Source: Nocardioides sp. (GTDB taxonomy: Bacteria; Actinomycetota; Actinomycetes; Propionibacteriales; Nocardioidaceae). Taken from it: a stretch of 64,000 nucleotides of DNA. Of the stretch, positions 1 through 64,000 are shown in pieces (position 1 is the first letter of the stretch; each line of letters opens with the position of its first letter). A program made the translations under genes and the position numbers. The notes under the pieces are model-generated. The model ran no database searches. It was not told where the DNA came from and was given only the letters and a program-made list of their open reading frames with translations. The stretch is taken from contig NZ_JASBRN010000044.1 in assembly GCF_030149505.1 (NCBI RefSeq), forward strand, positions 1 to 64,000, given 5' to 3'.

Positions 1-168
1 TACCTTCGCTGCGAGCGACGCGTGAGATCTACACGCAAACCAGACGGGCGACGCCGGCAAGCGCCCGTCGGTTCTCACCTGGTGCAGGCCGGGACTTGCC
101 TGCGCGATACGACCAACCTTGATACGCAGGGTCTCCAGTAATGTAGATCGCGACCCACGGCGGCCCCC

Positions 169-321
169 TCACCTCGCCCAGCCGGCCGAGCCACGGGTCG
201 TCGACCTCGAGCCCACCCACGGCGCTCCCCGCACCCCGGCGCCGGTCAGGTCGCACCGCTCGAAACGCGCTCCGGACAGGTCCTCCTCGACGAACCTGCG
301 CGCACCCTGCCCATCGCCCAT
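169..321 (-). pseudogene. Remnant of a pentapeptide-repeat protein gene
   Basis: Starting from an ATG at 321, the minus strand encodes MGDGQGARRFVEEDLSGARF followed by ERCDLTG. This is the usual opening of actinobacterial pentapeptide-repeat proteins (A(D/N)LSG-type five-residue repeats, often fused to a DinB-like domain). After about 30 residues the repeat stops. The reading frame then closes, and the -1 frame contains a piece (LEVDDPWLG) that could be the shifted continuation. No full-length frame exists, so the sequence looks like a frameshifted, decaying gene. The similarity is judged by eye only, and a chance resemblance is possible. Confidence 0.35.
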
Positions 322-385
322 GACCGGCACCCTGCCACTGCGGACCGACGACCACCACGTGCGACGCACGTCACTGCAGCCGATA

Positions 386-400
386 GTTGCTACTAGCAAC
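386..400. promoter_or_regulatory. Perfect 15-bp operator-like palindrome before the MFS gene
   Basis: GTTGCTA-C-TAGCAAC is a perfect 7-bp inverted repeat around one base. It lies 23 bp before the GTG of the exporter and 65 bp before the first plausible start of the minus-strand remnant. Its length and AT-rich centre fit a MarR- or TetR-type repressor site. No regulator gene is next to it in the window. Confidence 0.55.
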
Positions 401-422
401 CATCATGTGACTTCATGTCCCG

Positions 423-1883
423 GTGACGACCTCAGCGACCGCCCCGGCCCCCGACCGTGCGACCCACCCCTGGGCCGCCGTGGTGGCGCTGTGCTCCGGT
501 GGCCTGGCGGCCTCGCTGACCCAGACGATGGTCATCCCGATCCAGGGCGAGCTCCCCCGACTGCTCGGCAGCACCGCCTCCAGCACCGCGTGGGTCGTGA
601 CCATCACCCTGCTGGCGGCCGCCGTGACCATGCCGGTCATGGGCCGGCTCGCCGACATCGTCGGCAAGCAGCGGGTGCTCGTCGCCAGCGCCGTGCTGCT
701 GGTCGTCGGCTCCGTCGTCTGCGCGCTCTCGGACTCCCTGGCCCCCATGCTCGTCGGCCGCGCACTGCAGGGCCTGGCGATGGGCTACATCCCCGTCGGC
801 ATCGCCTTGCTGCGCCAGGTCGTGCCGCCGCGCCTGGCGGGCTCGGCCATCGCCGCGATGAGCGCCACGCTGGGCGTCGGGGGCGCGATCGGGCTCCCGC
901 TGTCGGCCTGGATCGTCGAGGTGGGTGACTGGCACGTGCTCTTCTGGGTCTCCGCCGGCCTCGGCGCCGCCGTGCTGGCCGCGATGCTGGTGCTGGTCCC
1001 CCGCGACGTCGACACCACGCCCGCCCGCTTCGACGTCGGCGGCGCGCTCGGCCTGGCGCTGGGGCTCGTCCTCTTCCTCGTCGGAATCTCCAAGGCCAGC
1101 GAGTGGGGCTGGACCTCGGGCCGCACCCTCGGCTTCATCGTCGTCGGGCTGCTCGTGCTGGTCGCCTGGGGTGCCGTGGAGCTGCGCACCGCCGAGCCGC
1201 TCGTCGACCTGCGCGCCACCGCCCGCCTCCCCGTGCTGCTCACCAACGTCGCGGCCGTGGCGGTCGGCATGGGGATGATGGCGCAGGCCGTCGTGGTCCC
1301 CCAGCTGCTGCAGCTGCCGGAGGTGCTCGGCTACGGCCTGGGTCAGTCGATCCTCGCCGCCGGTCTCTGGATGGCGCCGGGCGGGCTGATGATGATGGCC
1401 TTCGCGCCGGTCTCCAGCCGTCTCATGCGCACCCTGGGCCCGAAGGCCACCCTGATGATCGGCGCCGCCGTCCTGGGTGCTGGCTACCTCCTGGCCCTCG
1501 TGATGACGGCCAGCGCCTGGCAGCTCGCCGTCGCCTCGATCGTCATCAGCGTCGGGGTCGGGATCGGGTACGCCGCGATGCCGGCGCTCGTGCTCGACGC
1601 CTCTCCCCCGCACGAGGCCGGCTCGGCGGTCGGGGTCAACGCACTCTCCCGCTCGCTCGGCACCACCCTGGCTGCGGCCCTCATGGGCACGGTCCTCACC
1701 AGCAGCACCGTGGACCTGGGCGGCATCGGCGTCCCGACCGAGGGCGCCTTCCAGGCCTGCTTCGCGATCGGTGCCGCGGCCGCGTTCCTGGGCGTGGCGA
1801 TCGCGGCCCTCATCCCCCGCTCCCCTGCCACCAGCGGCCCGGTCGCACCGGCACCGCAGCTGGCCACCTCCGACCGAGCCTGA
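423..1883 (+). CDS. MFS transporter, DHA2-like drug exporter
   Basis: This is a 486-residue integral membrane protein of the major facilitator superfamily. It probably exports drugs or other small amphipathic compounds by proton antiport. It has alternating long hydrophobic segments throughout. It carries the cytoplasmic loop motif A (GRLADIVGKQR, residues 74-84) and an antiporter motif C-like stretch (GVGGAIGLPLSAW) in TM5. Its length suits the 12-14 TM DHA2 group. The GTG start at 423 is preceded by the 15-bp palindrome at 386-400, so repressor control is likely. The substrate cannot be read from the sequence. The gene appears complete and lies 56 bp before the next gene on the same strand. 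Confidence 0.85.
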   Translation: MTTSATAPAPDRATHPWAAVVALCSGGLAASLTQTMVIPIQGELPRLLGSTASSTAWVVTITLLAAAVTMPVMGRLADIVGKQRVLVASAVLLVVGSVVCALSDSLAPMLVGRALQGLAMGYIPVGIALLRQVVPPRLAGSAIAAMSATLGVGGAIGLPLSAWIVEVGDWHVLFWVSAGLGAAVLAAMLVLVPRDVDTTPARFDVGGALGLALGLVLFLVGISKASEWGWTSGRTLGFIVVGLLVLVAWGAVELRTAEPLVDLRATARLPVLLTNVAAVAVGMGMMAQAVVVPQLLQLPEVLGYGLGQSILAAGLWMAPGGLMMMAFAPVSSRLMRTLGPKATLMIGAAVLGAGYLLALVMTASAWQLAVASIVISVGVGIGYAAMPALVLDASPPHEAGSAVGVNALSRSLGTTLAAALMGTVLTSSTVDLGGIGVPTEGAFQACFAIGAAAAFLGVAIAALIPRSPATSGPVAPAPQLATSDRA

Positions 1884-1926
1884 CCCCGCCTAGAAGGGCC
1901 TCGCCGGACCGGGCCGGGCCGGCCGC

Positions 1927-1932
1927 TACGGT
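1927..1932 (+). promoter_or_regulatory. Leaderless -10 hexamer TACGGT
   Basis: TACGGT ends 7 nt before the ATG at 1940. With no Shine-Dalgarno in between, transcription would start at or next to the start codon, and this also fixes the start. Confidence 0.5.
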
Positions 1933-1939
1933 GGCGGAC

Positions 1940-3016
1940 ATGCCCGTCGAGACGCCGCACCTGCGCGTCGACCTCGGGCGGCTGCGCCGCAACGTGCGCC
2001 ACGTCGCCGAGCAGGCGGCCAGCGCCCGGATCGCGCTGCGACCGCACGCCAAGACCCACAAGAGCCTCGAGATAGCCCGGCTCCAGCTCGCGAGCGGCGC
2101 GGTCGGCCTGACCGTGGCGACGGTCGGCGAGGCCGAGGCGTTCGTCCGCGGCGGCTGCACCGACGTCTTCATCGCCTACCCGATCTGGGTCGACGACGCC
2201 CGCGCCCAGCGGCTGCGCGACCTCGCCGAGCAGGCCCGGGTCGCGATCGGGGTGGACTCCGTGGAGTCCGCCGCCAACGGCGGTCGCCGCCTCGGCGGCT
2301 CGGGCATCGAGGTGCTGGTCGAGGTGGACTCCGGGCACCACCGCACCGGTGTGCCCCCGAAGGACGCCGGGCACGTGGCGAAGGCCGCCGCCCGGGTCGG
2401 GCTTCCGGTCCGGGGCGTCTTCACGTTCCCGGGCCACGGCTACGCCCGCGGGGCCGCCGACGTGGTGGTCGCGGCGGAGGCGACGGCCCTGCGCGTGGCC
2501 CGGGAGTCGGTGGAGGCCGCGGGCCTGGACTGCCGCGTCGTGTCCGGGGGCTCGACCCCCACGCTGGCCGCGAGCCTGGGCAGCGCCGGGGCCAGCGGCG
2601 ACCTGGGGCGGGTGACCGAGCTGCGCCCCGGGGTCTACGTCTTCGGCGACGCCCAGCAGTGGGAGCTCGGCACGGTCGACCCCGACGACATCGCGCTTAC
2701 CGCCCGGGCGACGGTGGTCAGCCATGCCGGCGGCCGCGTCGTGCTGGATGCCGGCTCGAAGGCGCTGGGCGCCGACCGCGCGGCGTACGCCACCGGCTAC
2801 GGGCGGATCCTCGAGCGCCCAAGGGCGCGCGTCGTATCGCTGGCCGAGCACCACGCGGTCGTGGAGTGGCCCGGCCGCCGCCCCCGCCTGGGCAGCCAGG
2901 TCGACGTCGTGCCCAACCACGTGTGCGCCGCAGTCAACCTCGCCGACGTGCTCTGGGTCGAGGAGGCCGGGCGGCTGCGCGCCTGGGACGTGGCGGCCCG
3001 CGGGCTCAACTCCTGA
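1940..3016 (+). CDS. D-threonine aldolase/alanine racemase-fold PLP enzyme
   Basis: This 358-residue cytoplasmic enzyme belongs to the fold-type III PLP family that includes metal-dependent D-threonine aldolases and D-serine dehydratases. The PLP lysine is in RPHAKTHKS (K38). The metal-binding H-x-C pair of the family is in PNHVC (H327, C329) near the C terminus. Together they favour a D-hydroxyamino-acid aldolase or dehydratase over a simple racemase. The open frame extends far upstream, but the ATG at 1940 gives a domain-sized protein and sits 7 nt after a TACGGT hexamer. The exact substrate (D-threonine, D-serine or another) is uncertain. Confidence 0.8.
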   Translation: MPVETPHLRVDLGRLRRNVRHVAEQAASARIALRPHAKTHKSLEIARLQLASGAVGLTVATVGEAEAFVRGGCTDVFIAYPIWVDDARAQRLRDLAEQARVAIGVDSVESAANGGRRLGGSGIEVLVEVDSGHHRTGVPPKDAGHVAKAAARVGLPVRGVFTFPGHGYARGAADVVVAAEATALRVARESVEAAGLDCRVVSGGSTPTLAASLGSAGASGDLGRVTELRPGVYVFGDAQQWELGTVDPDDIALTARATVVSHAGGRVVLDAGSKALGADRAAYATGYGRILERPRARVVSLAEHHAVVEWPGRRPRLGSQVDVVPNHVCAAVNLADVLWVEEAGRLRAWDVAARGLNS

Positions 3017-3047
3017 CTGTCCTCAGCGGCCTCCCAGGTGGGCTGTC

Positions 3048-3053
3048 TACGAT
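3048..3053 (+). promoter_or_regulatory. Leaderless -10 hexamer TACGAT
   Basis: TACGAT is placed 7 nt before the ATG at 3061, with no ribosome binding site between them. It suggests a leaderless transcript for the lipoprotein cyclophilin. Confidence 0.5.
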
Positions 3054-3060
3054 CGGCGCC

Positions 3061-3792
3061 ATGCTGACCCGCCGCTCCCCCCGCTCGACGACGCGCGCCG
3101 TGGCCGCGCTGACCACCCTCGTCTGCCTCGGCGCGCTCTCCGCGTGCGGGGACGACGGCGAGGAGACCGCGACCGACACGCCTGCGTCCGCGGCCAGCGA
3201 GAGCGGCGACGCAGGCTCCTTCGAGCCGCCCGCCGAGGGCGAGTGCGCCTACCCTGCCGACGGCAGCCCGTCGGTGGAGGGCATCGAGGCCCCGCCGGCG
3301 GACCCCGAGGTCGAGGGCGAGGTCGAGGTCACCATCTCCACCAGCGCCGGTGAGATCGGTGCGACCCTCGACGCCGACCGCACGCCGTGCACGGTGGGCT
3401 CGTTCGTGTCCCTGGTCGAGCAGGGCTACTTCGACGGCACCGAGTGCCACCGGCTGACCACGCAGGGCATCTTCGTCCTCCAGTGCGGCGACCCGACGGC
3501 GACCGGCACGGGCGGCCCGGGCTACACGATCCCCGACGAGCTGACCGGCGACGAGACCTACCCCGCGGGCACGCTGGCGATGGCCAAGACGCCCTACCCC
3601 GACTCCGGTGGCTCGCAGTTCTTCATGGTCTACGAGGACACCCCGCTCCCGGCCGAGTACACCGTCTTCGGCCAGGTCGACAAGGCCGGCCTCAAGGTGC
3701 TCCGCGAGGTGGCGGCCGACGGCACCTCGACCGGCCAGCCCGACGGCCCGCCAGCGACCCCCGTGGTGCTGGAGACCGTCAGCACAAGCTGA
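3061..3792 (+). CDS. Lipoprotein peptidyl-prolyl cis-trans isomerase (cyclophilin)
   Basis: This 243-residue protein has a basic, hydrophobic signal peptide ending in lipobox LSAC (lipidated C29), followed by an acidic, Ser/Ala-rich linker. A cyclophilin domain fills roughly residues 90-243. Family hallmarks include EQGYFDGTECHR, GIFVLQCGDP and GGSQFFMVY. It should be anchored on the outer face of the membrane and assist proline isomerisation in exported proteins. The gene has its own leaderless-type promoter and ends in a hairpin shared with the convergent SDR gene. The canonical catalytic Arg of the family appears replaced (LTTQGIFVLQ instead of R-x-x-P-x-F), so activity may be reduced, as in other surface cyclophilins. 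Confidence 0.85.
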   Translation: MLTRRSPRSTTRAVAALTTLVCLGALSACGDDGEETATDTPASAASESGDAGSFEPPAEGECAYPADGSPSVEGIEAPPADPEVEGEVEVTISTSAGEIGATLDADRTPCTVGSFVSLVEQGYFDGTECHRLTTQGIFVLQCGDPTATGTGGPGYTIPDELTGDETYPAGTLAMAKTPYPDSGGSQFFMVYEDTPLPAEYTVFGQVDKAGLKVLREVAADGTSTGQPDGPPATPVVLETVSTS

Positions 3793-3808
3793 CCCGGGGC
3801 GGGTCAGC
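3788..3808. terminator. Bidirectional terminator between convergent genes
   Basis: GCTGACCC-GGGGC-GGGTCAGC is a perfect 8-bp stem. It overlaps the stop codons of the cyclophilin and SDR genes. Confidence 0.65.
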
Positions 3809-4688
3809 GCAGGCCGAGGTCCACCCCGCTGAGTCGCACCGAGGCGTCCCAGCAGGCCCGGGCGAGGTCCGGGTCGGAGGCACGGGCGCTGCGACCCACC
3901 AGGGTCGGCCAGCCGAAGAACTCCTTGAAGCCGTCCGGACCGACGTAGGAGTTGCCCGGCACGTCCATCGTGGCGGCGTACAACGTGGGCAGCGCGCCGC
4001 GCCACACCGGCATCCCGACCAGGTGGTGCCCCCACGACCCGACCCAGCTCAGCCACCCGCGCCCGCTGCTCGAGGTGATCGCGGTGGCGGTGGTGCCGGG
4101 GTGCGCGCCGGTGACGCGCAGCGAGGAGCCCTGCTCGGTGAGCCGGCGCTGCAGCTCGAGCAGGAAGAGCATGTTGGCGAGCTTGGAGGCGGCGTACGCC
4201 GCGTAGGGCTGGTAGCCGCGCCGGGACCAGTCCAGGTCGGTCACGTCGAGGTCGCCGTGGTGGTGGGAGTTGCTCGAGACGACCACGACGCGGTCGCCGA
4301 TCCGCGGCAGCATCCGCAGCGCCAGGGCGTGGTGGCCGAGGTGGTTGGTGGCCAGGTGCAGCTCGACCCCGTCGACGGAGGTCCCCTGCGGCACCCCGAG
4401 GATGCCTGCGTTGTTGACCAGCACGTCGACATCGCCGATCCGGTCGGCGAAGGCCTCGACCGAGGAGAGCTCCGAGACGTCGAGCCGCTCCACGACGGCC
4501 CGACCGGGTCCCGTCATGCCGGCTGCCGCCTGCGCGCCCTTCTCCGGGTTGCGCACGGCGAGCACGACCTCGGCGCCGCGGTGCACGAGCACCTGGGCGG
4601 TGAGCAGGCCGATGCCGCTGGTGGCCCCGGTGACGACGAAGCGCCGTCCGTGCTGGGCCGGGACGGCGGTCCAGGGCGCGCCGGTCAC
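3804..4688 (-). CDS. Short-chain dehydrogenase/reductase
   Basis: This 294-residue classical-type SDR oxidoreductase has the nucleotide-binding TGATSGIG motif (residues 20-27), NNAG (92-95), a catalytic Ser in VVVSSNS and the active-site Y-x-x-x-K (Y165, K169). It resembles the retinol-dehydrogenase/WWOX-like SDRs (NAD(P)-dependent, alcohol/ketone substrates). The GTG start at 4688 is chosen because its GTGA overlaps the stop of the OsmC gene, so the two are translationally coupled. Longer upstream readings translate into Arg/Pro-rich shadow sequence. The substrate is unknown. Confidence 0.8.
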   Translation of the reverse strand: MTGAPWTAVPAQHGRRFVVTGATSGIGLLTAQVLVHRGAEVVLAVRNPEKGAQAAAGMTGPGRAVVERLDVSELSSVEAFADRIGDVDVLVNNAGILGVPQGTSVDGVELHLATNHLGHHALALRMLPRIGDRVVVVSSNSHHHGDLDVTDLDWSRRGYQPYAAYAASKLANMLFLLELQRRLTEQGSSLRVTGAHPGTTATAITSSSGRGWLSWVGSWGHHLVGMPVWRGALPTLYAATMDVPGNSYVGPDGFKEFFGWPTLVGRSARASDPDLARACWDASVRLSGVDLGLR

Positions 4689-5221
4689 GGCTGCGCAGGC
4701 TCCGCTCGGGAGGCCGGGGCGGGCCGGGCTGCGACGGAGTCGTCGGAGGGCTCGAGGAGGGCGCCGGACAGGTCGCCGGTGCGGTACTCCACCGGGTCCC
4801 CGAGGGTTACGGTGCGACCGACGGTGCACAGCCGGTCCTGGATCTGCTGCACCGAGCGCGCGAGCGAGCCGCGGGCCGCGTCGCCGCCCTCCCCCTCGGG
4901 GAAGGTCACGTCGAAGGTGACGGTGAGCCCGGTGAGGTGGTGGCCGCCCTCGTCGCGGACCTTGTGACCCTCCGCGTGCGCGGCGAAGGAGGCGAAGGGC
5001 GCCCGCTTGCCGGTGAGGTAGTCCAGGTCGATGGCGCCGCAGCCGGCGAGCGCGGCGAGGAGGAGCTCGACGGGGGTGAAGTCCGGGTCGTCGCCGCCAC
5101 CGATCGGCAGCACTCCCCCGCGACCGTTGGTGGCCTTGTAGCGCTTGTCGCCGATCCGGACCATGTCGATCTCGCGCAGGGTCTCGTCGCGGCCCTGCTG
5201 TCCTGCCTGCTCCTCAGCCAT
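4685..5221 (-). CDS. OsmC-family peroxiredoxin-like protein
   Basis: This 178-residue protein belongs to the OsmC/Ohr family, thiol-dependent hydroperoxide-reducing or redox-stress proteins acting in the cytoplasm. The two characteristic cysteines are present: one in LAGCGAIDLDYL and the second in DRLCTVGRTV, the second followed by the family R-T. The C-terminal 25 residues (Ala/Pro/Ser-rich) look like a disordered tail beyond the domain. ATG 5221 is chosen over upstream frames because the OsmC fold begins near KRYKATN. It is the first gene of a two-gene unit with the SDR (4-bp overlap), suggesting a shared role in redox detoxification. Confidence 0.8.
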   Translation of the reverse strand: MAEEQAGQQGRDETLREIDMVRIGDKRYKATNGRGGVLPIGGGDDPDFTPVELLLAALAGCGAIDLDYLTGKRAPFASFAAHAEGHKVRDEGGHHLTGLTVTFDVTFPEGEGGDAARGSLARSVQQIQDRLCTVGRTVTLGDPVEYRTGDLSGALLEPSDDSVAARPAPASRAEPAQP

Positions 5222-5361
5222 GGGCACAGCGTGCCAGAGCGACCACCCCGCCGCCGCCAGGGTCCCCGACCGGGTGAACGACACGCCGTCGGCTTGATCG
5301 AGCCGCGCGTAACCGGCACGGTGGACAGCTGACCACACGCACGCGAGACGGAAGGCGAGCC

Positions 5362-5646
5362 ATGCTCACCCTCACCCAGAACGCCACGCTCATCGTCAAG
5401 GAGATCGCCGACCAGCAGGGCGGCACGGAGGGATCCGGGCTCCGGATCTCCGCCGAGCCCGGCCCGGAGGCGGGGCTCAACGTCACCACGGCCGCGACCG
5501 CCGAGCCCGGCGACCAGGTCCTCGAGCAGGACGGCGCGACCGTCTACCTCGACGAGAACGCCGCGACCATGCTCGACGACAAGGTCCTCGACGCCGCCGT
5601 CGACGAGGGCGGTCGCGTCGAGTTCGCCCTGGGCGTCCAGGGCTGA
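5362..5646 (+). CDS. HesB/IscA-like protein lacking cysteines
   Basis: This 94-residue protein has the IscA/HesB fold signature. It shows the segment order of A-type carriers (LTQNATLIVKEIADQQGG, GSGLRIS, then VYLDENAATMLDDKVLD). The three conserved cysteines that bind iron or Fe-S in real IscA/ErpA proteins are absent; there is no Cys at all. It is therefore unlikely to carry clusters. Such Cys-less homologues are common in high-GC actinobacteria and often annotated as HesB or adhesin. Its role is unknown. ATG 5362 has a GAGACGGAAGG-like binding site. Confidence 0.7.
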   Translation: MLTLTQNATLIVKEIADQQGGTEGSGLRISAEPGPEAGLNVTTAATAEPGDQVLEQDGATVYLDENAATMLDDKVLDAAVDEGGRVEFALGVQG

Positions 5647-5687
5647 CCCGGGCGACCTCCCACCCGGTCGGGGCGGCGGGACGCTGG

Positions 5688-5693
5688 CAGGAT
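5688..5693 (+). promoter_or_regulatory. Leaderless -10-like hexamer CAGGAT
   Basis: CAGGAT lies 8 nt before the ATG at 5702. It is the same arrangement seen before several other genes of this window. Confidence 0.4.
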
Positions 5694-5701
5694 CGGCGGG
5701 C

Positions 5702-6709
5702 ATGAGCACCAGCACCCGCGAGATCCACCTCGTCCGCCGCCCCGTCGGGCGTCCCACCACCGACGACTTCCGCACCGTGGAGGTCGAGCTCCCCGACCCG
5801 GCGCCCGGCCAGGTGCTGGTGCGCAACACCGTGCTGTCGGTCGACCCCTACATGCGCGGGCGGATGAACGACACCGAGTCCTACGTCGCGCCCTACGCCC
5901 TGGACGCCCCGCTCGAGGGCGGGGCCGTCGGTGAGGTCCTGGCCAGCGGCGTGGACCACCTCTCCCCCGGTGACGTCGTCACCCACATGGCCGGCTGGCG
6001 TGAGCACGCGCTGGTCGATGCCGCCGAGGCGCGGAAGGTCGACACCAGCCTCGCCCCTGCCTCGGCGTACCTCTCGGTGCTGGGCATGCCCGGCCTCACG
6101 GCGTACGTCGGGCTGACCCGCATCGGCGGCCTGCAGGAGGGCGAGGTCGTGCACGTCTCCGGCGCGGCCGGCGCGGTCGGCTCGCTGGTCGGGCAGATGG
6201 CCCGCCTGCTCGGCGCCTCGCGGGTCGTCGGCTCGGCCGGCTCCCCGGAGAAGGTCCGCTGGCTCACCGAGGAGCTCGGCTTCGACGCCGCCTTCGACTA
6301 CCGCGACGGCTCGCTGGTGCGCCAGCTCGGCACCGCGCTGGACGGCCGTCGCATCGACGTCTACTTCGACAACGTCGGCGGCGACCAGCTCGAGGCGGCC
6401 ATCGAGCACATGGCCGACTTCGGCCGAGTCGCGGCCTGCGGCGCGATCGCGACGTACGACGCCACCGAGATGCCTCCCGGACCCCGCAACCTCGTGCGGC
6501 TGGTGCAGCGCCGGTTGCGGCTGCAGGGCTTCATCGTCTCCGACCACCGCGAGGCCGCCGGGGAGTTCTACCGGACCGTGGGCGGCTGGCTCGCCGACGG
6601 CAGCCTGGTCGCACGGGAGACGACCTTCGACGGGCTGGACCGCTGCGTCGAGGCGTTCCTGGCCCTCGGCACCGGCGGCAACACCGGCAAGATGCTCGTG
6701 CGGCTCTGA
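5702..6709 (+). CDS. NADP-dependent oxidoreductase, CurA/leukotriene reductase-like MDR
   Basis: This 335-residue zinc-free medium-chain dehydrogenase/reductase resembles the prostaglandin/curcumin reductase group, which reduces C=C bonds of enones with NADPH. It contains the substrate-loop signature VLSVDPYMRGRM. The nucleotide-binding segment is VHVSGAAGAVGSLVGQMARL, and VYFDNVGGD follows. There are no zinc-ligand cysteines. The length matches the family. It is likely a detoxification enzyme in the cytoplasm. The end of the gene forms one arm of a strong terminator. Confidence 0.85.
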   Translation: MSTSTREIHLVRRPVGRPTTDDFRTVEVELPDPAPGQVLVRNTVLSVDPYMRGRMNDTESYVAPYALDAPLEGGAVGEVLASGVDHLSPGDVVTHMAGWREHALVDAAEARKVDTSLAPASAYLSVLGMPGLTAYVGLTRIGGLQEGEVVHVSGAAGAVGSLVGQMARLLGASRVVGSAGSPEKVRWLTEELGFDAAFDYRDGSLVRQLGTALDGRRIDVYFDNVGGDQLEAAIEHMADFGRVAACGAIATYDATEMPPGPRNLVRLVQRRLRLQGFIVSDHREAAGEFYRTVGGWLADGSLVARETTFDGLDRCVEAFLALGTGGNTGKMLVRL

Positions 6710-6740
6710 CCCCGGCTCGCGCCGGGTGCCAGAGCCGCAC
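6698..6740. terminator. Bidirectional terminator, 11-bp stem
   Basis: GTGCGGCTCTG (6698-6708) pairs perfectly with CAGAGCCGCAC (6730-6740), with a CCCGGC/GCCGGG inner stem. It separates the oxidoreductase from the convergent S55 peptidase and includes the last codons of the oxidoreductase. Confidence 0.7.
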
Positions 6741-6767
6741 CAGTGGTTGCTCGCTAGCCGCGGTGGA

Positions 6768-8558
6768 TCAGCAGCCCCGGCACTGCGGGCCGCCGCGACC
6801 GCCGTCGACGTCGACGAAGTAGCCCTTGCGGCCGGTGACGACCGAGGCCTGGTCCTCGCTGGGGACGATGACCTTGCCGCCGTTGCCCTTCATCCGCAGG
6901 TTGAAGACGACCTGGTCGTTGCTGGCGGCCTTGGCGTAGGCCTCCTGGATCTCGGCCACGGACTTCGCGCCCCAGATGCTGATCCAGTCCGAGGCACCGC
7001 CCATGACGTTGAGGAAGCCGCTCTGGGCCTTCTTGCCGATCCGGGTGGAGAACGGCACGTAGCTCAGCGACTCGTCGGCGGCCTTGAGGACCGCGCGCAC
7101 CCGCAGGAGCTCGCCGCGCTCGGCCTTGATGCCGTAGCGACGCCCGACCTTGGTCCACTCACCGCCGCGCAGCTGCTCGACGGCCACCAGCTTGATCGAG
7201 GAGTCGTCGTCGTCGACCGCGGCATCGGTGGTGATGGAGTCGATCGACACGTCCGGCAGCCGCGAGAGGTTGTAGACGGTGTCGGCGAGGTCCCAGGACG
7301 CCTCGAAGGTGATGTCGAAGGTGGAGATGTAGCGGTCGGCCCAGCTCAGGGTGAACGGCGCCCCGGTCTCGTCGGTGCCCTCGATCGTCCAGGACAGGTC
7401 CTCGCCGCCGGCCATGATCCCGTCGATGACGCGGTCGTGGTTGACGATCTGCTGGCCGAAGGTCACGTCAGCGGAGAAGGGCGTGAAGTAGATGTCGGAG
7501 GAGCCGGTGCGCGAGCGCTCGCCGTAGGTCACCGTGGAGGTGACGGTGGCGGCGTCGGGCAGCGTGCCGAACGCGCCGCTGATCCCGGTCAGCCGGTCGT
7601 TGTCGATCATGCCGGTCGGCGGCGCGATGTTGGCGACCTTGAACGGCGCGCCGAGCGAGTCCGGCTGCACGTACAGCGCGTCGGCCGGGTGCAGGCCGAG
7701 CGTCGTGGCGCCCAGGAAGTTGAACGGGTGGCCGAAGCCGACGACCTCGCCGTCGCACACCGAGGTCACGGTGCCGACGCCGGCGTAGGAGACGTCGCCG
7801 TAGGAGATCGAGGCGGCCATGTTGCCGCCCGCGACCACGCTCTCCGGCGCCGCGGCACGCGCGGTGTCGCGGCCGATCCGGCCGGCGGCGAACGTCGACG
7901 GGGCGAGGTAGCCCTTGCCCTGGTCGGCGGCGTAGCGCTGCGCCTGGGCCAGGCGCGAGGCGGACATGCCCGCCACGCCCATCGGCACCGGCAGCTGGGC
8001 GAAGCCCTGCGCGGCCTGCGAGCGGCTGACGTCGCTCTCGCGGGCGATGGCGCGGGCGGCGCTGTCAGGGACCGCGACCTTCGCGGCGGGACGCTGGGCG
8101 GAGCGACCGAGGTAGTCGTCCATCTCCGAGAACGGCGTGACGCCGGCGATCGGCGAGGGGCCCCAGCTCAGGCCGTAGGCGACGGCGCCGACCAGCTGGT
8201 CGCCGACGTAGACCGGCGAGCCGGACATGCCCTGCCAGATGCCGCCGGCGCGCTGGATGGCCTCGGAGTCCAGCTCGACCATGATCATGTCCAGCCCGGC
8301 GGCGATGCCGTCGTCGAGGACACCGATGACCTCGCCGGTGAACGCCTCGGGGGTGGTCCCCTCGTCGACGGTCAGGCCGGTGACGGCGTCACCGCGCTGC
8401 AGCAGGCTGGCGTCGTACGGCGCCGCGCAGTCGGCTGCCGGCTCCGCGGAGACGGCCGTGCCGGTCGTGCCGGCGACGGCGAGCGTGCCGAGCGCCAGCC
8501 CGGCCGCGGTGGTGGCAGCCAGGGCCCGAGCCCGACGTGCCTGGATCGAACGCGTCAT
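6768..8558 (-). CDS. Secreted SpoIVB-type (S55) peptidase-like protein
   Basis: This 596-residue protein has an N-terminal signal sequence (basic start, hydrophobic residues 11-32, AxA cleavage region near VSAEPA). The first 250 residues match the SpoIVB S55 serine peptidase domain, with the active-site signature GMSGSP (probable nucleophile S112) preceded by WQ. The remaining ~350 residues are a beta-rich extension without a recognised catalytic motif. In Bacillus, SpoIVB is a sporulation signalling protease. Here there is no sporulation context, so the substrate must differ. The gene is monocistronic, divergent from pepN across a 212-bp gap, and ends at the terminator at 6698-6740. Confidence 0.75.
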   Translation of the reverse strand: MTRSIQARRARALAATTAAGLALGTLAVAGTTGTAVSAEPAADCAAPYDASLLQRGDAVTGLTVDEGTTPEAFTGEVIGVLDDGIAAGLDMIMVELDSEAIQRAGGIWQGMSGSPVYVGDQLVGAVAYGLSWGPSPIAGVTPFSEMDDYLGRSAQRPAAKVAVPDSAARAIARESDVSRSQAAQGFAQLPVPMGVAGMSASRLAQAQRYAADQGKGYLAPSTFAAGRIGRDTARAAAPESVVAGGNMAASISYGDVSYAGVGTVTSVCDGEVVGFGHPFNFLGATTLGLHPADALYVQPDSLGAPFKVANIAPPTGMIDNDRLTGISGAFGTLPDAATVTSTVTYGERSRTGSSDIYFTPFSADVTFGQQIVNHDRVIDGIMAGGEDLSWTIEGTDETGAPFTLSWADRYISTFDITFEASWDLADTVYNLSRLPDVSIDSITTDAAVDDDDSSIKLVAVEQLRGGEWTKVGRRYGIKAERGELLRVRAVLKAADESLSYVPFSTRIGKKAQSGFLNVMGGASDWISIWGAKSVAEIQEAYAKAASNDQVVFNLRMKGNGGKVIVPSEDQASVVTGRKGYFVDVDGGRGGPQCRGC

Positions 8559-8582
8559 CGCGCTGTGTCCTCCCTCGAGTGC

Positions 8583-8602
8583 GGACGCGGAAGTGCGTCC
8601 GT
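8583..8602. promoter_or_regulatory. Inverted repeat upstream of the S55 peptidase gene
   Basis: CGGACGC-GGAAGT-GCGTCCG, a 7-bp dyad just before the peptidase start, lies in the 212-bp divergent region with pepN. It could be an operator or a 5'-leader hairpin. The rest of the gap shows only the pepN hexamer at 8759-8764. Confidence 0.35.
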
Positions 8603-8758
8603 CGACATGGTGACGTCCCGGGAGCCGGGTTGGTTGCCCGACATGAGGGAAATGTCTGGACCTTTACGTGACCGTGTCCTGTTGCGGCCCTCCGGCGCCC
8701 GTCCCGCGGCCGCGCCGACCCACCCGGGTGGGCCGGTCTGTGGTGGCCACCGCGGTCG

Positions 8759-8764
8759 TAGGGT
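8759..8764 (+). promoter_or_regulatory. Leaderless -10 hexamer TAGGGT of pepN
   Basis: TAGGGT sits 6 nt before the GTG at 8771. There is no Shine-Dalgarno, so a leaderless mRNA is likely. Confidence 0.5.
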
Positions 8765-8770
8765 CGGCCC

Positions 8771-11289
<2,519 letters not shown>

Positions 11290-11293
<4 letters not shown>

Positions 11294-12135
11294 ACCGACG
11301 CCCCGGCCCGACCGTCCGCTCACGGGTGGTCGAGCACGTCCTCGACGGCAGCGGGGACGAGGTCACCCGTCGCCGCGAGGACCGGCTCGTCGGAGAGGAG
11401 CCGCTGGAGCTGCGGCTCACCTGGCCCGGTGCCGCGCCCCGGCGCGCCTGGGTCACCATGCGCACCCCCGGCCACGACTTCGAGCTGGCCGCGGGCTGGG
11501 TGCGCCACGAGGGCCTGGTCGACGACACCCCCGGCGCAGTCGCGGGCGTGGCCTACTGCACCGACGCCGACCTCACCGAGGAGCAGGCCTACAACACCGT
11601 CACGGTGACGCTGGCCGCTCCCCCGCTGCGCGACCTCGCGCACCGGCACGAGGCCTCCTCGGCCGGGTCGTCGGCGTGCGGGGTCTGCGGCGCCGACAGC
11701 CTCGCCGACGCGCTCTCGGTGGCTGCCCCCGGCGGCTGGACCGGACCGCTCCCGGCCGCCGACGTGGTGCGGTCGCTGCCGGACCGGCTGCGGGCCGCCC
11801 AGGCGGTCTTCGACCGCACCGGCGGCTCCCACGCCGCCGCCCTGTGCACCGCCGACGGCGAGGTGCTCGTGGTGCGCGAGGACGTCGGCCGGCACAACGC
11901 CGTCGACAAGGTGACCGGGGCCCGGGTCCTCGCCGGGCTCTCGCCCGCCGAAGCCTGTCTCGTCGTCTCCGGCCGCGCCGGCTTCGAGCTGGTGCAGAAG
12001 GCGGTCGCCGCGGGCACCGGCTCGCTCGTGGCCGTCGGCGCACCGACCTCGCTGTCGGTGCGCCTGGCCGCCGAGCACGGGCTCGCGCTGTGGGCGTTCA
12101 CCCGGCCCGACCGGGTCGTGCGGTACGCCGGCTGA
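11290..12135 (+). CDS. fdhD: Formate dehydrogenase accessory sulfurtransferase FdhD
   Basis: This 281-residue protein is FdhD, which transfers sulfur from a cysteine desulfurase to the molybdenum cofactor of formate dehydrogenase. The active-site C-x-x-C is seen in SACGVCGA (C130, C133). The family blocks RTPGHDFELAAGW, REDVGRHNAVDKV and SGRAGFELVQKA are intact. It starts with a GTG that overlaps the pepN stop by 4 bp. No formate dehydrogenase is in the window. A strong hairpin (12121-12168) begins within its last codons. Confidence 0.93.
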
Positions 12136-12168
12136 CCCACCCCCCACGTGGAGCCGGCCGGCGTACCG
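12121..12168. terminator. Terminator between fdhD and a small minus-strand gene
   Basis: CGGTACGCCGG (12121-12131) pairs with CCGGCGTACCG (12158-12168), 11 bp perfect. It lies between convergent genes, so it can serve both. Confidence 0.65.
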
Positions 12169-12177
12169 CGCCACCCC

Positions 12178-12327
12178 TCAGCGGCGGGTGAACCTGCCCA
12201 GCAGACCCCGCACGCCGCGACCGATGGCCGCGTCGGTGGCGGTGCCGCCAGCCGGCCTGGTCGAGCGGGCGGCCGGGGCCGCACCTCGACGGCCTCCGAC
12301 GAACCTGGAGACGATGCTCTGCAACAC
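12178..12327 (-). CDS. Small basic protein, 49 residues, unknown
   Basis: This is a short open frame on the minus strand starting GTG at 12327, ending TGA at 12178-12180. It is preceded 8 nt upstream by a good GGGAGGGAG ribosome-binding site. The product begins VLQSIVSRFVGG, is Arg/Gly/Ala-rich in the middle, and ends AIGRGVRGLLGRFTRR. The two ends look like amphipathic basic helices with a flexible linker. It is not a family I recognise. Support comes from the ribosome-binding site, the terminator facing it and the biased composition. It could still be fortuitous. Confidence 0.45.
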   Translation of the reverse strand: MLQSIVSRFVGGRRGAAPAARSTRPAGGTATDAAIGRGVRGLLGRFTRR

Positions 12328-12562
12328 GGTTGACTCCCTCCCCCGGGCCGCGTCGGTGCTGGCCCGGTCCCGGGACCGTGCCCGGACCGGCCGTCGCTCA
12401 TCCCACCCGTGGGGATGAACGCGCTGCTCGACCCGGGGCCGGCCGTGCCACAGCGATGAGTTCGGCAGCTGGGTCCGGTCGGTCCCGTCGGCCCTCCCAG
12501 CGCACGTCCGCGCTGCGTGCCAGGATCAGCCCGCGCCCCCGCCTGCGTCCCAAGGAGACACC

Positions 12563-14920
12563 GTGAGCACCCACCCGGCCGACGGCCACGACCTGATCCG
12601 GGTCGTCGGCGCCCGTGAGAACAACCTCAAGGACGTCAGCATCGAGATCCCGAAGCGCCGGCTGACGGTGTTCACCGGGGTGTCGGGATCGGGCAAGAGC
12701 TCGCTGGTCTTCGGCACGGTCGCCGCCGAGAGCCAGCGGCTCATCAACGAGACCTACAGCAGCTTCGTGCAGGGGTTCATGCCGAGCCTGGCGCGGCCCG
12801 ACGTCGACGTCCTGGAGGGGCTGACGACGGCGATCATCGTCGACCAGGAGCGGATGGGGGCCAACCCCCGCTCCACGGTCGGCACCGCGACCGACGCGCA
12901 CGCGATGCTGCGGATCCTCTTCAGCCGCCTCGGCGACCCCTACGTCGGTCCGCCCACGGCGTACTCCTTCAACGTGCCGACCCGCCGCGCCGGCGGTGTC
13001 ATGACCACGGAGAAGGGTGGTCGGGTCGAGAAGAAGGTCGTGAAGCAGGAGGTCTACCTCGGCGGGATGTGCCCGCGCTGCGAGGGCACCGGCTCGGTCA
13101 AGGACGTCGACCTCACCGCGTTGTACGACGAGGAGAAGTCGCTCTCGGAGGGCGCGCTGACCGTCCCGGGCTACTCCATGGACGGCTGGTACGGCCGGCT
13201 GTTCGCCGGGATGGGCCTGCCGATGGACAAGCCCATCAAGCAGTTCACGAAGAAGCAGCTGGACACGATGCTGTGGTCGGAGCCGACCAAGATCAACGTC
13301 GAGGGGGTCAACCTCACCTTCGACGGGATCATCCCGAAGATCCAGAAGTCGATGCTGACCAAGGACCCCGAGGCGATGCAGCCGCACGTGCGGCGCTTCG
13401 TGGAGCGAGCGGTGACCTTCCAGACCTGCCCGGAGTGCGAGGGCACCCGGCTCACCGAGGCGGCGCGCTCCTCGCGCATCCGGGGCCGGTCGATCGCCGA
13501 CCTGTGCGCGATGCAGATCAGCGACCTGGCCGGCTGGGTCCGCGAGCTCGACGAGCCGTCGGTCGCGCCGCTGCTGACGGTGCTCGGCGAGGCGCTCGAC
13601 TCCTTCGTCGCGATCGGCCTGGGCTACCTCTCCCTCGACCGGCCCAGCGGGACGCTGTCGGGCGGCGAGGCGCAGCGCACCAAGATGATCCGGCACCTCG
13701 GGTCCTCGCTGACCGACGTCACCTACGTCTTCGACGAGCCGACCATCGGCCTGCACCCGCACGACATCGAGCAGATGAACCAGCTGCTGCTGCAGCTGCG
13801 CGACAAGGGCAACACCGTCCTCGTCGTCGAGCACAAGCCCGAGACCATCGCGATCGCCGACCACGTCGTCGACCTCGGCCCGCGGGCCGGGTCGGAGGGC
13901 GGCGAGGTGGTCTACGAGGGCGACGTCGCGGGCCTGCGCGACAGCGGCACGCTGACCGGGACGCACCTCGACGACCGGGCCCGGCTCAAGGAGTCGGTGC
14001 GATCGCGGACGGGGGTCGTGGAGGTCCGCGGGGCGTCCACCCACAACCTGCAGGACGTCGACGTCGACGTGCCGCTGGGGGTGCTGTGCGTGGTCACTGG
14101 TGTCGCGGGCTCGGGCAAGAGCTCGCTGGTGCACGGGTCGCTGGCCGGCCGCGACGGCGTGGTCGTCGTCGACCAGGGCGCGATCAAGGGCTCGCGGCGC
14201 AGCAACCCGGCGACGTACACCGGGCTGCTCGAGCCGATCCGCAAGGCCTTCGCCAAGGCCAACGGCGTGAAGCCCGGGCTCTTCAGCGCCAACTCCGAGG
14301 GCGCCTGCTCGACCTGCAACGGCGCGGGCGTCATCCTCACCGAGCTCGGCGTGATGGCGACCGTGGAGTCACCCTGCGAGGAGTGCGAGGGCCGGCGCTT
14401 CCGCGCCGAGGTGCTCGAGCACACCCTCGGCGGCAAGGACATCGCCGAGGTGCACGAGATGTCGGTCGCCGAGGCCCGGGAGCAATTCTCCGAGGGCGAG
14501 GCGCGGCTCCCCGCGGCGGTGAAGATCCTCGACCGGCTCGCCGACGTCGGGCTGGGCTACGTCACCCTCGGCCAGCCGCTCTCGACCCTGTCCGGCGGCG
14601 AGCGGCAGCGGCTCAAGCTGGCGGTGCAGATGGCGGAGAAGGGCGAGGTCTACGTCCTCGACGAGCCCACCACCGGACTCCACCTCGCCGACGTGGAGAA
14701 CCTGCTGGGGCTGCTCGACCGGCTCGTCGACTCCGGGCTCTCGGTCGTGGTCATCGAGCACCACCAGGCCGTGATGGCGCACGCCGACTGGATCCTCGAC
14801 CTCGGCCCCGGCGCCGGCCACGACGGCGGCCGGGTCGTCTTCGAGGGCACCCCCGCCGAGCTCGTCGCCGACGCCTCCACCCTCACCGGGCAGCACCTGG
14901 CGGCGTACGTCGGGGGGTGA
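12563..14920 (+). CDS. UvrA-like excinuclease ABC-class ATPase (DrrC-type)
   Basis: This 785-residue protein has two UvrA-type ATPase halves. The first Walker A is GVSGSGKS (39-46) and the second is GVAGSGKSS near 513. Both ABC signatures (TLSGGEAQR, TLSGGERQR) and two zinc-binding C-x-x-C pairs (CPRCEG, CSTCNG) are present. It is shorter than housekeeping UvrA (about 950) and belongs to the UvrA-like/DrrC group found in antibiotic producers and other actinobacteria, where it protects DNA from intercalators. The GTG start has an AAGGAG site 7 nt upstream. The second-half MATVESPCEECEGRRF is also UvrA-typical. It acts on DNA in the cytoplasm. True UvrA is expected elsewhere in the genome. Confidence 0.88.
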   Translation: MSTHPADGHDLIRVVGARENNLKDVSIEIPKRRLTVFTGVSGSGKSSLVFGTVAAESQRLINETYSSFVQGFMPSLARPDVDVLEGLTTAIIVDQERMGANPRSTVGTATDAHAMLRILFSRLGDPYVGPPTAYSFNVPTRRAGGVMTTEKGGRVEKKVVKQEVYLGGMCPRCEGTGSVKDVDLTALYDEEKSLSEGALTVPGYSMDGWYGRLFAGMGLPMDKPIKQFTKKQLDTMLWSEPTKINVEGVNLTFDGIIPKIQKSMLTKDPEAMQPHVRRFVERAVTFQTCPECEGTRLTEAARSSRIRGRSIADLCAMQISDLAGWVRELDEPSVAPLLTVLGEALDSFVAIGLGYLSLDRPSGTLSGGEAQRTKMIRHLGSSLTDVTYVFDEPTIGLHPHDIEQMNQLLLQLRDKGNTVLVVEHKPETIAIADHVVDLGPRAGSEGGEVVYEGDVAGLRDSGTLTGTHLDDRARLKESVRSRTGVVEVRGASTHNLQDVDVDVPLGVLCVVTGVAGSGKSSLVHGSLAGRDGVVVVDQGAIKGSRRSNPATYTGLLEPIRKAFAKANGVKPGLFSANSEGACSTCNGAGVILTELGVMATVESPCEECEGRRFRAEVLEHTLGGKDIAEVHEMSVAEAREQFSEGEARLPAAVKILDRLADVGLGYVTLGQPLSTLSGGERQRLKLAVQMAEKGEVYVLDEPTTGLHLADVENLLGLLDRLVDSGLSVVVIEHHQAVMAHADWILDLGPGAGHDGGRVVFEGTPAELVADASTLTGQHLAAYVGG

Positions 14921-14996
14921 GTGGTCGCCCGCATCGGGACCGGGCTCACTCCACCGGCACGACCTCGGCCGCCCCCGCCCACGACTGACGAGCGGA

Positions 14997-15028
14997 CGTG
15001 CAGCTCGCAGGGAGCGACGTCCTGCACG
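14997..15028. terminator. Weak hairpin after the DUF6226 gene
   Basis: CGTGCAG (14997-15003) pairs with CTGCACG (15022-15028). It lies directly past the stop at 15030, between convergent genes. The 18-nt loop makes this a modest candidate. Confidence 0.3.
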
Positions 15029-15029
15029 C

Positions 15030-15749
15030 TCAGGGCCGCCCAACAGGTGCGATGCGTCGCTCGCTGTCCTGGGTGTCCAGCCAGGGTGCACCCGCCCACC
15101 GCCGAACACCCTCTGGCGCAGGCGTGCCGGGGTCGAGCCATGCCTCGGAGCAGCGGCCCGAGCTCTGCCAGCCGTGAAAGGTGCGACTGATGGACGCCTC
15201 CGCCGAGCGGGCGTGCAGGATCCCGCCGCGCACGACAGTGAGAACCCACTCGTCGAGCTGCTCCAGCAGGTCCGCAGAGCCGGAGTCGCAGGCGTCGCAG
15301 CCGCAGCCCGGGATCGACTCGAGGAGGACTGACGTGTCGTCGCCAGGCGCGACGAGGCCCAGATCGATCCCAAAGCGCCGTGGTGCGGTGGACCAGCGAA
15401 CGACGGCCAGGCCGAGCCCGCCGACCTGGCGTGGCACCAGCACCTGCTCGACAGGAGCGGCGGACCGGCCGCGACCGCGCCCAGGCAGCCACGACGCGAG
15501 CCCCCGGTCCTGGAGCGTCGCGATCCCACGCGCACCGAGGACCGCGGACCAGGCATCGACCCGCGCGTCGAGGATGCGGTACCTGTCGGGGTCGGTCAGC
15601 CGGGAGTACTCCTCCTCCGCGACCTCCCGGTCCGGGTGCGGGTCCGGCCAGGTCGGTGTGGCTTGGCCGGTCTTCTCGAAGGCACGCTCCACCGCTCCCA
15701 TGAGGTCGAGGACCCATGCGGGAGTCGGTGGCGGCGCCCAGTCGGTCAC
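15030..15749 (-). CDS. DUF6226 family protein
   Basis: This 239-residue protein of unknown function resembles the DUF6226 family. It opens with W-x-PPPTPAWVLDLMGAVERAF, contains a Cys-rich GCGCDACDSGSADLLEQLD segment, and ends in a Trp/Gly-rich tail (FHGWQSSGR). It looks cytoplasmic, with no signal peptide or TM helix. The longer open frame reaches 15830, but GTG 15749 is preferred because a CAGGAT hexamer stands 6 nt upstream and the domain starts there. The Cys cluster might bind metal, which is inference. A divergent or operon partner is not apparent. Confidence 0.65.
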   Translation of the reverse strand: MTDWAPPPTPAWVLDLMGAVERAFEKTGQATPTWPDPHPDREVAEEEYSRLTDPDRYRILDARVDAWSAVLGARGIATLQDRGLASWLPGRGRGRSAAPVEQVLVPRQVGGLGLAVVRWSTAPRRFGIDLGLVAPGDDTSVLLESIPGCGCDACDSGSADLLEQLDEWVLTVVRGGILHARSAEASISRTFHGWQSSGRCSEAWLDPGTPAPEGVRRWAGAPWLDTQDSERRIAPVGRP

Positions 15750-15755
15750 CACGGC

Positions 15756-15761
15756 ATCCTG
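15756..15761 (-). promoter_or_regulatory. Leaderless -10-like hexamer CAGGAT (minus strand)
   Basis: It lies 6 nt before the GTG at 15749 and supports that start. The 15762-16013 interval upstream holds no other recognisable element. Confidence 0.4.
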
Positions 15762-16013
15762 ACCCGGAGGGTCACGCGGACGCACCTCGATTCCCGCGCT
15801 CGGCCGCAGCCGGAGATGCACTTTCGGCACGAGGACCAGCGGCGCGGCAACGCCCCGACGGCTGGTCGAGCGAGGCGCGGTCCGGCTGGTCGGCCCGTCG
15901 TGCCCAGGCGGTCACGGCGGTCCCGTCGCGTGCGAGTCGAGCTGCTGCCGGGCGTGAGGTGTGAGGCGGCGTGCTCGGTGTGACCGTCTGGCTCCGAGCG
16001 CCGGCGACACGTC

Positions 16014-16922
16014 TCAGCCGATCGGTACGTGGCGCTGCAGGAATGCCAGCTGGTCGGTGACGTTGCGCTCGAACCACTCGCCGACGTAGATGTCGAAGTG
16101 GCCGGTGTCGTAGGAGAGCACCTCCGCGTGCGGGGCGCGCTCGACGTGGCGGCGGGTCTGCTTGGCCGGAGCCACGGTGTCGCGCTCGCAGACGACGACG
16201 TGCAGGGGGCAGCGCACGTCCTTGGCCCGGCGGCCGGGGAAGGCCAGCGGGACCTGCAGGGCGATGCGGGCCGGCACCCGCTTCGGCCCGGCGGCGGCGT
16301 CGGGCATGAGCGCCTCGAAACCGGGGGCGGCATCGGGGGCGGTCATGAGGGCGACGGAGCCCGGCCGGCCGTAGTTCGGGACCCGGACAGGGCCACGTCC
16401 GAGAGCGGTCGCGGCGAGGTCCGCCAGCCCGAGGGCGGTCACGCGGACGGAGGTGAGCGGGTCCATCGCCAGCGCCGAGGCGAGGCCGTCGGTGAACGGG
16501 CACTGCGAGACCGCGGCGGCGATCCGAGGATCCTCGGCGGCGGTGACCAGCACGTGCCCACCGCTGAAGGAGGTGCCCCACACCACGACCCGGGCGGGGT
16601 CCACGGTCGGCAGCGTGCGGGCGACGGCGACCGCAGCGCGCCAGTCCTCGCGCTGGCGGGCGATGTCGAGCAGCTCGCGCGGCTCCCCCGGGCTGGCGCC
16701 GAAGGTGCGGTAGTCGAAGACCAGGCAGGAGTAGCCGGCGGCCGCGAACCGCTCGGCGAAGGCGTCGAGCCGCTCGGTACGCAGGCCACCCAACCCGTGC
16801 GCCATCACGACGACGGGACCGGGTGCGTCGCGGGTGACGCCCTCGGGCGTGTAGAGCCAGGCGGCGCAGCTGCCGTCGCCGGAGGCGAAGGTGAGGTCGG
16901 CGCGGGTCCAGGTGCGGGTCAC
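16014..16922 (-). CDS. Alpha/beta hydrolase
   Basis: This 302-residue cytoplasmic alpha/beta-hydrolase of the dienelactone-hydrolase/S9-like kind has HGLGG as oxyanion segment (residues 42-46). The nucleophile elbow GTSFS has S118. The acid lies in VVCERDTVAP and the catalytic His in DTGHFDIYVG. The N-terminal DLTFASGDGSCAAWLYTPEG is typical of hydrolases trimming substituents or esters. The substrate is unknown. GTG 16922 is preceded 6 nt upstream by TAGCGT, a leaderless arrangement. It stands alone, 58 bp from the next minus-strand gene. Confidence 0.8.
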   Translation of the reverse strand: MTRTWTRADLTFASGDGSCAAWLYTPEGVTRDAPGPVVVMAHGLGGLRTERLDAFAERFAAAGYSCLVFDYRTFGASPGEPRELLDIARQREDWRAAVAVARTLPTVDPARVVVWGTSFSGGHVLVTAAEDPRIAAAVSQCPFTDGLASALAMDPLTSVRVTALGLADLAATALGRGPVRVPNYGRPGSVALMTAPDAAPGFEALMPDAAAGPKRVPARIALQVPLAFPGRRAKDVRCPLHVVVCERDTVAPAKQTRRHVERAPHAEVLSYDTGHFDIYVGEWFERNVTDQLAFLQRHVPIG

Positions 16923-16928
16923 GGCAGG

Positions 16929-16934
16929 ACGCTA
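16929..16934 (-). promoter_or_regulatory. Leaderless -10 hexamer TAGCGT (minus strand)
   Basis: It lies 6 nt before the GTG at 16922 and within the short gap to the upstream FAD oxidoreductase gene. The hydrolase therefore probably has its own promoter. Confidence 0.45.
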
Positions 16935-16980
16935 GTGACCGGGCGCGCGCAGCGGAACGGGGCGAGGCGTGAGGTCGGAC

Positions 16981-17958
16981 TCAGCCGAACCGGCGGACCA
17001 GCTCCTGCCCGAGCGCGGTGCCCGAGAGCCAGGCGCCCTCGACCCGCGGCTTCTCCGACCACGAGTCGCCGCAGGCACCCACGCCGGTGTCGGTGAGCAG
17101 GTAGGTCTCCGGGCGACCGTGCGCGGGCTTGGCGAAGGTCCAGCGGTGGACCGCGCTGTGGACGGGGTCGCGGTCGATCCCGGCGTACCGCTGCAGGGCG
17201 GCGAGCATCTCCGGGCCGCCGGCCGGCGGGTCGGCGAGGTGCGGGCGGGCATGGGCGTCGGTCGAGTGCGCGACGAGCACCGGTCCCCCGTCGCAGCGCC
17301 GCCGCCCGTCGTCGGCGATCCACGACAGCACCGGGTCGTCGTTGACGAACAGCCCGTCGGGCAGCTCCTCCCAGCACCGCTCGTCCCAGACGGCGGTGAG
17401 CGCCAGCACGGCCTCGTACGCCGTCGTCAGCCCCGCCACCGCGTCCGGGTGCGCCGCGGGGTCGACCAGCCGCACCGCCTGCGGGTCCGGCATGGCGAGG
17501 ACGACGGCGCGGGCGGGGCGGCCCTCCACGGTGGGCGTGCCGTCGCGCAGCGACACCGCGCCCTCGGCGACCTCGTGGGCGTGGGTGATGGGCAGGTCCA
17601 CGGCGAGGGCCTCCACCAGCGAGCGGATGCCACCGGTGGTCCCCCAGCGCACGGGGCCGGTGGTCATGGACCGCTCCCCCGCGGCGGAGACGACCCCGAA
17701 GGTGTCGGTCCAGGGGCGGGTCAGGTCGGCCGCCTCCCAGCGGCGCACGACCTCCTCGAACGCGGGGTCGGAGACGGTGAAGTAGGAGGCCCCGATGTCG
17801 GCGGGGCGGCCCTCGTGGCGGCGCGAGGCCATCCGGCCACCCGGCCGACGACCGCGGTCGACCAGCTCCACCGGCACCCCGGCCCCGACGAGGACCCGCG
17901 CGCACGCGACCCCCGAGATCCCGGCACCGACCACGACCACGGGCTCGTCCACTCGCAC
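16981..17958 (-). CDS. FAD-dependent oxidoreductase, renalase-like
   Basis: This 325-residue flavoprotein is of the NAD/FAD-dependent renalase/amine-oxidase-like group (COG3380 type). The dinucleotide-binding VVVGAGISGVACARVL begins at residue 7. The RRPGGRMASRR motif and the C-terminal FAD segment GACGDSWSEKPRVEGAWLSG are typical. It is probably a cytoplasmic oxidoreductase with an unknown amine or dihydronicotinamide substrate. The open frame continues through the divergent sbcD region, but GTG 17958 fits the fold start and has CAGGAT 6 nt upstream. It is divergent from sbcD over 72 bp. Confidence 0.78.
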   Translation of the reverse strand: MRVDEPVVVVGAGISGVACARVLVGAGVPVELVDRGRRPGGRMASRRHEGRPADIGASYFTVSDPAFEEVVRRWEAADLTRPWTDTFGVVSAAGERSMTTGPVRWGTTGGIRSLVEALAVDLPITHAHEVAEGAVSLRDGTPTVEGRPARAVVLAMPDPQAVRLVDPAAHPDAVAGLTTAYEAVLALTAVWDERCWEELPDGLFVNDDPVLSWIADDGRRRCDGGPVLVAHSTDAHARPHLADPPAGGPEMLAALQRYAGIDRDPVHSAVHRWTFAKPAHGRPETYLLTDTGVGACGDSWSEKPRVEGAWLSGTALGQELVRRFG

Positions 17959-17964
17959 CCCGAC

Positions 17965-17970
17965 ATCCTG
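17965..17970 (-). promoter_or_regulatory. Leaderless -10-like hexamer CAGGAT (minus strand)
   Basis: It lies 6 nt before the GTG at 17958, in the 72-bp gap to divergent sbcD. Confidence 0.4.
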
Positions 17971-18018
17971 CCCGGGGGGTGGTCGGCGTGGGTCCACCCC
18001 GTTGTCGGCGCCCCCTCC

Positions 18019-18024
18019 TACGGT
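18019..18024 (+). promoter_or_regulatory. Leaderless -10 hexamer TACGGT of sbcD
   Basis: TACGGT ends 6 nt before the ATG at 18031, with no Shine-Dalgarno. Confidence 0.5.
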
Positions 18025-18030
18025 CGTCCC

Positions 18031-19221
18031 ATGCGCCTGCTGCACACCTCCGACTGGCACCTGGGCCGGTCCTTCCACCGCGAGGGGATGCTGGCGCACC
18101 AGGCGAGCTTCGTCGACCACCTGCTGGAGGTCGTGGAGTCCGAGCGGATCGACGTCGTGCTGGTCGCGGGCGACGTCTACGACCGCGCCCTGCCGCCGGT
18201 CGACGCCGTGGCGCTGGCCGACGAGGCGCTCTCGCGGCTCGCCGCGTCCCGCGCCCGGGTGGTCCTCACCAGCGGCAACCACGACTCCGCGCGCCGGCTC
18301 GGTTTCAGCTCCCGGCTCATCGACGCGGCCGGCGTCCACCTGCGCACCGACCCCGCGGGCGTCGGCACCCCCGTCCTGCTCGAGGACGAGCACGGCCCGG
18401 TGGCCGTCCACGGCCTGCCCTACCTCGACCCCGAGGCGGTCCGCGAGCCCTGGGGCCTGGCCGAGCGATCCCACGAGGCGGCGCTGGGCGAGGCGATGCG
18501 CCGGGTGCGCGCCGACCTGGCCGGACGGCCCGGCACCCGCTCGGTGGTGCTGGCGCACGCGTTCGTCGGAGGCACCGGCCGCCCCGAGGAGCAGCGGGAG
18601 ATGGCCAGCGACTCCGAGCGCGACATCTCCGTCGGCGGCGTCTCCCTGGTCCCCTTGCCCACCTTCGACGGCATCGACTACGTCGCGCTCGGCCACCTCC
18701 ACGGTCGCCACGTACTCGCCGACCACGTGCGCTACTCCGGCTCGCCCCTGGCCTACTCCTTCTCCGAGACCGACCACCTCAAGGGCTCCTGGCTGGTCGA
18801 CCTCGACGCCACCGGCCAGGTGCACGCCGAGCTGGTCGAGGCCCCGGTCCCGCGTCGGCTCGCCCGGCTGCGCGGCACCCTCGAGGAGCTGCTCGCCGAC
18901 CCCCGGCACACCGAGCACGAGGACTCCTGGATCCAGGTCACCCTCACCGACACCGAGCGTCCCTCGCAGGCGATGGAGCGGCTGCGCCGGCGCTTCCCGC
19001 ACACGCTCGTGCTGGCCTTCGAGGCCGCGCTGCCGGTGGTCGGCGGTCTGCCCGCTGCCCGCACGACGGGGCGCACGGACCTCGACGTGGTCACGGACTT
19101 CGTCACGACCCTGCGCGGGCGCGGCCCCTCGGAGGCCGAGACCGCCCTGCTGCGCGAGGCCGTCGACAGCTGCTGCGAGGACGACGACCTCGCCGCCGAG
19201 CGCCGGGTCGAGGCCGGATGA
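18031..19221 (+). CDS. sbcD: Exonuclease subunit SbcD (Mre11-like)
   Basis: This 396-residue nuclease subunit of the SbcCD complex trims hairpins and double-strand ends. All calcineurin-like phosphoesterase metal motifs are visible: SDWHLG (D8, H10), GDVYD, GNHD, and GHLHGRH. ATG 18031 matches the invariant family start MRLLHTSDWH. Its stop overlaps the sbcC start (ATGA), so the two subunits are translationally coupled. Confidence 0.95.
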   Translation: MRLLHTSDWHLGRSFHREGMLAHQASFVDHLLEVVESERIDVVLVAGDVYDRALPPVDAVALADEALSRLAASRARVVLTSGNHDSARRLGFSSRLIDAAGVHLRTDPAGVGTPVLLEDEHGPVAVHGLPYLDPEAVREPWGLAERSHEAALGEAMRRVRADLAGRPGTRSVVLAHAFVGGTGRPEEQREMASDSERDISVGGVSLVPLPTFDGIDYVALGHLHGRHVLADHVRYSGSPLAYSFSETDHLKGSWLVDLDATGQVHAELVEAPVPRRLARLRGTLEELLADPRHTEHEDSWIQVTLTDTERPSQAMERLRRRFPHTLVLAFEAALPVVGGLPAARTTGRTDLDVVTDFVTTLRGRGPSEAETALLREAVDSCCEDDDLAAERRVEAG

Positions 19222-22200
19222 GGCTGCACCGCCTCGAGGTGACCGCCTTCGGCCCCTTCGCCGGCACGGTCGAGGTCGACCTCGACCGGCTCTCCGAGGG
19301 CGGGCTCTTCCTGCTCACCGGTGCCACCGGTGCCGGCAAGACGAGCATCCTCGACGCGGTCTGCTTCGCGTTGTACGGCGATGTGCCCGGCGACCGGGGC
19401 AAGGCCAAGAGCCTGCGGTCGGACCACGCCGCCCCCGGCGTACCTCCTCGCGTCGAGCTGGAGCTGAGCGTCGGCGGCCGCCGGCTGCGGCTGGTCCGCT
19501 CCCCCTCGTGGGAGCGCCCCAAGAAGAAGGGCACCGGCTGGACCACCGAGCAGGCCTCGGTGGTGGTCTCGGAGCGGAGCGGCCCGCCCGAGCAGCCCGA
19601 GTGGCGCACCCTCTCGACCCGGCTCGACGAGACCGGCCAGCTCGTCAGCGACCTGCTGGGCATGACCCGCACCCAGTTCACCCAGGTCGCGATGCTCCCG
19701 CAGGGTCAGTTCCAGGCGTTCCTGCGCGCCCGCTCCGAGGAGCGGCACGCGCTGCTGCAGCAGCTCTTCCGCACCGGCCGCTTCGAGGACGTCGAGGCCT
19801 GGCTGAAGGAGCGTCGCCGTGCGCTGCGCCAGGAGTCCGCGCAGGTCGAGGAGCGGCTGGCCGACCTCGCCAGCCGGGTGAGCGAGACCGCGGGCCTGCC
19901 AGCCCCAGACCCCCAGGGCTGGGCCGAGGGGCTCCTCCCCTGGGCCGCTGCCGCCCGCACCGACGTGGCGGCCGCGCTCTCCAGCACCACCGAGCAGGTC
20001 GCCTCCGCAGCCCACGAGGAGGAGCAGTCCCGCGAGCGTCTCGCCGAGGCCCGGGCCGCCGACGAGCGGCGACGTCGCCGTGCGGCCGCCGCGGCAGAGC
20101 ACGCTCGCCTCCAGGAGCGCGCCGAGGAGCACGCCCGCGAGGTCGCCGCGCTCGACGCCGCGCGTCGTGCTTCCCCCGTCGGGGTCGCGGCAGCTCGGCG
20201 CGACCAGGCCCGCCACGAGGTCGACCGGCTGGCCCGCCGCGCGACCGCCTTGCTCGACGGGCCGCTCGCGCCCCTGCCGTCCTTGCACGGGCTGGCGGTG
20301 CCCGACGCCGACCGACCACCCGACGCGACCGCCGTCCTGGCCCGGCTCGAGGACGCGCTCGGCGAGGCGCTGGGGTCCGTGCGCGCGTCGCTCCCGAGGC
20401 TGGTGCTGCTGCAGCGCACCGAGGCCCGGCTGCCGCAGCTGGGCGCGGCGTGCGCCGCTGCCGAGGAACGGCTCGCCGACTGCGAGTCCACCGGCGCGGT
20501 CCTGCCCGGCCGGATCGTCGCGGCTCGAGACGAGCTCACCGCCCTGCGCACCACCGCGTCGACCCTCCCGGTCCACGAGACCGCTCGGGCAGCACTGGTC
20601 GAGCGACGCGACGCGGCGCTCGAGGTGCTGCGGGTCGAGCGCGACCTGGAGGTGGCGCGGCTGGCCCACCTGGAGGCAAGGGAGCGCGCCGCCTCCTCGC
20701 ACGAGCAGCTGCTCACGGTCCGCGAGGCGCGCATCGAGTCGATGGCCGCCGAGCTGGCCGGCGCCCTGGCCGTCGGTGCCTGCTGCCCCGTCTGCGGATC
20801 GGCGGAGCATCCCGCCAAGGCCGAGGCTGCCCCGGGCGACCCCGACGCCGCCGGCGAGCGCGAGGCCCAGCGCCGCCTCGACGACGACAAGGCCGCCGAG
20901 CACCTGCGGGCCATGGACGTGCGCGACCTCGAGGTCCGGCGCATCCTGCTGCTGGAGCGGGCCGACGGCCTCGACCCCGCCGCGGCAGCCGAGGAGCTGC
21001 TCACCCTCGACGCGCTGGTCGCGGAGGCCACTCACGCACGCGACGCGCTTCCTGCCGCCGCCGAGGCGCTCGAGCGCCTCGAGCAGCAGCTGGCCGCGCA
21101 CGGCCAGGCCCTCGAGCACGCCCGGCTCGCGCTCGCCGAGGCCCGGGAGCAGCACCGTGCCGCCGTCGGCGAGGTGGAGCGGGCCGAGTCCGACCTGCGC
21201 GAGGCCGCCCTCGTCGCGCTGCGCGCGCTGGCCGCCGACGGGTCCGTCCCCGAGGGCGCGGAGCCGGAGGCCGGACGAGAGGCCGATCCGACCGACGACG
21301 ACCCCCACGCGGACGAGCCCGACCTCCTCGACCTGCTGCTGGCCGTCGAGACCCAGACCGGGTCCGTCGGCACCGCGCAGGACAGCGACCGCGAGGCGTC
21401 GTACGCCGAGGGCCGGCCCGACCTGGCCGCGCTCGAGGCGGCCCTGGCCGAGCGCCAGCGCGCCGTGCGCGACCTCAGCGCCGTGCTGGTGGCGCGCGCC
21501 GCCGCGGACCGTGCCCTCACCGAGGCCGAGGCCCACGTGCAGGACGTCCTGGCGCGGGCCGACATCGCCACCGTCGAGGACGCGCTCGCCGCCGCGCTGC
21601 CCGAGCCCGACCTCGCCCGCCTCGAGGAGTCCGCGCAGCACCACCGCACCCGGGTGGCGGCCGTCACCGAGGTGCTGGCCGGCGATGACCGCGGGGACCA
21701 GCAGCCCGGCGACCCCGACCAGGAGGCGCCTGCCGATCTTCCCGCCCTGGAGCGCGCCCACGCCGAGGCGCTCGCCGGGCTGGGTCGCACCCGCGCCGCC
21801 GCGGCCGGGCTGACCGAGCGCTGCGGCCGCCTCACCGCGCTGCTGGTCGACCTCGAGCGCACCCTGGCGGCCTGGCAACCGGTCCGCGAGCAGCTCGCGC
21901 TGGTCTCGCAGCTGGCTGCTTTCGTCGAGGGTCGCTCGGCCGACAACAGCCTGCAGATGCGCCTGTCGGCGTACGTCCTGGCCTGGCGCCTCTCGCAGGT
22001 GGTGGCCGCCGCCAACGAGCGGCTCGCCGGCATGACCGACCGACGCTACGCCCTGGAGCACACCGGGCGCCGCGGCGCCGGCGAGACCCGCGGCGGGCTG
22101 AGCCTGCGGGTGCGCGACGACTGGTCCGGGGAGAGCCGCGACCCGGTCACGCTCTCGGGCGGCGAGACCTTCGTGGTCTCCCTGGCCCTGGCGCTGGGCC

Positions 22201-22448
22201 TGGCCGACGTCATCAGCCAGGAGGCCGGCGGCGCCGAGCTGGACACCCTCTTCGTCGACGAGGGCTTCGGCTCCCTGGATGCCGACACCCTCGAGGACGT
22301 CATGGACACCCTCGACTCCCTGCGCGAGGGCGGCCGGGTCGTCGGCGTCGTCAGCCACGTCGCCGACATGCGCGACCGCATCCCGGTCCAGCTGCACGTC
22401 GCCAAGGGCCGCTCCGGCTCGACGGTCGTCCTGCGCCACGGCACGTGA
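19218..22448 (+). CDS. sbcC: Exonuclease subunit SbcC (Rad50-like ATPase)
   Basis: This 1076-residue SMC-like ATPase drives SbcCD nuclease action. Walker A GATGAGKTS is at 35-43. Long Glu/Arg/Ala-rich coiled coils run from about 190 to 930, broken in the centre by the zinc hook CPVC (C523, C526) that dimerises two coils. The ABC signature TLSGGETFVVSLALALGLA and Walker B DTLFVDEGFGSLD close the head. The coil regions have extreme GC and low complexity, which produces very long open frames on the opposite strand. Confidence 0.95.
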   Translation: MRLHRLEVTAFGPFAGTVEVDLDRLSEGGLFLLTGATGAGKTSILDAVCFALYGDVPGDRGKAKSLRSDHAAPGVPPRVELELSVGGRRLRLVRSPSWERPKKKGTGWTTEQASVVVSERSGPPEQPEWRTLSTRLDETGQLVSDLLGMTRTQFTQVAMLPQGQFQAFLRARSEERHALLQQLFRTGRFEDVEAWLKERRRALRQESAQVEERLADLASRVSETAGLPAPDPQGWAEGLLPWAAAARTDVAAALSSTTEQVASAAHEEEQSRERLAEARAADERRRRRAAAAAEHARLQERAEEHAREVAALDAARRASPVGVAAARRDQARHEVDRLARRATALLDGPLAPLPSLHGLAVPDADRPPDATAVLARLEDALGEALGSVRASLPRLVLLQRTEARLPQLGAACAAAEERLADCESTGAVLPGRIVAARDELTALRTTASTLPVHETARAALVERRDAALEVLRVERDLEVARLAHLEARERAASSHEQLLTVREARIESMAAELAGALAVGACCPVCGSAEHPAKAEAAPGDPDAAGEREAQRRLDDDKAAEHLRAMDVRDLEVRRILLLERADGLDPAAAAEELLTLDALVAEATHARDALPAAAEALERLEQQLAAHGQALEHARLALAEAREQHRAAVGEVERAESDLREAALVALRALAADGSVPEGAEPEAGREADPTDDDPHADEPDLLDLLLAVETQTGSVGTAQDSDREASYAEGRPDLAALEAALAERQRAVRDLSAVLVARAAADRALTEAEAHVQDVLARADIATVEDALAAALPEPDLARLEESAQHHRTRVAAVTEVLAGDDRGDQQPGDPDQEAPADLPALERAHAEALAGLGRTRAAAAGLTERCGRLTALLVDLERTLAAWQPVREQLALVSQLAAFVEGRSADNSLQMRLSAYVLAWRLSQVVAAANERLAGMTDRRYALEHTGRRGAGETRGGLSLRVRDDWSGESRDPVTLSGGETFVVSLALALGLADVISQEAGGAELDTLFVDEGFGSLDADTLEDVMDTLDSLREGGRVVGVVSHVADMRDRIPVQLHVAKGRSGSTVVLRHGT

Positions 22449-22468
22449 ACCCGGCCCGGTCCCGCGTG

Positions 22469-22474
22469 TAGGTT
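22469..22474 (+). promoter_or_regulatory. Leaderless -10 hexamer TAGGTT of tldD
   Basis: It lies 7 nt before the ATG at 22482 and 20 bp after the sbcC stop. It marks a new transcription start. Confidence 0.45.
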
Positions 22475-22481
22475 GCCGCCC

Positions 22482-24023
22482 ATGAGCCGACCCGAGGTCG
22501 ATCCCTCGTTCCTCGCGCTCCCGTTCCGCCACCTCGGCGAGGTATCCCTCGCCCGGGCCGTGGAGCTGGGCGTGACCCATGCCGACTTCCGCTTCGAGCG
22601 GGTGCGCTCCCAGCACCTGCGGGCCCGCGACGGGGTGCTGCAGTCCGCCAGCGACGTCGAGGACCTCGGGTTCGCCGTGCGCGTGGTGCACCGCGGCGCC
22701 TGGGGCTTCGCCTCCGGCGTGGTGCTGACCCCCGAGGAGGCCCGCCGGGTCGCCGAGGCCGCTGTCTCGGTCGCCGAGGTCGCCGCCGCGATGACGACCA
22801 CGCCCGTGCGGATCGCCCCCGAGCCGACGTACGACGACGTCACCTGGGTGTCCTCCTACGCGGTGAACCCCTTCGACGTCCCGACCGCCGAGAAGGCCGC
22901 CGTCCTCACGGGCTGGACCGAGCGGCTGCGCACAGGCGCGGCCGTCGACCACGCGACCGCGTTCGTGATGGCGGTACAGGAGAACAAGTACTACGCCGAC
23001 ACCGCCGGCACCCGCACCACGCAGCAGCGGGTGCGGATGCAGCCCGGCTTCGAGGCGATGGGCACCGGCGCCGACACCTTCGACTCGATGGCCTCGATCG
23101 CGCCGCCGGTCGGACGCGGGTGGGAGTACGTCGCGGGCAGTGCCGCCGACGGCGCCTGGGATTGGGACGCCGAGATCGAGGAGGTGCCCGAGCTGCTCGC
23201 GGAGAAGCTCAAGGCACCCAGCGTCGAGGCCGGCACCTACGACCTGGTCATCCACCCCTCCAACCTGTGGTTGACCATCCACGAGTCGATCGGCCACGCC
23301 ACCGAGCTGGACCGTGCCCTGGGCTACGAGGCCAACTACGCCGGGACATCCTTCGCGACCTACGACAAGCTCGGCACCCTGCAGTACGGCTCGCCCGTCA
23401 TGAACGTGACCGGCGACCGCACCGTGGAGCACGGCCTGGCCACGGTCGGGTACGACGACGAGGGCGTGCAGACCCAGGCGTGGGACATCGTCAAGGACGG
23501 CGTGCTCGTGGGCTACCAGCTCGACCGGCCGATGGGCGCGATGAAGCCCGAGCTGGCCGGGCCCGAGCACCCCGAGGGACGCTCCAACGGCTGCGCCTAC
23601 GCCGACTCCTCCGGCCACATCCCCATCCAGCGGATGGCCAACGTCTCCCTGCAGCCGGCCCCAGACGGGCCCAGCACCGAGGAGCTGATCGGCCGCGTCG
23701 AGCGCGGGCTGTACGTCGTCGGCGACAAGTCGTGGTCGATCGACATGCAGCGCTTCAACTTCCAGTTCACCGGGCAGCGCTTCTACGCCATCCGCGACGG
23801 CGAGCTCGCCGGCCAGGTCCGCGACGTCGCCTACCAGGCGACCACGACCGACTTCTGGGGCTCGATGGAGGCCGTCGGCGGCCCGCAGACCTGGGAGCTG
23901 GGTGGTGCCTTCAACTGCGGCAAGGCCCAGCCCGGCCAGGTCGCGGCGGTCAGCCACGGCTGCCCCACCGCGCTCTTCCGCGGCGTGCGCATCCTCAACA
24001 CCACCCAGGAGGGCGGCCAGTGA
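22482..24023 (+). CDS. tldD: TldD-family metalloprotease
   Basis: This 513-residue protein belongs to the TldD/PmbA (U62) family. The zinc-binding H-E-x-x-x-H signature typical of the TldD subunit is present in HESIGHATELD (H267, E268, H272). TldD with TldE/PmbA forms a heterodimer that threads and cleaves unfolded peptides, for instance in RiPP leader removal or antitoxin turnover. The partner gene follows with a 4-bp overlap. A TTG 9 nt upstream is also in frame, but ATG 22482 has a hexamer at the leaderless distance. Confidence 0.88.
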   Translation: MSRPEVDPSFLALPFRHLGEVSLARAVELGVTHADFRFERVRSQHLRARDGVLQSASDVEDLGFAVRVVHRGAWGFASGVVLTPEEARRVAEAAVSVAEVAAAMTTTPVRIAPEPTYDDVTWVSSYAVNPFDVPTAEKAAVLTGWTERLRTGAAVDHATAFVMAVQENKYYADTAGTRTTQQRVRMQPGFEAMGTGADTFDSMASIAPPVGRGWEYVAGSAADGAWDWDAEIEEVPELLAEKLKAPSVEAGTYDLVIHPSNLWLTIHESIGHATELDRALGYEANYAGTSFATYDKLGTLQYGSPVMNVTGDRTVEHGLATVGYDDEGVQTQAWDIVKDGVLVGYQLDRPMGAMKPELAGPEHPEGRSNGCAYADSSGHIPIQRMANVSLQPAPDGPSTEELIGRVERGLYVVGDKSWSIDMQRFNFQFTGQRFYAIRDGELAGQVRDVAYQATTTDFWGSMEAVGGPQTWELGGAFNCGKAQPGQVAAVSHGCPTALFRGVRILNTTQEGGQ

Positions 24024-25408
24024 CCATCTCCCCCCAGAGCCTGGTCGAGCAGGGCCTGCACGCCACGACCGCCGACGACTGCATGGTCGTGGTCACCAAC
24101 GGCACCGACGCCAACCTGCGCTGGGCCAACAACACCCTCACCACCAACGGCGTCATGCACGGCGTCGACGTCTCGGTCATCAGCTTCGTGCGCGGACCGG
24201 AGGGCACCAGCGTCGGCACGGTCTCCGGCAGCGCGGCCACGCAGGCCCAGGTGACCGAGCTGGTCCGCGCCGCGGACGCCGCAGCCCGGGCCGGCTCCCC
24301 CGCCGAGGACGCGGCCGACCTCGTCCGCGATCGGGTCAGCCCCGACTGGGACGAGCCGCCGGCCGCCACCGACATCCACGTCTTCGACACCTTCGCGCCG
24401 GCCCTGGGTGAGGCCTTCGGCCGCGCCGGTGCGGCCGGACGGGTGCTCTACGGGTTCGTCGAGCACCGGGTCAGCACCACCTACCTCGGCTCGACCACCG
24501 GGCTGCGGCTGCGCCACGTCCAGCCGACAGGGCACTACGCCTGCACCGGCAAGGACGCCGCGCTGACCCAGTCCGCCTGGGTCGGCGGCGCGACCCGCGA
24601 CTTCGCCGACGTCGACGCGCTGGCCCTCGAGGCCGAGCTCGAGCAGCGGCTCGGGTGGGGCGCGCGCCGCGTGGACCTGCCGGCCGGGCGCTACGACACG
24701 ATCCTGCCGCCCACCTCGGTGGCCGACCTGATGATCGACGCCTACTGGTACGCCGGCGCCCGTGCCGCCCACGAGGGCCAGTCGGTCTACTCCCGACGCG
24801 GCGGCGGCACCCGGATCGGCGAGCGGATCGCCGCGCCCGGCGTGCGACTGCACTCCGACCCGGCGTACCCCGGCCTGGAGTGCCTGCCCTTCGCGGTGAC
24901 CGGCTCCTCGGACGACGAGCGGTCGGTCTTCGACAACGGTCTCGAGCTCGGCCCGACCGACTGGATCCGCGACGGCGAGCTGACCTCGTTGATCCAGACC
25001 CGGCAGACCGCCGCGATGACCGGCCAGCCGCTGACGCCGTACGTCGACAACCTGGTGCTCGAGGTCGACGGCGGCTCCGGGGACGTGATGGACCTCGTAC
25101 GCGGCACCGAGCGCGGGCTGCTGGTGACCTGCCTGTGGTACATCCGCGAGGTCGACCCACAGTCCCTGCTGCTGACCGGCCTGACCCGCGACGGGGTGTA
25201 CCTCGTCGAGGGCGGCGAGATCACCGGGCTGGTCAACAACTTCCGGTGGAACGAGAGCCCGGTGGACCTGCTGCGCCGCTTCAGCCACGCGAGTGCGACC
25301 GTGCCGAGCTTCAGCCGCGAGTGGGGCGACGACTACTTCAACCGCACCGCCACCCCCGCGCTGCGGGTGCCGGACTTCAACATGTCCAGCGTCTCGCAGG
25401 CGCAGTAG
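24020..25408 (+). CDS. pmbA: TldE/PmbA-family protein, partner of TldD
   Basis: This 462-residue member of the TldD/PmbA family lacks the H-E-x-x-x-H zinc site, as expected for the non-catalytic TldE/PmbA partner. Family features are NGTDANLRWANNTLTTNG at the N terminus, PTSVADLMIDAY, YRxxNFRW-like NNFRWNESPVDLL and the final VPDFNMSSVSQAQ. The GTG start at 24020 overlaps the tldD stop, so stoichiometric production of the heterodimer is likely. No precursor peptide or toxin-antitoxin module is adjacent that would reveal the substrate. Confidence 0.85.
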   Translation: MTISPQSLVEQGLHATTADDCMVVVTNGTDANLRWANNTLTTNGVMHGVDVSVISFVRGPEGTSVGTVSGSAATQAQVTELVRAADAAARAGSPAEDAADLVRDRVSPDWDEPPAATDIHVFDTFAPALGEAFGRAGAAGRVLYGFVEHRVSTTYLGSTTGLRLRHVQPTGHYACTGKDAALTQSAWVGGATRDFADVDALALEAELEQRLGWGARRVDLPAGRYDTILPPTSVADLMIDAYWYAGARAAHEGQSVYSRRGGGTRIGERIAAPGVRLHSDPAYPGLECLPFAVTGSSDDERSVFDNGLELGPTDWIRDGELTSLIQTRQTAAMTGQPLTPYVDNLVLEVDGGSGDVMDLVRGTERGLLVTCLWYIREVDPQSLLLTGLTRDGVYLVEGGEITGLVNNFRWNESPVDLLRRFSHASATVPSFSREWGDDYFNRTATPALRVPDFNMSSVSQAQ

Positions 25409-25537
25409 CCCCGCCCTCACCCGCTGGTCCAGACCACGTCGGGGCCGTGCAACCGGACCCCGGGGTGGGGCGTATCCCCCGTGACAGCACACCAGGCGCC
25501 GGCGATCCCGGCACCGCCAGCACGGGAGAGACCCACC

Positions 25538-26152
25538 ATGTCCAGCAGCACCACCATCCGCCGCACTCGGGGCACCCTCGGCGCGATCCTCGGTCTGACC
25601 GCCACCGCGGTGACCGCGCTCGCCCTGGCCCTGCCCACCGGGGCGACGGCGACCGCCTCGGAGCCGGGCGACCCGACCCCGACGCCGACCGGTACGCCCA
25701 CCAGCGAGCCCACCGAGCCCACCAGCGAGACCACGCAGGAGAAGGGCGTGCTCATCGAGTGCGCCGGCACCTGGAAGGGCCAGCCGGCCATGGTCTCGGT
25801 CTACGAGAACCGCACCTACGGCAACGAGCTCGTCGTCGCCGTCGGCGCCGAGGACGCAGAGTCCTTCTGGATCACCGACCCCGAGGGCCGGATGGTCCGG
25901 CGAGGCGAGCTCCAGCAGGAGGGCCGGATGGACGGCAAGCGGGTCGTCCTCGCCGGCCGGGTCGTCCGCGACGGCGAGCCCGTCGAGGTCCACGAGGAAC
26001 GCGAGGACGCCGGCCAGCACATCGTCGTCGACGGCGTGCACAAGCCGCTCGCGGCCGACCTCGTCCTCACCTGGAAGAAGCGCAACGCCGACCTCGACTG
26101 CGACAACGCGTTCCGCTACGACCTCACGGTCACCAAGACGCCGATCGCCTGA
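25538..26152 (+). CDS. Secreted protein of unknown function
   Basis: This 204-residue protein has a twin-basic signal peptide (MSSSTTIRRTRGTLGAI, hydrophobic to ~residue 32, probable cleavage after ATA). A Pro/Thr-rich spacer (DPTPTPTGTPTSEPTEP) follows, then a compact domain of ~140 residues rich in beta-type residues. Two cysteines flank that domain (IECAG and LDCDN), which could form a disulfide. I do not recognise the domain. ATG 25538 has a GGGAGAG site 8 nt upstream. The gene is followed by the 40-bp palindromic terminator. Confidence 0.65.
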   Translation: MSSSTTIRRTRGTLGAILGLTATAVTALALALPTGATATASEPGDPTPTPTGTPTSEPTEPTSETTQEKGVLIECAGTWKGQPAMVSVYENRTYGNELVVAVGAEDAESFWITDPEGRMVRRGELQQEGRMDGKRVVLAGRVVRDGEPVEVHEEREDAGQHIVVDGVHKPLAADLVLTWKKRNADLDCDNAFRYDLTVTKTPIA

Positions 26153-26180
26153 TCGGCCGAGCAGCAGCGGCAGTACGCAG

Positions 26181-26220
26181 GAAGGGCCCGTCCCCACGAT
26201 CGTGGGGACGGGCCCTTCCC
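26181..26220. terminator. Perfect 40-bp palindrome, bidirectional terminator
   Basis: GGAAGGGCCCGTCCCCACGA is followed immediately by its exact reverse complement, 20-bp arms with no unpaired loop. It lies between the secreted protein (+) and gcvP (-), 10 bp past the gcvP stop. Stem strength and position fit termination for both. Confidence 0.8.
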
Positions 26221-26230
26221 GCGTCGTGGC

Positions 26231-29068
<2,838 letters not shown>

Positions 29069-29124
29069 GGGTGAAGGGCTCCTGGGAGTGGGCGTCCGGG
29101 TTCCCTCCCCCTCTGTCACGCACG

Positions 29125-29235
29125 CGCTCCAGAGTCGCCTGTCCTGCGCGGTCCGGGTGCCTGAGAGGTTCCGGGGAGGAATTGCCCCTTCGGCGCCCCC
29201 TGCCCGACGGGCGGCAGGAGGACTCTCCCGCGCGG
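29125..29235 (-). promoter_or_regulatory. Glycine riboswitch upstream of gcvP
   Basis: Read on the minus strand, the gcvP leader contains the conserved glycine-aptamer blocks in order. These are GGGAGAGTCCTCC, GCCGAAGGGGCAA, CTCTCAGGCA, GGACAGGCGACTCTGGAG. Only one aptamer is visible (a singlet type). Downstream, GGGAG near 29107 can pair with CTCCC near 29089, next to the AGGAG ribosome site of gcvP. Ligand-dependent exposure of translation initiation is therefore plausible. Glycine would turn the gene on, as is usual for this class. A possible -10 (TAGATT, 29255-29260) lies just upstream of the aptamer. Confidence 0.88.
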
Positions 29236-29364
29236 GATGGTCAGCTGTGCGGTGAATCTACCAGTGGGACAGGTGCGGAACGCAGCGATCCCGTGCCGGC
29301 GAGCGGCACGGGATCGGTGTCGGAGGTACGGGTGCCGGGCCCTCTGGTCCGGCGGCGCGAAGGC

Positions 29365-29967
29365 TCAGCCGGCAGAGCGGGCGGCCCGACGCGCGGCCAG
29401 CTCGTCGTTGGCGCTGGGCTCGGCGGTGGCCTCCTCGCTGGTGCGCTCGGAGGGCAGCTCGGCGAGGGTGCCCTCGATCTCGCGCCAGACACCGCCGATC
29501 GCGATGCCGAAGACGCCCTGGCCACCCTGCAGCAGGTCGATGACCTCGTCGTTGGAGGTGCACTCGTAGACCGAGGCGCCGTCGCTCATGAGGGTCACGC
29601 GGGTCAGGTCGTCGGTGCCCCGCTCACGCAGGTGCGAGACGGCGGTGCGGATCTGCTGCAGCGAGATGCCGGCGTCCAGCAGCCGCTTGACGACCTTGAG
29701 GATCAAGATGTCGCGGAAGGAGTAGAGACGCTGCGAGCCCGACCCCTTGGCGCCGCGCACAGTCGGCTCGACCAGGCCGGTGCGGGCCCAGTAGTCGAGC
29801 TGGCGGTAGGTGATGCCCGCGGCGTTGCATGCCGTGGGACCGCGGTAGCCGAGGTCGCTCGGCAGGGGCGAGACGTCGTCGGTGAAGAGCAGTCCCTGCT
29901 CGTCGGCGGCCTCGGCCGCACGTTCCACGTCGACGCTGTCGCGCAGTTCCTGCTCGTGCTCGTTCAC
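29365..29967 (-). CDS. MerR-family transcriptional regulator (Rv1830-like)
   Basis: This 200-residue regulator has a MerR-type winged helix-turn-helix at about residues 38-105. It shows GYRGPTACNAAGITYRQLDY, WARTGLVEPTVR and SQRLYSFRDILILKVVKRL. The C-terminal half lacks metal-binding cysteines, so it senses something other than thiophilic metals. It lies between gcvP and the bifunctional nuclease, the place held by Rv1830 in mycobacteria. The GTG start has GGAGGACC upstream. The target is unknown, and autoregulation through the 190-bp upstream gap is possible. Confidence 0.85.
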   Translation of the reverse strand: MNEHEQELRDSVDVERAAEAADEQGLLFTDDVSPLPSDLGYRGPTACNAAGITYRQLDYWARTGLVEPTVRGAKGSGSQRLYSFRDILILKVVKRLLDAGISLQQIRTAVSHLRERGTDDLTRVTLMSDGASVYECTSNDEVIDLLQGGQGVFGIAIGGVWREIEGTLAELPSERTSEEATAEPSANDELAARRAARSAG

Positions 29968-30118
29968 GCGGTCCTCCGGGGGTCTACTCCGTTGGGCGTA
30001 GCTCCGGGGAAGGGTGCCGGCGGTCCGGGGTGAACCACGGCGGTGGAGTTACAACGAAGACAGTTCAAGGTAGGCGGTGCCGGGACACCGGTCAAAGAAC
30101 TCCCCGGCGTGTCGAACC

Positions 30119-30135
30119 CTCAACCTGAGCCTGAG
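30119..30135. promoter_or_regulatory. Candidate MerR operator in the gap before the Rv1830-like regulator
   Basis: CTCAACCTGAGCCTGAG combines a CTCA-N3-TGAG dyad with a direct CCTGAG repeat. It lies in the 193-bp interval between the nuclease gene and the MerR gene. The rest of that interval shows no other recognisable element. Assignment to MerR is inference from position. Confidence 0.3.
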
Positions 30136-30160
30136 ACTTTCCCGCCGAGCGGCACCCGGG

Positions 30161-30634
30161 TCAGTCGGAGGGGGCCTCGAAGTCCTCGGGGGTGACGTGG
30201 TCGAGGAACTCGCGGAACTTCTCGACCTCGTCCTCCTGCTCGGCCGGCACGGCCAGGCCGGCCTCGTCGAGGACCTCCTCGGCACAGACGATGCGGGAGC
30301 CGGTGCGCAGCGCCAGGGCGATGGAGTCCGAGGGGCGCGCGGAGACCTCGGTGCCCGAGGCAAGCACGAGGGTGGCGAAGAAGACGCCGTCGCGCACGTC
30401 GGTGATCCGCACCTCGTCGAGGGTGTTGCCGGTGGCCTCGAGCACGTCCTTGAGCAGGTCGTGGGTCAGCGGCCGCGGCGGGGTCACGCCCTGCTGGGCG
30501 AAGGCGATGGCCGTGGCCTCCACGGCACCGATCCAGATCGGGAGGTACCGGTCGCCGGCCACCTCGCGCAGGAGCACGATCGGCTGGTTCGAGGGCATCT
30601 CGACCCTGACTCCCATGACGTCGACCTCGCGCAT
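30161..30634 (-). CDS. Bifunctional nuclease-domain protein (Rv1829-like)
   Basis: This 157-residue protein belongs to the bifunctional nuclease (BFN, DUF151) family. It shows MREVDVMGVRVEMPSNQPIV, YLPIWIGAVEATAIAFAQ, RPLTHDLLKDVL and RPSDSIALALRTG blocks covering the whole chain. The founding plant members have DNase/RNase activity; the function of bacterial members is unclear. Gene order equals the mycobacterial Rv1830-Rv1829-Rv1828 block. The ATG at 30634 is preceded 6 nt upstream by TAGGGT. Confidence 0.88.
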   Translation of the reverse strand: MREVDVMGVRVEMPSNQPIVLLREVAGDRYLPIWIGAVEATAIAFAQQGVTPPRPLTHDLLKDVLEATGNTLDEVRITDVRDGVFFATLVLASGTEVSARPSDSIALALRTGSRIVCAEEVLDEAGLAVPAEQEDEVEKFREFLDHVTPEDFEAPSD

Positions 30635-30640
30635 GCCACC

Positions 30641-30646
30641 ACCCTA
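30641..30646 (-). promoter_or_regulatory. Leaderless -10 hexamer TAGGGT (minus strand)
   Basis: It lies 6 nt before the ATG at 30634, so the nuclease gene can be transcribed independently of the upstream MerR gene. Confidence 0.45.
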
Positions 30647-30690
30647 CGCGCACGTCCACGACGTACGGCGGGGACGGGCCGTGACCTCGA

Positions 30691-31431
30691 TCAGCGCGAC
30701 AGGCCGGACTTGACCAGCGTCGCGTGCAGCCGCACCGACAGGGCGGCGATCTCCGAGGCGGCCTCGGCCACCCGGGCGCTCGCGGCGGCGTCGCGGCTGC
30801 GCTGCAAGGGAGCGACGGCCTGCTGGACCAGGCCGACCTCGCGGTCGGCAGCGGCCTTGTAGGCGCGCAGGTGGCGCGGCTCGATGCCGTAGTCGGCCAG
30901 CTCGCGGGCGGTGCGCACCACCACCAGGGCGTCGGTGTCGTAGTGCCCGGTGCCCGGGCGCGGACCCACGAGGCCGAACTGCTCCAGCTGCGCGAGCAGC
31001 TCCTCGCCGACCTCGGCGACCTTGAGGAGCTCCTTGCGCGAGAGCCTCAGGTCGTCGGTGCGCCGGAAGGACTCCGGGCTCGGCGTGCCGTCGGCAGCGA
31101 GCGCCACCGTGGGCACCGTCGGCACGACCGGCTCGATCGGCGGCGGCTCCAGGCCGCGGTCGATCGCGTCGAGGTGCTCCCCGATGACCTTGAGAGGGAG
31201 GTAGTGGTCGCGCTGCATCCGCAGCACGTAGCGCAGCCGCGCCACGTCGGCGTCGGAGAACTTGCGGTAGCCGGCGGGCGTGCGCTCGGGCTTGATCAGC
31301 CCCTTGTCCTCGAGGAACCGGATCTTCGGGATGGTGACGCCCGGGAAGTCGGGGCGCAGCTGCTCGAGCACCTGCCCGATGTTCATCCGGGCAGTGCTCG
31401 ACCCGAGCGGGGCGGTCGAGCCGGTCACCAC
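30691..31431 (-). CDS. ftsR: MerR-family regulator, FtsR/Rv1828-like
   Basis: This 246-residue regulator starts GTG (tandem GTGGTG). Its N-terminal MerR winged helix is seen in TIPKIRFLEDKGLIKPERTP and SDADVARLRYVLRMQRDHYLPL. The C-terminal half is a second helical domain (about 140-246). It is adjacent to the FHA/GarA gene exactly as in mycobacteria (Rv1828/Rv1827) and corynebacteria, where the orthologue FtsR activates ftsZ. The start codon lies 2 bp after the FHA stop, so the two are co-transcribed. A role in cell-division gene control is inferred from orthology and position only. Confidence 0.82.
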   Translation of the reverse strand: MVTGSTAPLGSSTARMNIGQVLEQLRPDFPGVTIPKIRFLEDKGLIKPERTPAGYRKFSDADVARLRYVLRMQRDHYLPLKVIGEHLDAIDRGLEPPPIEPVVPTVPTVALAADGTPSPESFRRTDDLRLSRKELLKVAEVGEELLAQLEQFGLVGPRPGTGHYDTDALVVVRTARELADYGIEPRHLRAYKAAADREVGLVQQAVAPLQRSRDAAASARVAEAASEIAALSVRLHATLVKSGLSR

Positions 31432-31433
31432 GC

Positions 31434-31955
31434 TCAGCCCTGGACCTCGTGGCCGGAGAAGAAGACGAGGCGGTACTTGCCGACCTGCACCTCGTCGCCG
31501 TCCTTGAGCTGCACGGTGTCGATCCGGTCGCGGTTGACGTAGGTGCCGTTGAGGCTGCCCACGTCGGAGACGGTGAAGGTCGAGCCGTCGCGCTTGAACT
31601 CCGCGTGCCGGCGCGAGACCGTCACGTCGTCGAGGAAGATCTCGCTGTCGGGATGGCGACCCGCCGTCACCGTGTCGGTGTCGAGCAGGAAGCGGTTGCC
31701 CGACCCGGGCCCGCGCTGCACCACCAGCAGGGCGTGGCCCACCGGGAGCGCGTCCACGGCGGCGGCGTCGACCGGGTTGAGCTGGCGGTCTGAGGTCTCC
31801 ACCCGCGCGTCGCCGGCCGCGATCGAGATCGTCGCGGTCGTCTCGCCGCGCGAGGCCTCAGGGGCGGGGTCGGCGGTGACGAGCCGGGTCCCGCACTGGG
31901 AGCAGAAGCGGGCGTCGTCGGGGTTCTGCCGGCCACAGGCGGTGCAGAACGGCAT
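31434..31955 (-). CDS. garA: FHA-domain protein GarA/OdhI-like, with N-terminal zinc ribbon
   Basis: This 173-residue protein has an N-terminal zinc-ribbon (C4, C7, C18, C21 in CTACG and CSQCG). The phosphoacceptor motif GETTATIS (T39, T40) comes next. A C-terminal FHA domain follows (AGRHPDSEIFLDDVTVSRRH, SLNGTYVN). In mycobacteria and corynebacteria the orthologue is phosphorylated on the ETT motif by PknB/PknG and, in the unphosphorylated state, inhibits 2-oxoglutarate dehydrogenase and affects glutamate metabolism. The ETT motif and FHA are conserved here, so the same switch is likely. The extra zinc ribbon is absent from mycobacterial GarA. It has a GAGGAG ribosome site. Confidence 0.88.
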   Translation of the reverse strand: MPFCTACGRQNPDDARFCSQCGTRLVTADPAPEASRGETTATISIAAGDARVETSDRQLNPVDAAAVDALPVGHALLVVQRGPGSGNRFLLDTDTVTAGRHPDSEIFLDDVTVSRRHAEFKRDGSTFTVSDVGSLNGTYVNRDRIDTVQLKDGDEVQVGKYRLVFFSGHEVQG

Positions 31956-31990
31956 CGGGGTCTCCTCGTGCTGCGCTGGACGATCCGGTC

Positions 31991-32029
31991 GCGGAACCCT
32001 CACCGCCGGGTGGAGAGTGAGGGTTCCGC
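31991..32029. terminator. 13-bp hairpin between gcvH and the FHA gene
   Basis: GCGGAACCCTCAC (31991-32003) and GTGAGGGTTCCGC (32017-32029) are exact complements with a 13-nt loop. It lies 83 nt after the gcvH stop and 36 nt before the FHA start, both minus strand. It could terminate gcvH transcripts, attenuate the FHA gene, or be an operator. Confidence 0.6.
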
Positions 32030-32112
32030 CGAACCTACCAGTGATGGAGGGTCGGGCAACCCCGGACCGGGGAACCCGCTCGGGTGGCGCGAGGGCTGGT
32101 CGACCGGTGGGT

Positions 32113-32496
32113 TCAGCCCTCGAGGGAGGCCTGGTAGGCCGCCGCGTCCATGAGCCCCTCGCCCACCTCGCCGGCGGGGACGACCTCGAAGAGCCAGCCA
32201 CCGCCGTACGGGTCGTCGTTGACGAGCTCGGGGGTCGCGTCGAGCGCCTCGTTGCGGGCCACGACCTCACCGGTGACCGGCGCGTAGACGTCGGAGACCG
32301 ACTTGGTCGACTCCAGCTCGCCGCAGGTACTGCCGGCGGTGACGCTCTCCCCCACCTCCGGCAGGGAGACGTAGACGATGTCGCCGAGGGCGTCCTGGGC
32401 GTAGTGGGTGATGCCGATGCGCACCGCGCCCTCGTGCTCGCCGGGGGTGCGGACCCACTCGTGCTCCGCGGTGTACTGCAGGTCGTCGGGGTACAA
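32113..32496 (-). CDS. gcvH: Glycine cleavage system H protein
   Basis: This 127-residue lipoyl carrier shuttles the aminomethyl group between the P, T and L proteins. The lipoylated lysine is K65 in LESTKSVSD, and the chain begins with the typical [11 protein letters not shown]. The start is a TTG at 32496 with a strong GGAGGAG site 5 nt before it; no ATG or GTG nearby would keep the N terminus. Unlike gcvP, no glycine aptamer is visible upstream. Expression is apparently tied to the DUF881/GarA block. Confidence 0.92.
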
Positions 32497-32562
32497 GGTG
32501 TCTCCTCCAGGTCGGGCTGTCCGGCGGGTCAGGCAGGTCGGGTGAGGCTACTGCGGCTGGGG

Positions 32563-33339
32563 CTACTGCGGGTCCACGGGCTGGGCGAACTCGGGCTCGA
32601 CGGGCTGGCGCACCGACTCGATGTCGAGGGAGGAGAGTGTGACGACCTCCACCTCCGCACCGTCGTCCTGCAGGTCCACGCGCGGGCCCTCCAGGATCGA
32701 CATCGCACCGGCGAGGGCGCTCGGGTCGCCGATCACGTCCACGACGTACGGCGCCGACAGCTGCTGCCCGTCGACCACGAGACCGCCCTCGGCATCGGTG
32801 AAGGAGGTCTGCGCGACGACCCGGACGGTGCCGTTGATCTGCATCGCCTCGGCCGAGGCGATCCGCAGGCCCTGCACCATGTTGAGCATCGTGTCGGCGC
32901 GGACCCGGCCGGTCACCTCGGTGATGGTGATCCGGATGCCCGGGCCGGTCACGGGCACCAGGCCGGCCAGGATGCTCAGGCTGTCGGCCTCGCTCGTCGC
33001 CTGCTCCAGGGCGACCCGCTCCGCATCGGTGTCGGAGACCAGCTCGTCGCGCGCGGTCTCGAGGCGGGTGATCTCGGCGCGCGCGCGGCGCGAGGCGCCG
33101 GCCAGGCCGGACAGGACGTTGACCAGGTCCTGCTCGCGGTAGCCGGCGTAGGTGTCGTCGTCCTCGACGGTCTGCACCTGCACGATGGCGGCGAAGGCCA
33201 CGACCGCCAGCAGGACCGCGACGACGACCTGGCTGCGCGAGGGCCGCAGCAGCGCCCGGCGCAGGCGGGCACGCCCGGTCTCCTCCGCGGGCACCGGGTC
33301 CTGGCCCGACCCGGGGCCAGGGCTCGTCGGCTCAGGCAT
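32563..33339 (-). CDS. DUF881 membrane protein (Rv1825-like)
   Basis: This 258-residue protein has a Pro-rich acidic N terminus, one TM helix (VVVAVLLAVVAFAAIVQV, ~residues 37-54), then a coiled coil and the extracellular DUF881 domain (ITITEVTGRVRADTMLNMVQGLRIASAEAMQING). It overlaps the end of the small basic protein gene by 8 bp. The DUF881-Sbp-DUF881-phosphatidyltransferase order is conserved across actinobacteria and suggests an envelope or division-related assembly. The molecular function is unknown. Confidence 0.85.
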   Translation of the reverse strand: MPEPTSPGPGSGQDPVPAEETGRARLRRALLRPSRSQVVVAVLLAVVAFAAIVQVQTVEDDDTYAGYREQDLVNVLSGLAGASRRARAEITRLETARDELVSDTDAERVALEQATSEADSLSILAGLVPVTGPGIRITITEVTGRVRADTMLNMVQGLRIASAEAMQINGTVRVVAQTSFTDAEGGLVVDGQQLSAPYVVDVIGDPSALAGAMSILEGPRVDLQDDGAEVEVVTLSSLDIESVRQPVEPEFAQPVDPQ

Positions 33340-33664
33340 GGAACAGGTGCCGTCTGATCGCGGCGACGTTGGAGAAGATCCGGATGCCGAGCACGACGAT
33401 GACACCGGTCGAGAGCTGACCGCCGACGCCGAGCTGGTCGCCCAACCACACGATGGCCGAGGCGATCACGACGTTGGAGACGAAGGAGACGACGAAGACC
33501 TTGTCGTCGAAGATCCCGTCGAGGTAGGCGCGCAGCCCGCCGAAGACGGCGTCGAGGGCGGCGACCACCGCGATCGGCAGGTAGGGCTCGAGGGAGAGCG
33601 GTACGTCGGGCTGGAGCAGCAGCCCCAGGGTGATCCCGACGAGCAGGCCGAGTGCGGCGATCAC
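33332..33664 (-). CDS. Small basic protein family (DUF1290) membrane protein
   Basis: This 110-residue protein consists almost wholly of three hydrophobic segments (VIAALGLLVGITLGLLLQP, LPIAVVAALDAVFGGLRA, VSNVVIASAIVWLG). It ends with IRIFSNVAAIRRHLFHA, diagnostic for the Sbp/DUF1290 family next to DUF881 genes. The GTG start at 33664 overlaps the stop of the upstream DUF881 gene by 4 bp. It probably partners with the DUF881 proteins in the membrane. Confidence 0.88.
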   Translation of the reverse strand: MIAALGLLVGITLGLLLQPDVPLSLEPYLPIAVVAALDAVFGGLRAYLDGIFDDKVFVVSFVSNVVIASAIVWLGDQLGVGGQLSTGVIVVLGIRIFSNVAAIRRHLFHA

Positions 33665-34569
33665 GGGGTGTCTCCCTCGGCTTCTCGGGGGTCGGCGTCG
33701 ACGAGCAGCTCGGCGTGCCGCAGGACCCGGGGCGCCGCCGCTGGCAGGACCAGCTCCTCGACGGGGACCATCTCGAAGCCGAACCCGAAACGGGTGACCA
33801 GGTCTGCGACCGCCAGGCCGCTCGGGCTGGCCAGCAGGTCTGCCTGGAGGGTACGCCGGTTGCCGACCACCGAGAGCACGTAGGGGGATCGCAGCGGCTG
33901 GCTGTTGACGTTGACCACCGTGCCGGAGTTCTCGATGGCGGTGCGGACGGTCAGGCGCTCGCCGTTGATGCTGATCGCCTCGGCGCCGGCCTGCCACAGC
34001 CCGTTGACCAGCAGCTGGAGGTCGGTGTCGCGGATCAGCTCACCGCCTGCGGGGGCGTCGGTGATCGTGACCCGCGCGCCCTCCCCGCGCACCCCGATGA
34101 AGCCGGTGCGGACCTGGAGGCGGCGCAGCCGACCCTCGGCGGTGAGCCGGTTGCCGGTGACGGTGGCCAACAACTGCTCGCCGTCCTCGACCTCGCCGCG
34201 CAGCTCCTGGATCCGGTCCTGGAGGGCGGTGACGGTGTCACGGCGCTCGATGACGCGCTCGACCAGCACCACCCGGCTGGACTGCGCCTCGTCGGCGCCC
34301 CGGGCGGTCTGCACGGCCGCGGTCGCGACGAGCACACCGAAGACGGCGACCACGACGGCAGCGGTGCGGTGGGCCCGCACACCGCGCGGCGGCTCCTCCC
34401 CCGCGGTTGCCCGGCGCCGAGCCACGTGGACGTAGTCCTCGTCCAGCGACTGCTGGGTCAGCAGGTCCAGCAACGGGGTGGCCGCGCGGCTGCGCGCGTC
34501 GTCCACCGTGCCCGGGGCGCGCTGCTCGCGCGTCGCGGGCCCTGCGGGGGGCCGGTCGGTGCCGGGCAC
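33661..34569 (-). CDS. DUF881 membrane protein (Rv1823-like)
   Basis: This 302-residue paralogue of the other DUF881 protein has a long cytoplasmic N terminus (about 70 residues, LLDLLTQQSLDEDY motif) and one TM helix (TAAVVVAVFGVLVATAAVQ). A coiled coil (VERVIERRDTVTALQDRIQ) and the exported DUF881 domain follow. The GTG start lies 3 bp after the phosphatidyltransferase stop, so the five genes form one tight operon. The role is inferred only from the conserved neighbourhood with a lipid synthase. Confidence 0.85.
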   Translation of the reverse strand: MPGTDRPPAGPATREQRAPGTVDDARSRAATPLLDLLTQQSLDEDYVHVARRRATAGEEPPRGVRAHRTAAVVVAVFGVLVATAAVQTARGADEAQSSRVVLVERVIERRDTVTALQDRIQELRGEVEDGEQLLATVTGNRLTAEGRLRRLQVRTGFIGVRGEGARVTITDAPAGGELIRDTDLQLLVNGLWQAGAEAISINGERLTVRTAIENSGTVVNVNSQPLRSPYVLSVVGNRRTLQADLLASPSGLAVADLVTRFGFGFEMVPVEELVLPAAAPRVLRHAELLVDADPREAEGDTP

Positions 34570-34572
34570 GGC

Positions 34573-35187
34573 TCAGGCCGCCGTACCGGATTGGCGCGCG
34601 CGGCGCGGCGTGGTCATGAGCAGCTTGCGCACCTGCCAGGCGTAGAGGACCCCGGCCCACCAGTAGAGGCCGACGCCCCAGATGGCGAAGGCCCAGCCGA
34701 AGACCTGGGCCAGGTCGGCGACCACGCCCTCGCCGTCACCGAGCAGCAGCAGCGGGAAGGCGTAGAGCAGGTTGAAGGTCGCGGCCTTGCCGAGGAAGTG
34801 GACCGGCAGCGCGCTGTAGCCGCGGGTGCGCAGCAGCGGCACGAGCAGCCACATGAGGGCGTCGCGCAGCGGCAGCGAGACCGCGAGCCACCACGGGATG
34901 ACCTCGCGCAGGGCGAGCCCGACCACCACGGCCAGGATGTAGAGCCGGTCGGCCACCGGGTCGAGCACCTGGCCCAGCACCGAGGTCTGCCCCCAGCGGC
35001 GGGCCAGCCAGCCGTCGAGCCAGTCGGTGACGCCGGAGAGCACGAGCAGGCCCAGGGCCCAGCCGTCGGCCTCGGGGCCGAGCACCAGCCACAGGAAGAC
35101 CGGGATGAGCGCGAGCCGGACGGCGCTGAGCAGGTTGGGCAGGGTCCACACCCCGGCGTCCGCCTGCCGCGCCGCGCTCTCCGTCAC
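34573..35187 (-). CDS. CDP-alcohol phosphatidyltransferase
   Basis: This 204-residue membrane enzyme makes a phospholipid by displacing CMP from CDP-diacylglycerol. The catalytic signature D-x2-D-G-x2-A-R-x8-G-x3-D-x3-D is complete (D55, D58, G59, A62, R63, G72, D76, D80). Several TM helices follow. By position it corresponds to PgsA2 (Rv1822), which is not the essential PIP or PGP synthase, and the acceptor alcohol is unproven. The GTG start follows a TAGGGT hexamer that overlaps the previous gene's stop codon. Confidence 0.88.
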   Translation of the reverse strand: MTESAARQADAGVWTLPNLLSAVRLALIPVFLWLVLGPEADGWALGLLVLSGVTDWLDGWLARRWGQTSVLGQVLDPVADRLYILAVVVGLALREVIPWWLAVSLPLRDALMWLLVPLLRTRGYSALPVHFLGKAATFNLLYAFPLLLLGDGEGVVADLAQVFGWAFAIWGVGLYWWAGVLYAWQVRKLLMTTPRRARQSGTAA

Positions 35188-35194
35188 GCCCCGG

Positions 35195-35200
35195 ACCCTA
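35195..35200 (-). promoter_or_regulatory. Leaderless -10 hexamer TAGGGT overlapping the upstream stop codon
   Basis: TAGGGT lies 7 nt before the GTG at 35187. Its TAG is the stop codon of the preceding CNNM-family gene, so the phosphatidyltransferase operon has its own start immediately at the end of that gene. Confidence 0.5.
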
Positions 35201-36301
35201 GGGCATGGGACCCGACGCGGACTGCGCGGCGGGCCCGGTCGGCGCAGGTGCGTCGGTCGGCTCGTCGTGGTGCGCGGCGTCGCGGATCTCGCCGACCAGC
35301 TCCTCGATGACGTCCTCGAGCGTGGCCAGCCCGACCGTCACCCCGTCGGGCCGCACGACGCGGGCCATGTGGGCGCCGCGGCGCTGCAGCTGCTCGAGGA
35401 CGTCGTGGAGCAGGTCGCCCGGCGAGACCGGCGCGAAGGGGCGCACCCACTTGTCCTCGACCGGGCGCAGCCGCCGCTCCTCGTCGGGCTCCAGCACGTC
35501 CTTGATGTGGAGGTAGCCGACCAGCTCGCCGGTGTCGGAGGCGACCGGGAAGCGGCTGAAGCCCGTCGCCGCGCACAGCGCCTCGACGTCCGCGGCGCTG
35601 GAGCCGCGGGTGACGGTGGTGAGCGACCCGGCCTCGAGCAGCACCGCGTCGACGGTCTTCTCGGTGAACCCGAGGGCGCCGGCGAGGCGGTCGTACTCGT
35701 CGTCCTCCAGCAGGCCCTCGCCGCGCGACTCCTCGACCAGCGCCGCGACCTCCTCACGGGTGTACGCCGAGGACAGCTCGTCCTTGGGCTCCACGCCCAG
35801 CAGCCGCAGCGTGCGGTTGGCGACCGCGTTGAGCGAGACGATGAGCGGGCGCAGCACGGTGACGACCGCCAGCAGCGGCGGCCCGAGCACGAGGGCGGCC
35901 CGGTCGGGCCCGGCGATGGCGATGTTCTTGGGCACCATCTCCCCCAGCACCACGTGCAGGAAGACCACGATGGTCAGCGCGACCACGAAGGAGACCGGGT
36001 GCAGCAGGGACTCGCTGACCCCGGCGCGCTCGAAGAGCGGCTCGAGGAGGTGCGCCACGGCGGGCTCCCCGACGGCACCGAGCCCGACCGAGCAGATGGT
36101 GATGCCCAGCTGGGCGCCCGCCATCATGAGGGAGACGTTCTCCATGGCCGTCAGCGTGGTGCGGGCGATCCGGGAGCCGGACTGGGCCAGCGGCTCGATC
36201 TGGGAGCGGCGGGCGGAGACGAGCGCGAACTCCGCCCCCACGAAGAAGGCGTTGGCCGCCAGCAGCAGGACGGCGACGAGCAGCGCGGTGAGGTCGCTCA
36301 T
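35198..36301 (-). CDS. CNNM/CorC-type transporter, DUF21-CBS (second copy)
   Basis: This 367-residue membrane protein of the hemolysin/CNNM family has an N-terminal DUF21 transmembrane domain (ANAFFVGAEFALVSARRSQIEPLA, LHVVLGEMVPKNIAIAGP) and two CBS domains (about 210-330). The family is linked to magnesium or cobalt efflux. The usual C-terminal transporter-associated (CorC_HlyC) domain appears missing, as this copy ends shortly after VGLATLEDVIEELVGEI. Its ATG overlaps the stop of the longer paralogue upstream (ATGA), so both are made together and may form a heterodimer. Confidence 0.85.
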   Translation of the reverse strand: MSDLTALLVAVLLLAANAFFVGAEFALVSARRSQIEPLAQSGSRIARTTLTAMENVSLMMAGAQLGITICSVGLGAVGEPAVAHLLEPLFERAGVSESLLHPVSFVVALTIVVFLHVVLGEMVPKNIAIAGPDRAALVLGPPLLAVVTVLRPLIVSLNAVANRTLRLLGVEPKDELSSAYTREEVAALVEESRGEGLLEDDEYDRLAGALGFTEKTVDAVLLEAGSLTTVTRGSSAADVEALCAATGFSRFPVASDTGELVGYLHIKDVLEPDEERRLRPVEDKWVRPFAPVSPGDLLHDVLEQLQRRGAHMARVVRPDGVTVGLATLEDVIEELVGEIRDAAHHDEPTDAPAPTGPAAQSASGPMP

Positions 36302-37671
36302 CGGTGCGCCCCCTCCTCGTCCGTGGAGTCCGTCGCGGCCGGGCCGAGCAGGCGCAGCGAGACGCGGTCGACGCGCAGGCCGTCCATGTGCTCGACGGTG
36401 AGGGCGGCCAGCCGCTCGCGGACCTCCTCGGGGTCGCTGCGGTCGGGCACCGCGACCTCGGCGACGTCGCCGCTCTCGGGCACCTTGCCGAGCACCCGCA
36501 TCACGAGTCCGCCGACGGTGTCGTAGGCCTCGTCCTCGGGCAGCTCGATGCCGGTCAGGTCCTCGACCTCGTCCGGCCGCAGCATCCCCGACAGCGTCCA
36601 GCTGCCGTCGCGGCGCTGGCGGCCGCGGGAGCCGGCCCGGTCGTGCTCGTCGGCGATGTCGCCGACGATCTCCTCGATCACGTCCTCGAGGGTCACGATG
36701 CCGGCGTGCCCGCCGTACTCGTCGAGCACGACGGCCATCTGGAAGCCGTCCTCGCGCAGCAGCGACAGCAGCGGGTCCAGGCGCAGGGAGTCCGGCACCA
36801 CGATCGGCTTGACCATGAGGTGCTTGACCTTGGTGGTGGCGCGCTCGTGCAGCGGCAGCGCCACGGCGTGCTTGACGTGGACGGTGCCGGCGACGTTGTC
36901 GTCCTCGTCGAGGACGGGGAAGCGCGAGTGGCCGCTGGCGCGGGTCAGGTCGATGACCGCCTGGGCCCGGTCGTTGAGCTCCAGGGAGAGCGTGCGCACG
37001 CGCGGGGTCATGATCTCGCCCGCAGAGCGGGTGCCGAACTCCACCGAGCGCTCCATCAGCTCGGCGGTGTCGGCGTCGAGGGTGCCCTCGTCGGCCGAGC
37101 GCGCGATCAGCGAGGCGAGCTCGGAGGAGCTCCGCGCCGAGCGCAGCTCCTCCTGGGGCTCGATGCCCAGGCGACGCACGATCTTGTTCGCGGAGCCGTT
37201 GAGGAAGCGGATCGGGTAGGTGTTGACCGCGGTGAAGAAGCGCATCGGCCCCTGCGTGGCCCGCGCGGTGGCCAGCGGCACCGCGATGGCGAAGTTCTTG
37301 GGCACCAGCTCGCCGAAGAGCATGGTCAAGATGGTGCTGATCACCAGGGCGAGCGCCAGCCCGACCGGGGAGACCGCACCGTCGGGCACGCCCGCGGCGG
37401 TCAGCGGGTCGCGCAGCAGCTCGGAGATCGCCGGCTCGGCGAGGAACCCGATGCCGAGGTTGGTCACCGTGATGCCGACCTGGGCACCGGAGAGCTGGGT
37501 CGACAGCGAGCGCAGCGCCCGCTGGACACCGAGCGCACCCTGGTCGCCCTCGGCGACGAGCTGGTCGACCTTGTTGCGGTCGACGGCCACGAGCGAGAAC
37601 TCCGCGGCCACGAAGATGCCGCACGCCACCACGAGGAGCAGCGCGACGAGAAGGAGCAGGAGGGGGGTCAT
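36298..37671 (-). CDS. CNNM/CorC-type transporter, DUF21-CBS-CorC (full-length copy)
   Basis: This 457-residue paralogue has DUF21 membrane domain (VAAEFSLVAVDRNKVDQLV, FGELVPKNFAIAVPL), CBS pair (about 205-330) and the C-terminal CorC_HlyC domain (DGSWTLSGMLRPDEVEDLTG). It is probably a divalent cation, likely Mg, efflux or sensing protein in the plasma membrane. A -10-like TAGACT at 37831-37836, about 160 bp upstream, would give a long 5' leader. It is the first gene of the pair. Confidence 0.87.
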   Translation of the reverse strand: MTPLLLLLVALLLVVACGIFVAAEFSLVAVDRNKVDQLVAEGDQGALGVQRALRSLSTQLSGAQVGITVTNLGIGFLAEPAISELLRDPLTAAGVPDGAVSPVGLALALVISTILTMLFGELVPKNFAIAVPLATARATQGPMRFFTAVNTYPIRFLNGSANKIVRRLGIEPQEELRSARSSSELASLIARSADEGTLDADTAELMERSVEFGTRSAGEIMTPRVRTLSLELNDRAQAVIDLTRASGHSRFPVLDEDDNVAGTVHVKHAVALPLHERATTKVKHLMVKPIVVPDSLRLDPLLSLLREDGFQMAVVLDEYGGHAGIVTLEDVIEEIVGDIADEHDRAGSRGRQRRDGSWTLSGMLRPDEVEDLTGIELPEDEAYDTVGGLVMRVLGKVPESGDVAEVAVPDRSDPEEVRERLAALTVEHMDGLRVDRVSLRLLGPAATDSTDEEGAHR

Positions 37672-37799
37672 GGTCGCTCTCCCCTCGCCGGTGCCGCCTC
37701 AGCGCCGCGACGGGCAGATCGAGGGGCGGGGGGCGGGGAGAGCGGGCGACTTTGGGAGCCGTCCATCAGCGGAGCTCTGGGTCCTTTGCGTCAGGGGGT

Positions 37800-37828
37800 G
37801 CGGGCGCCGACCGGTGGCCGACGCCCGC
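37800..37828. repeat. Hairpin in the leader of the CNNM pair
   Basis: GCGGGCG (37800-37806) pairs with CGCCCGC (37822-37828), next to a -10-like TAGACT at 37831-37836. It would sit at the very 5' end of the transcript. The 37672-37799 stretch that follows contains no gene. Confidence 0.4.
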
Positions 37829-37836
37829 CCAGTCTA

Positions 37837-37866
37837 GGGGGCGGCAGGGCACCGCCCACCGCCCCC
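37837..37866 (-). terminator. Terminator after the lipoprotein gene
   Basis: GGGGGCGG (37837-37844) pairs with CCGCCCCC (37859-37866), perfect 8 bp. It lies 9 nt past the lipoprotein stop on the minus strand. Confidence 0.55.
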
Positions 37867-37875
37867 GCAGCCGGG

Positions 37876-38367
37876 CTACTCGCCCAGCGTGATGTCGCAC
37901 TCCTGCTCGGCGTGCTCGGAGATCGCGTCGGAGGCCTCCTGGAACTCCGGGCTGTCGAGCTCCTCGAGCGTGGGGCCGAGCTCCTGGAGCTTCTCCATGT
38001 CGACGCCCTCGGGGATCTCCCCGGTCATGACGTCGCCGAGGTCGTCGAGCTCCAGACCGGCGTCGGCGAAGGCGTCCTCGATCTGCTGGACACCCTCGTT
38101 CATGGTCGCCCACTCGTCGGCGACCTCCTCGGGGGCCTCCTCCGAGAGGGTCTCGAACGCCTCGAAGGCGGTGCTGAAGGCACCGGGGTCGCCCGCCTCC
38201 AGCGCGTCGATGTCCTCCTTCGCGGTGGACAGGGTGTCGCAGTAGGCCTCGATGTCGTCGCCACCGCCGCAGCCGGTGAGCGCGAGCGAGGCGGTGAGCA
38301 GGCCGGCTCCCAGGAGCGCGGCGGGTCGGGTCAGGCGTCGCTTCGTCGTCTTCACCCGGCTCAGCAT
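37876..38367 (-). CDS. Acidic lipoprotein of unknown function
   Basis: This 163-residue protein has a basic signal peptide ending in lipobox LTGC (C33). A strongly acidic, Ala/Glu-rich helical body follows (YCDTLSTAKEDIDALEAGDP), with a second Cys pair (C43 in YCDT, near-terminal QECDI) that may form a disulfide. It is likely anchored outside the membrane. The family is common in Nocardioides but without known function. Its ATG overlaps the end of the spermidine-synthase-like gene by 7 bp, so they are co-transcribed. Confidence 0.75.
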   Translation of the reverse strand: MLSRVKTTKRRLTRPAALLGAGLLTASLALTGCGGGDDIEAYCDTLSTAKEDIDALEAGDPGAFSTAFEAFETLSEEAPEEVADEWATMNEGVQQIEDAFADAGLELDDLGDVMTGEIPEGVDMEKLQELGPTLEELDSPEFQEASDAISEHAEQECDITLGE

Positions 38368-39119
38368 GCCGTGTCCGGGTCCTCGGCGGGAGTCCCCCCG
38401 CCGAACGACGCCGAGACTCCCTCACCGTCCAGCACCCGGTACGGGGCCACGCCGGTGCTCGAGCGGCTCCGCCAGTCCGCCACCGGGAGCTGCTGCCGGC
38501 TCGCCAGCAGCAGGACGTTCCCGGGCCGACGCGCCCGCCTGGTGGCGGGCTCCATCCCCGCGGCCACGTGCGGCAGCACCGCGCGCAGCCCGGCCACCGC
38601 CGTGCGCACCAGCGGGAACGGAGCCTGGTCGGCGACGTTGAGCAGCGCCGACCCGTGCGGGGCCAGCACCCGCGCCACCTCGGCCAGCGCCGGGGCCGTG
38701 AGGAGCTCGGGCGGCACCCGCCCACCGTCGTACGCGTCGAGGACGAGGAGGTCCGCGCGGGCGTCGGGCAGGGCCGGCAGCCCGGTGCGGCCGTCGACCG
38801 GGCGGACCTTGATGCCGCTGCGCGGGGGCAGCGGCAGCTCGCGGCGCACCAGCTCGGTGAGCTCCTCGTCGGGCTCGAGCACGACCTGGGAGGAGCGCGG
38901 TCGGGTGGCGGCGACGTAGCGGGCCAGGGTCATGCCGGCGCCGCCGACGTGGACGACCCGCAGCGGCGTGCCCTCGGGCGCGAGCACGTCGACCAGGTCG
39001 CCGAGGCGGCGGACGTAGTCGAAGACGAGGCGTCGCGGGTCGCCCAGGTTGACGTGGGACTGCAGGTGCCCGTCCACGACGACCACGTGCCCACCGTCAC
39101 CCGGCCTGATCTCGCGCAT
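38361..39119 (-). CDS. Spermidine synthase-like methyltransferase-fold protein
   Basis: This 252-residue protein has the spermidine synthase/SAM-dependent Rossmann fold. The nucleotide-binding loop is VHVGGAGMTLARYVA, the acidic pair is VVLEPDEELTELV, and the D-x-Y-D-G catalytic-area loop is DAYDGGRVP. Actinobacterial homologues are annotated as fused or orphan spermidine synthases; whether it aminopropylates putrescine is doubtful. ATG 39119 is chosen at the fold start with GGGAGGTT upstream. Confidence 0.75.
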   Translation of the reverse strand: MREIRPGDGGHVVVVDGHLQSHVNLGDPRRLVFDYVRRLGDLVDVLAPEGTPLRVVHVGGAGMTLARYVAATRPRSSQVVLEPDEELTELVRRELPLPPRSGIKVRPVDGRTGLPALPDARADLLVLDAYDGGRVPPELLTAPALAEVARVLAPHGSALLNVADQAPFPLVRTAVAGLRAVLPHVAAGMEPATRRARRPGNVLLLASRQQLPVADWRSRSSTGVAPYRVLDGEGVSASFGGGTPAEDPDTAC

Positions 39120-39206
39120 GCGGCCAACCTCCCACGCACACCGTCCCCGTCCGGGCATCATGGGGTGTCCGTCCACCGACGGCTCGACGCGCGACGAAGA
39201 GCGAGC

Positions 39207-40238
39207 ATGAGCGCCACCTCCCCCGCCGGTTCCCCCGGCACCCCCTCAGCCGACGGCGGCTGGCAGGTGGTACCGCCCCTGCCCGCCGACCGTGGGCTGG
39301 TGGCGCGCCTGCTGGAGGAGTGCGTGCGCGAGGACCGCGCCCTCGCCGCACTGGCACCCGGTGTCGCCGACGGGACCCAGCGCGCGGGCGCCTGGCTCGC
39401 GAGCACCCGACCGGCCTGGTCCGGGGTCGTCGCGGAGCCGGGACGCTCGCCCCGTCGCCTGCTGGGGTACGCCGACGTGCTGGCCACCCCCGGCCCGACC
39501 CCCCGCCACCGGGTGCGGCTCGTGCTGCTCGCCGCAGCCGCCGACGGCACCCCGGTGGCCGGGCTGCTCCGCACCGCGGCCGAGGAGGCCGTCGCCGCGC
39601 TCGACGCCGCGCTCGACGCCGCGCTCGGAACGGCCGCCGCGGCCGTCTCCCTCCCCGACCCGGACGAGGCACCGCCCACCCGCTTCGCGGTCCCGGTGCC
39701 CGTGCGCCGACGCCCCGTCGCCGCCCTGGCCGGTGCCGCCGCGATCGTGATCGGAGGCGTCCTCGCCATCCTCGCCGTGCAGGTCGGGGTGGGTCCACTG
39801 GGCGGGGTCCTGCCCTTCCTCGCCCCGGACGACCCGTCACCGGTCTCGGGCACCGCACCCGAGAGCGACCCCGACGACCCGACGACGCCCGCTCCGGCCC
39901 AGCCCGTGGTCGGTGCCGGTGCCCCGATCGCCCCGCTCCCGGTGCCCGCGACCGGCGGAGGTGCCGGCGCCTCCGACGGCCCCGCCCCGAGTGGCCCCGG
40001 GGGTCCTGAGGCTCCCCCGTCCGGCCCTCCTCCCGCGCCTCCGAGTGAGCAGCCCGGCCTGACCTCCTCGCTCCTCGACCCGGTCGTCACCACCGTCGTC
40101 TCGGTCGTGGACAGCGCCACCGGGGGGACGCTCGCGCCGGTCACCTCGCTCGTCGAGGGCACCGCCGACGGCGCCACCGACCTGCTCGACGACACCGTCG
40201 ACGGGGTGCTGGGCCTGCTGCCGGTCACGGCCCGCTGA
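39207..40238 (+). CDS. Single-pass membrane protein with Pro-rich exterior, unknown
   Basis: This 343-residue protein has a cytoplasmic N-terminal part of ~160 residues, Ala/Arg/Glu-rich, with a weak acetyltransferase-like look (LLGYADVLATPG). One TM helix follows (VAALAGAAAIVIGGVLAILAV, ~174-194), then a long Pro/Gly/Ser-rich exported stalk. The C-terminal helical tail has repeated V-x-x-L-V/T-V motifs (LLDPVVTTVVSVVD, LVEGTADGATDLLDDTVDG). Such tails occur in exported, envelope-associated actinobacterial proteins. No enzyme motif was found. It is divergent from the spermidine-synthase-like gene (87 bp). Confidence 0.6.
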   Translation: MSATSPAGSPGTPSADGGWQVVPPLPADRGLVARLLEECVREDRALAALAPGVADGTQRAGAWLASTRPAWSGVVAEPGRSPRRLLGYADVLATPGPTPRHRVRLVLLAAAADGTPVAGLLRTAAEEAVAALDAALDAALGTAAAAVSLPDPDEAPPTRFAVPVPVRRRPVAALAGAAAIVIGGVLAILAVQVGVGPLGGVLPFLAPDDPSPVSGTAPESDPDDPTTPAPAQPVVGAGAPIAPLPVPATGGGAGASDGPAPSGPGGPEAPPSGPPPAPPSEQPGLTSSLLDPVVTTVVSVVDSATGGTLAPVTSLVEGTADGATDLLDDTVDGVLGLLPVTAR

Positions 40239-40268
40239 GCAGCCCGCGCGGTCCGTCCCCGCCTCGGG

Positions 40269-40274
40269 CAGGAT
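40269..40274 (+). promoter_or_regulatory. Leaderless -10-like hexamer CAGGAT
   Basis: It lies 7 nt before the ATG at 40282. The same AGGA could instead serve as a ribosome site for that ATG. Either way it favours 40282 over the in-frame ATG at 40273. Confidence 0.35.
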
Positions 40275-40281
40275 GGCCCCC

Positions 40282-40569
40282 ATGAGTGCCTACTGGGTCA
40301 GCAGCTACCTCGAGATCACCGACGAGGCGAAGCTGCGTGCGTACGCCGAGCTCGCCGGCCCCGCCATCGTCTCCGCCGGGGGACGGTTCCTGGCCCGGGG
40401 CCTGCCCGAGGCGACGTACGAGGCCGGGCGCGCGGAGCGCTGCGTCATCATCGAGTTCGCCGACGTCGCGGCCGCCGTGGCCTGCCACGACTCCGCGGCC
40501 TACCAGGAAGCGCTGAGCGCCCTGGGCGACGGCGCGGTGCGCGACCTGCGGATCGTCCCCGGCGCCTAG
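40282..40569 (+). CDS. DUF1330 family protein
   Basis: This 95-residue dimeric alpha/beta-barrel-type protein of the DUF1330 (ferredoxin-like) family has AYWVSSYLEITDEAKLRAYAELAG, GGRFLARG and VIIEFADVAAAVACHDSAAYQ. The function is unknown; members are small cytoplasmic proteins, sometimes near catabolic genes. The stop overlaps the convergent oxidoreductase stop (CTAG), so there is no intergenic terminator. Confidence 0.8.
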   Translation: MSAYWVSSYLEITDEAKLRAYAELAGPAIVSAGGRFLARGLPEATYEAGRAERCVIIEFADVAAAVACHDSAAYQEALSALGDGAVRDLRIVPGA

Positions 40570-41831
40570 GAGCGCCCGGCCGAGGTGACCAGCCGGGCCC
40601 GACGGCGTCGCCCGCCGATGCCGCGCACGGCCTCGCCGGAGACGAAGCGCGACGCGGCGCTGATCGCCCGCAGCCCGGGGTCGGGCTCCAGGCCGCGGCC
40701 CATCCGGGCGATCTGCGTCTCGTACCACTCCGACTCCCCCGCCAGGCCGGCGACGGTCGGCAGCGTGTAGCGCGGGAGGGGACGACCGGTCTCGCCGGCG
40801 AGCAGGCGGGCGGTGAGGTCGGGCTCGATCGCCAGCGGGCGGCCGAGACCGATCAGGTCGACACCGCCGTCGGCGAGGAGCGCCTCCATCGCCTCGCGGG
40901 TGCGGATGCCTCCGGTGAGCATCAGCGCCACCGAGCCGGCGCTCTCGCGGACCCGGCGGGCGAAGCCGGCGAAGTAGGCCTCCTTGTGGCTCCCACCGCC
41001 CGCAGCGGTGCCGGTGCCGAGCCCCTCGACCTCCCCGAAGAGCGCGGGGTTCTCGTAGGTGCCGCCGGAGATCTCGATCAGGTCGACGCCCTCCTCGACC
41101 AGCAGCCGCACGACCTGCTCGGCGTCGTCCTCGGTGAAGCCGCCGTGGCGGAAGTCGGAGGAGTTGAGCTTCACCGAGACGGTGAAGCCGTCACCGGTGG
41201 CCGCGCGCACGGCGCGCACCGACTCCACCAGGGCGCGGGAGCGACCGGTGAGGTCGCCGCCCCAGCGGTCGGTGCGCCGGTTGACGTACGGCGACAGGAA
41301 CTGCGCCAGCAGGTACCCGTGCGCGGCGTGGACCTGCACGCCGTCCAGCCCGGCCTCCTCGCAGCGGCGGGCGGCGGCGCCGAAGGCCGCGACGATCGCC
41401 TCGACCTCGGCGTCGGTGAGGGCGCGCGGCCTGGCGAAGAGCCCCATCATCTTCACCGCACCGGCCTCGGCGCTGGGCGCCACCGGCCGCGAGGCCACGA
41501 AGCGGTTGGTCTGGCGGCCGGGGTGGTTGAGCTGGGCGATGACCGGGCTGCCGGCGGCCGCCTCGCGGACCCTGGCCAGGCGCGCCACGTCGAGGTGGGC
41601 GTCGGCCACGACGTTGCGGCTGCGCTCCAAAAACCGCCGGTCCACCATGAGGTTGCCGGTGACGAGCAGGCCGCCGGCCGCACCCGCGGCCCAGCGGCGG
41701 TAGAGCTGCTCCAGGGCCGGCGTCGGCTGGTTGTCGGCGTCGGCGAGGTTCTCGGTCATCGGCGCCTTGGCGATGCGGTGCGGCAGCACCAGTCCGCTGG
41801 GCAGGGTCAGGCGCGCGTCGAGGGTGGCCAC
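40566..41831 (-). CDS. NADH:flavin oxidoreductase, old yellow enzyme family
   Basis: This 421-residue FMN-dependent TIM-barrel ene-reductase has the N-terminal RIAKAPMTENLAD, QLNHPGRQT, and the active-site His/His in VQVHAAHGYLLAQF followed by LSPYVNRRTDRWGG. FMN-phosphate binding is in MLTGGIRTREAMEALLADGG. It resembles the single-domain Oye/YqiG group without the Fe-S/FAD C-terminal extension. It is a probable reductase of enones or nitro compounds. The GTG start at 41831 has TACCCT 6 nt upstream. It is unrelated in strand and distance to the ketone island. Confidence 0.87.
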   Translation of the reverse strand: MATLDARLTLPSGLVLPHRIAKAPMTENLADADNQPTPALEQLYRRWAAGAAGGLLVTGNLMVDRRFLERSRNVVADAHLDVARLARVREAAAGSPVIAQLNHPGRQTNRFVASRPVAPSAEAGAVKMMGLFARPRALTDAEVEAIVAAFGAAARRCEEAGLDGVQVHAAHGYLLAQFLSPYVNRRTDRWGGDLTGRSRALVESVRAVRAATGDGFTVSVKLNSSDFRHGGFTEDDAEQVVRLLVEEGVDLIEISGGTYENPALFGEVEGLGTGTAAGGGSHKEAYFAGFARRVRESAGSVALMLTGGIRTREAMEALLADGGVDLIGLGRPLAIEPDLTARLLAGETGRPLPRYTLPTVAGLAGESEWYETQIARMGRGLEPDPGLRAISAASRFVSGEAVRGIGGRRRRARLVTSAGRS

Positions 41832-41837
41832 GACGGG

Positions 41838-41843
41838 AGGGTA
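41838..41843 (-). promoter_or_regulatory. Leaderless -10 hexamer TACCCT (minus strand)
   Basis: It lies 6 nt before the GTG at 41831, in the gap after the small 81-residue gene. Confidence 0.45.
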
Positions 41844-41904
41844 GACCGGCGGTGGTCGAGGCCCGCGGGACGACCGCGCACGTGGACGCCGACCGGGCGC
41901 CGAC

Positions 41905-42150
41905 TCAGTCGGTGCTGACCGTGCGGCCGTCGAGGTAGGAGCGCAGCACCGAGGTGCGCGGGCTGCTGACCCGGCTCATCTGCTCCCCGTCGCAGCTGAC
42001 GAGCGCCACCTCGATCCACTCCTCGCGCTGCACGAGCACCTCCCAGTGCCCGCCGGAGGCCTCCCAGCGCTCCAGCACCGAGACCAGTCCGCCGGGCGGG
42101 CCGGTCTCCGGCCTGCTGTGACCCTCGCGTGCGGCGTACCCCTGCGACAT
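41905..42150 (-). CDS. Small conserved protein, 81 residues, unknown
   Basis: A GGAGGTCC ribosome site is followed closely by ATG 42150. The product has a mostly beta-like core (GHWEVLVQREEWIEVALVSCDGEQMSRV) and a C-terminal LRSYLDGR. The W-x-x-V-L and E-W-I-x-V-A-L pattern suggests a small barrel or two-layer sheet. I believe homologues are frequent in Nocardioidaceae, but I know no function. It lacks signal peptide and TM helix. Confidence 0.65.
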   Translation of the reverse strand: MSQGYAAREGHSRPETGPPGGLVSVLERWEASGGHWEVLVQREEWIEVALVSCDGEQMSRVSSPRTSVLRSYLDGRTVSTD

Positions 42151-42338
42151 GCGGACCTCCTGGTGCTCTCCCGCTCCCGGCCCGGTCCACCCTGCCACCG
42201 CGCCGCCGCCCGCGCACGGGACCAACGACCCAGATCCGCCGGGACCCGCGCCCCTTCCCCTCGCGCCCGCGGCGTACGACGCTGGGCGCGACCCGTCCCG
42301 GACACCCACGTGGCCGGGACACGACGTGGGGAGGGCCG

Positions 42339-43178
42339 ATGTCGACCACTGACCGGGGCGCGCGGGTCGACCGGCCCGGCGCGTCCGACCGGGCCGCTGC
42401 GGCGCGCCCGGCGAGCCCTGCTCGTCCTGGGCGACCCGGCCGGCTGGTGCCCGACCAGCACGGGGCGTGGGCGTTCCTGGCGCTCCCGGTGTTCCTCGCC
42501 GCACCCGCGCTGTCGTGGCACCCGGCGCTGGTCCCCGTGGTGCTGGCCTGGGTGGCGGCGTACCCCGCAGCCTGGGCGCTCACCGGCCGGCTCACCGCGC
42601 CGCGCCCCCACCGCTTCGACCGGGCGCTGCGGCTGTGGCTGCCGCTCGCCGGCGTGGCCGCGGCCGCCTCGGTGGCTTGGCGGCCCTGGCTGGTCTGGGT
42701 CGGTGTGCTCTACGGCCTCGGGTACGCCGTCTCGCTGACCTACGCGCGGGCCCGGCGCGAGCGCGCGCTCGGCAACGACCTGGTGCTGGTCGCCCAGTGC
42801 GCGCTCATGGTGCCGGTGCTGGTCGGCGTCGGTGCACGCGGCGGCTGGGTCCCGCCGTGGCCGACGTTCGACGGGACGCTCGCCCTGCTGACCGCCGTCT
42901 GCGCGCTGGCCCTGGTCGGTTCGACGCTGCACGTGAAGTCGCTGATCCGCGAGCGCCGCCGCCCCGGGTTCGCCCGGGCCTCGCGGTGGTTCTCGCTGGC
43001 CTGCCTGGCCGCAGCGACCGGCCTCGCCGTCACGGGGACCCCGTGGCCGCTCATGCCGGCCACGCTCGCGGCCCTGCGGACCCACCTGCTGCGCGACCCC
43101 TCGCTGCGTCCCGGCCGGATCGGCATGGTCGAGCTCGGCGTGCTGGTGGTGCTCGCCGGCAGCGCGTGGTGGGCCTGA
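42339..43178 (+). CDS. YwiC-like family membrane protein
   Basis: This 279-residue integral membrane protein of the YwiC family has the family hallmark QHGAWAFLALPVFLAA near the first TM. The middle YARARRERALGNDLVLVAQCALMVPV and STLHVKSLIRERRRP follow, with about seven hydrophobic segments. In Bacillus YwiC lies near nitrate-respiration genes; its biochemical role is unknown. ATG 42339 follows a GGGGAGGGCC site. Confidence 0.82.
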   Translation: MSTTDRGARVDRPGASDRAAAARPASPARPGRPGRLVPDQHGAWAFLALPVFLAAPALSWHPALVPVVLAWVAAYPAAWALTGRLTAPRPHRFDRALRLWLPLAGVAAAASVAWRPWLVWVGVLYGLGYAVSLTYARARRERALGNDLVLVAQCALMVPVLVGVGARGGWVPPWPTFDGTLALLTAVCALALVGSTLHVKSLIRERRRPGFARASRWFSLACLAAATGLAVTGTPWPLMPATLAALRTHLLRDPSLRPGRIGMVELGVLVVLAGSAWWA

Positions 43179-43234
43179 CCAGGCAGCACCAGCCTCGCCC
43201 GGGCAGTGGCCGGGCAGGTCGTCGCCTGCGGGGC

Positions 43235-44578
43235 TCAGCCGCGTCCGAGGACCGTGCGCACGGCGACCACGCCCAGACCGGCGAAGCCCGACCAGGACGA
43301 CGGCAGCAGGGCCAGCGAGAGGTGGTCACGGTTGCCCGTGGCGGGGGGCGCGGCAACCCCGTGGCACGCTGCCCGGTGGTCCTCGAACCGTCGCTCGAGC
43401 CAGCCGAGCATGACGGGGAACCCCAGCAGCATCAGGCTGATGTGCTCGCTGGCCCCGTCGCGCAGGTAGAGCACGTCGGCACCCCGGTCGGCGTATCGCT
43501 GCACCTGGCTGTCCACGTCGTCGACATCGATGATCTGGTCCCACCGGGACTGGACGACCAGCAGTGGACAGGTCGGGGCGTGGTGGCCCAGCCGGAGGTC
43601 GTCGAAGACGTGCAGGACCTCGGGGAGCGCCAGGACGTCCGCGAGCGGGGAGTCGAGGTAGTCGTCGAAGTCGTCGAGCGCGTAGCGCAGGCACGCCTCG
43701 GTCGTGGTGAGCTGCTCCAACCGGTCCAGTCGCTGCCTGCCCTCGCTCGACGCGTGCTCGCGCACCACCTCGGCCAGCCCCGGGTAGACGTGTCGCAGCC
43801 CCGCCACCACGAGGGCGGGCAGACCGGCGAAGAATCCGCCGTTGAGCTTGATGAACGCCTCGCCGGGGTCGCCCACCGGCGAGCCCAGCACGGCACCGAC
43901 GATCGGCAGCTCGGGGGCGTGGGTCGGGGCCATCTCGGCGGCCCACGACGTCGCCATGCCCCCACCGGAGTAGCCGAACATCCCGACCGGCAGGTCGCCG
44001 GGCAGGCCGGCGTCCTCGAGGGCCAGGGCGGCCCGCACGCCGTCGAGGACCCGGTAGCCCGGCTCCCTCGGAGCTGCGAACGTGCCCAGCCGGCCCTCGT
44101 GGTCGCAGGCGCTGACGGCGTACCCGAGGTCGAGCAGCCGCGCTATGAGCAGGATCTCGAACTGCGGCAGCGCGCCCCAGGCGCGGGCGCCGGCCCGCAG
44201 CGCGTAGGACGGGAAGCACCGGTCCGAGACCGCGTCGATCGCGCACTGGTAGGCGACCAGCGCGGTCGGCACCGCTCCCCTGCGTCGCATCACCGTCGTG
44301 ACCGCCACCTCGGGCTCACCGTGCAGGTCGGTGCTGCGGTAGGCGACCTGCCACGCCTCGATCCGCTGCTGCGGCACCAGCCCCAGCAGCGCGACCCGGA
44401 CGCGACGGCTGCGGATGACTGCTCCCGGCGCCAGCTGCGCGAGCCCGGGCGGCGTGTCGAGGAAGTCGTCCTCGTGGGGACGCCGCGGCGCCTGTCCACG
44501 GGCGTCCTGCGTGCCACCGGTGGGACCGGGAGCCGGCAGGCGCGAGGCCCGGACCGGGCGGGCGGATCGAGGAGTCAC
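43235..44578 (-). CDS. Secretory lipase-family alpha/beta hydrolase
   Basis: This 447-residue hydrolase is of the fungal-type secretory lipase (LIP, PF03583) family. The nucleophile elbow is GYSGGGMAT, the acid is in VQSRWDQIIDVDD and the His region is DGASEHISLMLLGFP. The pre-domain IEAWQVAYRSTDLHGEPEVAVTTVM is typical. No convincing signal peptide is seen at the GTG start 44578, though family members are often exported; a hydrophobic C-terminal segment (SGFAGLGVVAVRTVLG) could be a membrane anchor. It would cleave lipid or polymer esters. TAGCGT stands 6 nt before the start. Confidence 0.78.
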   Translation of the reverse strand: MTPRSARPVRASRLPAPGPTGGTQDARGQAPRRPHEDDFLDTPPGLAQLAPGAVIRSRRVRVALLGLVPQQRIEAWQVAYRSTDLHGEPEVAVTTVMRRRGAVPTALVAYQCAIDAVSDRCFPSYALRAGARAWGALPQFEILLIARLLDLGYAVSACDHEGRLGTFAAPREPGYRVLDGVRAALALEDAGLPGDLPVGMFGYSGGGMATSWAAEMAPTHAPELPIVGAVLGSPVGDPGEAFIKLNGGFFAGLPALVVAGLRHVYPGLAEVVREHASSEGRQRLDRLEQLTTTEACLRYALDDFDDYLDSPLADVLALPEVLHVFDDLRLGHHAPTCPLLVVQSRWDQIIDVDDVDSQVQRYADRGADVLYLRDGASEHISLMLLGFPVMLGWLERRFEDHRAACHGVAAPPATGNRDHLSLALLPSSWSGFAGLGVVAVRTVLGRG

Positions 44579-44584
44579 GGGCTG

Positions 44585-44590
44585 ACGCTA
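44585..44590 (-). promoter_or_regulatory. Leaderless -10 hexamer TAGCGT (minus strand)
   Basis: It lies 6 nt before the GTG at 44578. The remaining 44591-44741 interval up to the hairpins shows no coding signal. Confidence 0.45.
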
Positions 44591-44741
44591 GGCGATGTGG
44601 TCGGCGGCCGGCGGTGCGACCCGAGAACAGGCAACTCGCCACCGCCTCCGCGACCGACGTCCGTGGGACCGCTTCGTCCTCGAGATGGCCGCCCTCGACC
44701 GCTGATCGCGCAGGCACTGGTCACGCACGCCCCCAGCAGAG

Positions 44742-44769
44742 AACCGGGGCGATCCGCGGGGCCCCGGTT
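44742..44769. repeat. Hairpin next to the tRNA remnant
   Basis: AACCGGGGC (44742-44750) pairs with GCCCCGGTT (44761-44769), perfect 9-bp stem. It is a possible terminator in the non-coding stretch 44591-44846. Confidence 0.45.
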
Positions 44770-44796
44770 GCGTGTCGCCGCAGGCGCCGGGACGAG

Positions 44797-44831
44797 CGAG
44801 AGGCCGCCCCCGCGGCGGGGACGGCCTCTCG
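44797..44831 (-). terminator. Terminator belonging to the truncated tRNA locus
   Basis: CGAGAGGCCG (44797-44806) pairs with CGGCCTCTCG (44822-44831). On the minus strand it follows the tRNA 3' end by 15 nt, where a tRNA terminator is expected. This indicates that this side retains the ancestral chromosomal context. Confidence 0.65.
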
Positions 44832-44846
44832 TCTCGATCGTGTCCG

Positions 44847-44883
44847 GTCGGGCTGACAGGATTTGAACCTGCGACCCCTTGAC
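44847..44883 (-). other. 3' part of a tRNA gene: probable att site of a genomic island
   Basis: On the minus strand, GTCAAGGGGTC is followed by a T arm (GCAGG, loop TTCAAAT, CCTGT) and an acceptor-type 3' strand CAGCCCG plus A. This is the 37-nt 3' portion of a tRNA, from the anticodon-stem 3' strand onward. From memory it matches actinobacterial tRNA-Pro(GGG). No D arm or anticodon loop precedes it: the sequence beyond 44883 is unrelated. A displaced 3' tRNA end with its terminator is the usual product of tyrosine-integrase insertion. The island would lie at higher coordinates, with the intact tRNA at its far end outside the window. Confidence 0.7.
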
Positions 44884-45081
44884 GCTGACCATGCGGTCGG
44901 CGCCCACTTGGCGAAGCGTGCCCGAATAGGTCCTGACCTGCCGAAACAGCCGCATTCGGGCATGCAGTCGCTTGCGCTGATGGGGACGCGTCTGCTCGAT
45001 CTCGCGGGGGTTTACGACCAGTAAACGTCCACGGACCCTGCAACAGCGGGATCAGCGCCCGCATCGGCACCTCGCCCAGTA
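44884..45081. other. Island edge without recognisable gene
   Basis: These 198 bp separate the tRNA fragment from the aldehyde dehydrogenase stop. I see no open frame with ribosome site, no integrase remnant and no strong hairpin. Slightly more AT-rich patches (for example TTTACGACCAGTAAA near 45010, an imperfect TTTAC/GTAAA dyad) might be an integrase arm or regulatory site. Confidence 0.3.
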
Positions 45082-46458
45082 TCAGCTCGTCAGCTTGCGT
45101 ACGAGCTTCTTGTTCGCGAACTCGTCGAGCCCGAACCGGCCGAGCTCGCGCCCGACCCCCGAGGCCTTGACCCCACCGAAGGGCAGGTCGGGAGCACTCT
45201 TGATCGTGGTGTTGATGCCCACCATCCCGACGTCGAGCTGGTCGGCGACCTGACGCGCGTGGTCCTCGTCTCCGCCGAAGACCGCGGCACCGAGGCCGAA
45301 CGGCGAGTCGTTCGCGACCGCGACCGCCTCCTCAGCGGACCTCACCCGGTAGAGAACGGCGACCGGACCGAACAGCTCTTCCTGGTAGGCACGCATCGTC
45401 GTGTCCACGCCGGAGAGCACCGTCGCCGGGTAGTACGCGCCCGGTCCGTCTGGTGCGGATCCGCCAAGATGCACGGTCGCGCCCTTGGCCACGGCGTCCT
45501 GGACCTGCCCCTCGAGGTCGGCGCGCCCGGCCACGGAAGACATCGGACCGAGCTTGGTCTCGTCCCGGGCGGGGTCGCCGAGCTGCCAGGACGCAGCCTG
45601 ACGGAGGAACTCCTCCAGGAACGAGTCCCAGACGGCGTCCTCGACGATGATGCGCTTGGACGACGTGCAGGCCTGTCCGGCGTTGGCGAAGCGGCCCGTC
45701 GCGGCCTCCCGGGCTGCAGCGGCGGGGTCCGCGTCGGCCAGCACGATGAAGGGGTCGGAGCCGCCGAGCTCGAGCACGCACTTTTTCATGTGCGCTCCGG
45801 CCACGCTGCCCACCGCCTGGCCGGCTCGCTCGGAACCGGTCAGCGAGACGCCCTGGACGAACGGGTGAGCGATCATCCGCGCGACCTGATCGTTGGTGGC
45901 GAAGACGTTCTGGTACACGCCCGCCGGCGCGCCGGCGGCCTCGACGAGGTCGGCGATCGCGAGCGCCTGCTGCGGGCAGTTGCTCGCGTGCTTCAGCAGG
46001 ATCGTGTTGCCGAGGAGCAGGTTCGGCGCGACGAAGCGGGCCACCTGGTAGTGGGGGTAGTTCCAAGGCATGACGCCGACGAGCGCGCCGATGGCCTCGG
46101 TGCGCACGACCGCGCTGCCCTGGCCGGCGATGTCCAGCTGCTCCTCCTCGAGGAACTCCGGTCCCTTCGCGGCGTAATACTCGAAGATGGAGGCAGCCAG
46201 GGCGACCTCTCCCCTCGCCTGGGCGACGGGCTTGCCCATCTCCGTGGTCATCAGTGCAGCGAGCTCCTCGGAGCGCTCGCGGTAGGTGTCCGCGATCCGC
46301 TGCAGCAGGCCGGTGCGCTCCGCGACGTCGGCACGCCGCCAGGCGCCGTACGCCGTGTGGGCTGCCTCCACAGCCGAGTCCACCTCGGCATCGGTCGCGC
46401 TGTCGAACTCCTTCACCACCACACCGGTGGCAGGGTCGGTCGAGACGTACTTGCTCAC
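45082..46458 (-). CDS. chnE: NAD(P)-dependent aldehyde dehydrogenase (6-oxohexanoate dehydrogenase candidate)
   Basis: This 458-residue enzyme of the succinate-semialdehyde/ALDH superfamily has its catalytic Cys C264 in GQACTSSKR. The general base Glu is in VLELGGSDPF, and NAD-binding motifs are in MPWNYPHYQV and SLTGSERAGQAVG. It would oxidise an aldehyde acid, by context 6-oxohexanoate to adipate, the last step of the cyclohexanol-type pathway. The GTG start at 46458 overlaps the alcohol dehydrogenase stop (GTGA), so the two act in sequence. The length is slightly short for the family (458 versus 475-490). The chnE assignment rests on neighbours more than on sequence. Confidence 0.8.
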   Translation of the reverse strand: MSKYVSTDPATGVVVKEFDSATDAEVDSAVEAAHTAYGAWRRADVAERTGLLQRIADTYRERSEELAALMTTEMGKPVAQARGEVALAASIFEYYAAKGPEFLEEEQLDIAGQGSAVVRTEAIGALVGVMPWNYPHYQVARFVAPNLLLGNTILLKHASNCPQQALAIADLVEAAGAPAGVYQNVFATNDQVARMIAHPFVQGVSLTGSERAGQAVGSVAGAHMKKCVLELGGSDPFIVLADADPAAAAREAATGRFANAGQACTSSKRIIVEDAVWDSFLEEFLRQAASWQLGDPARDETKLGPMSSVAGRADLEGQVQDAVAKGATVHLGGSAPDGPGAYYPATVLSGVDTTMRAYQEELFGPVAVLYRVRSAEEAVAVANDSPFGLGAAVFGGDEDHARQVADQLDVGMVGINTTIKSAPDLPFGGVKASGVGRELGRFGLDEFANKKLVRKLTS

Positions 46459-47525
46459 TTCTCCGCTCCCTTCAGGACGATGCGGCCGGTGACGCCACCG
46501 GCGGCGAGCCGGTCCAGCGAGACCGTCACGCCAGCGAGGTCGAGCGGCGCGTCGTGGACCGGGATGCGCGGGATGTCGCCCCGCTTGGCCAGCTCGACGA
46601 CCTCGTGGAGCTCGGGGAGGGTTCCGACGAAGCTCCCCTGGATGGTGATCATCTTGAGCGCCAACAGGGCGGTGGGGATGGTCATCTCGCCTCCGAAGAG
46701 ACCGACCTGCACCATGTGGCCTCCCTTGGCGAGGGCCTCGAAGGCGACGGGCGCGGTGTGGTCGTTGTTGACGAAGTCGATCACGGCGGGCACCGGGCCA
46801 CCCGTCGTCGCCAGCAGCTTCGCGGCCACGTCGTCGCCCTCGGCCGTCACCGTGTGAGAGGCGCCGAGCTCCTGCGCGGCTGCGAGGTTGGCGGGCGAGG
46901 TGTCCACGGCGCAGATGGCGCGGTGGCCCAGGGCGCTCAGGGTCGCCACGGCCGTCAGGCCTACTCCCCCGACCCCGATCACCACGATCGGCGCGTCGGC
47001 AGGGAGCGGCAGCACCTTGCGCGCGGCGCTGTAGGCGGTCAGCCCGGAGCAGGCCATCGTGGCGGCCCAACTGAGGTCGAGGCCCTCGATGTCCACGAGG
47101 TAGCGGGGGTGCGGCACGAGCACCTGCTCGGCGTAGCCGCCGGCTCGGGCCACACCGATGTTGCGGCCCCTGGGACAGGCGTTCTCCCGGCCGTCCAGGC
47201 AGGGCGGACACTCACCGCAACCCACCCAGGGATAGACCAGCCGGGTGCTGCCCACCTCGACGTCCTGGACGTCAGGACCGGCAGCGATCACAACGCCCAC
47301 GACCTCGTGGCCCATGACCAGGGGGTACGGCACACCGCGGTCGGTGAGGCGCATCTGGCCGCGCCGGCCCAGGTCGTAGTAGCCCGCCCGGAGGTGGGTG
47401 TCGGTGTGGCACACCCCGGACCGGACCACCTCCAGCACCACCTCGGTTCCCGTAGGCGCGGGCGTCGGGAGCTCGATCTCGGTGAGGTCTGTGGTGGTTG
47501 CCTCGGGTACGGCGAATGCGCGCAT
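46455..47525 (-). CDS. chnD: Zinc alcohol dehydrogenase (6-hydroxyhexanoate dehydrogenase candidate)
   Basis: This 356-residue medium-chain zinc ADH has catalytic zinc ligands C39 (SGVCHTD) and H73 (MGHE). The structural zinc cysteines are C103, C106, C109, C117 (VGCGECPPCLDGRENAC), and the NAD fold is VIGVGGVGL. Segments such as CHTDTHLRAGYYDLG and VPHPRYLVDIEGLD resemble ChnD-type 6-hydroxyhexanoate dehydrogenases as I remember them. In context it oxidises the omega-hydroxyacid released from the lactone. It is upstream of and coupled to the aldehyde dehydrogenase. A terminator separates it from the monooxygenase gene, so it may have its own promoter in the 98-bp gap. Confidence 0.85.
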   Translation of the reverse strand: MRAFAVPEATTTDLTEIELPTPAPTGTEVVLEVVRSGVCHTDTHLRAGYYDLGRRGQMRLTDRGVPYPLVMGHEVVGVVIAAGPDVQDVEVGSTRLVYPWVGCGECPPCLDGRENACPRGRNIGVARAGGYAEQVLVPHPRYLVDIEGLDLSWAATMACSGLTAYSAARKVLPLPADAPIVVIGVGGVGLTAVATLSALGHRAICAVDTSPANLAAAQELGASHTVTAEGDDVAAKLLATTGGPVPAVIDFVNNDHTAPVAFEALAKGGHMVQVGLFGGEMTIPTALLALKMITIQGSFVGTLPELHEVVELAKRGDIPRIPVHDAPLDLAGVTVSLDRLAAGGVTGRIVLKGAEK

Positions 47526-47584
47526 GGTTCCTCGCAGGTGTTCGTGGGTGGATGGGATCGACCAGTCGGCCGGGCCCCATGAGG

Positions 47585-47618
47585 CCGGCGGCGGCCGCCG
47601 GATGGGGGCCGCCGCCGG
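47585..47618 (-). terminator. Terminator after the Baeyer-Villiger monooxygenase gene
   Basis: CCGGCGGCGGCC (47585-47596) pairs with GGCCGCCGCCGG (47607-47618), perfect 12-bp GC stem with 10-nt loop. It lies 5 nt past the monooxygenase stop and upstream of the alcohol dehydrogenase on the same strand. Confidence 0.65.
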
Positions 47619-47623
47619 ATGTG

Positions 47624-49276
47624 TCAGGCGAGTGCTGGCTGGACGGCGGGGGTGAACTCGAACCCCTTGAAGCCGGCGTCCTCGACCTCGTCGAGCTGGG
47701 CGCGGTAGTTGGCCAGCCCGCCGATGTAGAACATGACGGTCTTGGTCTTGCCGGGCACGTTGGCGCCGAAGATCCAGGAGTCGACCTTCGGGAACAGGGT
47801 CATGTCGGCGATGGTCTGGCAGGTCTCGGTCCAGGCCTGCTCGGCCTCGGCGGACGGCTCGACTGCGGCGTCACGCTCCTGCGCCTCGGCGACGAGCTTG
47901 CCGATCCACTCGACCTGGGTCTCGATGCTCGGCGGAAGGTTCGTGAACGGACCGTTGGGACCCAGGATCATGAACATGTTGGGGAAGCCGTGGGTGGTGA
48001 TCCCGAGGTAGCTGGTCGGAGCGTCCGCCCAGGCCTCGTTGATCGTCCGGCCCTCGCGTCCCCGGAGGTCCATCGCCATGTAGTTGCCGTCGACGGCGTC
48101 GAACCCGGTGGCGAGGATCAGCACGTCGAGCTCGTGGAGCTTGCCGTCCGCCGTGCGCACGCCCTCGGGCACGATCTCGACGATCGGGTGGGTCTTGAGG
48201 TCGGCGACGGAGACGTTCTCGCGGTTGAAGGTCTCGTAGTAGTGGTTCGCGCACAGGGGGCGACGGGCGTAGAGGTCCGTCGGCGTGAGGATGCGCGCCT
48301 TCTCCGGGTCCTTGACGATCTCCTTGATCTTCGACCGGATGAAGGACGCCGCGGCCTCGTTGGCCTCGGGGTCGGTCGCGATGTCGCAGAACGTGCCGAA
48401 CATGAAGCGGAAGCCGCCGCCGATGTCCCAGTTCTCCTGGAACACACGCTGCCGCTCTTCCTCCGAGACGCTCATCGCGGGCACGGCGCTCTCCTCGAAA
48501 CCGAAGGCCACCACCGAGCTGCGCACCTGGTCCCAGATCCCGTCGAAGTCGCCCTTGATGGCGGCGACCTCCTCGGGGGTCATCGGCCGGTCACCCGCAG
48601 GCACGCTGTACTGCGGAGTGCGCATGAAGACCGTCAGGTGTTCGACCTCGGGTGCGACCGCCGAGATCACCTGCTGGCCGGTGGACCCGTTGCCGATCAC
48701 GCCGACTCGCTTGCCGGCGAACTCGTGCTCGTCGGGCCAGGCGCCGGTGTGGATGATGTCGCCGGCGAAGGTCTCGATGCCGGGGATGTTGGGCATGTTG
48801 ATCTTCGAGAGCAGGCCCAGCGCCGTGACGACGTACGTCGCCGTGACCGTCTCGCCATGCTCGGTGGTGACCGTCCACCGGTTGGTCGCCTCGTCGAACA
48901 CTGCCGCGGCGATCCCGGTCTCGAGCTGGATGTCCTTGGCCAGGTCGAAACGCTCCACGACGTGCTCGAGGTAGGCCAGGATGTCGGCCTGCTTGAGGTA
49001 GCGCGTGCTCCAGTCGTAGTCCTGCAGCAGGTCCTTGTCGAAGGAGTAGCGGTAGACGAAGCCCTCGGTGTCGGAGAGGGCGCCCGGGTAGCGGTTCCAG
49101 TACCAGGTGCCGCCGACGCCGCCCGCGCGGTCGTAGGCACGCACCGAGAGGCCGAGCTCGTTGCGCAGCTTGTGCAGCATGTAGATGCCGCCGAAGCCGG
49201 CGCCGATGACGATCGCGTCGTAGTCGACAGGAGCGGTGGCGTCCGGGCCGGGCCCGGTCGTGGTCAGGGTGGTCAT
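47624..49276 (-). CDS. chnB: Baeyer-Villiger monooxygenase, cyclohexanone monooxygenase type
   Basis: This 550-residue FAD/NADPH enzyme inserts oxygen next to a ketone carbonyl, turning cyclic ketones into lactones. The FAD fold is GAGFGG (25-30), the NADPH fold is GNGSTG (195-200) and the type I BVMO fingerprint F-x-G-x3-H-x3-W-P is FAGDIIHTGAWP (170-181). Long stretches agree with Acinetobacter cyclohexanone monooxygenase as recalled (DAIVIGAGFGG, TWYWNRYPGALSDTE, GGGFRFMFGTF, LGPNGPFTNLPPSIE, SWIFGANVPGK). It is closer to that enzyme than to phenylacetone monooxygenase. It follows the lactone hydrolase gene by 40 bp in one transcription unit. Confidence 0.92.
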   Translation of the reverse strand: MTTLTTTGPGPDATAPVDYDAIVIGAGFGGIYMLHKLRNELGLSVRAYDRAGGVGGTWYWNRYPGALSDTEGFVYRYSFDKDLLQDYDWSTRYLKQADILAYLEHVVERFDLAKDIQLETGIAAAVFDEATNRWTVTTEHGETVTATYVVTALGLLSKINMPNIPGIETFAGDIIHTGAWPDEHEFAGKRVGVIGNGSTGQQVISAVAPEVEHLTVFMRTPQYSVPAGDRPMTPEEVAAIKGDFDGIWDQVRSSVVAFGFEESAVPAMSVSEEERQRVFQENWDIGGGFRFMFGTFCDIATDPEANEAAASFIRSKIKEIVKDPEKARILTPTDLYARRPLCANHYYETFNRENVSVADLKTHPIVEIVPEGVRTADGKLHELDVLILATGFDAVDGNYMAMDLRGREGRTINEAWADAPTSYLGITTHGFPNMFMILGPNGPFTNLPPSIETQVEWIGKLVAEAQERDAAVEPSAEAEQAWTETCQTIADMTLFPKVDSWIFGANVPGKTKTVMFYIGGLANYRAQLDEVEDAGFKGFEFTPAVQPALA

Positions 49277-49316
49277 GGGAGTCTCCGTGAGGGTGTCGGT
49301 GGACGTGGCCCGGCGG

Positions 49317-50231
49317 TCAGCCGGCGTACCACTTCGCGATGGCGGCGATCTGGTCGTCGGCGGCAGCGGTGCGGCCGGCGTTGAACGGGAAGACGTGCTG
49401 CTGGCCGTCGACGACGGAAAGGGTCACGTCGACCCCTGCGGCGGTGGCCAGCTCGTCGAGGCGCGTGGCGTTGTCGAGCAGCGACTCGTCGCCGCCGGCG
49501 GTGATGTAGAGCCGCGGGAAGCCGACGTAGTCGCCGTAGAGCGGGTTGGCCAGCGGCGCCGTGGGGCTGGTCTGGTCGCCGAGGACACCGGCGATCATGC
49601 CCTCGAGGAGCCCGACAGTGATGAGCGCGTCGGTGGCGTCGTTGGTCACCAGCGTCTCGCCCTTGTTCTCCATGTCGAGCCAGGGCGACAGCGCGATGAC
49701 CGCACCCGGCAGCGGCTTGCCCTGCTGCTTGAGGGACAGCGCCGTGGCGACAGCGAGGTTGCCACCGGCCGAGTCGCCGATGGTGGTGACGTCCTCCGGC
49801 GCGACACCGCTCTCGACCAGCGCGTCGAAGACCGCGACTGCGTCCTCCAGGCTGGCGGGGTGCGGGTGCTCCGGAGCGCGTCGGTAGTCCAGCACGAAGG
49901 AGGTGACGCCGAGGGCCTTGGCGAAGTGGCCCGCCAGCTTGCGGTGGCTGGATGCCGAGCCGACCGCAAAGCCGCCGCCGTGGGTGTAGAGCAGGACCTT
50001 GGACTCGTCGGCACCGGCCGGGTGGACCCAGATGCCGGGCACGCCGCCGACGACGCCCTCGGAGTACGTCACGTCGGTCGGCTCGGCGGTGGGCTGGTGC
50101 CACTCGTCGAAGATGCTGCGGAACAGGCGGATCGTCAGGTTCTCGGTGGTGGCCAGGATGTCCGACCAGTCGGCGTAGAGCGCCTTGAGGGGATCCTGCT
50201 CGACTCCGGCGACGGGCTGCTGATCACTCAT
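49317..50231 (-). CDS. chnC: HSL-family alpha/beta hydrolase (lactone hydrolase candidate)
   Basis: This 304-residue hormone-sensitive-lipase-type esterase has oxyanion motif HGGGF (84-88) and nucleophile elbow GDSAGG (S154). The acid and His lie near the C terminus (DELATAAGVDVT and DGQQHVFPF). It lies directly upstream of the cyclohexanone-monooxygenase gene and is expressed from the same promoter. A caprolactone hydrolase (ChnC) giving 6-hydroxyhexanoate is the obvious role. The upstream region carries the 17-bp dyad at 50314-50330 and a -10-like TAGTGT at 50286-50291. Confidence 0.82.
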   Translation of the reverse strand: MSDQQPVAGVEQDPLKALYADWSDILATTENLTIRLFRSIFDEWHQPTAEPTDVTYSEGVVGGVPGIWVHPAGADESKVLLYTHGGGFAVGSASSHRKLAGHFAKALGVTSFVLDYRRAPEHPHPASLEDAVAVFDALVESGVAPEDVTTIGDSAGGNLAVATALSLKQQGKPLPGAVIALSPWLDMENKGETLVTNDATDALITVGLLEGMIAGVLGDQTSPTAPLANPLYGDYVGFPRLYITAGGDESLLDNATRLDELATAAGVDVTLSVVDGQQHVFPFNAGRTAAADDQIAAIAKWYAG

Positions 50232-50285
50232 GTCACTGCTTCTTTCTCTGGTGTGGTTCGCCTGGGATGGCTGGTGTGATCAGCG

Positions 50286-50330
50286 ACACTAGGTTTGGCG
50301 CGACGACACAACCTGTACCGATGTGGAACA
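50286..50330 (-). promoter_or_regulatory. Activator-type promoter of the lactone hydrolase/monooxygenase unit
   Basis: The minus strand reads dyad TGTTCC-N5-GGTACA (50330-50314), then 22 nt, then -10-like TAGTGT (50291-50286). The -35 position (AGGTTG) is poor and abuts the dyad, as expected for an activator-dependent promoter. The same layout with the same 22-nt spacing occurs before the PHA synthase unit. Confidence 0.7.
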
Positions 50331-50390
50331 CCTCACTCGACACCTCGCCGAGGGACGCTGGCGTGACACCACGACCTGAGGAGAAGGCCC

Positions 50391-51311
50391 ATGACTGACC
50401 AGGTGGAGCGTGCGACCGTCGGCGACGTCGACCTCGCCCACGAGTCCTTCGGAGACCCTGCCGACCCGCCGTTGCTGCTGGTCATGGGGCTGGCGACCCA
50501 GATGCTCGGCTGGGACGAGCGGTTCTGCGCCCGACTCGCGGACGAGGGGTTCCACGTCGTCCGCTTCGACAACCGCGACGTGGGGCTCTCCACGCACCTC
50601 GACGCGGCTGGTGTCCCCGACATCGGAGCGCTGATGACAGGCGACCCCGCTGCCGCTCCCCCGCCGTACACGCTGGTCGACATGTCCCGCGACGTCGAGG
50701 GGCTGCTCGACGCGCTGGGCCTGGAGTCCGCACACGTGGTGGGAGCCTCGATGGGCGGGATGATCGCCCAGCAGCTCGCCATCGCACGCCCCGGCCGCGT
50801 CCGCAGCCTCACCTCGATCATGTCGACCCCGTCACGCGAACTCGGTGCGCCGCGACCCGAGGCGATGGCGGCCCTGTTCCTGCCACCACCGACCGACGAG
50901 GACACAGCCGCCCAGCGCGCACTGGAGGTCTACCGCGTCATCGGCTCCCCGGCCTACCCACTCGACGAGACCCGTCTCGCCGACGTCGCGCGCCGCGCGT
51001 ACGCCCGCGGCTACGACGCCGCCGGCGTGGCCCGGCAGTACGCCGCGATCCTGGCGTCACCCGATCGGCGGCCGGGACTTCGCGAGCTCGACGTGCCGAC
51101 CCTCGTCATCCACGGCGAGGACGACCCGCTGGTCCAGGTGGCCGGGGGCCTGGCCACCGCGGACGCGGTCCCGGGCGCCCGGCTGGTCGTGGTGCCTGGG
51201 ATGGGGCACAACCTCCCCGAGCCGCTCTGGCCGCAGCTGGTCGACGACGTCGCCGCCCACGCCCGCGCGGCCGAGGCGGCCCGGGCTGCCGTCAACCCGC
51301 CAGGGCGGTGA
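50391..51311 (+). CDS. Alpha/beta hydrolase
   Basis: This 306-residue alpha/beta hydrolase is of the proline-iminopeptidase/AclJ-like type common in polyketide and catabolic clusters. The nucleophile elbow is GASMGG, the acid is in HGEDDPLV and the His in GMGHNLPEP. RFDNRDVGLST after strand 4 is typical of this subgroup. It has a GAGGAGAAGG ribosome site. It is divergent from the lactone hydrolase and shares the intergenic region holding the 17-bp dyad, so it probably belongs to the regulon. It may be a second esterase for lactone or oligoester substrates. Its 3' end overlaps the convergent ligase gene by 20 bp. Confidence 0.8.
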   Translation: MTDQVERATVGDVDLAHESFGDPADPPLLLVMGLATQMLGWDERFCARLADEGFHVVRFDNRDVGLSTHLDAAGVPDIGALMTGDPAAAPPPYTLVDMSRDVEGLLDALGLESAHVVGASMGGMIAQQLAIARPGRVRSLTSIMSTPSRELGAPRPEAMAALFLPPPTDEDTAAQRALEVYRVIGSPAYPLDETRLADVARRAYARGYDAAGVARQYAAILASPDRRPGLRELDVPTLVIHGEDDPLVQVAGGLATADAVPGARLVVVPGMGHNLPEPLWPQLVDDVAAHARAAEAARAAVNPPGR

Positions 51312-52791
51312 CGGCCTGCGGGACGTCGATCTCGCGCTTGAGGATCTTGCCGGTCGGCCCCTTGGGGAGCGCGTCGACGACCCAGACGTGGCGCGCGTAC
51401 TTGTACGCCGCCACGCGAGCCCTGACGTGCTCGCGGAGCTCCTCGGCGGTCGCGTGGCGGCCCGGACGCAGGGTGACCGCGGCGGCGACCTCCTCGCCCA
51501 GCGTGGGGTGGGGAACGCCGATGACGGCGGCCTCGAGCACCGCCGGGTGCGCGTAGAGAACCTCCTCGATCTCGCGGGGGTAGATGTTGAACCCTCCGCG
51601 GATCACCAGGTCCTTCTTGCGGTCGACGACGTAGTAGAAGCCGTCCTCGTCGCACCGGGCCAGGTCGCCGCTGTAGAACCACCCGTCGACGATGGCCGCT
51701 GCGGTGGCCCCAGGTCGGTCCCAGTACCCCTTCATCACGTTGTGGCCGCGGATGGCGATCTCACCCACCTCGCCAGGGCCCACCTCGACGCCGTGCCGGT
51801 CGACGAGCTTGAGCTCGACGCCGTCGAGCGGGACGCCGATCGAACCCACCCTCGAACGACCCGGGCGGTTGAACGTCGCGGTGGGCGAGGTCTCCGACAG
51901 GCCGTAGCCCTCGAGGACCGGTGTACCGAGGTCCTGCTCGACCCCGCACAGCACCTCCAGCGGGAGTGACGCACCGCCCGAGACGCACACCCGCAGGCTG
52001 GACGTGTCCGAGGCCGCGGCGCCTGCCTCCAGCATGGTGACGTACATCGTGGGGACGCCGGCGAACACGGTCGCCCGGTCCTGTGCGACGAGCTCGAGCA
52101 CGGCACCGGCGTCGAAACGGGGCACCAGGCTCACGCTGGCGCCGACGGCGATCGAGGCGTTGAGCACGTTGCTCTGGCCGAAGGCGTGGAACAGCGGCAG
52201 GCAGCCCATGACGACGTCGTGCTCGGTCAGCTCGACGAGCCCGCCGAAGCCCAGCGCGTTGAGGCGCAGGTTCGCGTGCGTCAGCTGTGCGCCCTTCGGC
52301 GTACCCGTCGTGCCGGAGGTGTAGAGGATCACGGCGGTGTCGTCGTCGGAGCGCGCCACCGGCCCCGGCTCGGGCACCAGCGCCCGGACCGTCCGCAGCA
52401 GGTCGTCGTCGGCCTCCACGACCTCCGTGCCGACCGCCGCAGCGGCGAGCCGGGCTTCCGGAGCGGCGTGGGGTGACACGAGCACCAGCCGCGCACCCGA
52501 GTCGCGCAGCTGGTGCTCCACCTCGGGTGCCTTCAGCAGCGGGTTCATCGGGACGACGACGGCCCCGGCGCGGAGCACGGCGTAGTAGAGGACGGGGAAC
52601 TCCAGCACGTTGTGCAGCATGAGGCCAACGCGGTCCCCCGGGCCGACACCGCGAGCGCGCAGGAGCCCGGCGGCTCGGGCGCTCAGGTCGTCGAGCTCGG
52701 CGTGGCTGAGGGCTGTGGCGTCGAGGCGGACCGCGGCCCGCCGTCCGTGCCGGGCGGCAGACGCGGTGAGGATGCTGGCGAGGTTGGTCAT
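51292..52791 (-). CDS. Acyl-CoA ligase (AMP-forming)
   Basis: This 499-residue adenylate-forming ligase has P-loop YTSGTTGTPKGA. The core motif is EGYGLSETSP, the hinge is YVVDRKKDLVIRGGFNIYP, and the C-terminal acylation lysine region is PKGPTGKILKREI. It activates a carboxylic acid to its CoA thioester. It overlaps the PHA synthase gene by 4 bp (ATGA), so the thioester may be intended for the synthase (hydroxyacyl-CoA). Alternatively it may feed beta-oxidation (adipyl- or other acyl-CoA). The substrate is unproven. ATG 52791 is the fold start (MTNLASIL). Confidence 0.88.
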   Translation of the reverse strand: MTNLASILTASAARHGRRAAVRLDATALSHAELDDLSARAAGLLRARGVGPGDRVGLMLHNVLEFPVLYYAVLRAGAVVVPMNPLLKAPEVEHQLRDSGARLVLVSPHAAPEARLAAAAVGTEVVEADDDLLRTVRALVPEPGPVARSDDDTAVILYTSGTTGTPKGAQLTHANLRLNALGFGGLVELTEHDVVMGCLPLFHAFGQSNVLNASIAVGASVSLVPRFDAGAVLELVAQDRATVFAGVPTMYVTMLEAGAAASDTSSLRVCVSGGASLPLEVLCGVEQDLGTPVLEGYGLSETSPTATFNRPGRSRVGSIGVPLDGVELKLVDRHGVEVGPGEVGEIAIRGHNVMKGYWDRPGATAAAIVDGWFYSGDLARCDEDGFYYVVDRKKDLVIRGGFNIYPREIEEVLYAHPAVLEAAVIGVPHPTLGEEVAAAVTLRPGRHATAEELREHVRARVAAYKYARHVWVVDALPKGPTGKILKREIDVPQAVTALAG

Positions 52792-53882
52792 CTCGGACCA
52801 CCCTTCTGGAGCAGGAAGTCGATGATCGTGGGGATGGTGGTCCTCGCGGCGGTGCGCCCCACCAGCAGCCCGACGTGCCCGCCGTCGAGCCGCAGCTCGT
52901 GCTTGTCCGTCGATCCGACGAGGTCGATGAGCGGCGACGCCGAGGCTTCCGGGACGATGTGGTCCTGGTTGGCGAGCACGGTGAGGAACGGCACCGTGAT
53001 GTCGGACAGGTGCACCCGGTCCCCGCCGATGACGAGGCGGTCGTTGACGATCGCGTTGTCGTCGAGCATGTCCGCCAGCTGGCGCGCGACGCCGCCGGGC
53101 AGGGGCACGTGGTCGGTGGCCCATCCGATGAGCGCCTGGTAGGACGCCACGTAGTCGTCGTTCCACAGCCCCTGCCAGAGGTCGACGTACTGCGTGACTG
53201 CCGTTGTCGGCTTGAGGGACTTGAACGCCTGGTGAATGACGTGGGGAGGGACGTTGCCGTCGGGGTCGAGCAGCGACGTCACGTCCAGCCCGCCCCTGGT
53301 CGTGAGGTTGCTGAAGGGGCCCAGGTGCTCGAGGTCGACCGGCGTGGTCAGCACGGTGAGGCTGCGCAGGGGCGCATTACGGTGGTGTGCGGCGTAGAGC
53401 AGGGCAAGCACGCTGCCGAAGCAGTAGCCCAGCATGTCGACCTCCTCTGCTCCGGAGACCTCTCGGACCCGCTGGACGGCGGCCGGCAGGTAGTCGTCGA
53501 CGTAGTCCTCGAGCCGGTTGGCGGCGTCGCGCTCGTCCGGGACGCCCCAGTCGAGCAGGTAGACGTCGAAGCCGGCGGCCAGGAGGTGCTCGACGAAGCT
53601 GTTGCCCGGCCGGAGGTCGAGGACGTAGCTGCGGGAGAACAGGCTGAAGACGAGCAGCAGCGGCGGTCGGGCGCTCACGTCCTCGTCGCCGTTCCCGTCG
53701 GCCCGGTAGCGCCAGAGCTCGACGCGGCCGTGCCGCCACACCACGTCCTTCGGCGTCTGGCCGACGGCGGGTCGTGCTGCCCCGGTGGCCAGCCTGACAC
53801 CGTTGCGTGCGCGCTGACCTGCTCGTCCGACCTGTTGCCTCACGAGGGGGCCCAAGCCTGCCTGCGTCTGCGTGGTGGTCAC
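52788..53882 (-). CDS. phaC: Polyhydroxyalkanoate synthase, class III PhaC-like
   Basis: This 364-residue alpha/beta-fold polymerase joins hydroxyacyl-CoA units into polyester. The lipase-like box carries Cys instead of Ser (GYCFGS, C154). The acid is D307 (NQDHIVP) and the base H336 (DGGHVGLLVG). These are exactly five residues downstream of the triad of Allochromatium PhaC (C149, D302, H331) as I recall it. LLDWGVPDERD and TPVDLEHLG are also PhaC-typical. The length fits class III, which needs a PhaE partner, and the preceding small gene may be that. The GTG start overlaps that gene's stop. Confidence 0.87.
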   Translation of the reverse strand: MTTTQTQAGLGPLVRQQVGRAGQRARNGVRLATGAARPAVGQTPKDVVWRHGRVELWRYRADGNGDEDVSARPPLLLVFSLFSRSYVLDLRPGNSFVEHLLAAGFDVYLLDWGVPDERDAANRLEDYVDDYLPAAVQRVREVSGAEEVDMLGYCFGSVLALLYAAHHRNAPLRSLTVLTTPVDLEHLGPFSNLTTRGGLDVTSLLDPDGNVPPHVIHQAFKSLKPTTAVTQYVDLWQGLWNDDYVASYQALIGWATDHVPLPGGVARQLADMLDDNAIVNDRLVIGGDRVHLSDITVPFLTVLANQDHIVPEASASPLIDLVGSTDKHELRLDGGHVGLLVGRTAARTTIPTIIDFLLQKGGPR

Positions 53883-54184
53883 TGCCCGCTGCCCTCGCGG
53901 TCCGTCCGGGACTGCTCCAGCTGCAGCGACAGGCGTCGCAGGTCGCGGTCGAGCGCGCCGATCTGCCTCCGAAGCTTCTGGACGTCGCTACGCGCCGGCA
54001 GGTTCACCAGGTGCCACCCGGTGGTGGCGACGCTGTCCAGTACGCGTCCGATCCTGCGCCGCACCCCGAGCGCGGCGGCGGTCACCTGCGCGTACTCCCC
54101 GCTGCGCACCCAGCGCTCTGCGTGCGGTGCCACGGCCCGTTCCGCGACGTCGTACGTCCTTCGCCAGGATGGGGTGCTCGTCAT
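53879..54184 (-). CDS. Small PhaE-like subunit candidate
   Basis: This 101-residue helical protein has a C-terminal part, NLPARSDVQKLRRQIGALD followed by RDLRRLSLQLEQ. It resembles the conserved tail of PhaE/PhaR and phasin-like proteins (L-P-x-R-S/R-E/D-V then a coiled coil). The N-terminal half lacks the long PhaE domain: PhaE is usually 300 residues or more. It is the first gene of the unit and overlaps phaC by 4 bp, so a 1:1 complex is likely. Transcription probably starts from the dyad-controlled promoter at 54222-54266. The assignment is inference from motif and position. Confidence 0.65.
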   Translation of the reverse strand: MTSTPSWRRTYDVAERAVAPHAERWVRSGEYAQVTAAALGVRRRIGRVLDSVATTGWHLVNLPARSDVQKLRRQIGALDRDLRRLSLQLEQSRTDREGSGQ

Positions 54185-54221
54185 GGGTGTTCCTTCGTGG
54201 TCGTCCCGGCCGGTCAGGGCG

Positions 54222-54266
54222 AACCTAGGTCTGCCTCCTCACGCCGACCTGTACCGAAGTGGAACA
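54222..54266 (-). promoter_or_regulatory. Activator-type promoter of the phaE-like/phaC/ligase unit
   Basis: The minus strand reads dyad TGTTCC-N5-GGTACA (54266-54250), 22 nt, then TAGGTT (54227-54222). The -35 position holds AGGTCG. The dyad differs from the one at 50314-50330 in a single spacer base, and the flanks (ACC before, CC after on the plus strand) are also shared. The site may serve the divergent regulator gene as well. Confidence 0.7.
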
Positions 54267-54379
54267 CCCGCGGACCCGACGTCGCGAAGATGCACGAGGC
54301 GCGCGGGTGATACTGCTCGCGGAACAATGTGAACCCGACTGGTATCAGACACACCTCGCCCCGGATGTGACCGTCGTTA

Positions 54380-54385
54380 CATACT
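54380..54385 (+). promoter_or_regulatory. -10-like CATACT of the regulator gene
   Basis: CATACT lies 6 nt before the GTG at 54392, a leaderless arrangement. GGTGAG between them is only a weak ribosome site. Confidence 0.4.
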
Positions 54386-54391
54386 GGTGAG

Positions 54392-56173
54392 GTGAGCCCC
54401 GCCGACGACCCGAGTGCTGTGGCCGGCTCACGACGCCCGCGGGCCGACGACGAGCTCGTCCGCTCGGCGAAGGAGACGCTGATCTCCCTCGGCCTGCTGC
54501 ACAGCGCGGACACCCAGCCGGCCCGGGTCTCCGACGAGATCGACCGCAGCTGGCGTCGCTCCATCAGCGCCGGGGCCACCCACACCACTGGCGCCTTCCA
54601 GTTCGTCAACGAGTACGACGAGGACAGCGAGCTCTCTCGTGCTGCGCGACCCGTCCTCGACCGGCTCGCCGAGACCTTGCAGGACATGGGCACGGCGATC
54701 TTCCTGGCGGACCGGTCGGGGCAGATCGTGGCCCGGCGGGTCGCCGGCCACACCGAGCAGGTCCGCTTCGACAGCGCGAACGCCGCGGAGGGCTTCGACT
54801 TCTCCGAGGAGAGCATCGGCACCAACGGGCTCGGCACCCCGATCCAGGAAGGTGCCTCGGTCTTCGTGCGCGGGGCCGAGCACTTCAACGAGGCCCTGGA
54901 GAGTCTCGCATGCGCGGGTGTGGGGATCCGGCACCCGGTCACCGGTCGGGTGATCGGCTCCCTGTCGCTGGCAGCCCCCGCGGACGCGGCCGAGATGATG
55001 ATGCTGGCGATGACCCGGGAGGGTGCCAAGCAGATCGTGGACAACCTGAGCGCCACCGTCAGCAGGCGTGAGCTCACGCTCGGGCGGAGCTACCAGCGCC
55101 ACCGGGCCAAGGGACCCGTGATCGTGCTCAACAGCGACACCGTGATGACCAACGTCACCGGACTGTCGTTCCTCAACGTCGAGATGCACGCACGGTTGTG
55201 GGACTCCCTGCTCGCGAAGGACTGGGGCCGAGGACCCCACGAGCTGGAGCTCGACCTCCAGTCGCTGCATGCCCGGGTGCTCGCCCACCGCCTCGACGAC
55301 ACCGACGACGCGGCCTTCGCCGTCGAGATCCTCGACCGCAAGCAGGCCCGCCCTACCGGCAGGCCGAGCCGCTCTGCCCCGGTCCGCGACGCGTTCGTCG
55401 TCAACCTGCAGCGCACCGCTGCTCGCTCGGCAAGTGCCATCACCGTGACCGGTCCGGGCGGGTCCGGCAAGTGGTACGTCGTGCGCGAGTGGCTCCGCAC
55501 CGAGGGCCACGAGTCCCCGCTCGTCCTCGACGGAGGCGCGCTCGTCGGTCAGGACGCGTGGCGGGGCGACGCAAGGGACGCACTTGCGTCCGGCGGGGTC
55601 GTGGTGCTGCGCCGGTTCGAGGACCTCGACGCCGGCCAGGTCAGCGCCGTTAAGGCACTCGCGGACGACGCTGCGCCAGGACGACTGGTCATCACCGCGG
55701 ATCTCGACAGGTGCTCGGAGTCCGCAGTGCGGATCCTGTCCCAGGTCGCGGTGGGGATCGACGTCCCTCCGCTCGCCAGCAGGAGCCAGGAGTTGCCCAC
55801 CATCGTGCAGGCACTCCTGGCGGAGATCGATCCGCAGCACCGACCGGTGCTCTCCGCCTCGACCATGCAGTCACTGATGCGCTGGGACTGGCCCGGCAAC
55901 GTCGCCGAGCTCCGCCAGGTGCTCCTGGGCCTCGCCGCCGAGCTGCCCGGCAAGTCGGTCAGCCCCTACCACCTGCCCGAGCGGATGTGGGAGACCGCCA
56001 ACCGACGCCCGCTCACCCGGATCGAGGCGGCGGAGCGCAGCGAGATCGTCGCCGCGCTGCGCCAGGTCGACGGCAACCGGTCGAAGGCGGCCACCCTGCT
56101 CGGCATCGGTCGTACGACGCTCTACCGCAAGCTGACCGCCCTCGGGATCGACGACGAGGCGCTGCTCTCCTGA
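54392..56173 (+). CDS. GAF/degenerate AAA+/Fis transcriptional activator (AcoR/MimR type)
   Basis: This 593-residue regulator has an N-terminal region with FDSANAAEGFDFSEESIGTNG (GAF-linked, AcoR-like, residues ~60-225). A central NTPase-like domain has a poor P-loop (GPGGSGKW, about 354) and lacks the GAFTGA loop needed to contact sigma-54. A C-terminal Fis-type helix-turn-helix follows (GNRSKAATLLGIGRTTLYRKL). Such forms in actinobacteria activate ordinary promoters and control alkane/ketone monooxygenase genes (for example MimR). It lies between the ketone and PHA genes and is the natural candidate to bind the two 17-bp dyads, with the ketone or lactone as effector. Confidence 0.85.
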   Translation: MSPADDPSAVAGSRRPRADDELVRSAKETLISLGLLHSADTQPARVSDEIDRSWRRSISAGATHTTGAFQFVNEYDEDSELSRAARPVLDRLAETLQDMGTAIFLADRSGQIVARRVAGHTEQVRFDSANAAEGFDFSEESIGTNGLGTPIQEGASVFVRGAEHFNEALESLACAGVGIRHPVTGRVIGSLSLAAPADAAEMMMLAMTREGAKQIVDNLSATVSRRELTLGRSYQRHRAKGPVIVLNSDTVMTNVTGLSFLNVEMHARLWDSLLAKDWGRGPHELELDLQSLHARVLAHRLDDTDDAAFAVEILDRKQARPTGRPSRSAPVRDAFVVNLQRTAARSASAITVTGPGGSGKWYVVREWLRTEGHESPLVLDGGALVGQDAWRGDARDALASGGVVVLRRFEDLDAGQVSAVKALADDAAPGRLVITADLDRCSESAVRILSQVAVGIDVPPLASRSQELPTIVQALLAEIDPQHRPVLSASTMQSLMRWDWPGNVAELRQVLLGLAAELPGKSVSPYHLPERMWETANRRPLTRIEAAERSEIVAALRQVDGNRSKAATLLGIGRTTLYRKLTALGIDDEALLS

Positions 56174-56182
56174 CCTCGCCCC

Positions 56183-57007
56183 TCAGGCGCGGTGCCCTCG
56201 CCCGTCCGCTTCGAGGAAGTCGGTCACCGCCCGCGCGCTCGACTCCGGCCGGCTGAGCAGGAACATGTGGCCTCCGTGCGGGACCACCTCCAGCGTCGAC
56301 CGCGGAGCCAGCAGGTGCATCAGGCGCGCGTTGTGGACCGAGAAGACCGGGTCGTCGTCACCGTGCATGATCAGGGTCCGCTGCGCCAGCAGCGGCAGGA
56401 ACGGCACGCTCGTCCAGCCTACGAGCGCGAGCAGCTGACGTCGGTAGGCGCCCGCATCGACCTCGCGGACCAGGCCCAGTCGTTTCAGCAGCTCGGGGTC
56501 GTCGACGAAGTCGCCTCCGTAGACCCGCCGGACCAGCACCTCCCGGTTCGCCTCGCTGCGGTCCGGTCGCCAGAAGCTCGCGACCGTGGCTGGCGCGACC
56601 GGCACGCTCAGGAATCCCGGACTGGTGCTCGCCAGCACCACCCGCCGTACGCGCCGCGGATGCGTCAGCGCCAGCTGCTGGGCAGTGACACCACCCCAGG
56701 ACAGACCCAGCACGTCGAAGCGCTGGACGCCCAGCCGGTCCATCACCCGGCTGACGAAGCGCGCGTAGCCCATGACGGTGGGCCACCGGCCGAGATGCTC
56801 GGGCTGCACGTCGAAGGCGATCGTGGTCCGGGGGATCTGCTCGCGGAACTCCCCCCACTTCGCCTGGTCCAGGCCGACGCCGTGACACATGAGCAGGGGC
56901 AGGCCCCGGCTCCCCACCCCGCCTGTCTTCCGCACGCTCACCACCACCGCGTGCTCGCCCACCCTGACCTCGCGCGCGTCCTCGTCTACCAGCTGCACTT
57001 CGAGCAC
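56183..57007 (-). CDS. Alpha/beta hydrolase, PhaZ-like polyester depolymerase candidate
   Basis: This 274-residue hydrolase has nucleophile elbow GLSWGG (S103), acid in HGDDDPVFS and His in PHGGHMFLLS. The G-x-S-W-G-G elbow with a following AQQLALTHP resembles intracellular medium-chain PHA depolymerases (PhaZ). Placed beside phasin and synthase genes it would release hydroxyacids from the granule. The frame is open to a GTG at 57061, but that codon lies in a 13-bp hairpin, so GTG 57007 with GAGGAAGAG upstream is preferred. The assignment as depolymerase is inference; a simple esterase is possible. Confidence 0.7.
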   Translation of the reverse strand: MLEVQLVDEDAREVRVGEHAVVVSVRKTGGVGSRGLPLLMCHGVGLDQAKWGEFREQIPRTTIAFDVQPEHLGRWPTVMGYARFVSRVMDRLGVQRFDVLGLSWGGVTAQQLALTHPRRVRRVVLASTSPGFLSVPVAPATVASFWRPDRSEANREVLVRRVYGGDFVDDPELLKRLGLVREVDAGAYRRQLLALVGWTSVPFLPLLAQRTLIMHGDDDPVFSVHNARLMHLLAPRSTLEVVPHGGHMFLLSRPESSARAVTDFLEADGRGHRA

Positions 57008-57031
57008 CTCTTCCTCGTCCCGACATGACGC

Positions 57032-57068
57032 GGTCGAGGTGGCGTCCCCCGTGGGCGCCACCTCGACC
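57032..57068 (-). terminator. Terminator after the phasin gene
   Basis: GGTCGAGGTGGCG (57032-57044) pairs with CGCCACCTCGACC (57056-57068), perfect 13-bp stem with 11-nt loop. It lies 15 nt past the phasin stop and 24 nt before the hydrolase start. It should limit read-through and keep phasin in excess. Confidence 0.65.
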
Positions 57069-57083
57069 GGATGCCGCGTGCTG

Positions 57084-57401
57084 CTACTTCTTCTTGGCGG
57101 CGGATGCGGTCTCGCCCGCGGGCTTCGGCGCCGACTGCGCGGCGGCGACCAGCTGGTGCCCGAACTCGCGCTGGTTGGCGATCACCTTCTCGAAGGCGTC
57201 GTAGACGCCGTCGACCAGCGCCGCGGGCTGCGGGAACCGCTCGGACCAGGCGGCCGCGTCGGGCTGCGAGCTCTTCGGGGTCAGCGACTGGGCGGTCTGC
57301 GTCCAGAATCCGACCGAGCTGACCGCCGCCGCCTGGGCGGTGCGGACGTTGGCGAGCACCTGGTCGGTGACCTTCTGGACGTACTCCTGTGCCTGTGTCA
57401 T
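57084..57401 (-). CDS. Phasin-like granule protein
   Basis: This 105-residue amphipathic helical protein has QEYVQKVTDQVLANVRTAQAA, then LVDGVYDAFEKVIANQREFG, and a Lys/Ala-rich tail (ASAAKKK). Size and pattern fit the small phasins (PhaP) that coat PHA granules, the tail resembling DNA- or polymer-binding Lys tails. ATG 57401 has AGAGGAG upstream. A good promoter is present: TTGACG (57466-57471) and TAAAGT (57442-57447), within repeats likely bound by the divergent XRE regulator. Assignment is by composition and context. Confidence 0.7.
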   Translation of the reverse strand: MTQAQEYVQKVTDQVLANVRTAQAAAVSSVGFWTQTAQSLTPKSSQPDAAAWSERFPQPAALVDGVYDAFEKVIANQREFGHQLVAAAQSAPKPAGETASAAKKK

Positions 57402-57437
57402 CTGTTTGCTCCTCTGGGTGTGGGTGACGACGACCTT

Positions 57438-57500
57438 GCAAACTTTATGCAGCACTTGCTCGATGCGTCAAGTACCTCGCAGATGCTTGGTACTGTTTGC
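57438..57500. promoter_or_regulatory. Divergent promoter/operator region with nested inverted repeats
   Basis: Outer arms GCAAAC (57438-57443) and GTTTGC (57495-57500) enclose inner arms AGTACC (57471-57476) and GGTACT (57489-57494). The phasin promoter (-35 TTGACG, -10 TAAAGT) overlaps the left outer arm. The XRE gene -10 TACTGT (57491-57496) overlaps the right arms. This fits autoregulation of the XRE gene and repression of phasin. Confidence 0.6.
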
Positions 57501-57502
57501 GC

Positions 57503-57898
57503 ATGGCCGACCCGTGGACTCCGCAGCTGCAGGCGCTGGGCAGCTACATCAAGACCCAGCGGCAGCTGGCCGACCTGTCCCTGCGGCAGATGGCCGAGCT
57601 CGCCGAGGTCTCCAACCCGTACCTCAGCCAGATCGAGCGCGGCATGCACCAACCGTCCGTACGAGTGCTCAGATCGATCGCCAAGGCGCTCAACATCTCG
57701 GCCGAGTCCCTGCTCACACAGGCCGGTCTGCTCGACGCAGCCACCGGCGGGACCGAGGGCTCGGCCTCCGGCGTCGAGGCCGCGATCAAGGCCGACCCGC
57801 GCCTGACCCAGCAGGCCAAGCAGACGCTCCTCGCGGTCTACCGCACCCTGCTGCCGGCCGACCGCGATCCGTCGGGCGCCGACGGCTCGTCCAGCTGA
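57503..57898 (+). CDS. XRE-family regulator (phasin repressor candidate)
   Basis: This 131-residue protein has an N-terminal Cro/CI-type helix-turn-helix (GSYIKTQRQLADLSLRQMAE, NPYLSQIERGMHQPSVRVLR; residues ~15-70). A C-terminal helical part may sense polymer or phasin. Homologous regulators sit next to phasin genes in actinobacteria. ATG 57503 is 6 nt after TACTGT, leaderless. The gene is divergent from phasin and overlaps the convergent LysR gene by 61 bp. Binding to PHA granules as an inducer mechanism is known for PhaR proteins of other families and only inferred here. Confidence 0.8.
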   Translation: MADPWTPQLQALGSYIKTQRQLADLSLRQMAELAEVSNPYLSQIERGMHQPSVRVLRSIAKALNISAESLLTQAGLLDAATGGTEGSASGVEAAIKADPRLTQQAKQTLLAVYRTLLPADRDPSGADGSSS

Positions 57899-58791
57899 TC
57901 GATCCCGAGCAGGGAGTCCCGCACCGCGCGCACGGCGGGACTGCGCTCGTCGGCCCGCCAGGCCGCCCGCAGGTGCACGTCGGGAAGTCCCTCGGCCTCG
58001 CTCGCCGCGATGGGGACGAAGGTGACGTGTGGATCCCCCTGGTTGGCCGCGACCGATGCCAAGGTGAGAAGGCAGCCCACCTCGGCGCTGACGAGGGCGA
58101 GCGCGGTCTGCGTGTCAGGCGCCACCTGCGCGACGCGGGGCAGGAAGCGCTGCGCCTGGGCCAGTCGTCGTAGCCGGTCCGTCAGCACCGACCCCTCGTC
58201 GACAGGCAGGGAGACCAGCCGCTCGTCGAGCAGCTCGGCGAACTGGACGGCGTCGACGCCGGCGAGCCGGTGAGTGGCAGGGACCGCGAGCACCAGGTGG
58301 TCCTCCGTCACCACCCGGGCGTCGATGCCCTCCGGGACGACGTCCCAGCGGCCCATCGCGACGTCGGTCTCGCGCGTGGCCAGCTTCTGGATCGCCGCCA
58401 GCGCGAAGTTCTGGCTGGAGAGCTCGAGCTCGATGCCCGGTCGCTCCGAGCGCACCCGGCGGGCGAGGGTGGCGATGAGGGGATGGGTCGAGACGCCGGC
58501 GAACGCGACCCGCACGAGACCGACCTCCCCGCGCTCGGCCGACCGCGCGGCTTCGGTGGCGCGCCGCAGCGCCTCCATCACTTCGCGGGCGGGCTCGACC
58601 ATCGCCTGTCCGGCCGGGGTCAGCGCCACCGAGCGGGTGTTGCGGTCGAACAGCGTCGTGCCCAGCTCGCGCTCGAGCTGCTTGATGGTGCGCGTCAGGG
58701 GCGGCTGGGCCACGTGGAGACGCTCGGCAGCCTTGCGGAAGTGCAGCTCCTCGGCGACGGCGAGGAACGCGCGCAGCTGGGCGACATCCAT
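57838..58791 (-). CDS. LysR-family transcriptional regulator
   Basis: This 317-residue LTTR has a winged helix-turn-helix at the N terminus (AQLRAFLAVAEELHFRKAAE, HVAQPPLTRTIKQLE) and a substrate-binding-type effector domain (about 90-290). It is divergent from the acyl-CoA dehydrogenase operon, the standard arrangement for LTTR control of the adjacent operon. A dyad ATCA-N9-TGAT lies at 58803-58819, directly in the shared gap. The effector might be an acyl-CoA, adipate or similar. The gene overlaps the convergent XRE gene by 61 bp. Confidence 0.88.
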   Translation of the reverse strand: MDVAQLRAFLAVAEELHFRKAAERLHVAQPPLTRTIKQLERELGTTLFDRNTRSVALTPAGQAMVEPAREVMEALRRATEAARSAERGEVGLVRVAFAGVSTHPLIATLARRVRSERPGIELELSSQNFALAAIQKLATRETDVAMGRWDVVPEGIDARVVTEDHLVLAVPATHRLAGVDAVQFAELLDERLVSLPVDEGSVLTDRLRRLAQAQRFLPRVAQVAPDTQTALALVSAEVGCLLTLASVAANQGDPHVTFVPIAASEAEGLPDVHLRAAWRADERSPAVRAVRDSLLGIDQLDEPSAPDGSRSAGSRVR

Positions 58792-58802
58792 GAGATGAAG
58801 GT

Positions 58803-58819
58803 ATCACCGAATGAATGAT
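58803..58819. promoter_or_regulatory. LysR-type binding dyad
   Basis: ATCA-N9-TGAT sits in the 71-bp divergent gap, 7 bp upstream of the -35 of the acyl-CoA dehydrogenase promoter. It is a candidate site for the adjacent LysR regulator. Confidence 0.45.
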
Positions 58820-58825
58820 CAGGTA

Positions 58826-58855
58826 TTGGACGCGCAACAATACGACGCGCATAGT
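58826..58855 (+). promoter_or_regulatory. Promoter of the beta-oxidation operon
   Basis: -35 TTGGAC (58826-58831), 18-bp spacer and -10 CATAGT (58850-58855). The ATG at 58863 follows the -10 by 7 nt, so the transcript would be leaderless. Confidence 0.5.
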
Positions 58856-58862
58856 CGTGGGC

Positions 58863-60038
58863 ATGTACACCGGCAACCCAGAGGTCCCCGACGACGTCTT
58901 CGCCGACGTCCTCAAGCAGATCACCGAGTTCGTCCACGAGCGCGTCGTACCGCGCGAGCTCGAGATCATGTCCACCGACGCGATCCCCGACGACCTGCGT
59001 CGCCAGGCCGCCGAGATGGGCCTGTTCGGCTACGCCATCCCGGAGCAGTGGGGCGGGCTCGGCCTCGACCTCGTCCAGGACGTCGAGGTCGCGATGGCCC
59101 TGGGCTACACGTCCCTGTCCTTCCGCTCGATGTTCGGCACCAACAACGGCATCGCCGGCCAGGTGCTCGTCGGGTTCGGCACCGAGGAGCAGCAGGAGCG
59201 GTGGCTGCCCGGCATCGCGTCGGGTGAGATCGTCGCCTCCTTCGCCCTCACCGAGGTCGGTGCCGGGTCCAACCCCGCCGGCCTGCGCACGAGCGCCACG
59301 CCCGACGGCGACGGCTGGGTGATCGACGGCACCAAGCAGTTCATCACCAACGCCACCGAGGCCGGCCTGTTCGTCGTGTTCGCCCGCACCGCGCCGGCGA
59401 CCGAGAAGAGCACCGGCGTCGCGGTCTTCCTCGTCCCCGCGGACACGCCCGGCGTCGAGGTCGGCGTCAAGGACGCCAAGATGGGCCAGGAGGGCTCCCG
59501 CACGGCGGAGGTCAGCTTCGACCAGGTGCGTGTGGGCGCCGACGCGCTCGTCGGAGGCGACGGTGACGTCGGCTACCGCGCGGCGATGACGTCGCTCGCC
59601 CGAGGGCGCATCCACATCGCAGCCCTGGCCGTGGGTACAGCGCAGCGCGCGCTCGACGAGTCGGTGTCGTACGCCGCCAGCGCAACCCAGGGCGGCACGC
59701 CGATCGGGGACTTCCAGCTGGTGCAGGCGATGCTGGCCGACCAGCAGGCCGGAGTCCTGGCGGGCCGCGGGATGGTCCGCGAGGCCGCCCGCGCCTACGT
59801 GACGGGCGAGGACCGGCGCATCGCCCCCTCGGCCGCCAAGCTGTTCTGCACCGAGATGGTGGGCAAGGTCGCCGACCTCGCCGTGCAGGTGCACGGCGGC
59901 TCGGGCTACATGCGGGAGGTTCCCGTCGAGCGCATCTACCGAGACGTGCGACTCCTGCGCCTGTACGAAGGCACGAGCGAGATCCAGAAGCTCATCATCG
60001 GAGGCGGCCTCCTCCGCGCAGCTCGAAAGGCCTCCTGA
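58863..60038 (+). CDS. Acyl-CoA dehydrogenase
   Basis: This 391-residue FAD enzyme introduces the alpha-beta double bond into an acyl-CoA. Typical blocks are SFALTEVGAGSNPAGLRT (FAD/substrate loop), TKQFITNA, the C-terminal VQVHGGSGYMREVPVERIYRD and LYEGTSEIQ. The catalytic Glu region is near EGTSEI or on helix G. It is the first gene of a beta-oxidation operon; by context the substrate may be adipyl-CoA. A frame start 16 codons earlier exists, but ATG 58863 follows a CAT-type -10 by 7 nt. Its stop overlaps the next ATG (TGATG). Confidence 0.9.
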   Translation: MYTGNPEVPDDVFADVLKQITEFVHERVVPRELEIMSTDAIPDDLRRQAAEMGLFGYAIPEQWGGLGLDLVQDVEVAMALGYTSLSFRSMFGTNNGIAGQVLVGFGTEEQQERWLPGIASGEIVASFALTEVGAGSNPAGLRTSATPDGDGWVIDGTKQFITNATEAGLFVVFARTAPATEKSTGVAVFLVPADTPGVEVGVKDAKMGQEGSRTAEVSFDQVRVGADALVGGDGDVGYRAAMTSLARGRIHIAALAVGTAQRALDESVSYAASATQGGTPIGDFQLVQAMLADQQAGVLAGRGMVREAARAYVTGEDRRIAPSAAKLFCTEMVGKVADLAVQVHGGSGYMREVPVERIYRDVRLLRLYEGTSEIQKLIIGGGLLRAARKAS

Positions 60039-61246
60039 TGCTTCCGCTGGAAGGCGTCACGGTCGTCGCGGTCGAGCAGGCCGTCGCGGCCCCGCTGGCC
60101 ACGCGCAACCTGGCCGACCTCGGCGCCCGCGTCATCAAGGTCGAGCGGCTCGGCGGCGGCGACCTCGCCCGCGGCTACGACCACGTCGTCCACGGCACCG
60201 GCGCGCACTTCGTCTGGCTGAATCGGGGCAAGGAGTCGATCGCGGTTGACCTCAAGAGCGACGAGGGCCGTGCCGTCGTCAGGCGGCTCGCGCTCGCTTC
60301 CGACGTCTTCGTCCAGAATCTCGCCCCCGGCGCAGCCGCTCGGCTGGGGCTCGGCGCCGAGGAGCTTCGCGCCGAGAGGCCCGCGCTCGTCGTGGCGAGT
60401 CTGTCCGGCTACGGATCGGGCGGGCCGCTGGAGGAGCGCAAGGCCTACGACATGCTCATCCAGGCCGAGGCCGGGCTGATCTCGATCACCGGCACTCCGG
60501 AGGACCCGGTCAAGACGGGGATCCCCACCGCCGACATCGCCTCGGGCATGTACCTCTCGCAGGCCGTCGTCGCAGCCCTGCTGCGCCGCTACCGGACCGG
60601 TGACGGTGCGACGATCGAGGTGTCGATGCTGGAGGCGACCGTCGAGTGGATGGGTCACGCCCTCTACACCCAGATGCACACGGGGAGCCAGCCCGCTCGC
60701 ATGGGTGTGAGCCACAGCGCGATCGCGCCGTACGACGCGTTTCCCACCAGCGACGGCGAGATCCTGATCGGTGTGCAGAACGACTCCGGCTGGCGCGCCC
60801 TGGTCACCGCGGTTCTGGACGCACCCGCGCTCGCCGACGACCCCCGGTTCGCCACCAACGTGGCGCGCGTCGCGCACCGCGCGGAGTGCGACGCGGAGGT
60901 CGGTGCGCGGACCCGGCTGTGGAGCACGCGGGAGCTCGACGCGCGCCTGGCCGCCGCCGGCGTCCCGGCCGCCGAGATCAAGACCCTGGCCCACGTCGTC
61001 GACCACGAGCAGCTTCGCGCTCGTGACCGCTGGCGCAGTGTCGACATCGAGGGCGCGAGCATCGAGGGGCTGCTGCCTCCCGCGACCTTCGGCGACGTCG
61101 AGGCACCGATGGGGTCTGTCCCGGCTCTGGGCCAGCACACCCGCGCGCTGCTCGTGGAGTCGGGCGTTGACCCCGCGGAAGCCGATGCCGCCATCGGCCG
61201 TGGCGTCGCCTATCAGCTCCCTCGCAGCCCCGTCGGCGTCGCCTGA
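60038..61246 (+). CDS. CaiB/BaiF-family (class III) CoA-transferase
   Basis: This 402-residue enzyme swaps CoA between carboxylic acids. It has the family N terminus PLEGVTVVAVEQAVAAPLATR, the NRGKESIAVDLKS segment and the active-site Asp region MLIQAEAGLISITGTPEDP, AYDMLIQ. With acyl-CoA dehydrogenase directly upstream it probably activates a dicarboxylate, for instance adipate with succinyl-CoA as donor. Alternatively it makes CoA esters of hydroxyacids. It starts one base inside the previous stop (TGATG). Confidence 0.88.
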   Translation: MLPLEGVTVVAVEQAVAAPLATRNLADLGARVIKVERLGGGDLARGYDHVVHGTGAHFVWLNRGKESIAVDLKSDEGRAVVRRLALASDVFVQNLAPGAAARLGLGAEELRAERPALVVASLSGYGSGGPLEERKAYDMLIQAEAGLISITGTPEDPVKTGIPTADIASGMYLSQAVVAALLRRYRTGDGATIEVSMLEATVEWMGHALYTQMHTGSQPARMGVSHSAIAPYDAFPTSDGEILIGVQNDSGWRALVTAVLDAPALADDPRFATNVARVAHRAECDAEVGARTRLWSTRELDARLAAAGVPAAEIKTLAHVVDHEQLRARDRWRSVDIEGASIEGLLPPATFGDVEAPMGSVPALGQHTRALLVESGVDPAEADAAIGRGVAYQLPRSPVGVA

Positions 61247-61289
61247 CCCGGCCCCTCCCCCGAGCTCAACCCGCCTAGGAGACAACCCC

Positions 61290-62453
61290 TTGGAAGCATT
61301 CATCATCGCCGGCGCACGCACGCCGATCGGCCGGTACGGCGGCGCACTGGCCGGCGCCCGGCCCGACGACCTCGCCGCGCTGGTGCTGGGCGAGGCCGTG
61401 TCGAGGGCGGGCGTAGACCCCGTCGACGTCGACGAGGTGGTGTTCGGTGCGGCCAACCAGGCCGGCGAGGACAACCGCAATGTCGCCCGGATGGCCGCCC
61501 TCCTTGCCGGCCTTCCCGACACCGTCCCCGGCTTCACCGTCAACCGCCTGTGCGCCTCCGGCCTGACCGCCGTCGCCACCGCTCGCTCCCTGGTCGCGGC
61601 CGGTGACGCCGACGTGGTGGTGGCCGGCGGGGTCGAGTCGATGACCCGCGCCCCGTGGGTGACGGAGAAGCCTGCGAAGGCATGGGCCAAGCCCGGGGCG
61701 AGCTTCGACACTTCGATCGGCTGGCGTTTCTCCAACCCCCGGTTCGACGCGAGCACGACGCTGTCGATGCCGCAGACCGCGGAGCGGGTCGCCGAGCAGT
61801 GGAAACTCACCCGGTCCGAGCTCGACGAGTTCGCCCTCGCGTCCCACCAGCGGGCCGTCAAGGCCATCGAGAGCGGCCACTTCGCCGACGAGATCGTGCC
61901 CGTCGGAGCGGTCGACACCGACGAAGGGCCGCGGCGCGACACGAGCCTGGAACGGCTCGCCGGTCTCCGCCCGGTCAACGGTCCGGACGGCATCGTCACC
62001 GCCGGGAACTCCAGCTCGCTCAACGACGGGGCTGCTGCGCTGGTGATCGCCAGTGAGGCGTACGTCGAGCGGCACGGCCTCCGGCCCCGCGCCCGGGTCG
62101 TCGCCTCCGCCTCGGCAGGCGTCGCCCCCGAGATCATGGGGATCGGCCCGGTCCCCGCCACCCGCAAGGTGATGGAGCGCGTCGGCTGGTCGACCTCCGA
62201 CCTCGGCGCGGTCGAGCTCAACGAGGCGTTCGCCTCCCAGTCGCTCGCGTGCATCCGGGAGCTGGGGCTCGACTCGGAGACCGTCAACGCCGACGGTGGG
62301 GCCATCGCGCTGGGGCACCCGCTTGGCGCCTCGGGAGCCCGGATCCTGCTCACCCTGCTCGGCCGGATGGAGCGCAGCGACGTGAGCCGTGGTCTGGCCA
62401 CCATGTGCGTCGGGGTGGGACAGGGCACCGCGCTACTGGTGGAACGGCCGTGA
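61290..62453 (+). CDS. Acetyl-CoA C-acyltransferase (thiolase; 3-oxoadipyl-CoA thiolase candidate)
   Basis: This 387-residue degradative thiolase has its acyl-accepting Cys C88 in NRLCASGL. The His is in GHPLGASGAR and the second Cys in MCVGVGQG. It begins at a TTG codon with CTAGGAGAC upstream; no ATG or GTG gives the conserved N terminus EAFIIAGARTPIGRYGG. It splits 3-oxoacyl-CoA; with adipate as pathway intermediate this yields succinyl-CoA and acetyl-CoA as in PcaF. It is fourth in the chemical sequence though third in the operon. The next gene overlaps by 4 bp. Confidence 0.9.
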   Translation: MEAFIIAGARTPIGRYGGALAGARPDDLAALVLGEAVSRAGVDPVDVDEVVFGAANQAGEDNRNVARMAALLAGLPDTVPGFTVNRLCASGLTAVATARSLVAAGDADVVVAGGVESMTRAPWVTEKPAKAWAKPGASFDTSIGWRFSNPRFDASTTLSMPQTAERVAEQWKLTRSELDEFALASHQRAVKAIESGHFADEIVPVGAVDTDEGPRRDTSLERLAGLRPVNGPDGIVTAGNSSSLNDGAAALVIASEAYVERHGLRPRARVVASASAGVAPEIMGIGPVPATRKVMERVGWSTSDLGAVELNEAFASQSLACIRELGLDSETVNADGGAIALGHPLGASGARILLTLLGRMERSDVSRGLATMCVGVGQGTALLVERP

Positions 62454-63187
62454 CGGCCTCGGTGGAGGTGGAGGAGCACGCCGACCGTGTCGTCGTACAC
62501 CTCGCCCGCCCCGAGGTCCGGAACGCGATCGACCACCAGATGGTCACCGAGCTGCACGCGGTGTGCGACCTACTCGAGGCCGACCCGCGGGTACTGCTGC
62601 TCGCAGGCAAGGGCGACAACTTCGCGGCCGGAGCGGACATCTCCCAGTTGCGGGAGCGACGTCGCGACGACGCGCTCCGCGGCATCAACTCCGGTCTCTT
62701 CGACCGGATCCACCGCCTCCCGATGCCGGTGGTCGGGCTGCTCGACGGCTACGCGCTGGGCGGCGGCGCCGAGCTGGCGTACGCCTGCGACTTCCGCATC
62801 GGGACCCCGCGCCTGCGCATCGGCAACCCGGAGCCCGGACTCGGGATCCTCGCAGCGGCGGGCGCCACCTGGCGGCTCAGGGAGCTCGTCGGCGAGCCGG
62901 TGGCCAAGGAGATCCTGCTCGCCGGCCGGCTCCTCGACGCCGAGGAGGCGCTGGCCCTGCGACTGGTCAACGAGATCGTCGAACCGCACTCCCTGCTCGA
63001 GGCCGGCCACGGCTGGGCGGATCGGATCACCCGGCAGGCCGGCCTCGCCGTACGCCTCACCAAGTCGGCTCTTCACGCTCCGCGCGACGCTCACCCGTAC
63101 ATCGACGACCTGACCCAGGCCGTGCTCTTCGAGACCGACGAGAAGCAGGCACGCATGACCGCGTTCCTGGAGAGGAACAAGAAATGA
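62450..63187 (+). CDS. Enoyl-CoA hydratase/isomerase
   Basis: This 245-residue crotonase-fold enzyme has an oxyanion-hole pattern in NFAAGADISQL and in VVGLLDGYALGGGAELAYACD. The catalytic Glu is in GNPEPGLGILAAAGATWRL. It hydrates the 2-enoyl-CoA from the acyl-CoA dehydrogenase. The GTG start overlaps the thiolase stop (GTGA). The following dehydrogenase overlaps its own stop in turn, so steps are coupled. Confidence 0.9.
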   Translation: MTASVEVEEHADRVVVHLARPEVRNAIDHQMVTELHAVCDLLEADPRVLLLAGKGDNFAAGADISQLRERRRDDALRGINSGLFDRIHRLPMPVVGLLDGYALGGGAELAYACDFRIGTPRLRIGNPEPGLGILAAAGATWRLRELVGEPVAKEILLAGRLLDAEEALALRLVNEIVEPHSLLEAGHGWADRITRQAGLAVRLTKSALHAPRDAHPYIDDLTQAVLFETDEKQARMTAFLERNKK

Positions 63188-64000
63188 CCCTACCCACCCA
63201 GGTCGGCGTCTACGGCGGAGGCCGGATGGGCGCCGGGATCGCCCACGCGTTCCTCGTCGCCGAAGCACACGTCACGGTCATCGAGTCATCCACCGAGTCC
63301 GCCGACACCGCCCGGGAGCGCATCGAGACCTCGCTGGCGCGCGCGGCCGAACGGGGCCATCTCGCGGAGGGTGCACCCTCGGCCGTCGCACGGCTCGCGG
63401 TCTCCACGGAGCCGGCCCAGCTGTCGGGGTGCGGCCTCGTCGTCGAGGCGGTGCCGGAACAGGTAGCGCTCAAGCGCCAGGTGCTGGCCGCGATCGAGGT
63501 CGCAGCTCCGGGTGCCTGGGTCGCCACCAACACCTCGAGCCTGTCCGTGGACGAGCTCGCCTCCACGCTGGCCCGACCCGAGCGCTTCATCGGCCTGCAC
63601 TTCTTCAACCCGGTGCCGGCCAGCCGGCTCGTCGAGATCGTCGTCGGGGCCAAGACCGTCCCGGAGCTCGTCGACCTGTCCAGGGGGTGGATCGCCGATC
63701 TCGGCAAGACCGCGATCACGGTGACGGACTCTCCTGGGTTCGCCTCCTCGCGTCTCGGCGTCGCCATCGCCCTGGAGGCGATGCGCATGCTCGAGGAGGG
63801 CGTCGCCACTGCCGAGGACATCGACACCGCCATGGAGCTCGGCTACAAGCACCCGGTCGGTCCGTTGCGGACCACCGACCTCGTCGGGCTCGACGTACGT
63901 CTCGCGATCGCCGAGCATCTTGCTCGGGAGGTGGGTGAGCGGTTCGCGCCACCTTCGATCCTGCGGGAGCTGGTCGCGGTCGGGCACCTCGGACGCAAGT
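63184..64000 (+). CDS. 3-hydroxyacyl-CoA dehydrogenase (partial, runs off the window)
   Basis: It starts ATG 63184 overlapping the hydratase stop (ATGA) and stays open to the last base (272 residues visible). The NAD fold GVYGGGRMGAGIAHAF, the catalytic His/Glu area FIGLHFFNPVPASRLVEIV and DSPGFASSRLGVAIALEAM are those of 3-hydroxyacyl-CoA dehydrogenases. It oxidises the 3-hydroxyacyl-CoA for the thiolase. About 10-20 residues are missing at the C terminus for a ~285-residue HBD-type enzyme; a longer fused form cannot be excluded. Confidence 0.9.
   Translation, partial: MTLPTQVGVYGGGRMGAGIAHAFLVAEAHVTVIESSTESADTARERIETSLARAAERGHLAEGAPSAVARLAVSTEPAQLSGCGLVVEAVPEQVALKRQVLAAIEVAAPGAWVATNTSSLSVDELASTLARPERFIGLHFFNPVPASRLVEIVVGAKTVPELVDLSRGWIADLGKTAITVTDSPGFASSRLGVAIALEAMRMLEEGVATAEDIDTAMELGYKHPVGPLRTTDLVGLDVRLAIAEHLAREVGERFAPPSILRELVAVGHLGRK

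Follow-up and report, generated by a model that had tools for sequence, protein, structure and literature searches.

Sigma-70-dependent activation by a protein with a Fis-type helix-turn-helix (HTH) is known from DhaR of Escherichia coli. Like the regulator described here, DhaR has a GAF domain, an AAA lid and a Fis-type HTH and lacks a GAFTGA loop, and it is the best fold match of our regulator model (4lry, 4lrx). The E. coli dhaK-dhaR intergenic region also holds dyads similar to those reported below, TGTTCCATATTGAAACT and TGTTTCATAGTGAAACA, the best two such words in 3.9 kb. DhaR differs in that it scores as PF00158, has a PAS match, regulates dihydroxyacetone kinase and, going by the titles of 4lry and 4lrz, has DhaK or DhaL as binding partner. 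Two actinobacterial systems are also comparable. In Rhodococcus sp. BCP1, a Fis-family regulator is encoded divergently from the oxygenase operon prmABCD, with a palindrome overlapping the -35 region; the oxygenase and pathway are different ones, and the sections of that report drawn on here give neither a consensus nor a comparable regulon (PMC4428276). In Mycolicibacterium chubuense NBB4, AcoR-like regulators adjoin the oxygenase genes of monooxygenase clusters; the corresponding sections identify no operator and point out that experimental support is missing (PMC8784404). An operator-directed literature search, with most subscription journals outside its coverage, found no earlier publication of the operator described here.

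Domain searches, alignment, fold comparison and dyad co-occurrence identify the gene at 54392..56173 (+) of the window, the whole 64-kb stretch of Nocardioides DNA that was analysed, as encoding a DhaR/AcoR-like regulator with a GAF domain, a degenerate AAA+ domain and a Fis-type HTH. PF01590, PF25601 and PF02954 all score above cut-off, and their order (GAF, AAA lid, HTH_8) is that of DhaR/AcoR-like proteins. The structure prediction, of moderate confidence (pLDDT 75.5, pTM 0.46), has 4lry_C as its first fold match (E 2.9e-12, TM-score 0.50 by target length), the N-terminal half being DhaR-like. Against the DhaR equivalog model of NCBIfam the protein scores 117 bits, the cut-off being 551; judged by its sequence, it is related to DhaR and is not DhaR itself. 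NtrC-class sigma-54 activators likewise have a Fis-type HTH, and the regulator retains a remnant of their AAA+ core, but it lacks several of their hallmarks. PF00158 is absent from the regulator and from nine of nine actinobacterial relatives, in a search that does find E. coli DhaR; the GAFTGA loop, present in NtrC, is absent from the aligned regulator and seven relatives; and no Walker B motif is recognisable in the regulator's alignment, which was judged by eye because a text pattern missed NtrC too. Sigma-54 itself (PF04552) has no match in the genome, with four of 14 control genomes positive. The regulator is a clear candidate for descent from the sigma-54 class of transcription factors, and would operate in a genome in which no sigma-54 was found.

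Two dyads, both putative operators on the minus strand, lie at 50314..50330 (dyad 1, reading TGTTCCACATCGGTACA from 50330 to 50314) and at 54250..54266 (dyad 2, reading TGTTCCACTTCGGTACA from 54266 to 54250). Re-reading the sequence places both where the first-pass annotation had put them; its description of them as identical holds for all bases but one, in the spacer. The dyad is imperfect, with one mismatched position between the half-sites. Each dyad stands, as had been claimed, exactly 22 nt from a TAGnnT hexamer on the minus strand, these candidate -10 boxes being TAGTGT (50286..50291), whose geometry is kept in relatives, and TAGGTT (54222..54227). If TAGnnT is the -10 box, the dyads span about -51 to -35. 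AGGTTG and AGGTCG, the -35 hexamers proposed earlier, each start with the last dyad base, and 17 nt separate them from the TAG boxes. The spacer orientation of dyad 1 predicts the minus direction, and on its other side, facing a divergent alpha/beta hydrolase gene (50391..51311, +; Pfam search), there is no [TC]AnnnT box at 22-23 nt.

Across the 4,166,386 bases of the genome, TGTACC-N5-GGAACA occurs at two places, both of them here, versus none for the reversed control, which bears out the earlier judgement that chance is very unlikely. With one mismatch allowed, TGTWCC-N5-GGWACA is found at three places genome-wide (both dyads and one other) versus five for the reversed control, and TGTNCC-N5-GGNACA at 43 versus 26, a weak enrichment. 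As these relaxed scans lie near control level, no further regulon members are claimed; three other zero-mismatch TGTNCC-N5-GGNACA places were rejected as members, having no [TC]AnnnT box at 22-23 nt.

Conservation of the dyad was assessed in the best 80 of 368 loci with relatives of the regulator, to which all counts in this paragraph refer; neighbouring genes were called by tblastn at no less than 33% identity and 40% coverage. TGTTCC-N5-GGAACA (at least 11 of 12 positions) occurs within 500 bp upstream of the regulator in 44 of the 80 loci versus 0.85 expected, and the same test with other gaps from 0 to 11 gave zero, save for a single case of one. At a looser threshold of 10/12, gap 0 appears in 23/80 and gap 1 in 21/80, which we take to be probable overlap with the spacer bases of true sites. 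Gap 9 yields 30 sites across the loci, but 26 of them fall in one frame within the monooxygenase gene, pointing to a coding effect. Fifty-one of 75 dyads stand upstream of the regulator itself; for 19 of the remaining 24, the match to a relative of one of this cluster's genes begins no more than 500 bp away. The dyad is present in 56/64 loci with a linked monooxygenase (at least 55% identity) versus 1/16 without; among the eight monooxygenase-linked loci with no site of at least 11, four have a 10/12 match at the corresponding place and four do not. Many loci have one dyad placed between two divergent genes; as seven of eight regulator-side TAnnnT boxes are also found at 21-23 nt, such a dyad may act on one of the two genes or on both.

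Within the genus (147 genomes), three genomes, ours among them, encode a close regulator (83-100% identity) and carry two, two and three palindromic sites. The other 144, of which 30 have a more distant relative, include seven with one palindromic site and none with two; of all 147, 15 contain the reversed control, in a single copy each. At both sites corresponding to ours in the genome of the 83% relative, the 22 nt are kept, to TAGGGT and TAGTGT. The monooxygenase alone was rejected as the partner of the dyad, since only 5/30 genus monooxygenase loci carry a dyad of at least 11: the three close relatives; G115, where the dyad adjoins a distant regulator relative; and G153. G014 and G065 (regulators 37-38%, monooxygenases 63-70% identity) are among those without it. 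Among 39 relatives scanned, the palindrome is present in four genomes, two of which have single sites and belong to other families of the order. The third dyad of G130 stands 25 nt from a TAG, and the unit that it precedes (MFS transporter, carboxymuconolactone-decarboxylase-like protein and dehydrogenase, read by eye) was rejected as a third member on this spacing. The genome of the window retains the last two of these genes immediately beyond the end of the window, where no dyad accompanies them.

Promoter geometry was compared over 36 distinct promoters, obtained from 61 directed promoters in the best 80 of 368 loci by a 60% flank-identity rule, with only the gene-proximal dyad kept where dyads stand in tandem. 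All 36 face catabolic genes, and 33 of them have an nAnnnT box at 22-23 nt (single-base shuffles: mean 2.3, maximum at this distance 9); both this form of the box and the 23-nt option were settled on after the flanks had been seen. The TAnnnT form of the first-pass annotation is found at this distance in nine (shuffle maximum there 3). No -35-like hexamer is conserved across the 36; the Fisher values of this hexamer test overstate independence, because L057 closely resembles L058 (N. lacusdianchii) at these loci, L058 and G130 are apparently the same genome, and our genome (G000) and G022 carry identical regulators. The comparison gives good support to the earlier description of the -35 boxes as non-consensus, these being promoters without a -35 box, and the operator at a fixed distance from the -10 box corresponds to a class II-type layout, with the form of the -10 box relaxed.

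The regulator encoded divergently at 54392-56173 most likely has the two dyads as its operators, and this one regulator very probably controls both a cyclohexanone-type degradation operon and the neighbouring polyester (PHA-like) operon. In many other actinobacteria, too, related operons are preceded by this signal. The shared two-unit regulon postulated previously and its assignment to this regulator find good support in comparative evidence; that both promoters are activator-dependent, the other part of that claim, we infer from geometry and the analogy with DhaR. Our preferred reading, which we consider likely, is class II activation of -10-only sigma-70-type promoters of both operons, with binding, activation, ligand and polymer all predicted. 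A regulator dimer would bind TGTTCC-N5-GGAACA-type sites ending where the -35 box should be, its GAF domain presumably sensing a ketone or lactone signal, and would recruit sigma-70-type RNA polymerase to promoters in which the -10 box is not accompanied by a -35 box. The first promoter would drive the esterase, the cyclohexanone-type monooxygenase and the alcohol and aldehyde dehydrogenases; the second, probably a copy of the first, would drive the small protein, the PHA synthase-like protein and the acyl-CoA ligase. Since the second promoter adjoins the regulator gene, the regulator may also control itself.

The same regulator and operator could instead act in repression, RNA polymerase being blocked at -35 until a ketone or lactone releases the protein. 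Overlap with the -35 position, as seen for the dyad, is common among repressor sites, and the annotation of E. coli DhaR is that of a dual regulator. However, the -10 box is held at 22-23 nt from the dyad in 33/36 promoters, a constraint that repression would not impose, and the lack of a conserved -35-like hexamer in the 36 distinct promoters also makes repression unlikely. We regard it as improbable that the dyads serve another DNA-binding protein, such as a PadR or the products of the nearby LysR (57838-58791) and XRE (57497-57898) genes. Four of the seven stray single sites in other genus members are TGTTCC-N5-GGAACA-like words preceding PadR-family genes (Pfam PadR above cut-off in three of the four, below it in L043), so that the dyad alone does not name its protein. 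Against this, the dyad accompanies the GAF/Fis regulator in different families, and almost exclusively in its 5-bp-gap form, in the best 80 of 368 loci; it is also present in L087, L088 and L091, which have no match to the LysR or XRE of the window, and no PadR was detected among 10 window proteins scanned. An ordinary sigma-54 enhancer-binding protein with the dyads as upstream activating sites would fit the NtrC-like domain order and the resemblance of the 6-N5-6 geometry to the NtrC site, but is contradicted by a genome without a sigma-54 match, by a regulator without PF00158 or GAFTGA and by sites placed at the promoter, and is close to untenable.

A further alternative concerns dyad 2, which might be a non-functional leftover of local duplication. 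The two promoters of the window are alike beyond the dyad, with 2/500 single-base shuffles reaching their similarity score; the window is the weakest of three cases, the equivalent pairs in L057 and L061 giving 0/500. The polyester-unit promoter is by this likeness probably a copy of the ketone-operon promoter. That such a copy is a mere remnant is very improbable, however: in three lineages (window/G022, L057/L058 and L061) the polyester unit has retained both the dyad and the -10 box, 22, 22 and 23 nt apart, although the intervening bases have changed.

Under the preferred activator reading, the second promoter would transcribe three minus-strand genes. The 101-aa protein (53879..54184) has no family match in profile searches; an alignment of three sequences reveals a conserved, coiled-coil-like C-terminus with LPxRxDVxxL, from which we presume a PHA granule protein or synthase subunit. 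The next gene (52788..53882) encodes a class III-like PHA synthase-like protein with GYCFGS, DHIVP and GGH motifs. Polyester synthesis, as proposed in the first-pass annotation, is favoured by alignment with solved PHA synthases (PDB 5hz2, 2.9e-22) and weakened by scores under the curated cut-offs (TIGR01836, 273 bits versus 365.3; PF07167, 23.1 versus 23.7). GYCFGS and DHIVP align to GFCVGG and DHIVP of 5hz2, as does the final GH, and we take these motifs to have their PHA synthase catalytic roles. The third product is an acyl-CoA ligase (51292..52791; PF00501 6.3e-98, scanned without the first codon). Among the loci examined (best 80 of 368), the operon of PHA synthase-like protein and acyl-CoA ligase is found only in Nocardioidaceae. 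We tentatively suggest, as a rather doubtful extension, that a cyclic-ketone regulon was extended in this Nocardioides lineage, via promoter copying, to a dedicated polyester unit, by which lactone-derived hydroxy acids (e.g., 6-hydroxyhexanoate) would be activated and stored as polyester, a natural polycaprolactone-like route that the ketone itself would switch on. Ketone breakdown would thereby be tied to polyester storage through a duplicated promoter, a connection open to testing.

The ketone operon, also on the minus strand, encodes an alpha/beta hydrolase of HSL type (49317..50231; PF07859 5.6e-48), likely a ChnC-like lactone esterase by sequence, whose relatives adjoin the monooxygenase in many related loci (tblastn neighbours, best 80 of 368). 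It is followed by a Baeyer-Villiger monooxygenase (47624..49276), a zinc alcohol dehydrogenase (46455..47525; PF00107, PF08240) and an aldehyde dehydrogenase (45082..46458; PF00171 2.2e-137). The best PDB matches of the monooxygenase are cyclohexanone monooxygenases (CHMOs), including that of Thermocrispum municipale (5m0z, 4.7e-265), and among type I Baeyer-Villiger enzymes its sequence belongs to the CHMO group, which sharpens the earlier reading of ketone oxidation to the CHMO family. CHMOs are much-used biocatalysts, and a predicted regulator, an operator (TGTTCC-AnATC-GGAACA) and a promoter layout are now available for many of those from actinobacteria. The gene of the T. municipale enzyme is among those covered by this scheme, the 541 residues of the crystallised protein being identical to the protein of locus L120.

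Two 17-bp dyads, differing in a single spacer base, lie at 50314-50330 and 54250-54266, exactly where the first-pass annotation had placed them. Both read TGTTCC-N5-GGTACA on the minus strand, and the claimed spacing of 22 nt from dyad to TAGnnT box is present at each. A scan of the whole genome (4,166,386 bases, 88 contigs) for TGTACC-N5-GGAACA returned two occurrences, both in the window, and none in a reversed control; in its exact form the pair is genuine and unusual. A relaxed pattern is not enriched genome-wide (3 places versus 5 in the reversed control) and a looser one does not stand out (43 versus 26), so that this genome alone is uninformative beyond the exact pair and the remaining case is comparative. 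The regulator gene (54392-56173, plus strand) starts ∼125 bp past the second dyad on the opposite strand.

Behind the dyad at 50314-50330, on the minus strand, are genes for an HSL-type alpha/beta hydrolase, a Baeyer-Villiger monooxygenase, a zinc alcohol dehydrogenase and an aldehyde dehydrogenase. The top PDB match of the monooxygenase is the Thermocrispum municipale enzyme (4.7e-265), identifying it by sequence as a member of the cyclohexanone monooxygenase group. The four activities fit the known route from cyclohexanone through caprolactone, 6-hydroxyhexanoate and 6-oxohexanoate to adipate. In such routes ChnC is described as the caprolactone hydrolase (PMC9477822). The dyad at 54250-54266 precedes genes for a 101-aa protein without a match in the family search, a PHA synthase-like protein and an acyl-CoA ligase. 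The PHA synthase-like protein falls below both curated cut-offs (273 vs 365.3 bits; 23.1 vs 23.7) and is alignable with solved PHA synthases, including their motifs. Directly past the regulator, 56183-57898 encodes a PHA depolymerase-like hydrolase (TIGR02240, 116.6 bits, short of the 250.6 cut-off) and, judged by eye, phasin-like and XRE-like proteins, so that a wider PHA-like neighbourhood surrounds the polyester unit. LysR-, acyl-CoA dehydrogenase-, CoA transferase- and thiolase-like genes, also recognized by eye, follow at 57838-62453; related loci frequently have them close to the regulator, and they perhaps serve further diacid breakdown.

Of 147 genomes of the genus, three, among them the window's own, encode a close regulator (83-100% identity); they hold two, two and three palindromic sites. 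In the remaining 144 there is never more than one site, and seven genomes have one; the reversed control gave one occurrence each in 15 genus genomes. The three genomes are not independent, because the window's own genome and G022 have identical regulators. The third dyad (L047:10244; G130:C34:356243) lies 25 nt from a TAG and is followed by MFS-, carboxymuconolactone-decarboxylase- and dehydrogenase-like genes, of which the window genome retains the latter two (C84:65903-67187) without transporter or dyad. In other genus members (L041, L043, L044, L049:8433), PadR-family genes are immediately preceded by look-alike TGTWCC-N5-GGWACA dyads.

A wider regulator search gave 368 related loci, the best 80 of which were used. 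In 44 of these 80, the 500 bp upstream of the regulator hold a dyad matching at least 11 of the 12 half-site bases of TGTTCC-N5-GGAACA, against 0.85 expected from random windows drawn from the same loci; other gaps (0 to 11) gave no sites, or once a single one. Whole loci total 75 such dyads: 51 lie upstream of the regulator, and for 19 of the other 24 the match start of a cluster-related gene is no more than 500 bp away. A dyad is found anywhere in 56 of the 64 loci with a linked monooxygenase (at least 55% identity) and in 1 of the 16 others; in the eight dyad-less monooxygenase loci, four have 10 of 12 matches at the matching place and four do not. In one dyad-bearing locus, L120, the monooxygenase is the crystallised T. 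municipale enzyme itself, identical over 541 residues. Tandem dyads 24-25 bp apart occur upstream of the regulator in L085, L088, L095, L096, L102 and L120; the window dyads are single.

The comparison strongly supports the predicted assignment of regulator, operator and shared regulon. The first-pass annotation had proposed an activator-dependent regulon joining ketone oxidation and polyester synthesis: the shared regulon is well supported, the polyester link is plausible, and activation, like the ligand, we infer. Among the same best 80 of 368 loci, 47 have a divergent esterase or monooxygenase as the closest matched gene on the upstream side of the regulator, at a distance of up to 1 kb; a dyad separates the two in 41 of these 47. 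The PHA synthase-like gene has matches in three of the 80 (L057, L058, L061) and in G022, all Nocardioidaceae, where it is placed between the esterase and the regulator and each end has its own dyad and −10 box. Within one genome, the sequences that follow the two dyads resemble each other beyond all 500 shuffles in L057 and in L061; in the window the resemblance is weak (2 of 500 shuffles reach the score). The simplest reading is that a promoter duplication would have brought the polyester unit under control of the ketone regulator.

The regulator has GAF, AAA lid and Fis-type HTH domains, and PF00158 was absent from the domain scan. In an alignment with E. coli DhaR and NtrC, the regulator retains a Walker A-like GPGGSGKW, has VVLRRFED at the position of NtrC LFLDEI and lacks the GAFTGA stretch; seven aligned relatives resemble it (Walker B was assessed by eye, as a scripted text pattern failed on NtrC too). 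E. coli DhaR tops the fold matches of an AlphaFold2 model (27 sequences, pLDDT 75.5, pTM 0.46), and the matches that follow include sigma-54 activators. No sigma-54 was found in the genome by a search positive in 4 of 14 control genomes. If the regulator activates, it works with another sigma factor, as does DhaR, to which it is likened.

In a first count, of the form TAnnnT, the esterase/monooxygenase side has six boxes within 45 nt in 47 distinct flanks (four at 22 nt, two at 23), and the regulator side eight in 48 flanks (seven at 21-23). Among 36 distinct promoters facing an esterase, a monooxygenase or the small protein (reduced from 61), TAnnnT stands at 22 or 23 nt in nine (mean of 500 shuffles 0.39, maximum 3); YAnnnT does so in 28 (1.2, maximum 5) and nAnnnT in 33 (2.3, maximum 9), both relaxed forms having been picked after the flanks had been viewed. 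In a column count the main conserved parts are the dyad with a G in front and C at the positions directly following, and the box at 21-29 nt; no −35-like hexamer showed between dyad and box. If the box is a −10 element, the dyad would span about −51 to −35, a class II activation geometry. The 5-bp spacer is asymmetric (AnATC toward the catabolic gene) and alone gives the correct direction for 30 of the 36 promoters in leave-one-out prediction; for both window sites it predicts the minus strand. On the regulator side, a TTGATAC or TTAATAC word recurs ∼25-26 nt from the dyad (L068, L072, L075, L077, L083, L084, L086, L092), perhaps as part of the regulator's own promoter.

The regulator, with its operator, belongs to the DhaR/AcoR-like kind, and its regulon extension is unusual. 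A literature search aimed at this operator found no paper, although earlier print may lie outside its reach. For prmABCD of Rhodococcus BCP1, a palindrome that overlaps the −35 region has been noted next to the gene of a Fis-family regulator (PMC4428276). Mycobacterial monooxygenases have AcoR-like regulators listed next to them, with no operator named in the accessible part of that account (PMC8784404). The intergenic region of E. coli DhaR itself carries two dyads like those of the window: TGTTCCATATTGAAACT and TGTTTCATAGTGAAACA, between dhaK and dhaR, fit this form better than any other word in the 3.9 kb examined, and none of 2000 shuffles of the region held two, so the dyad type may predate the actinobacterial systems.
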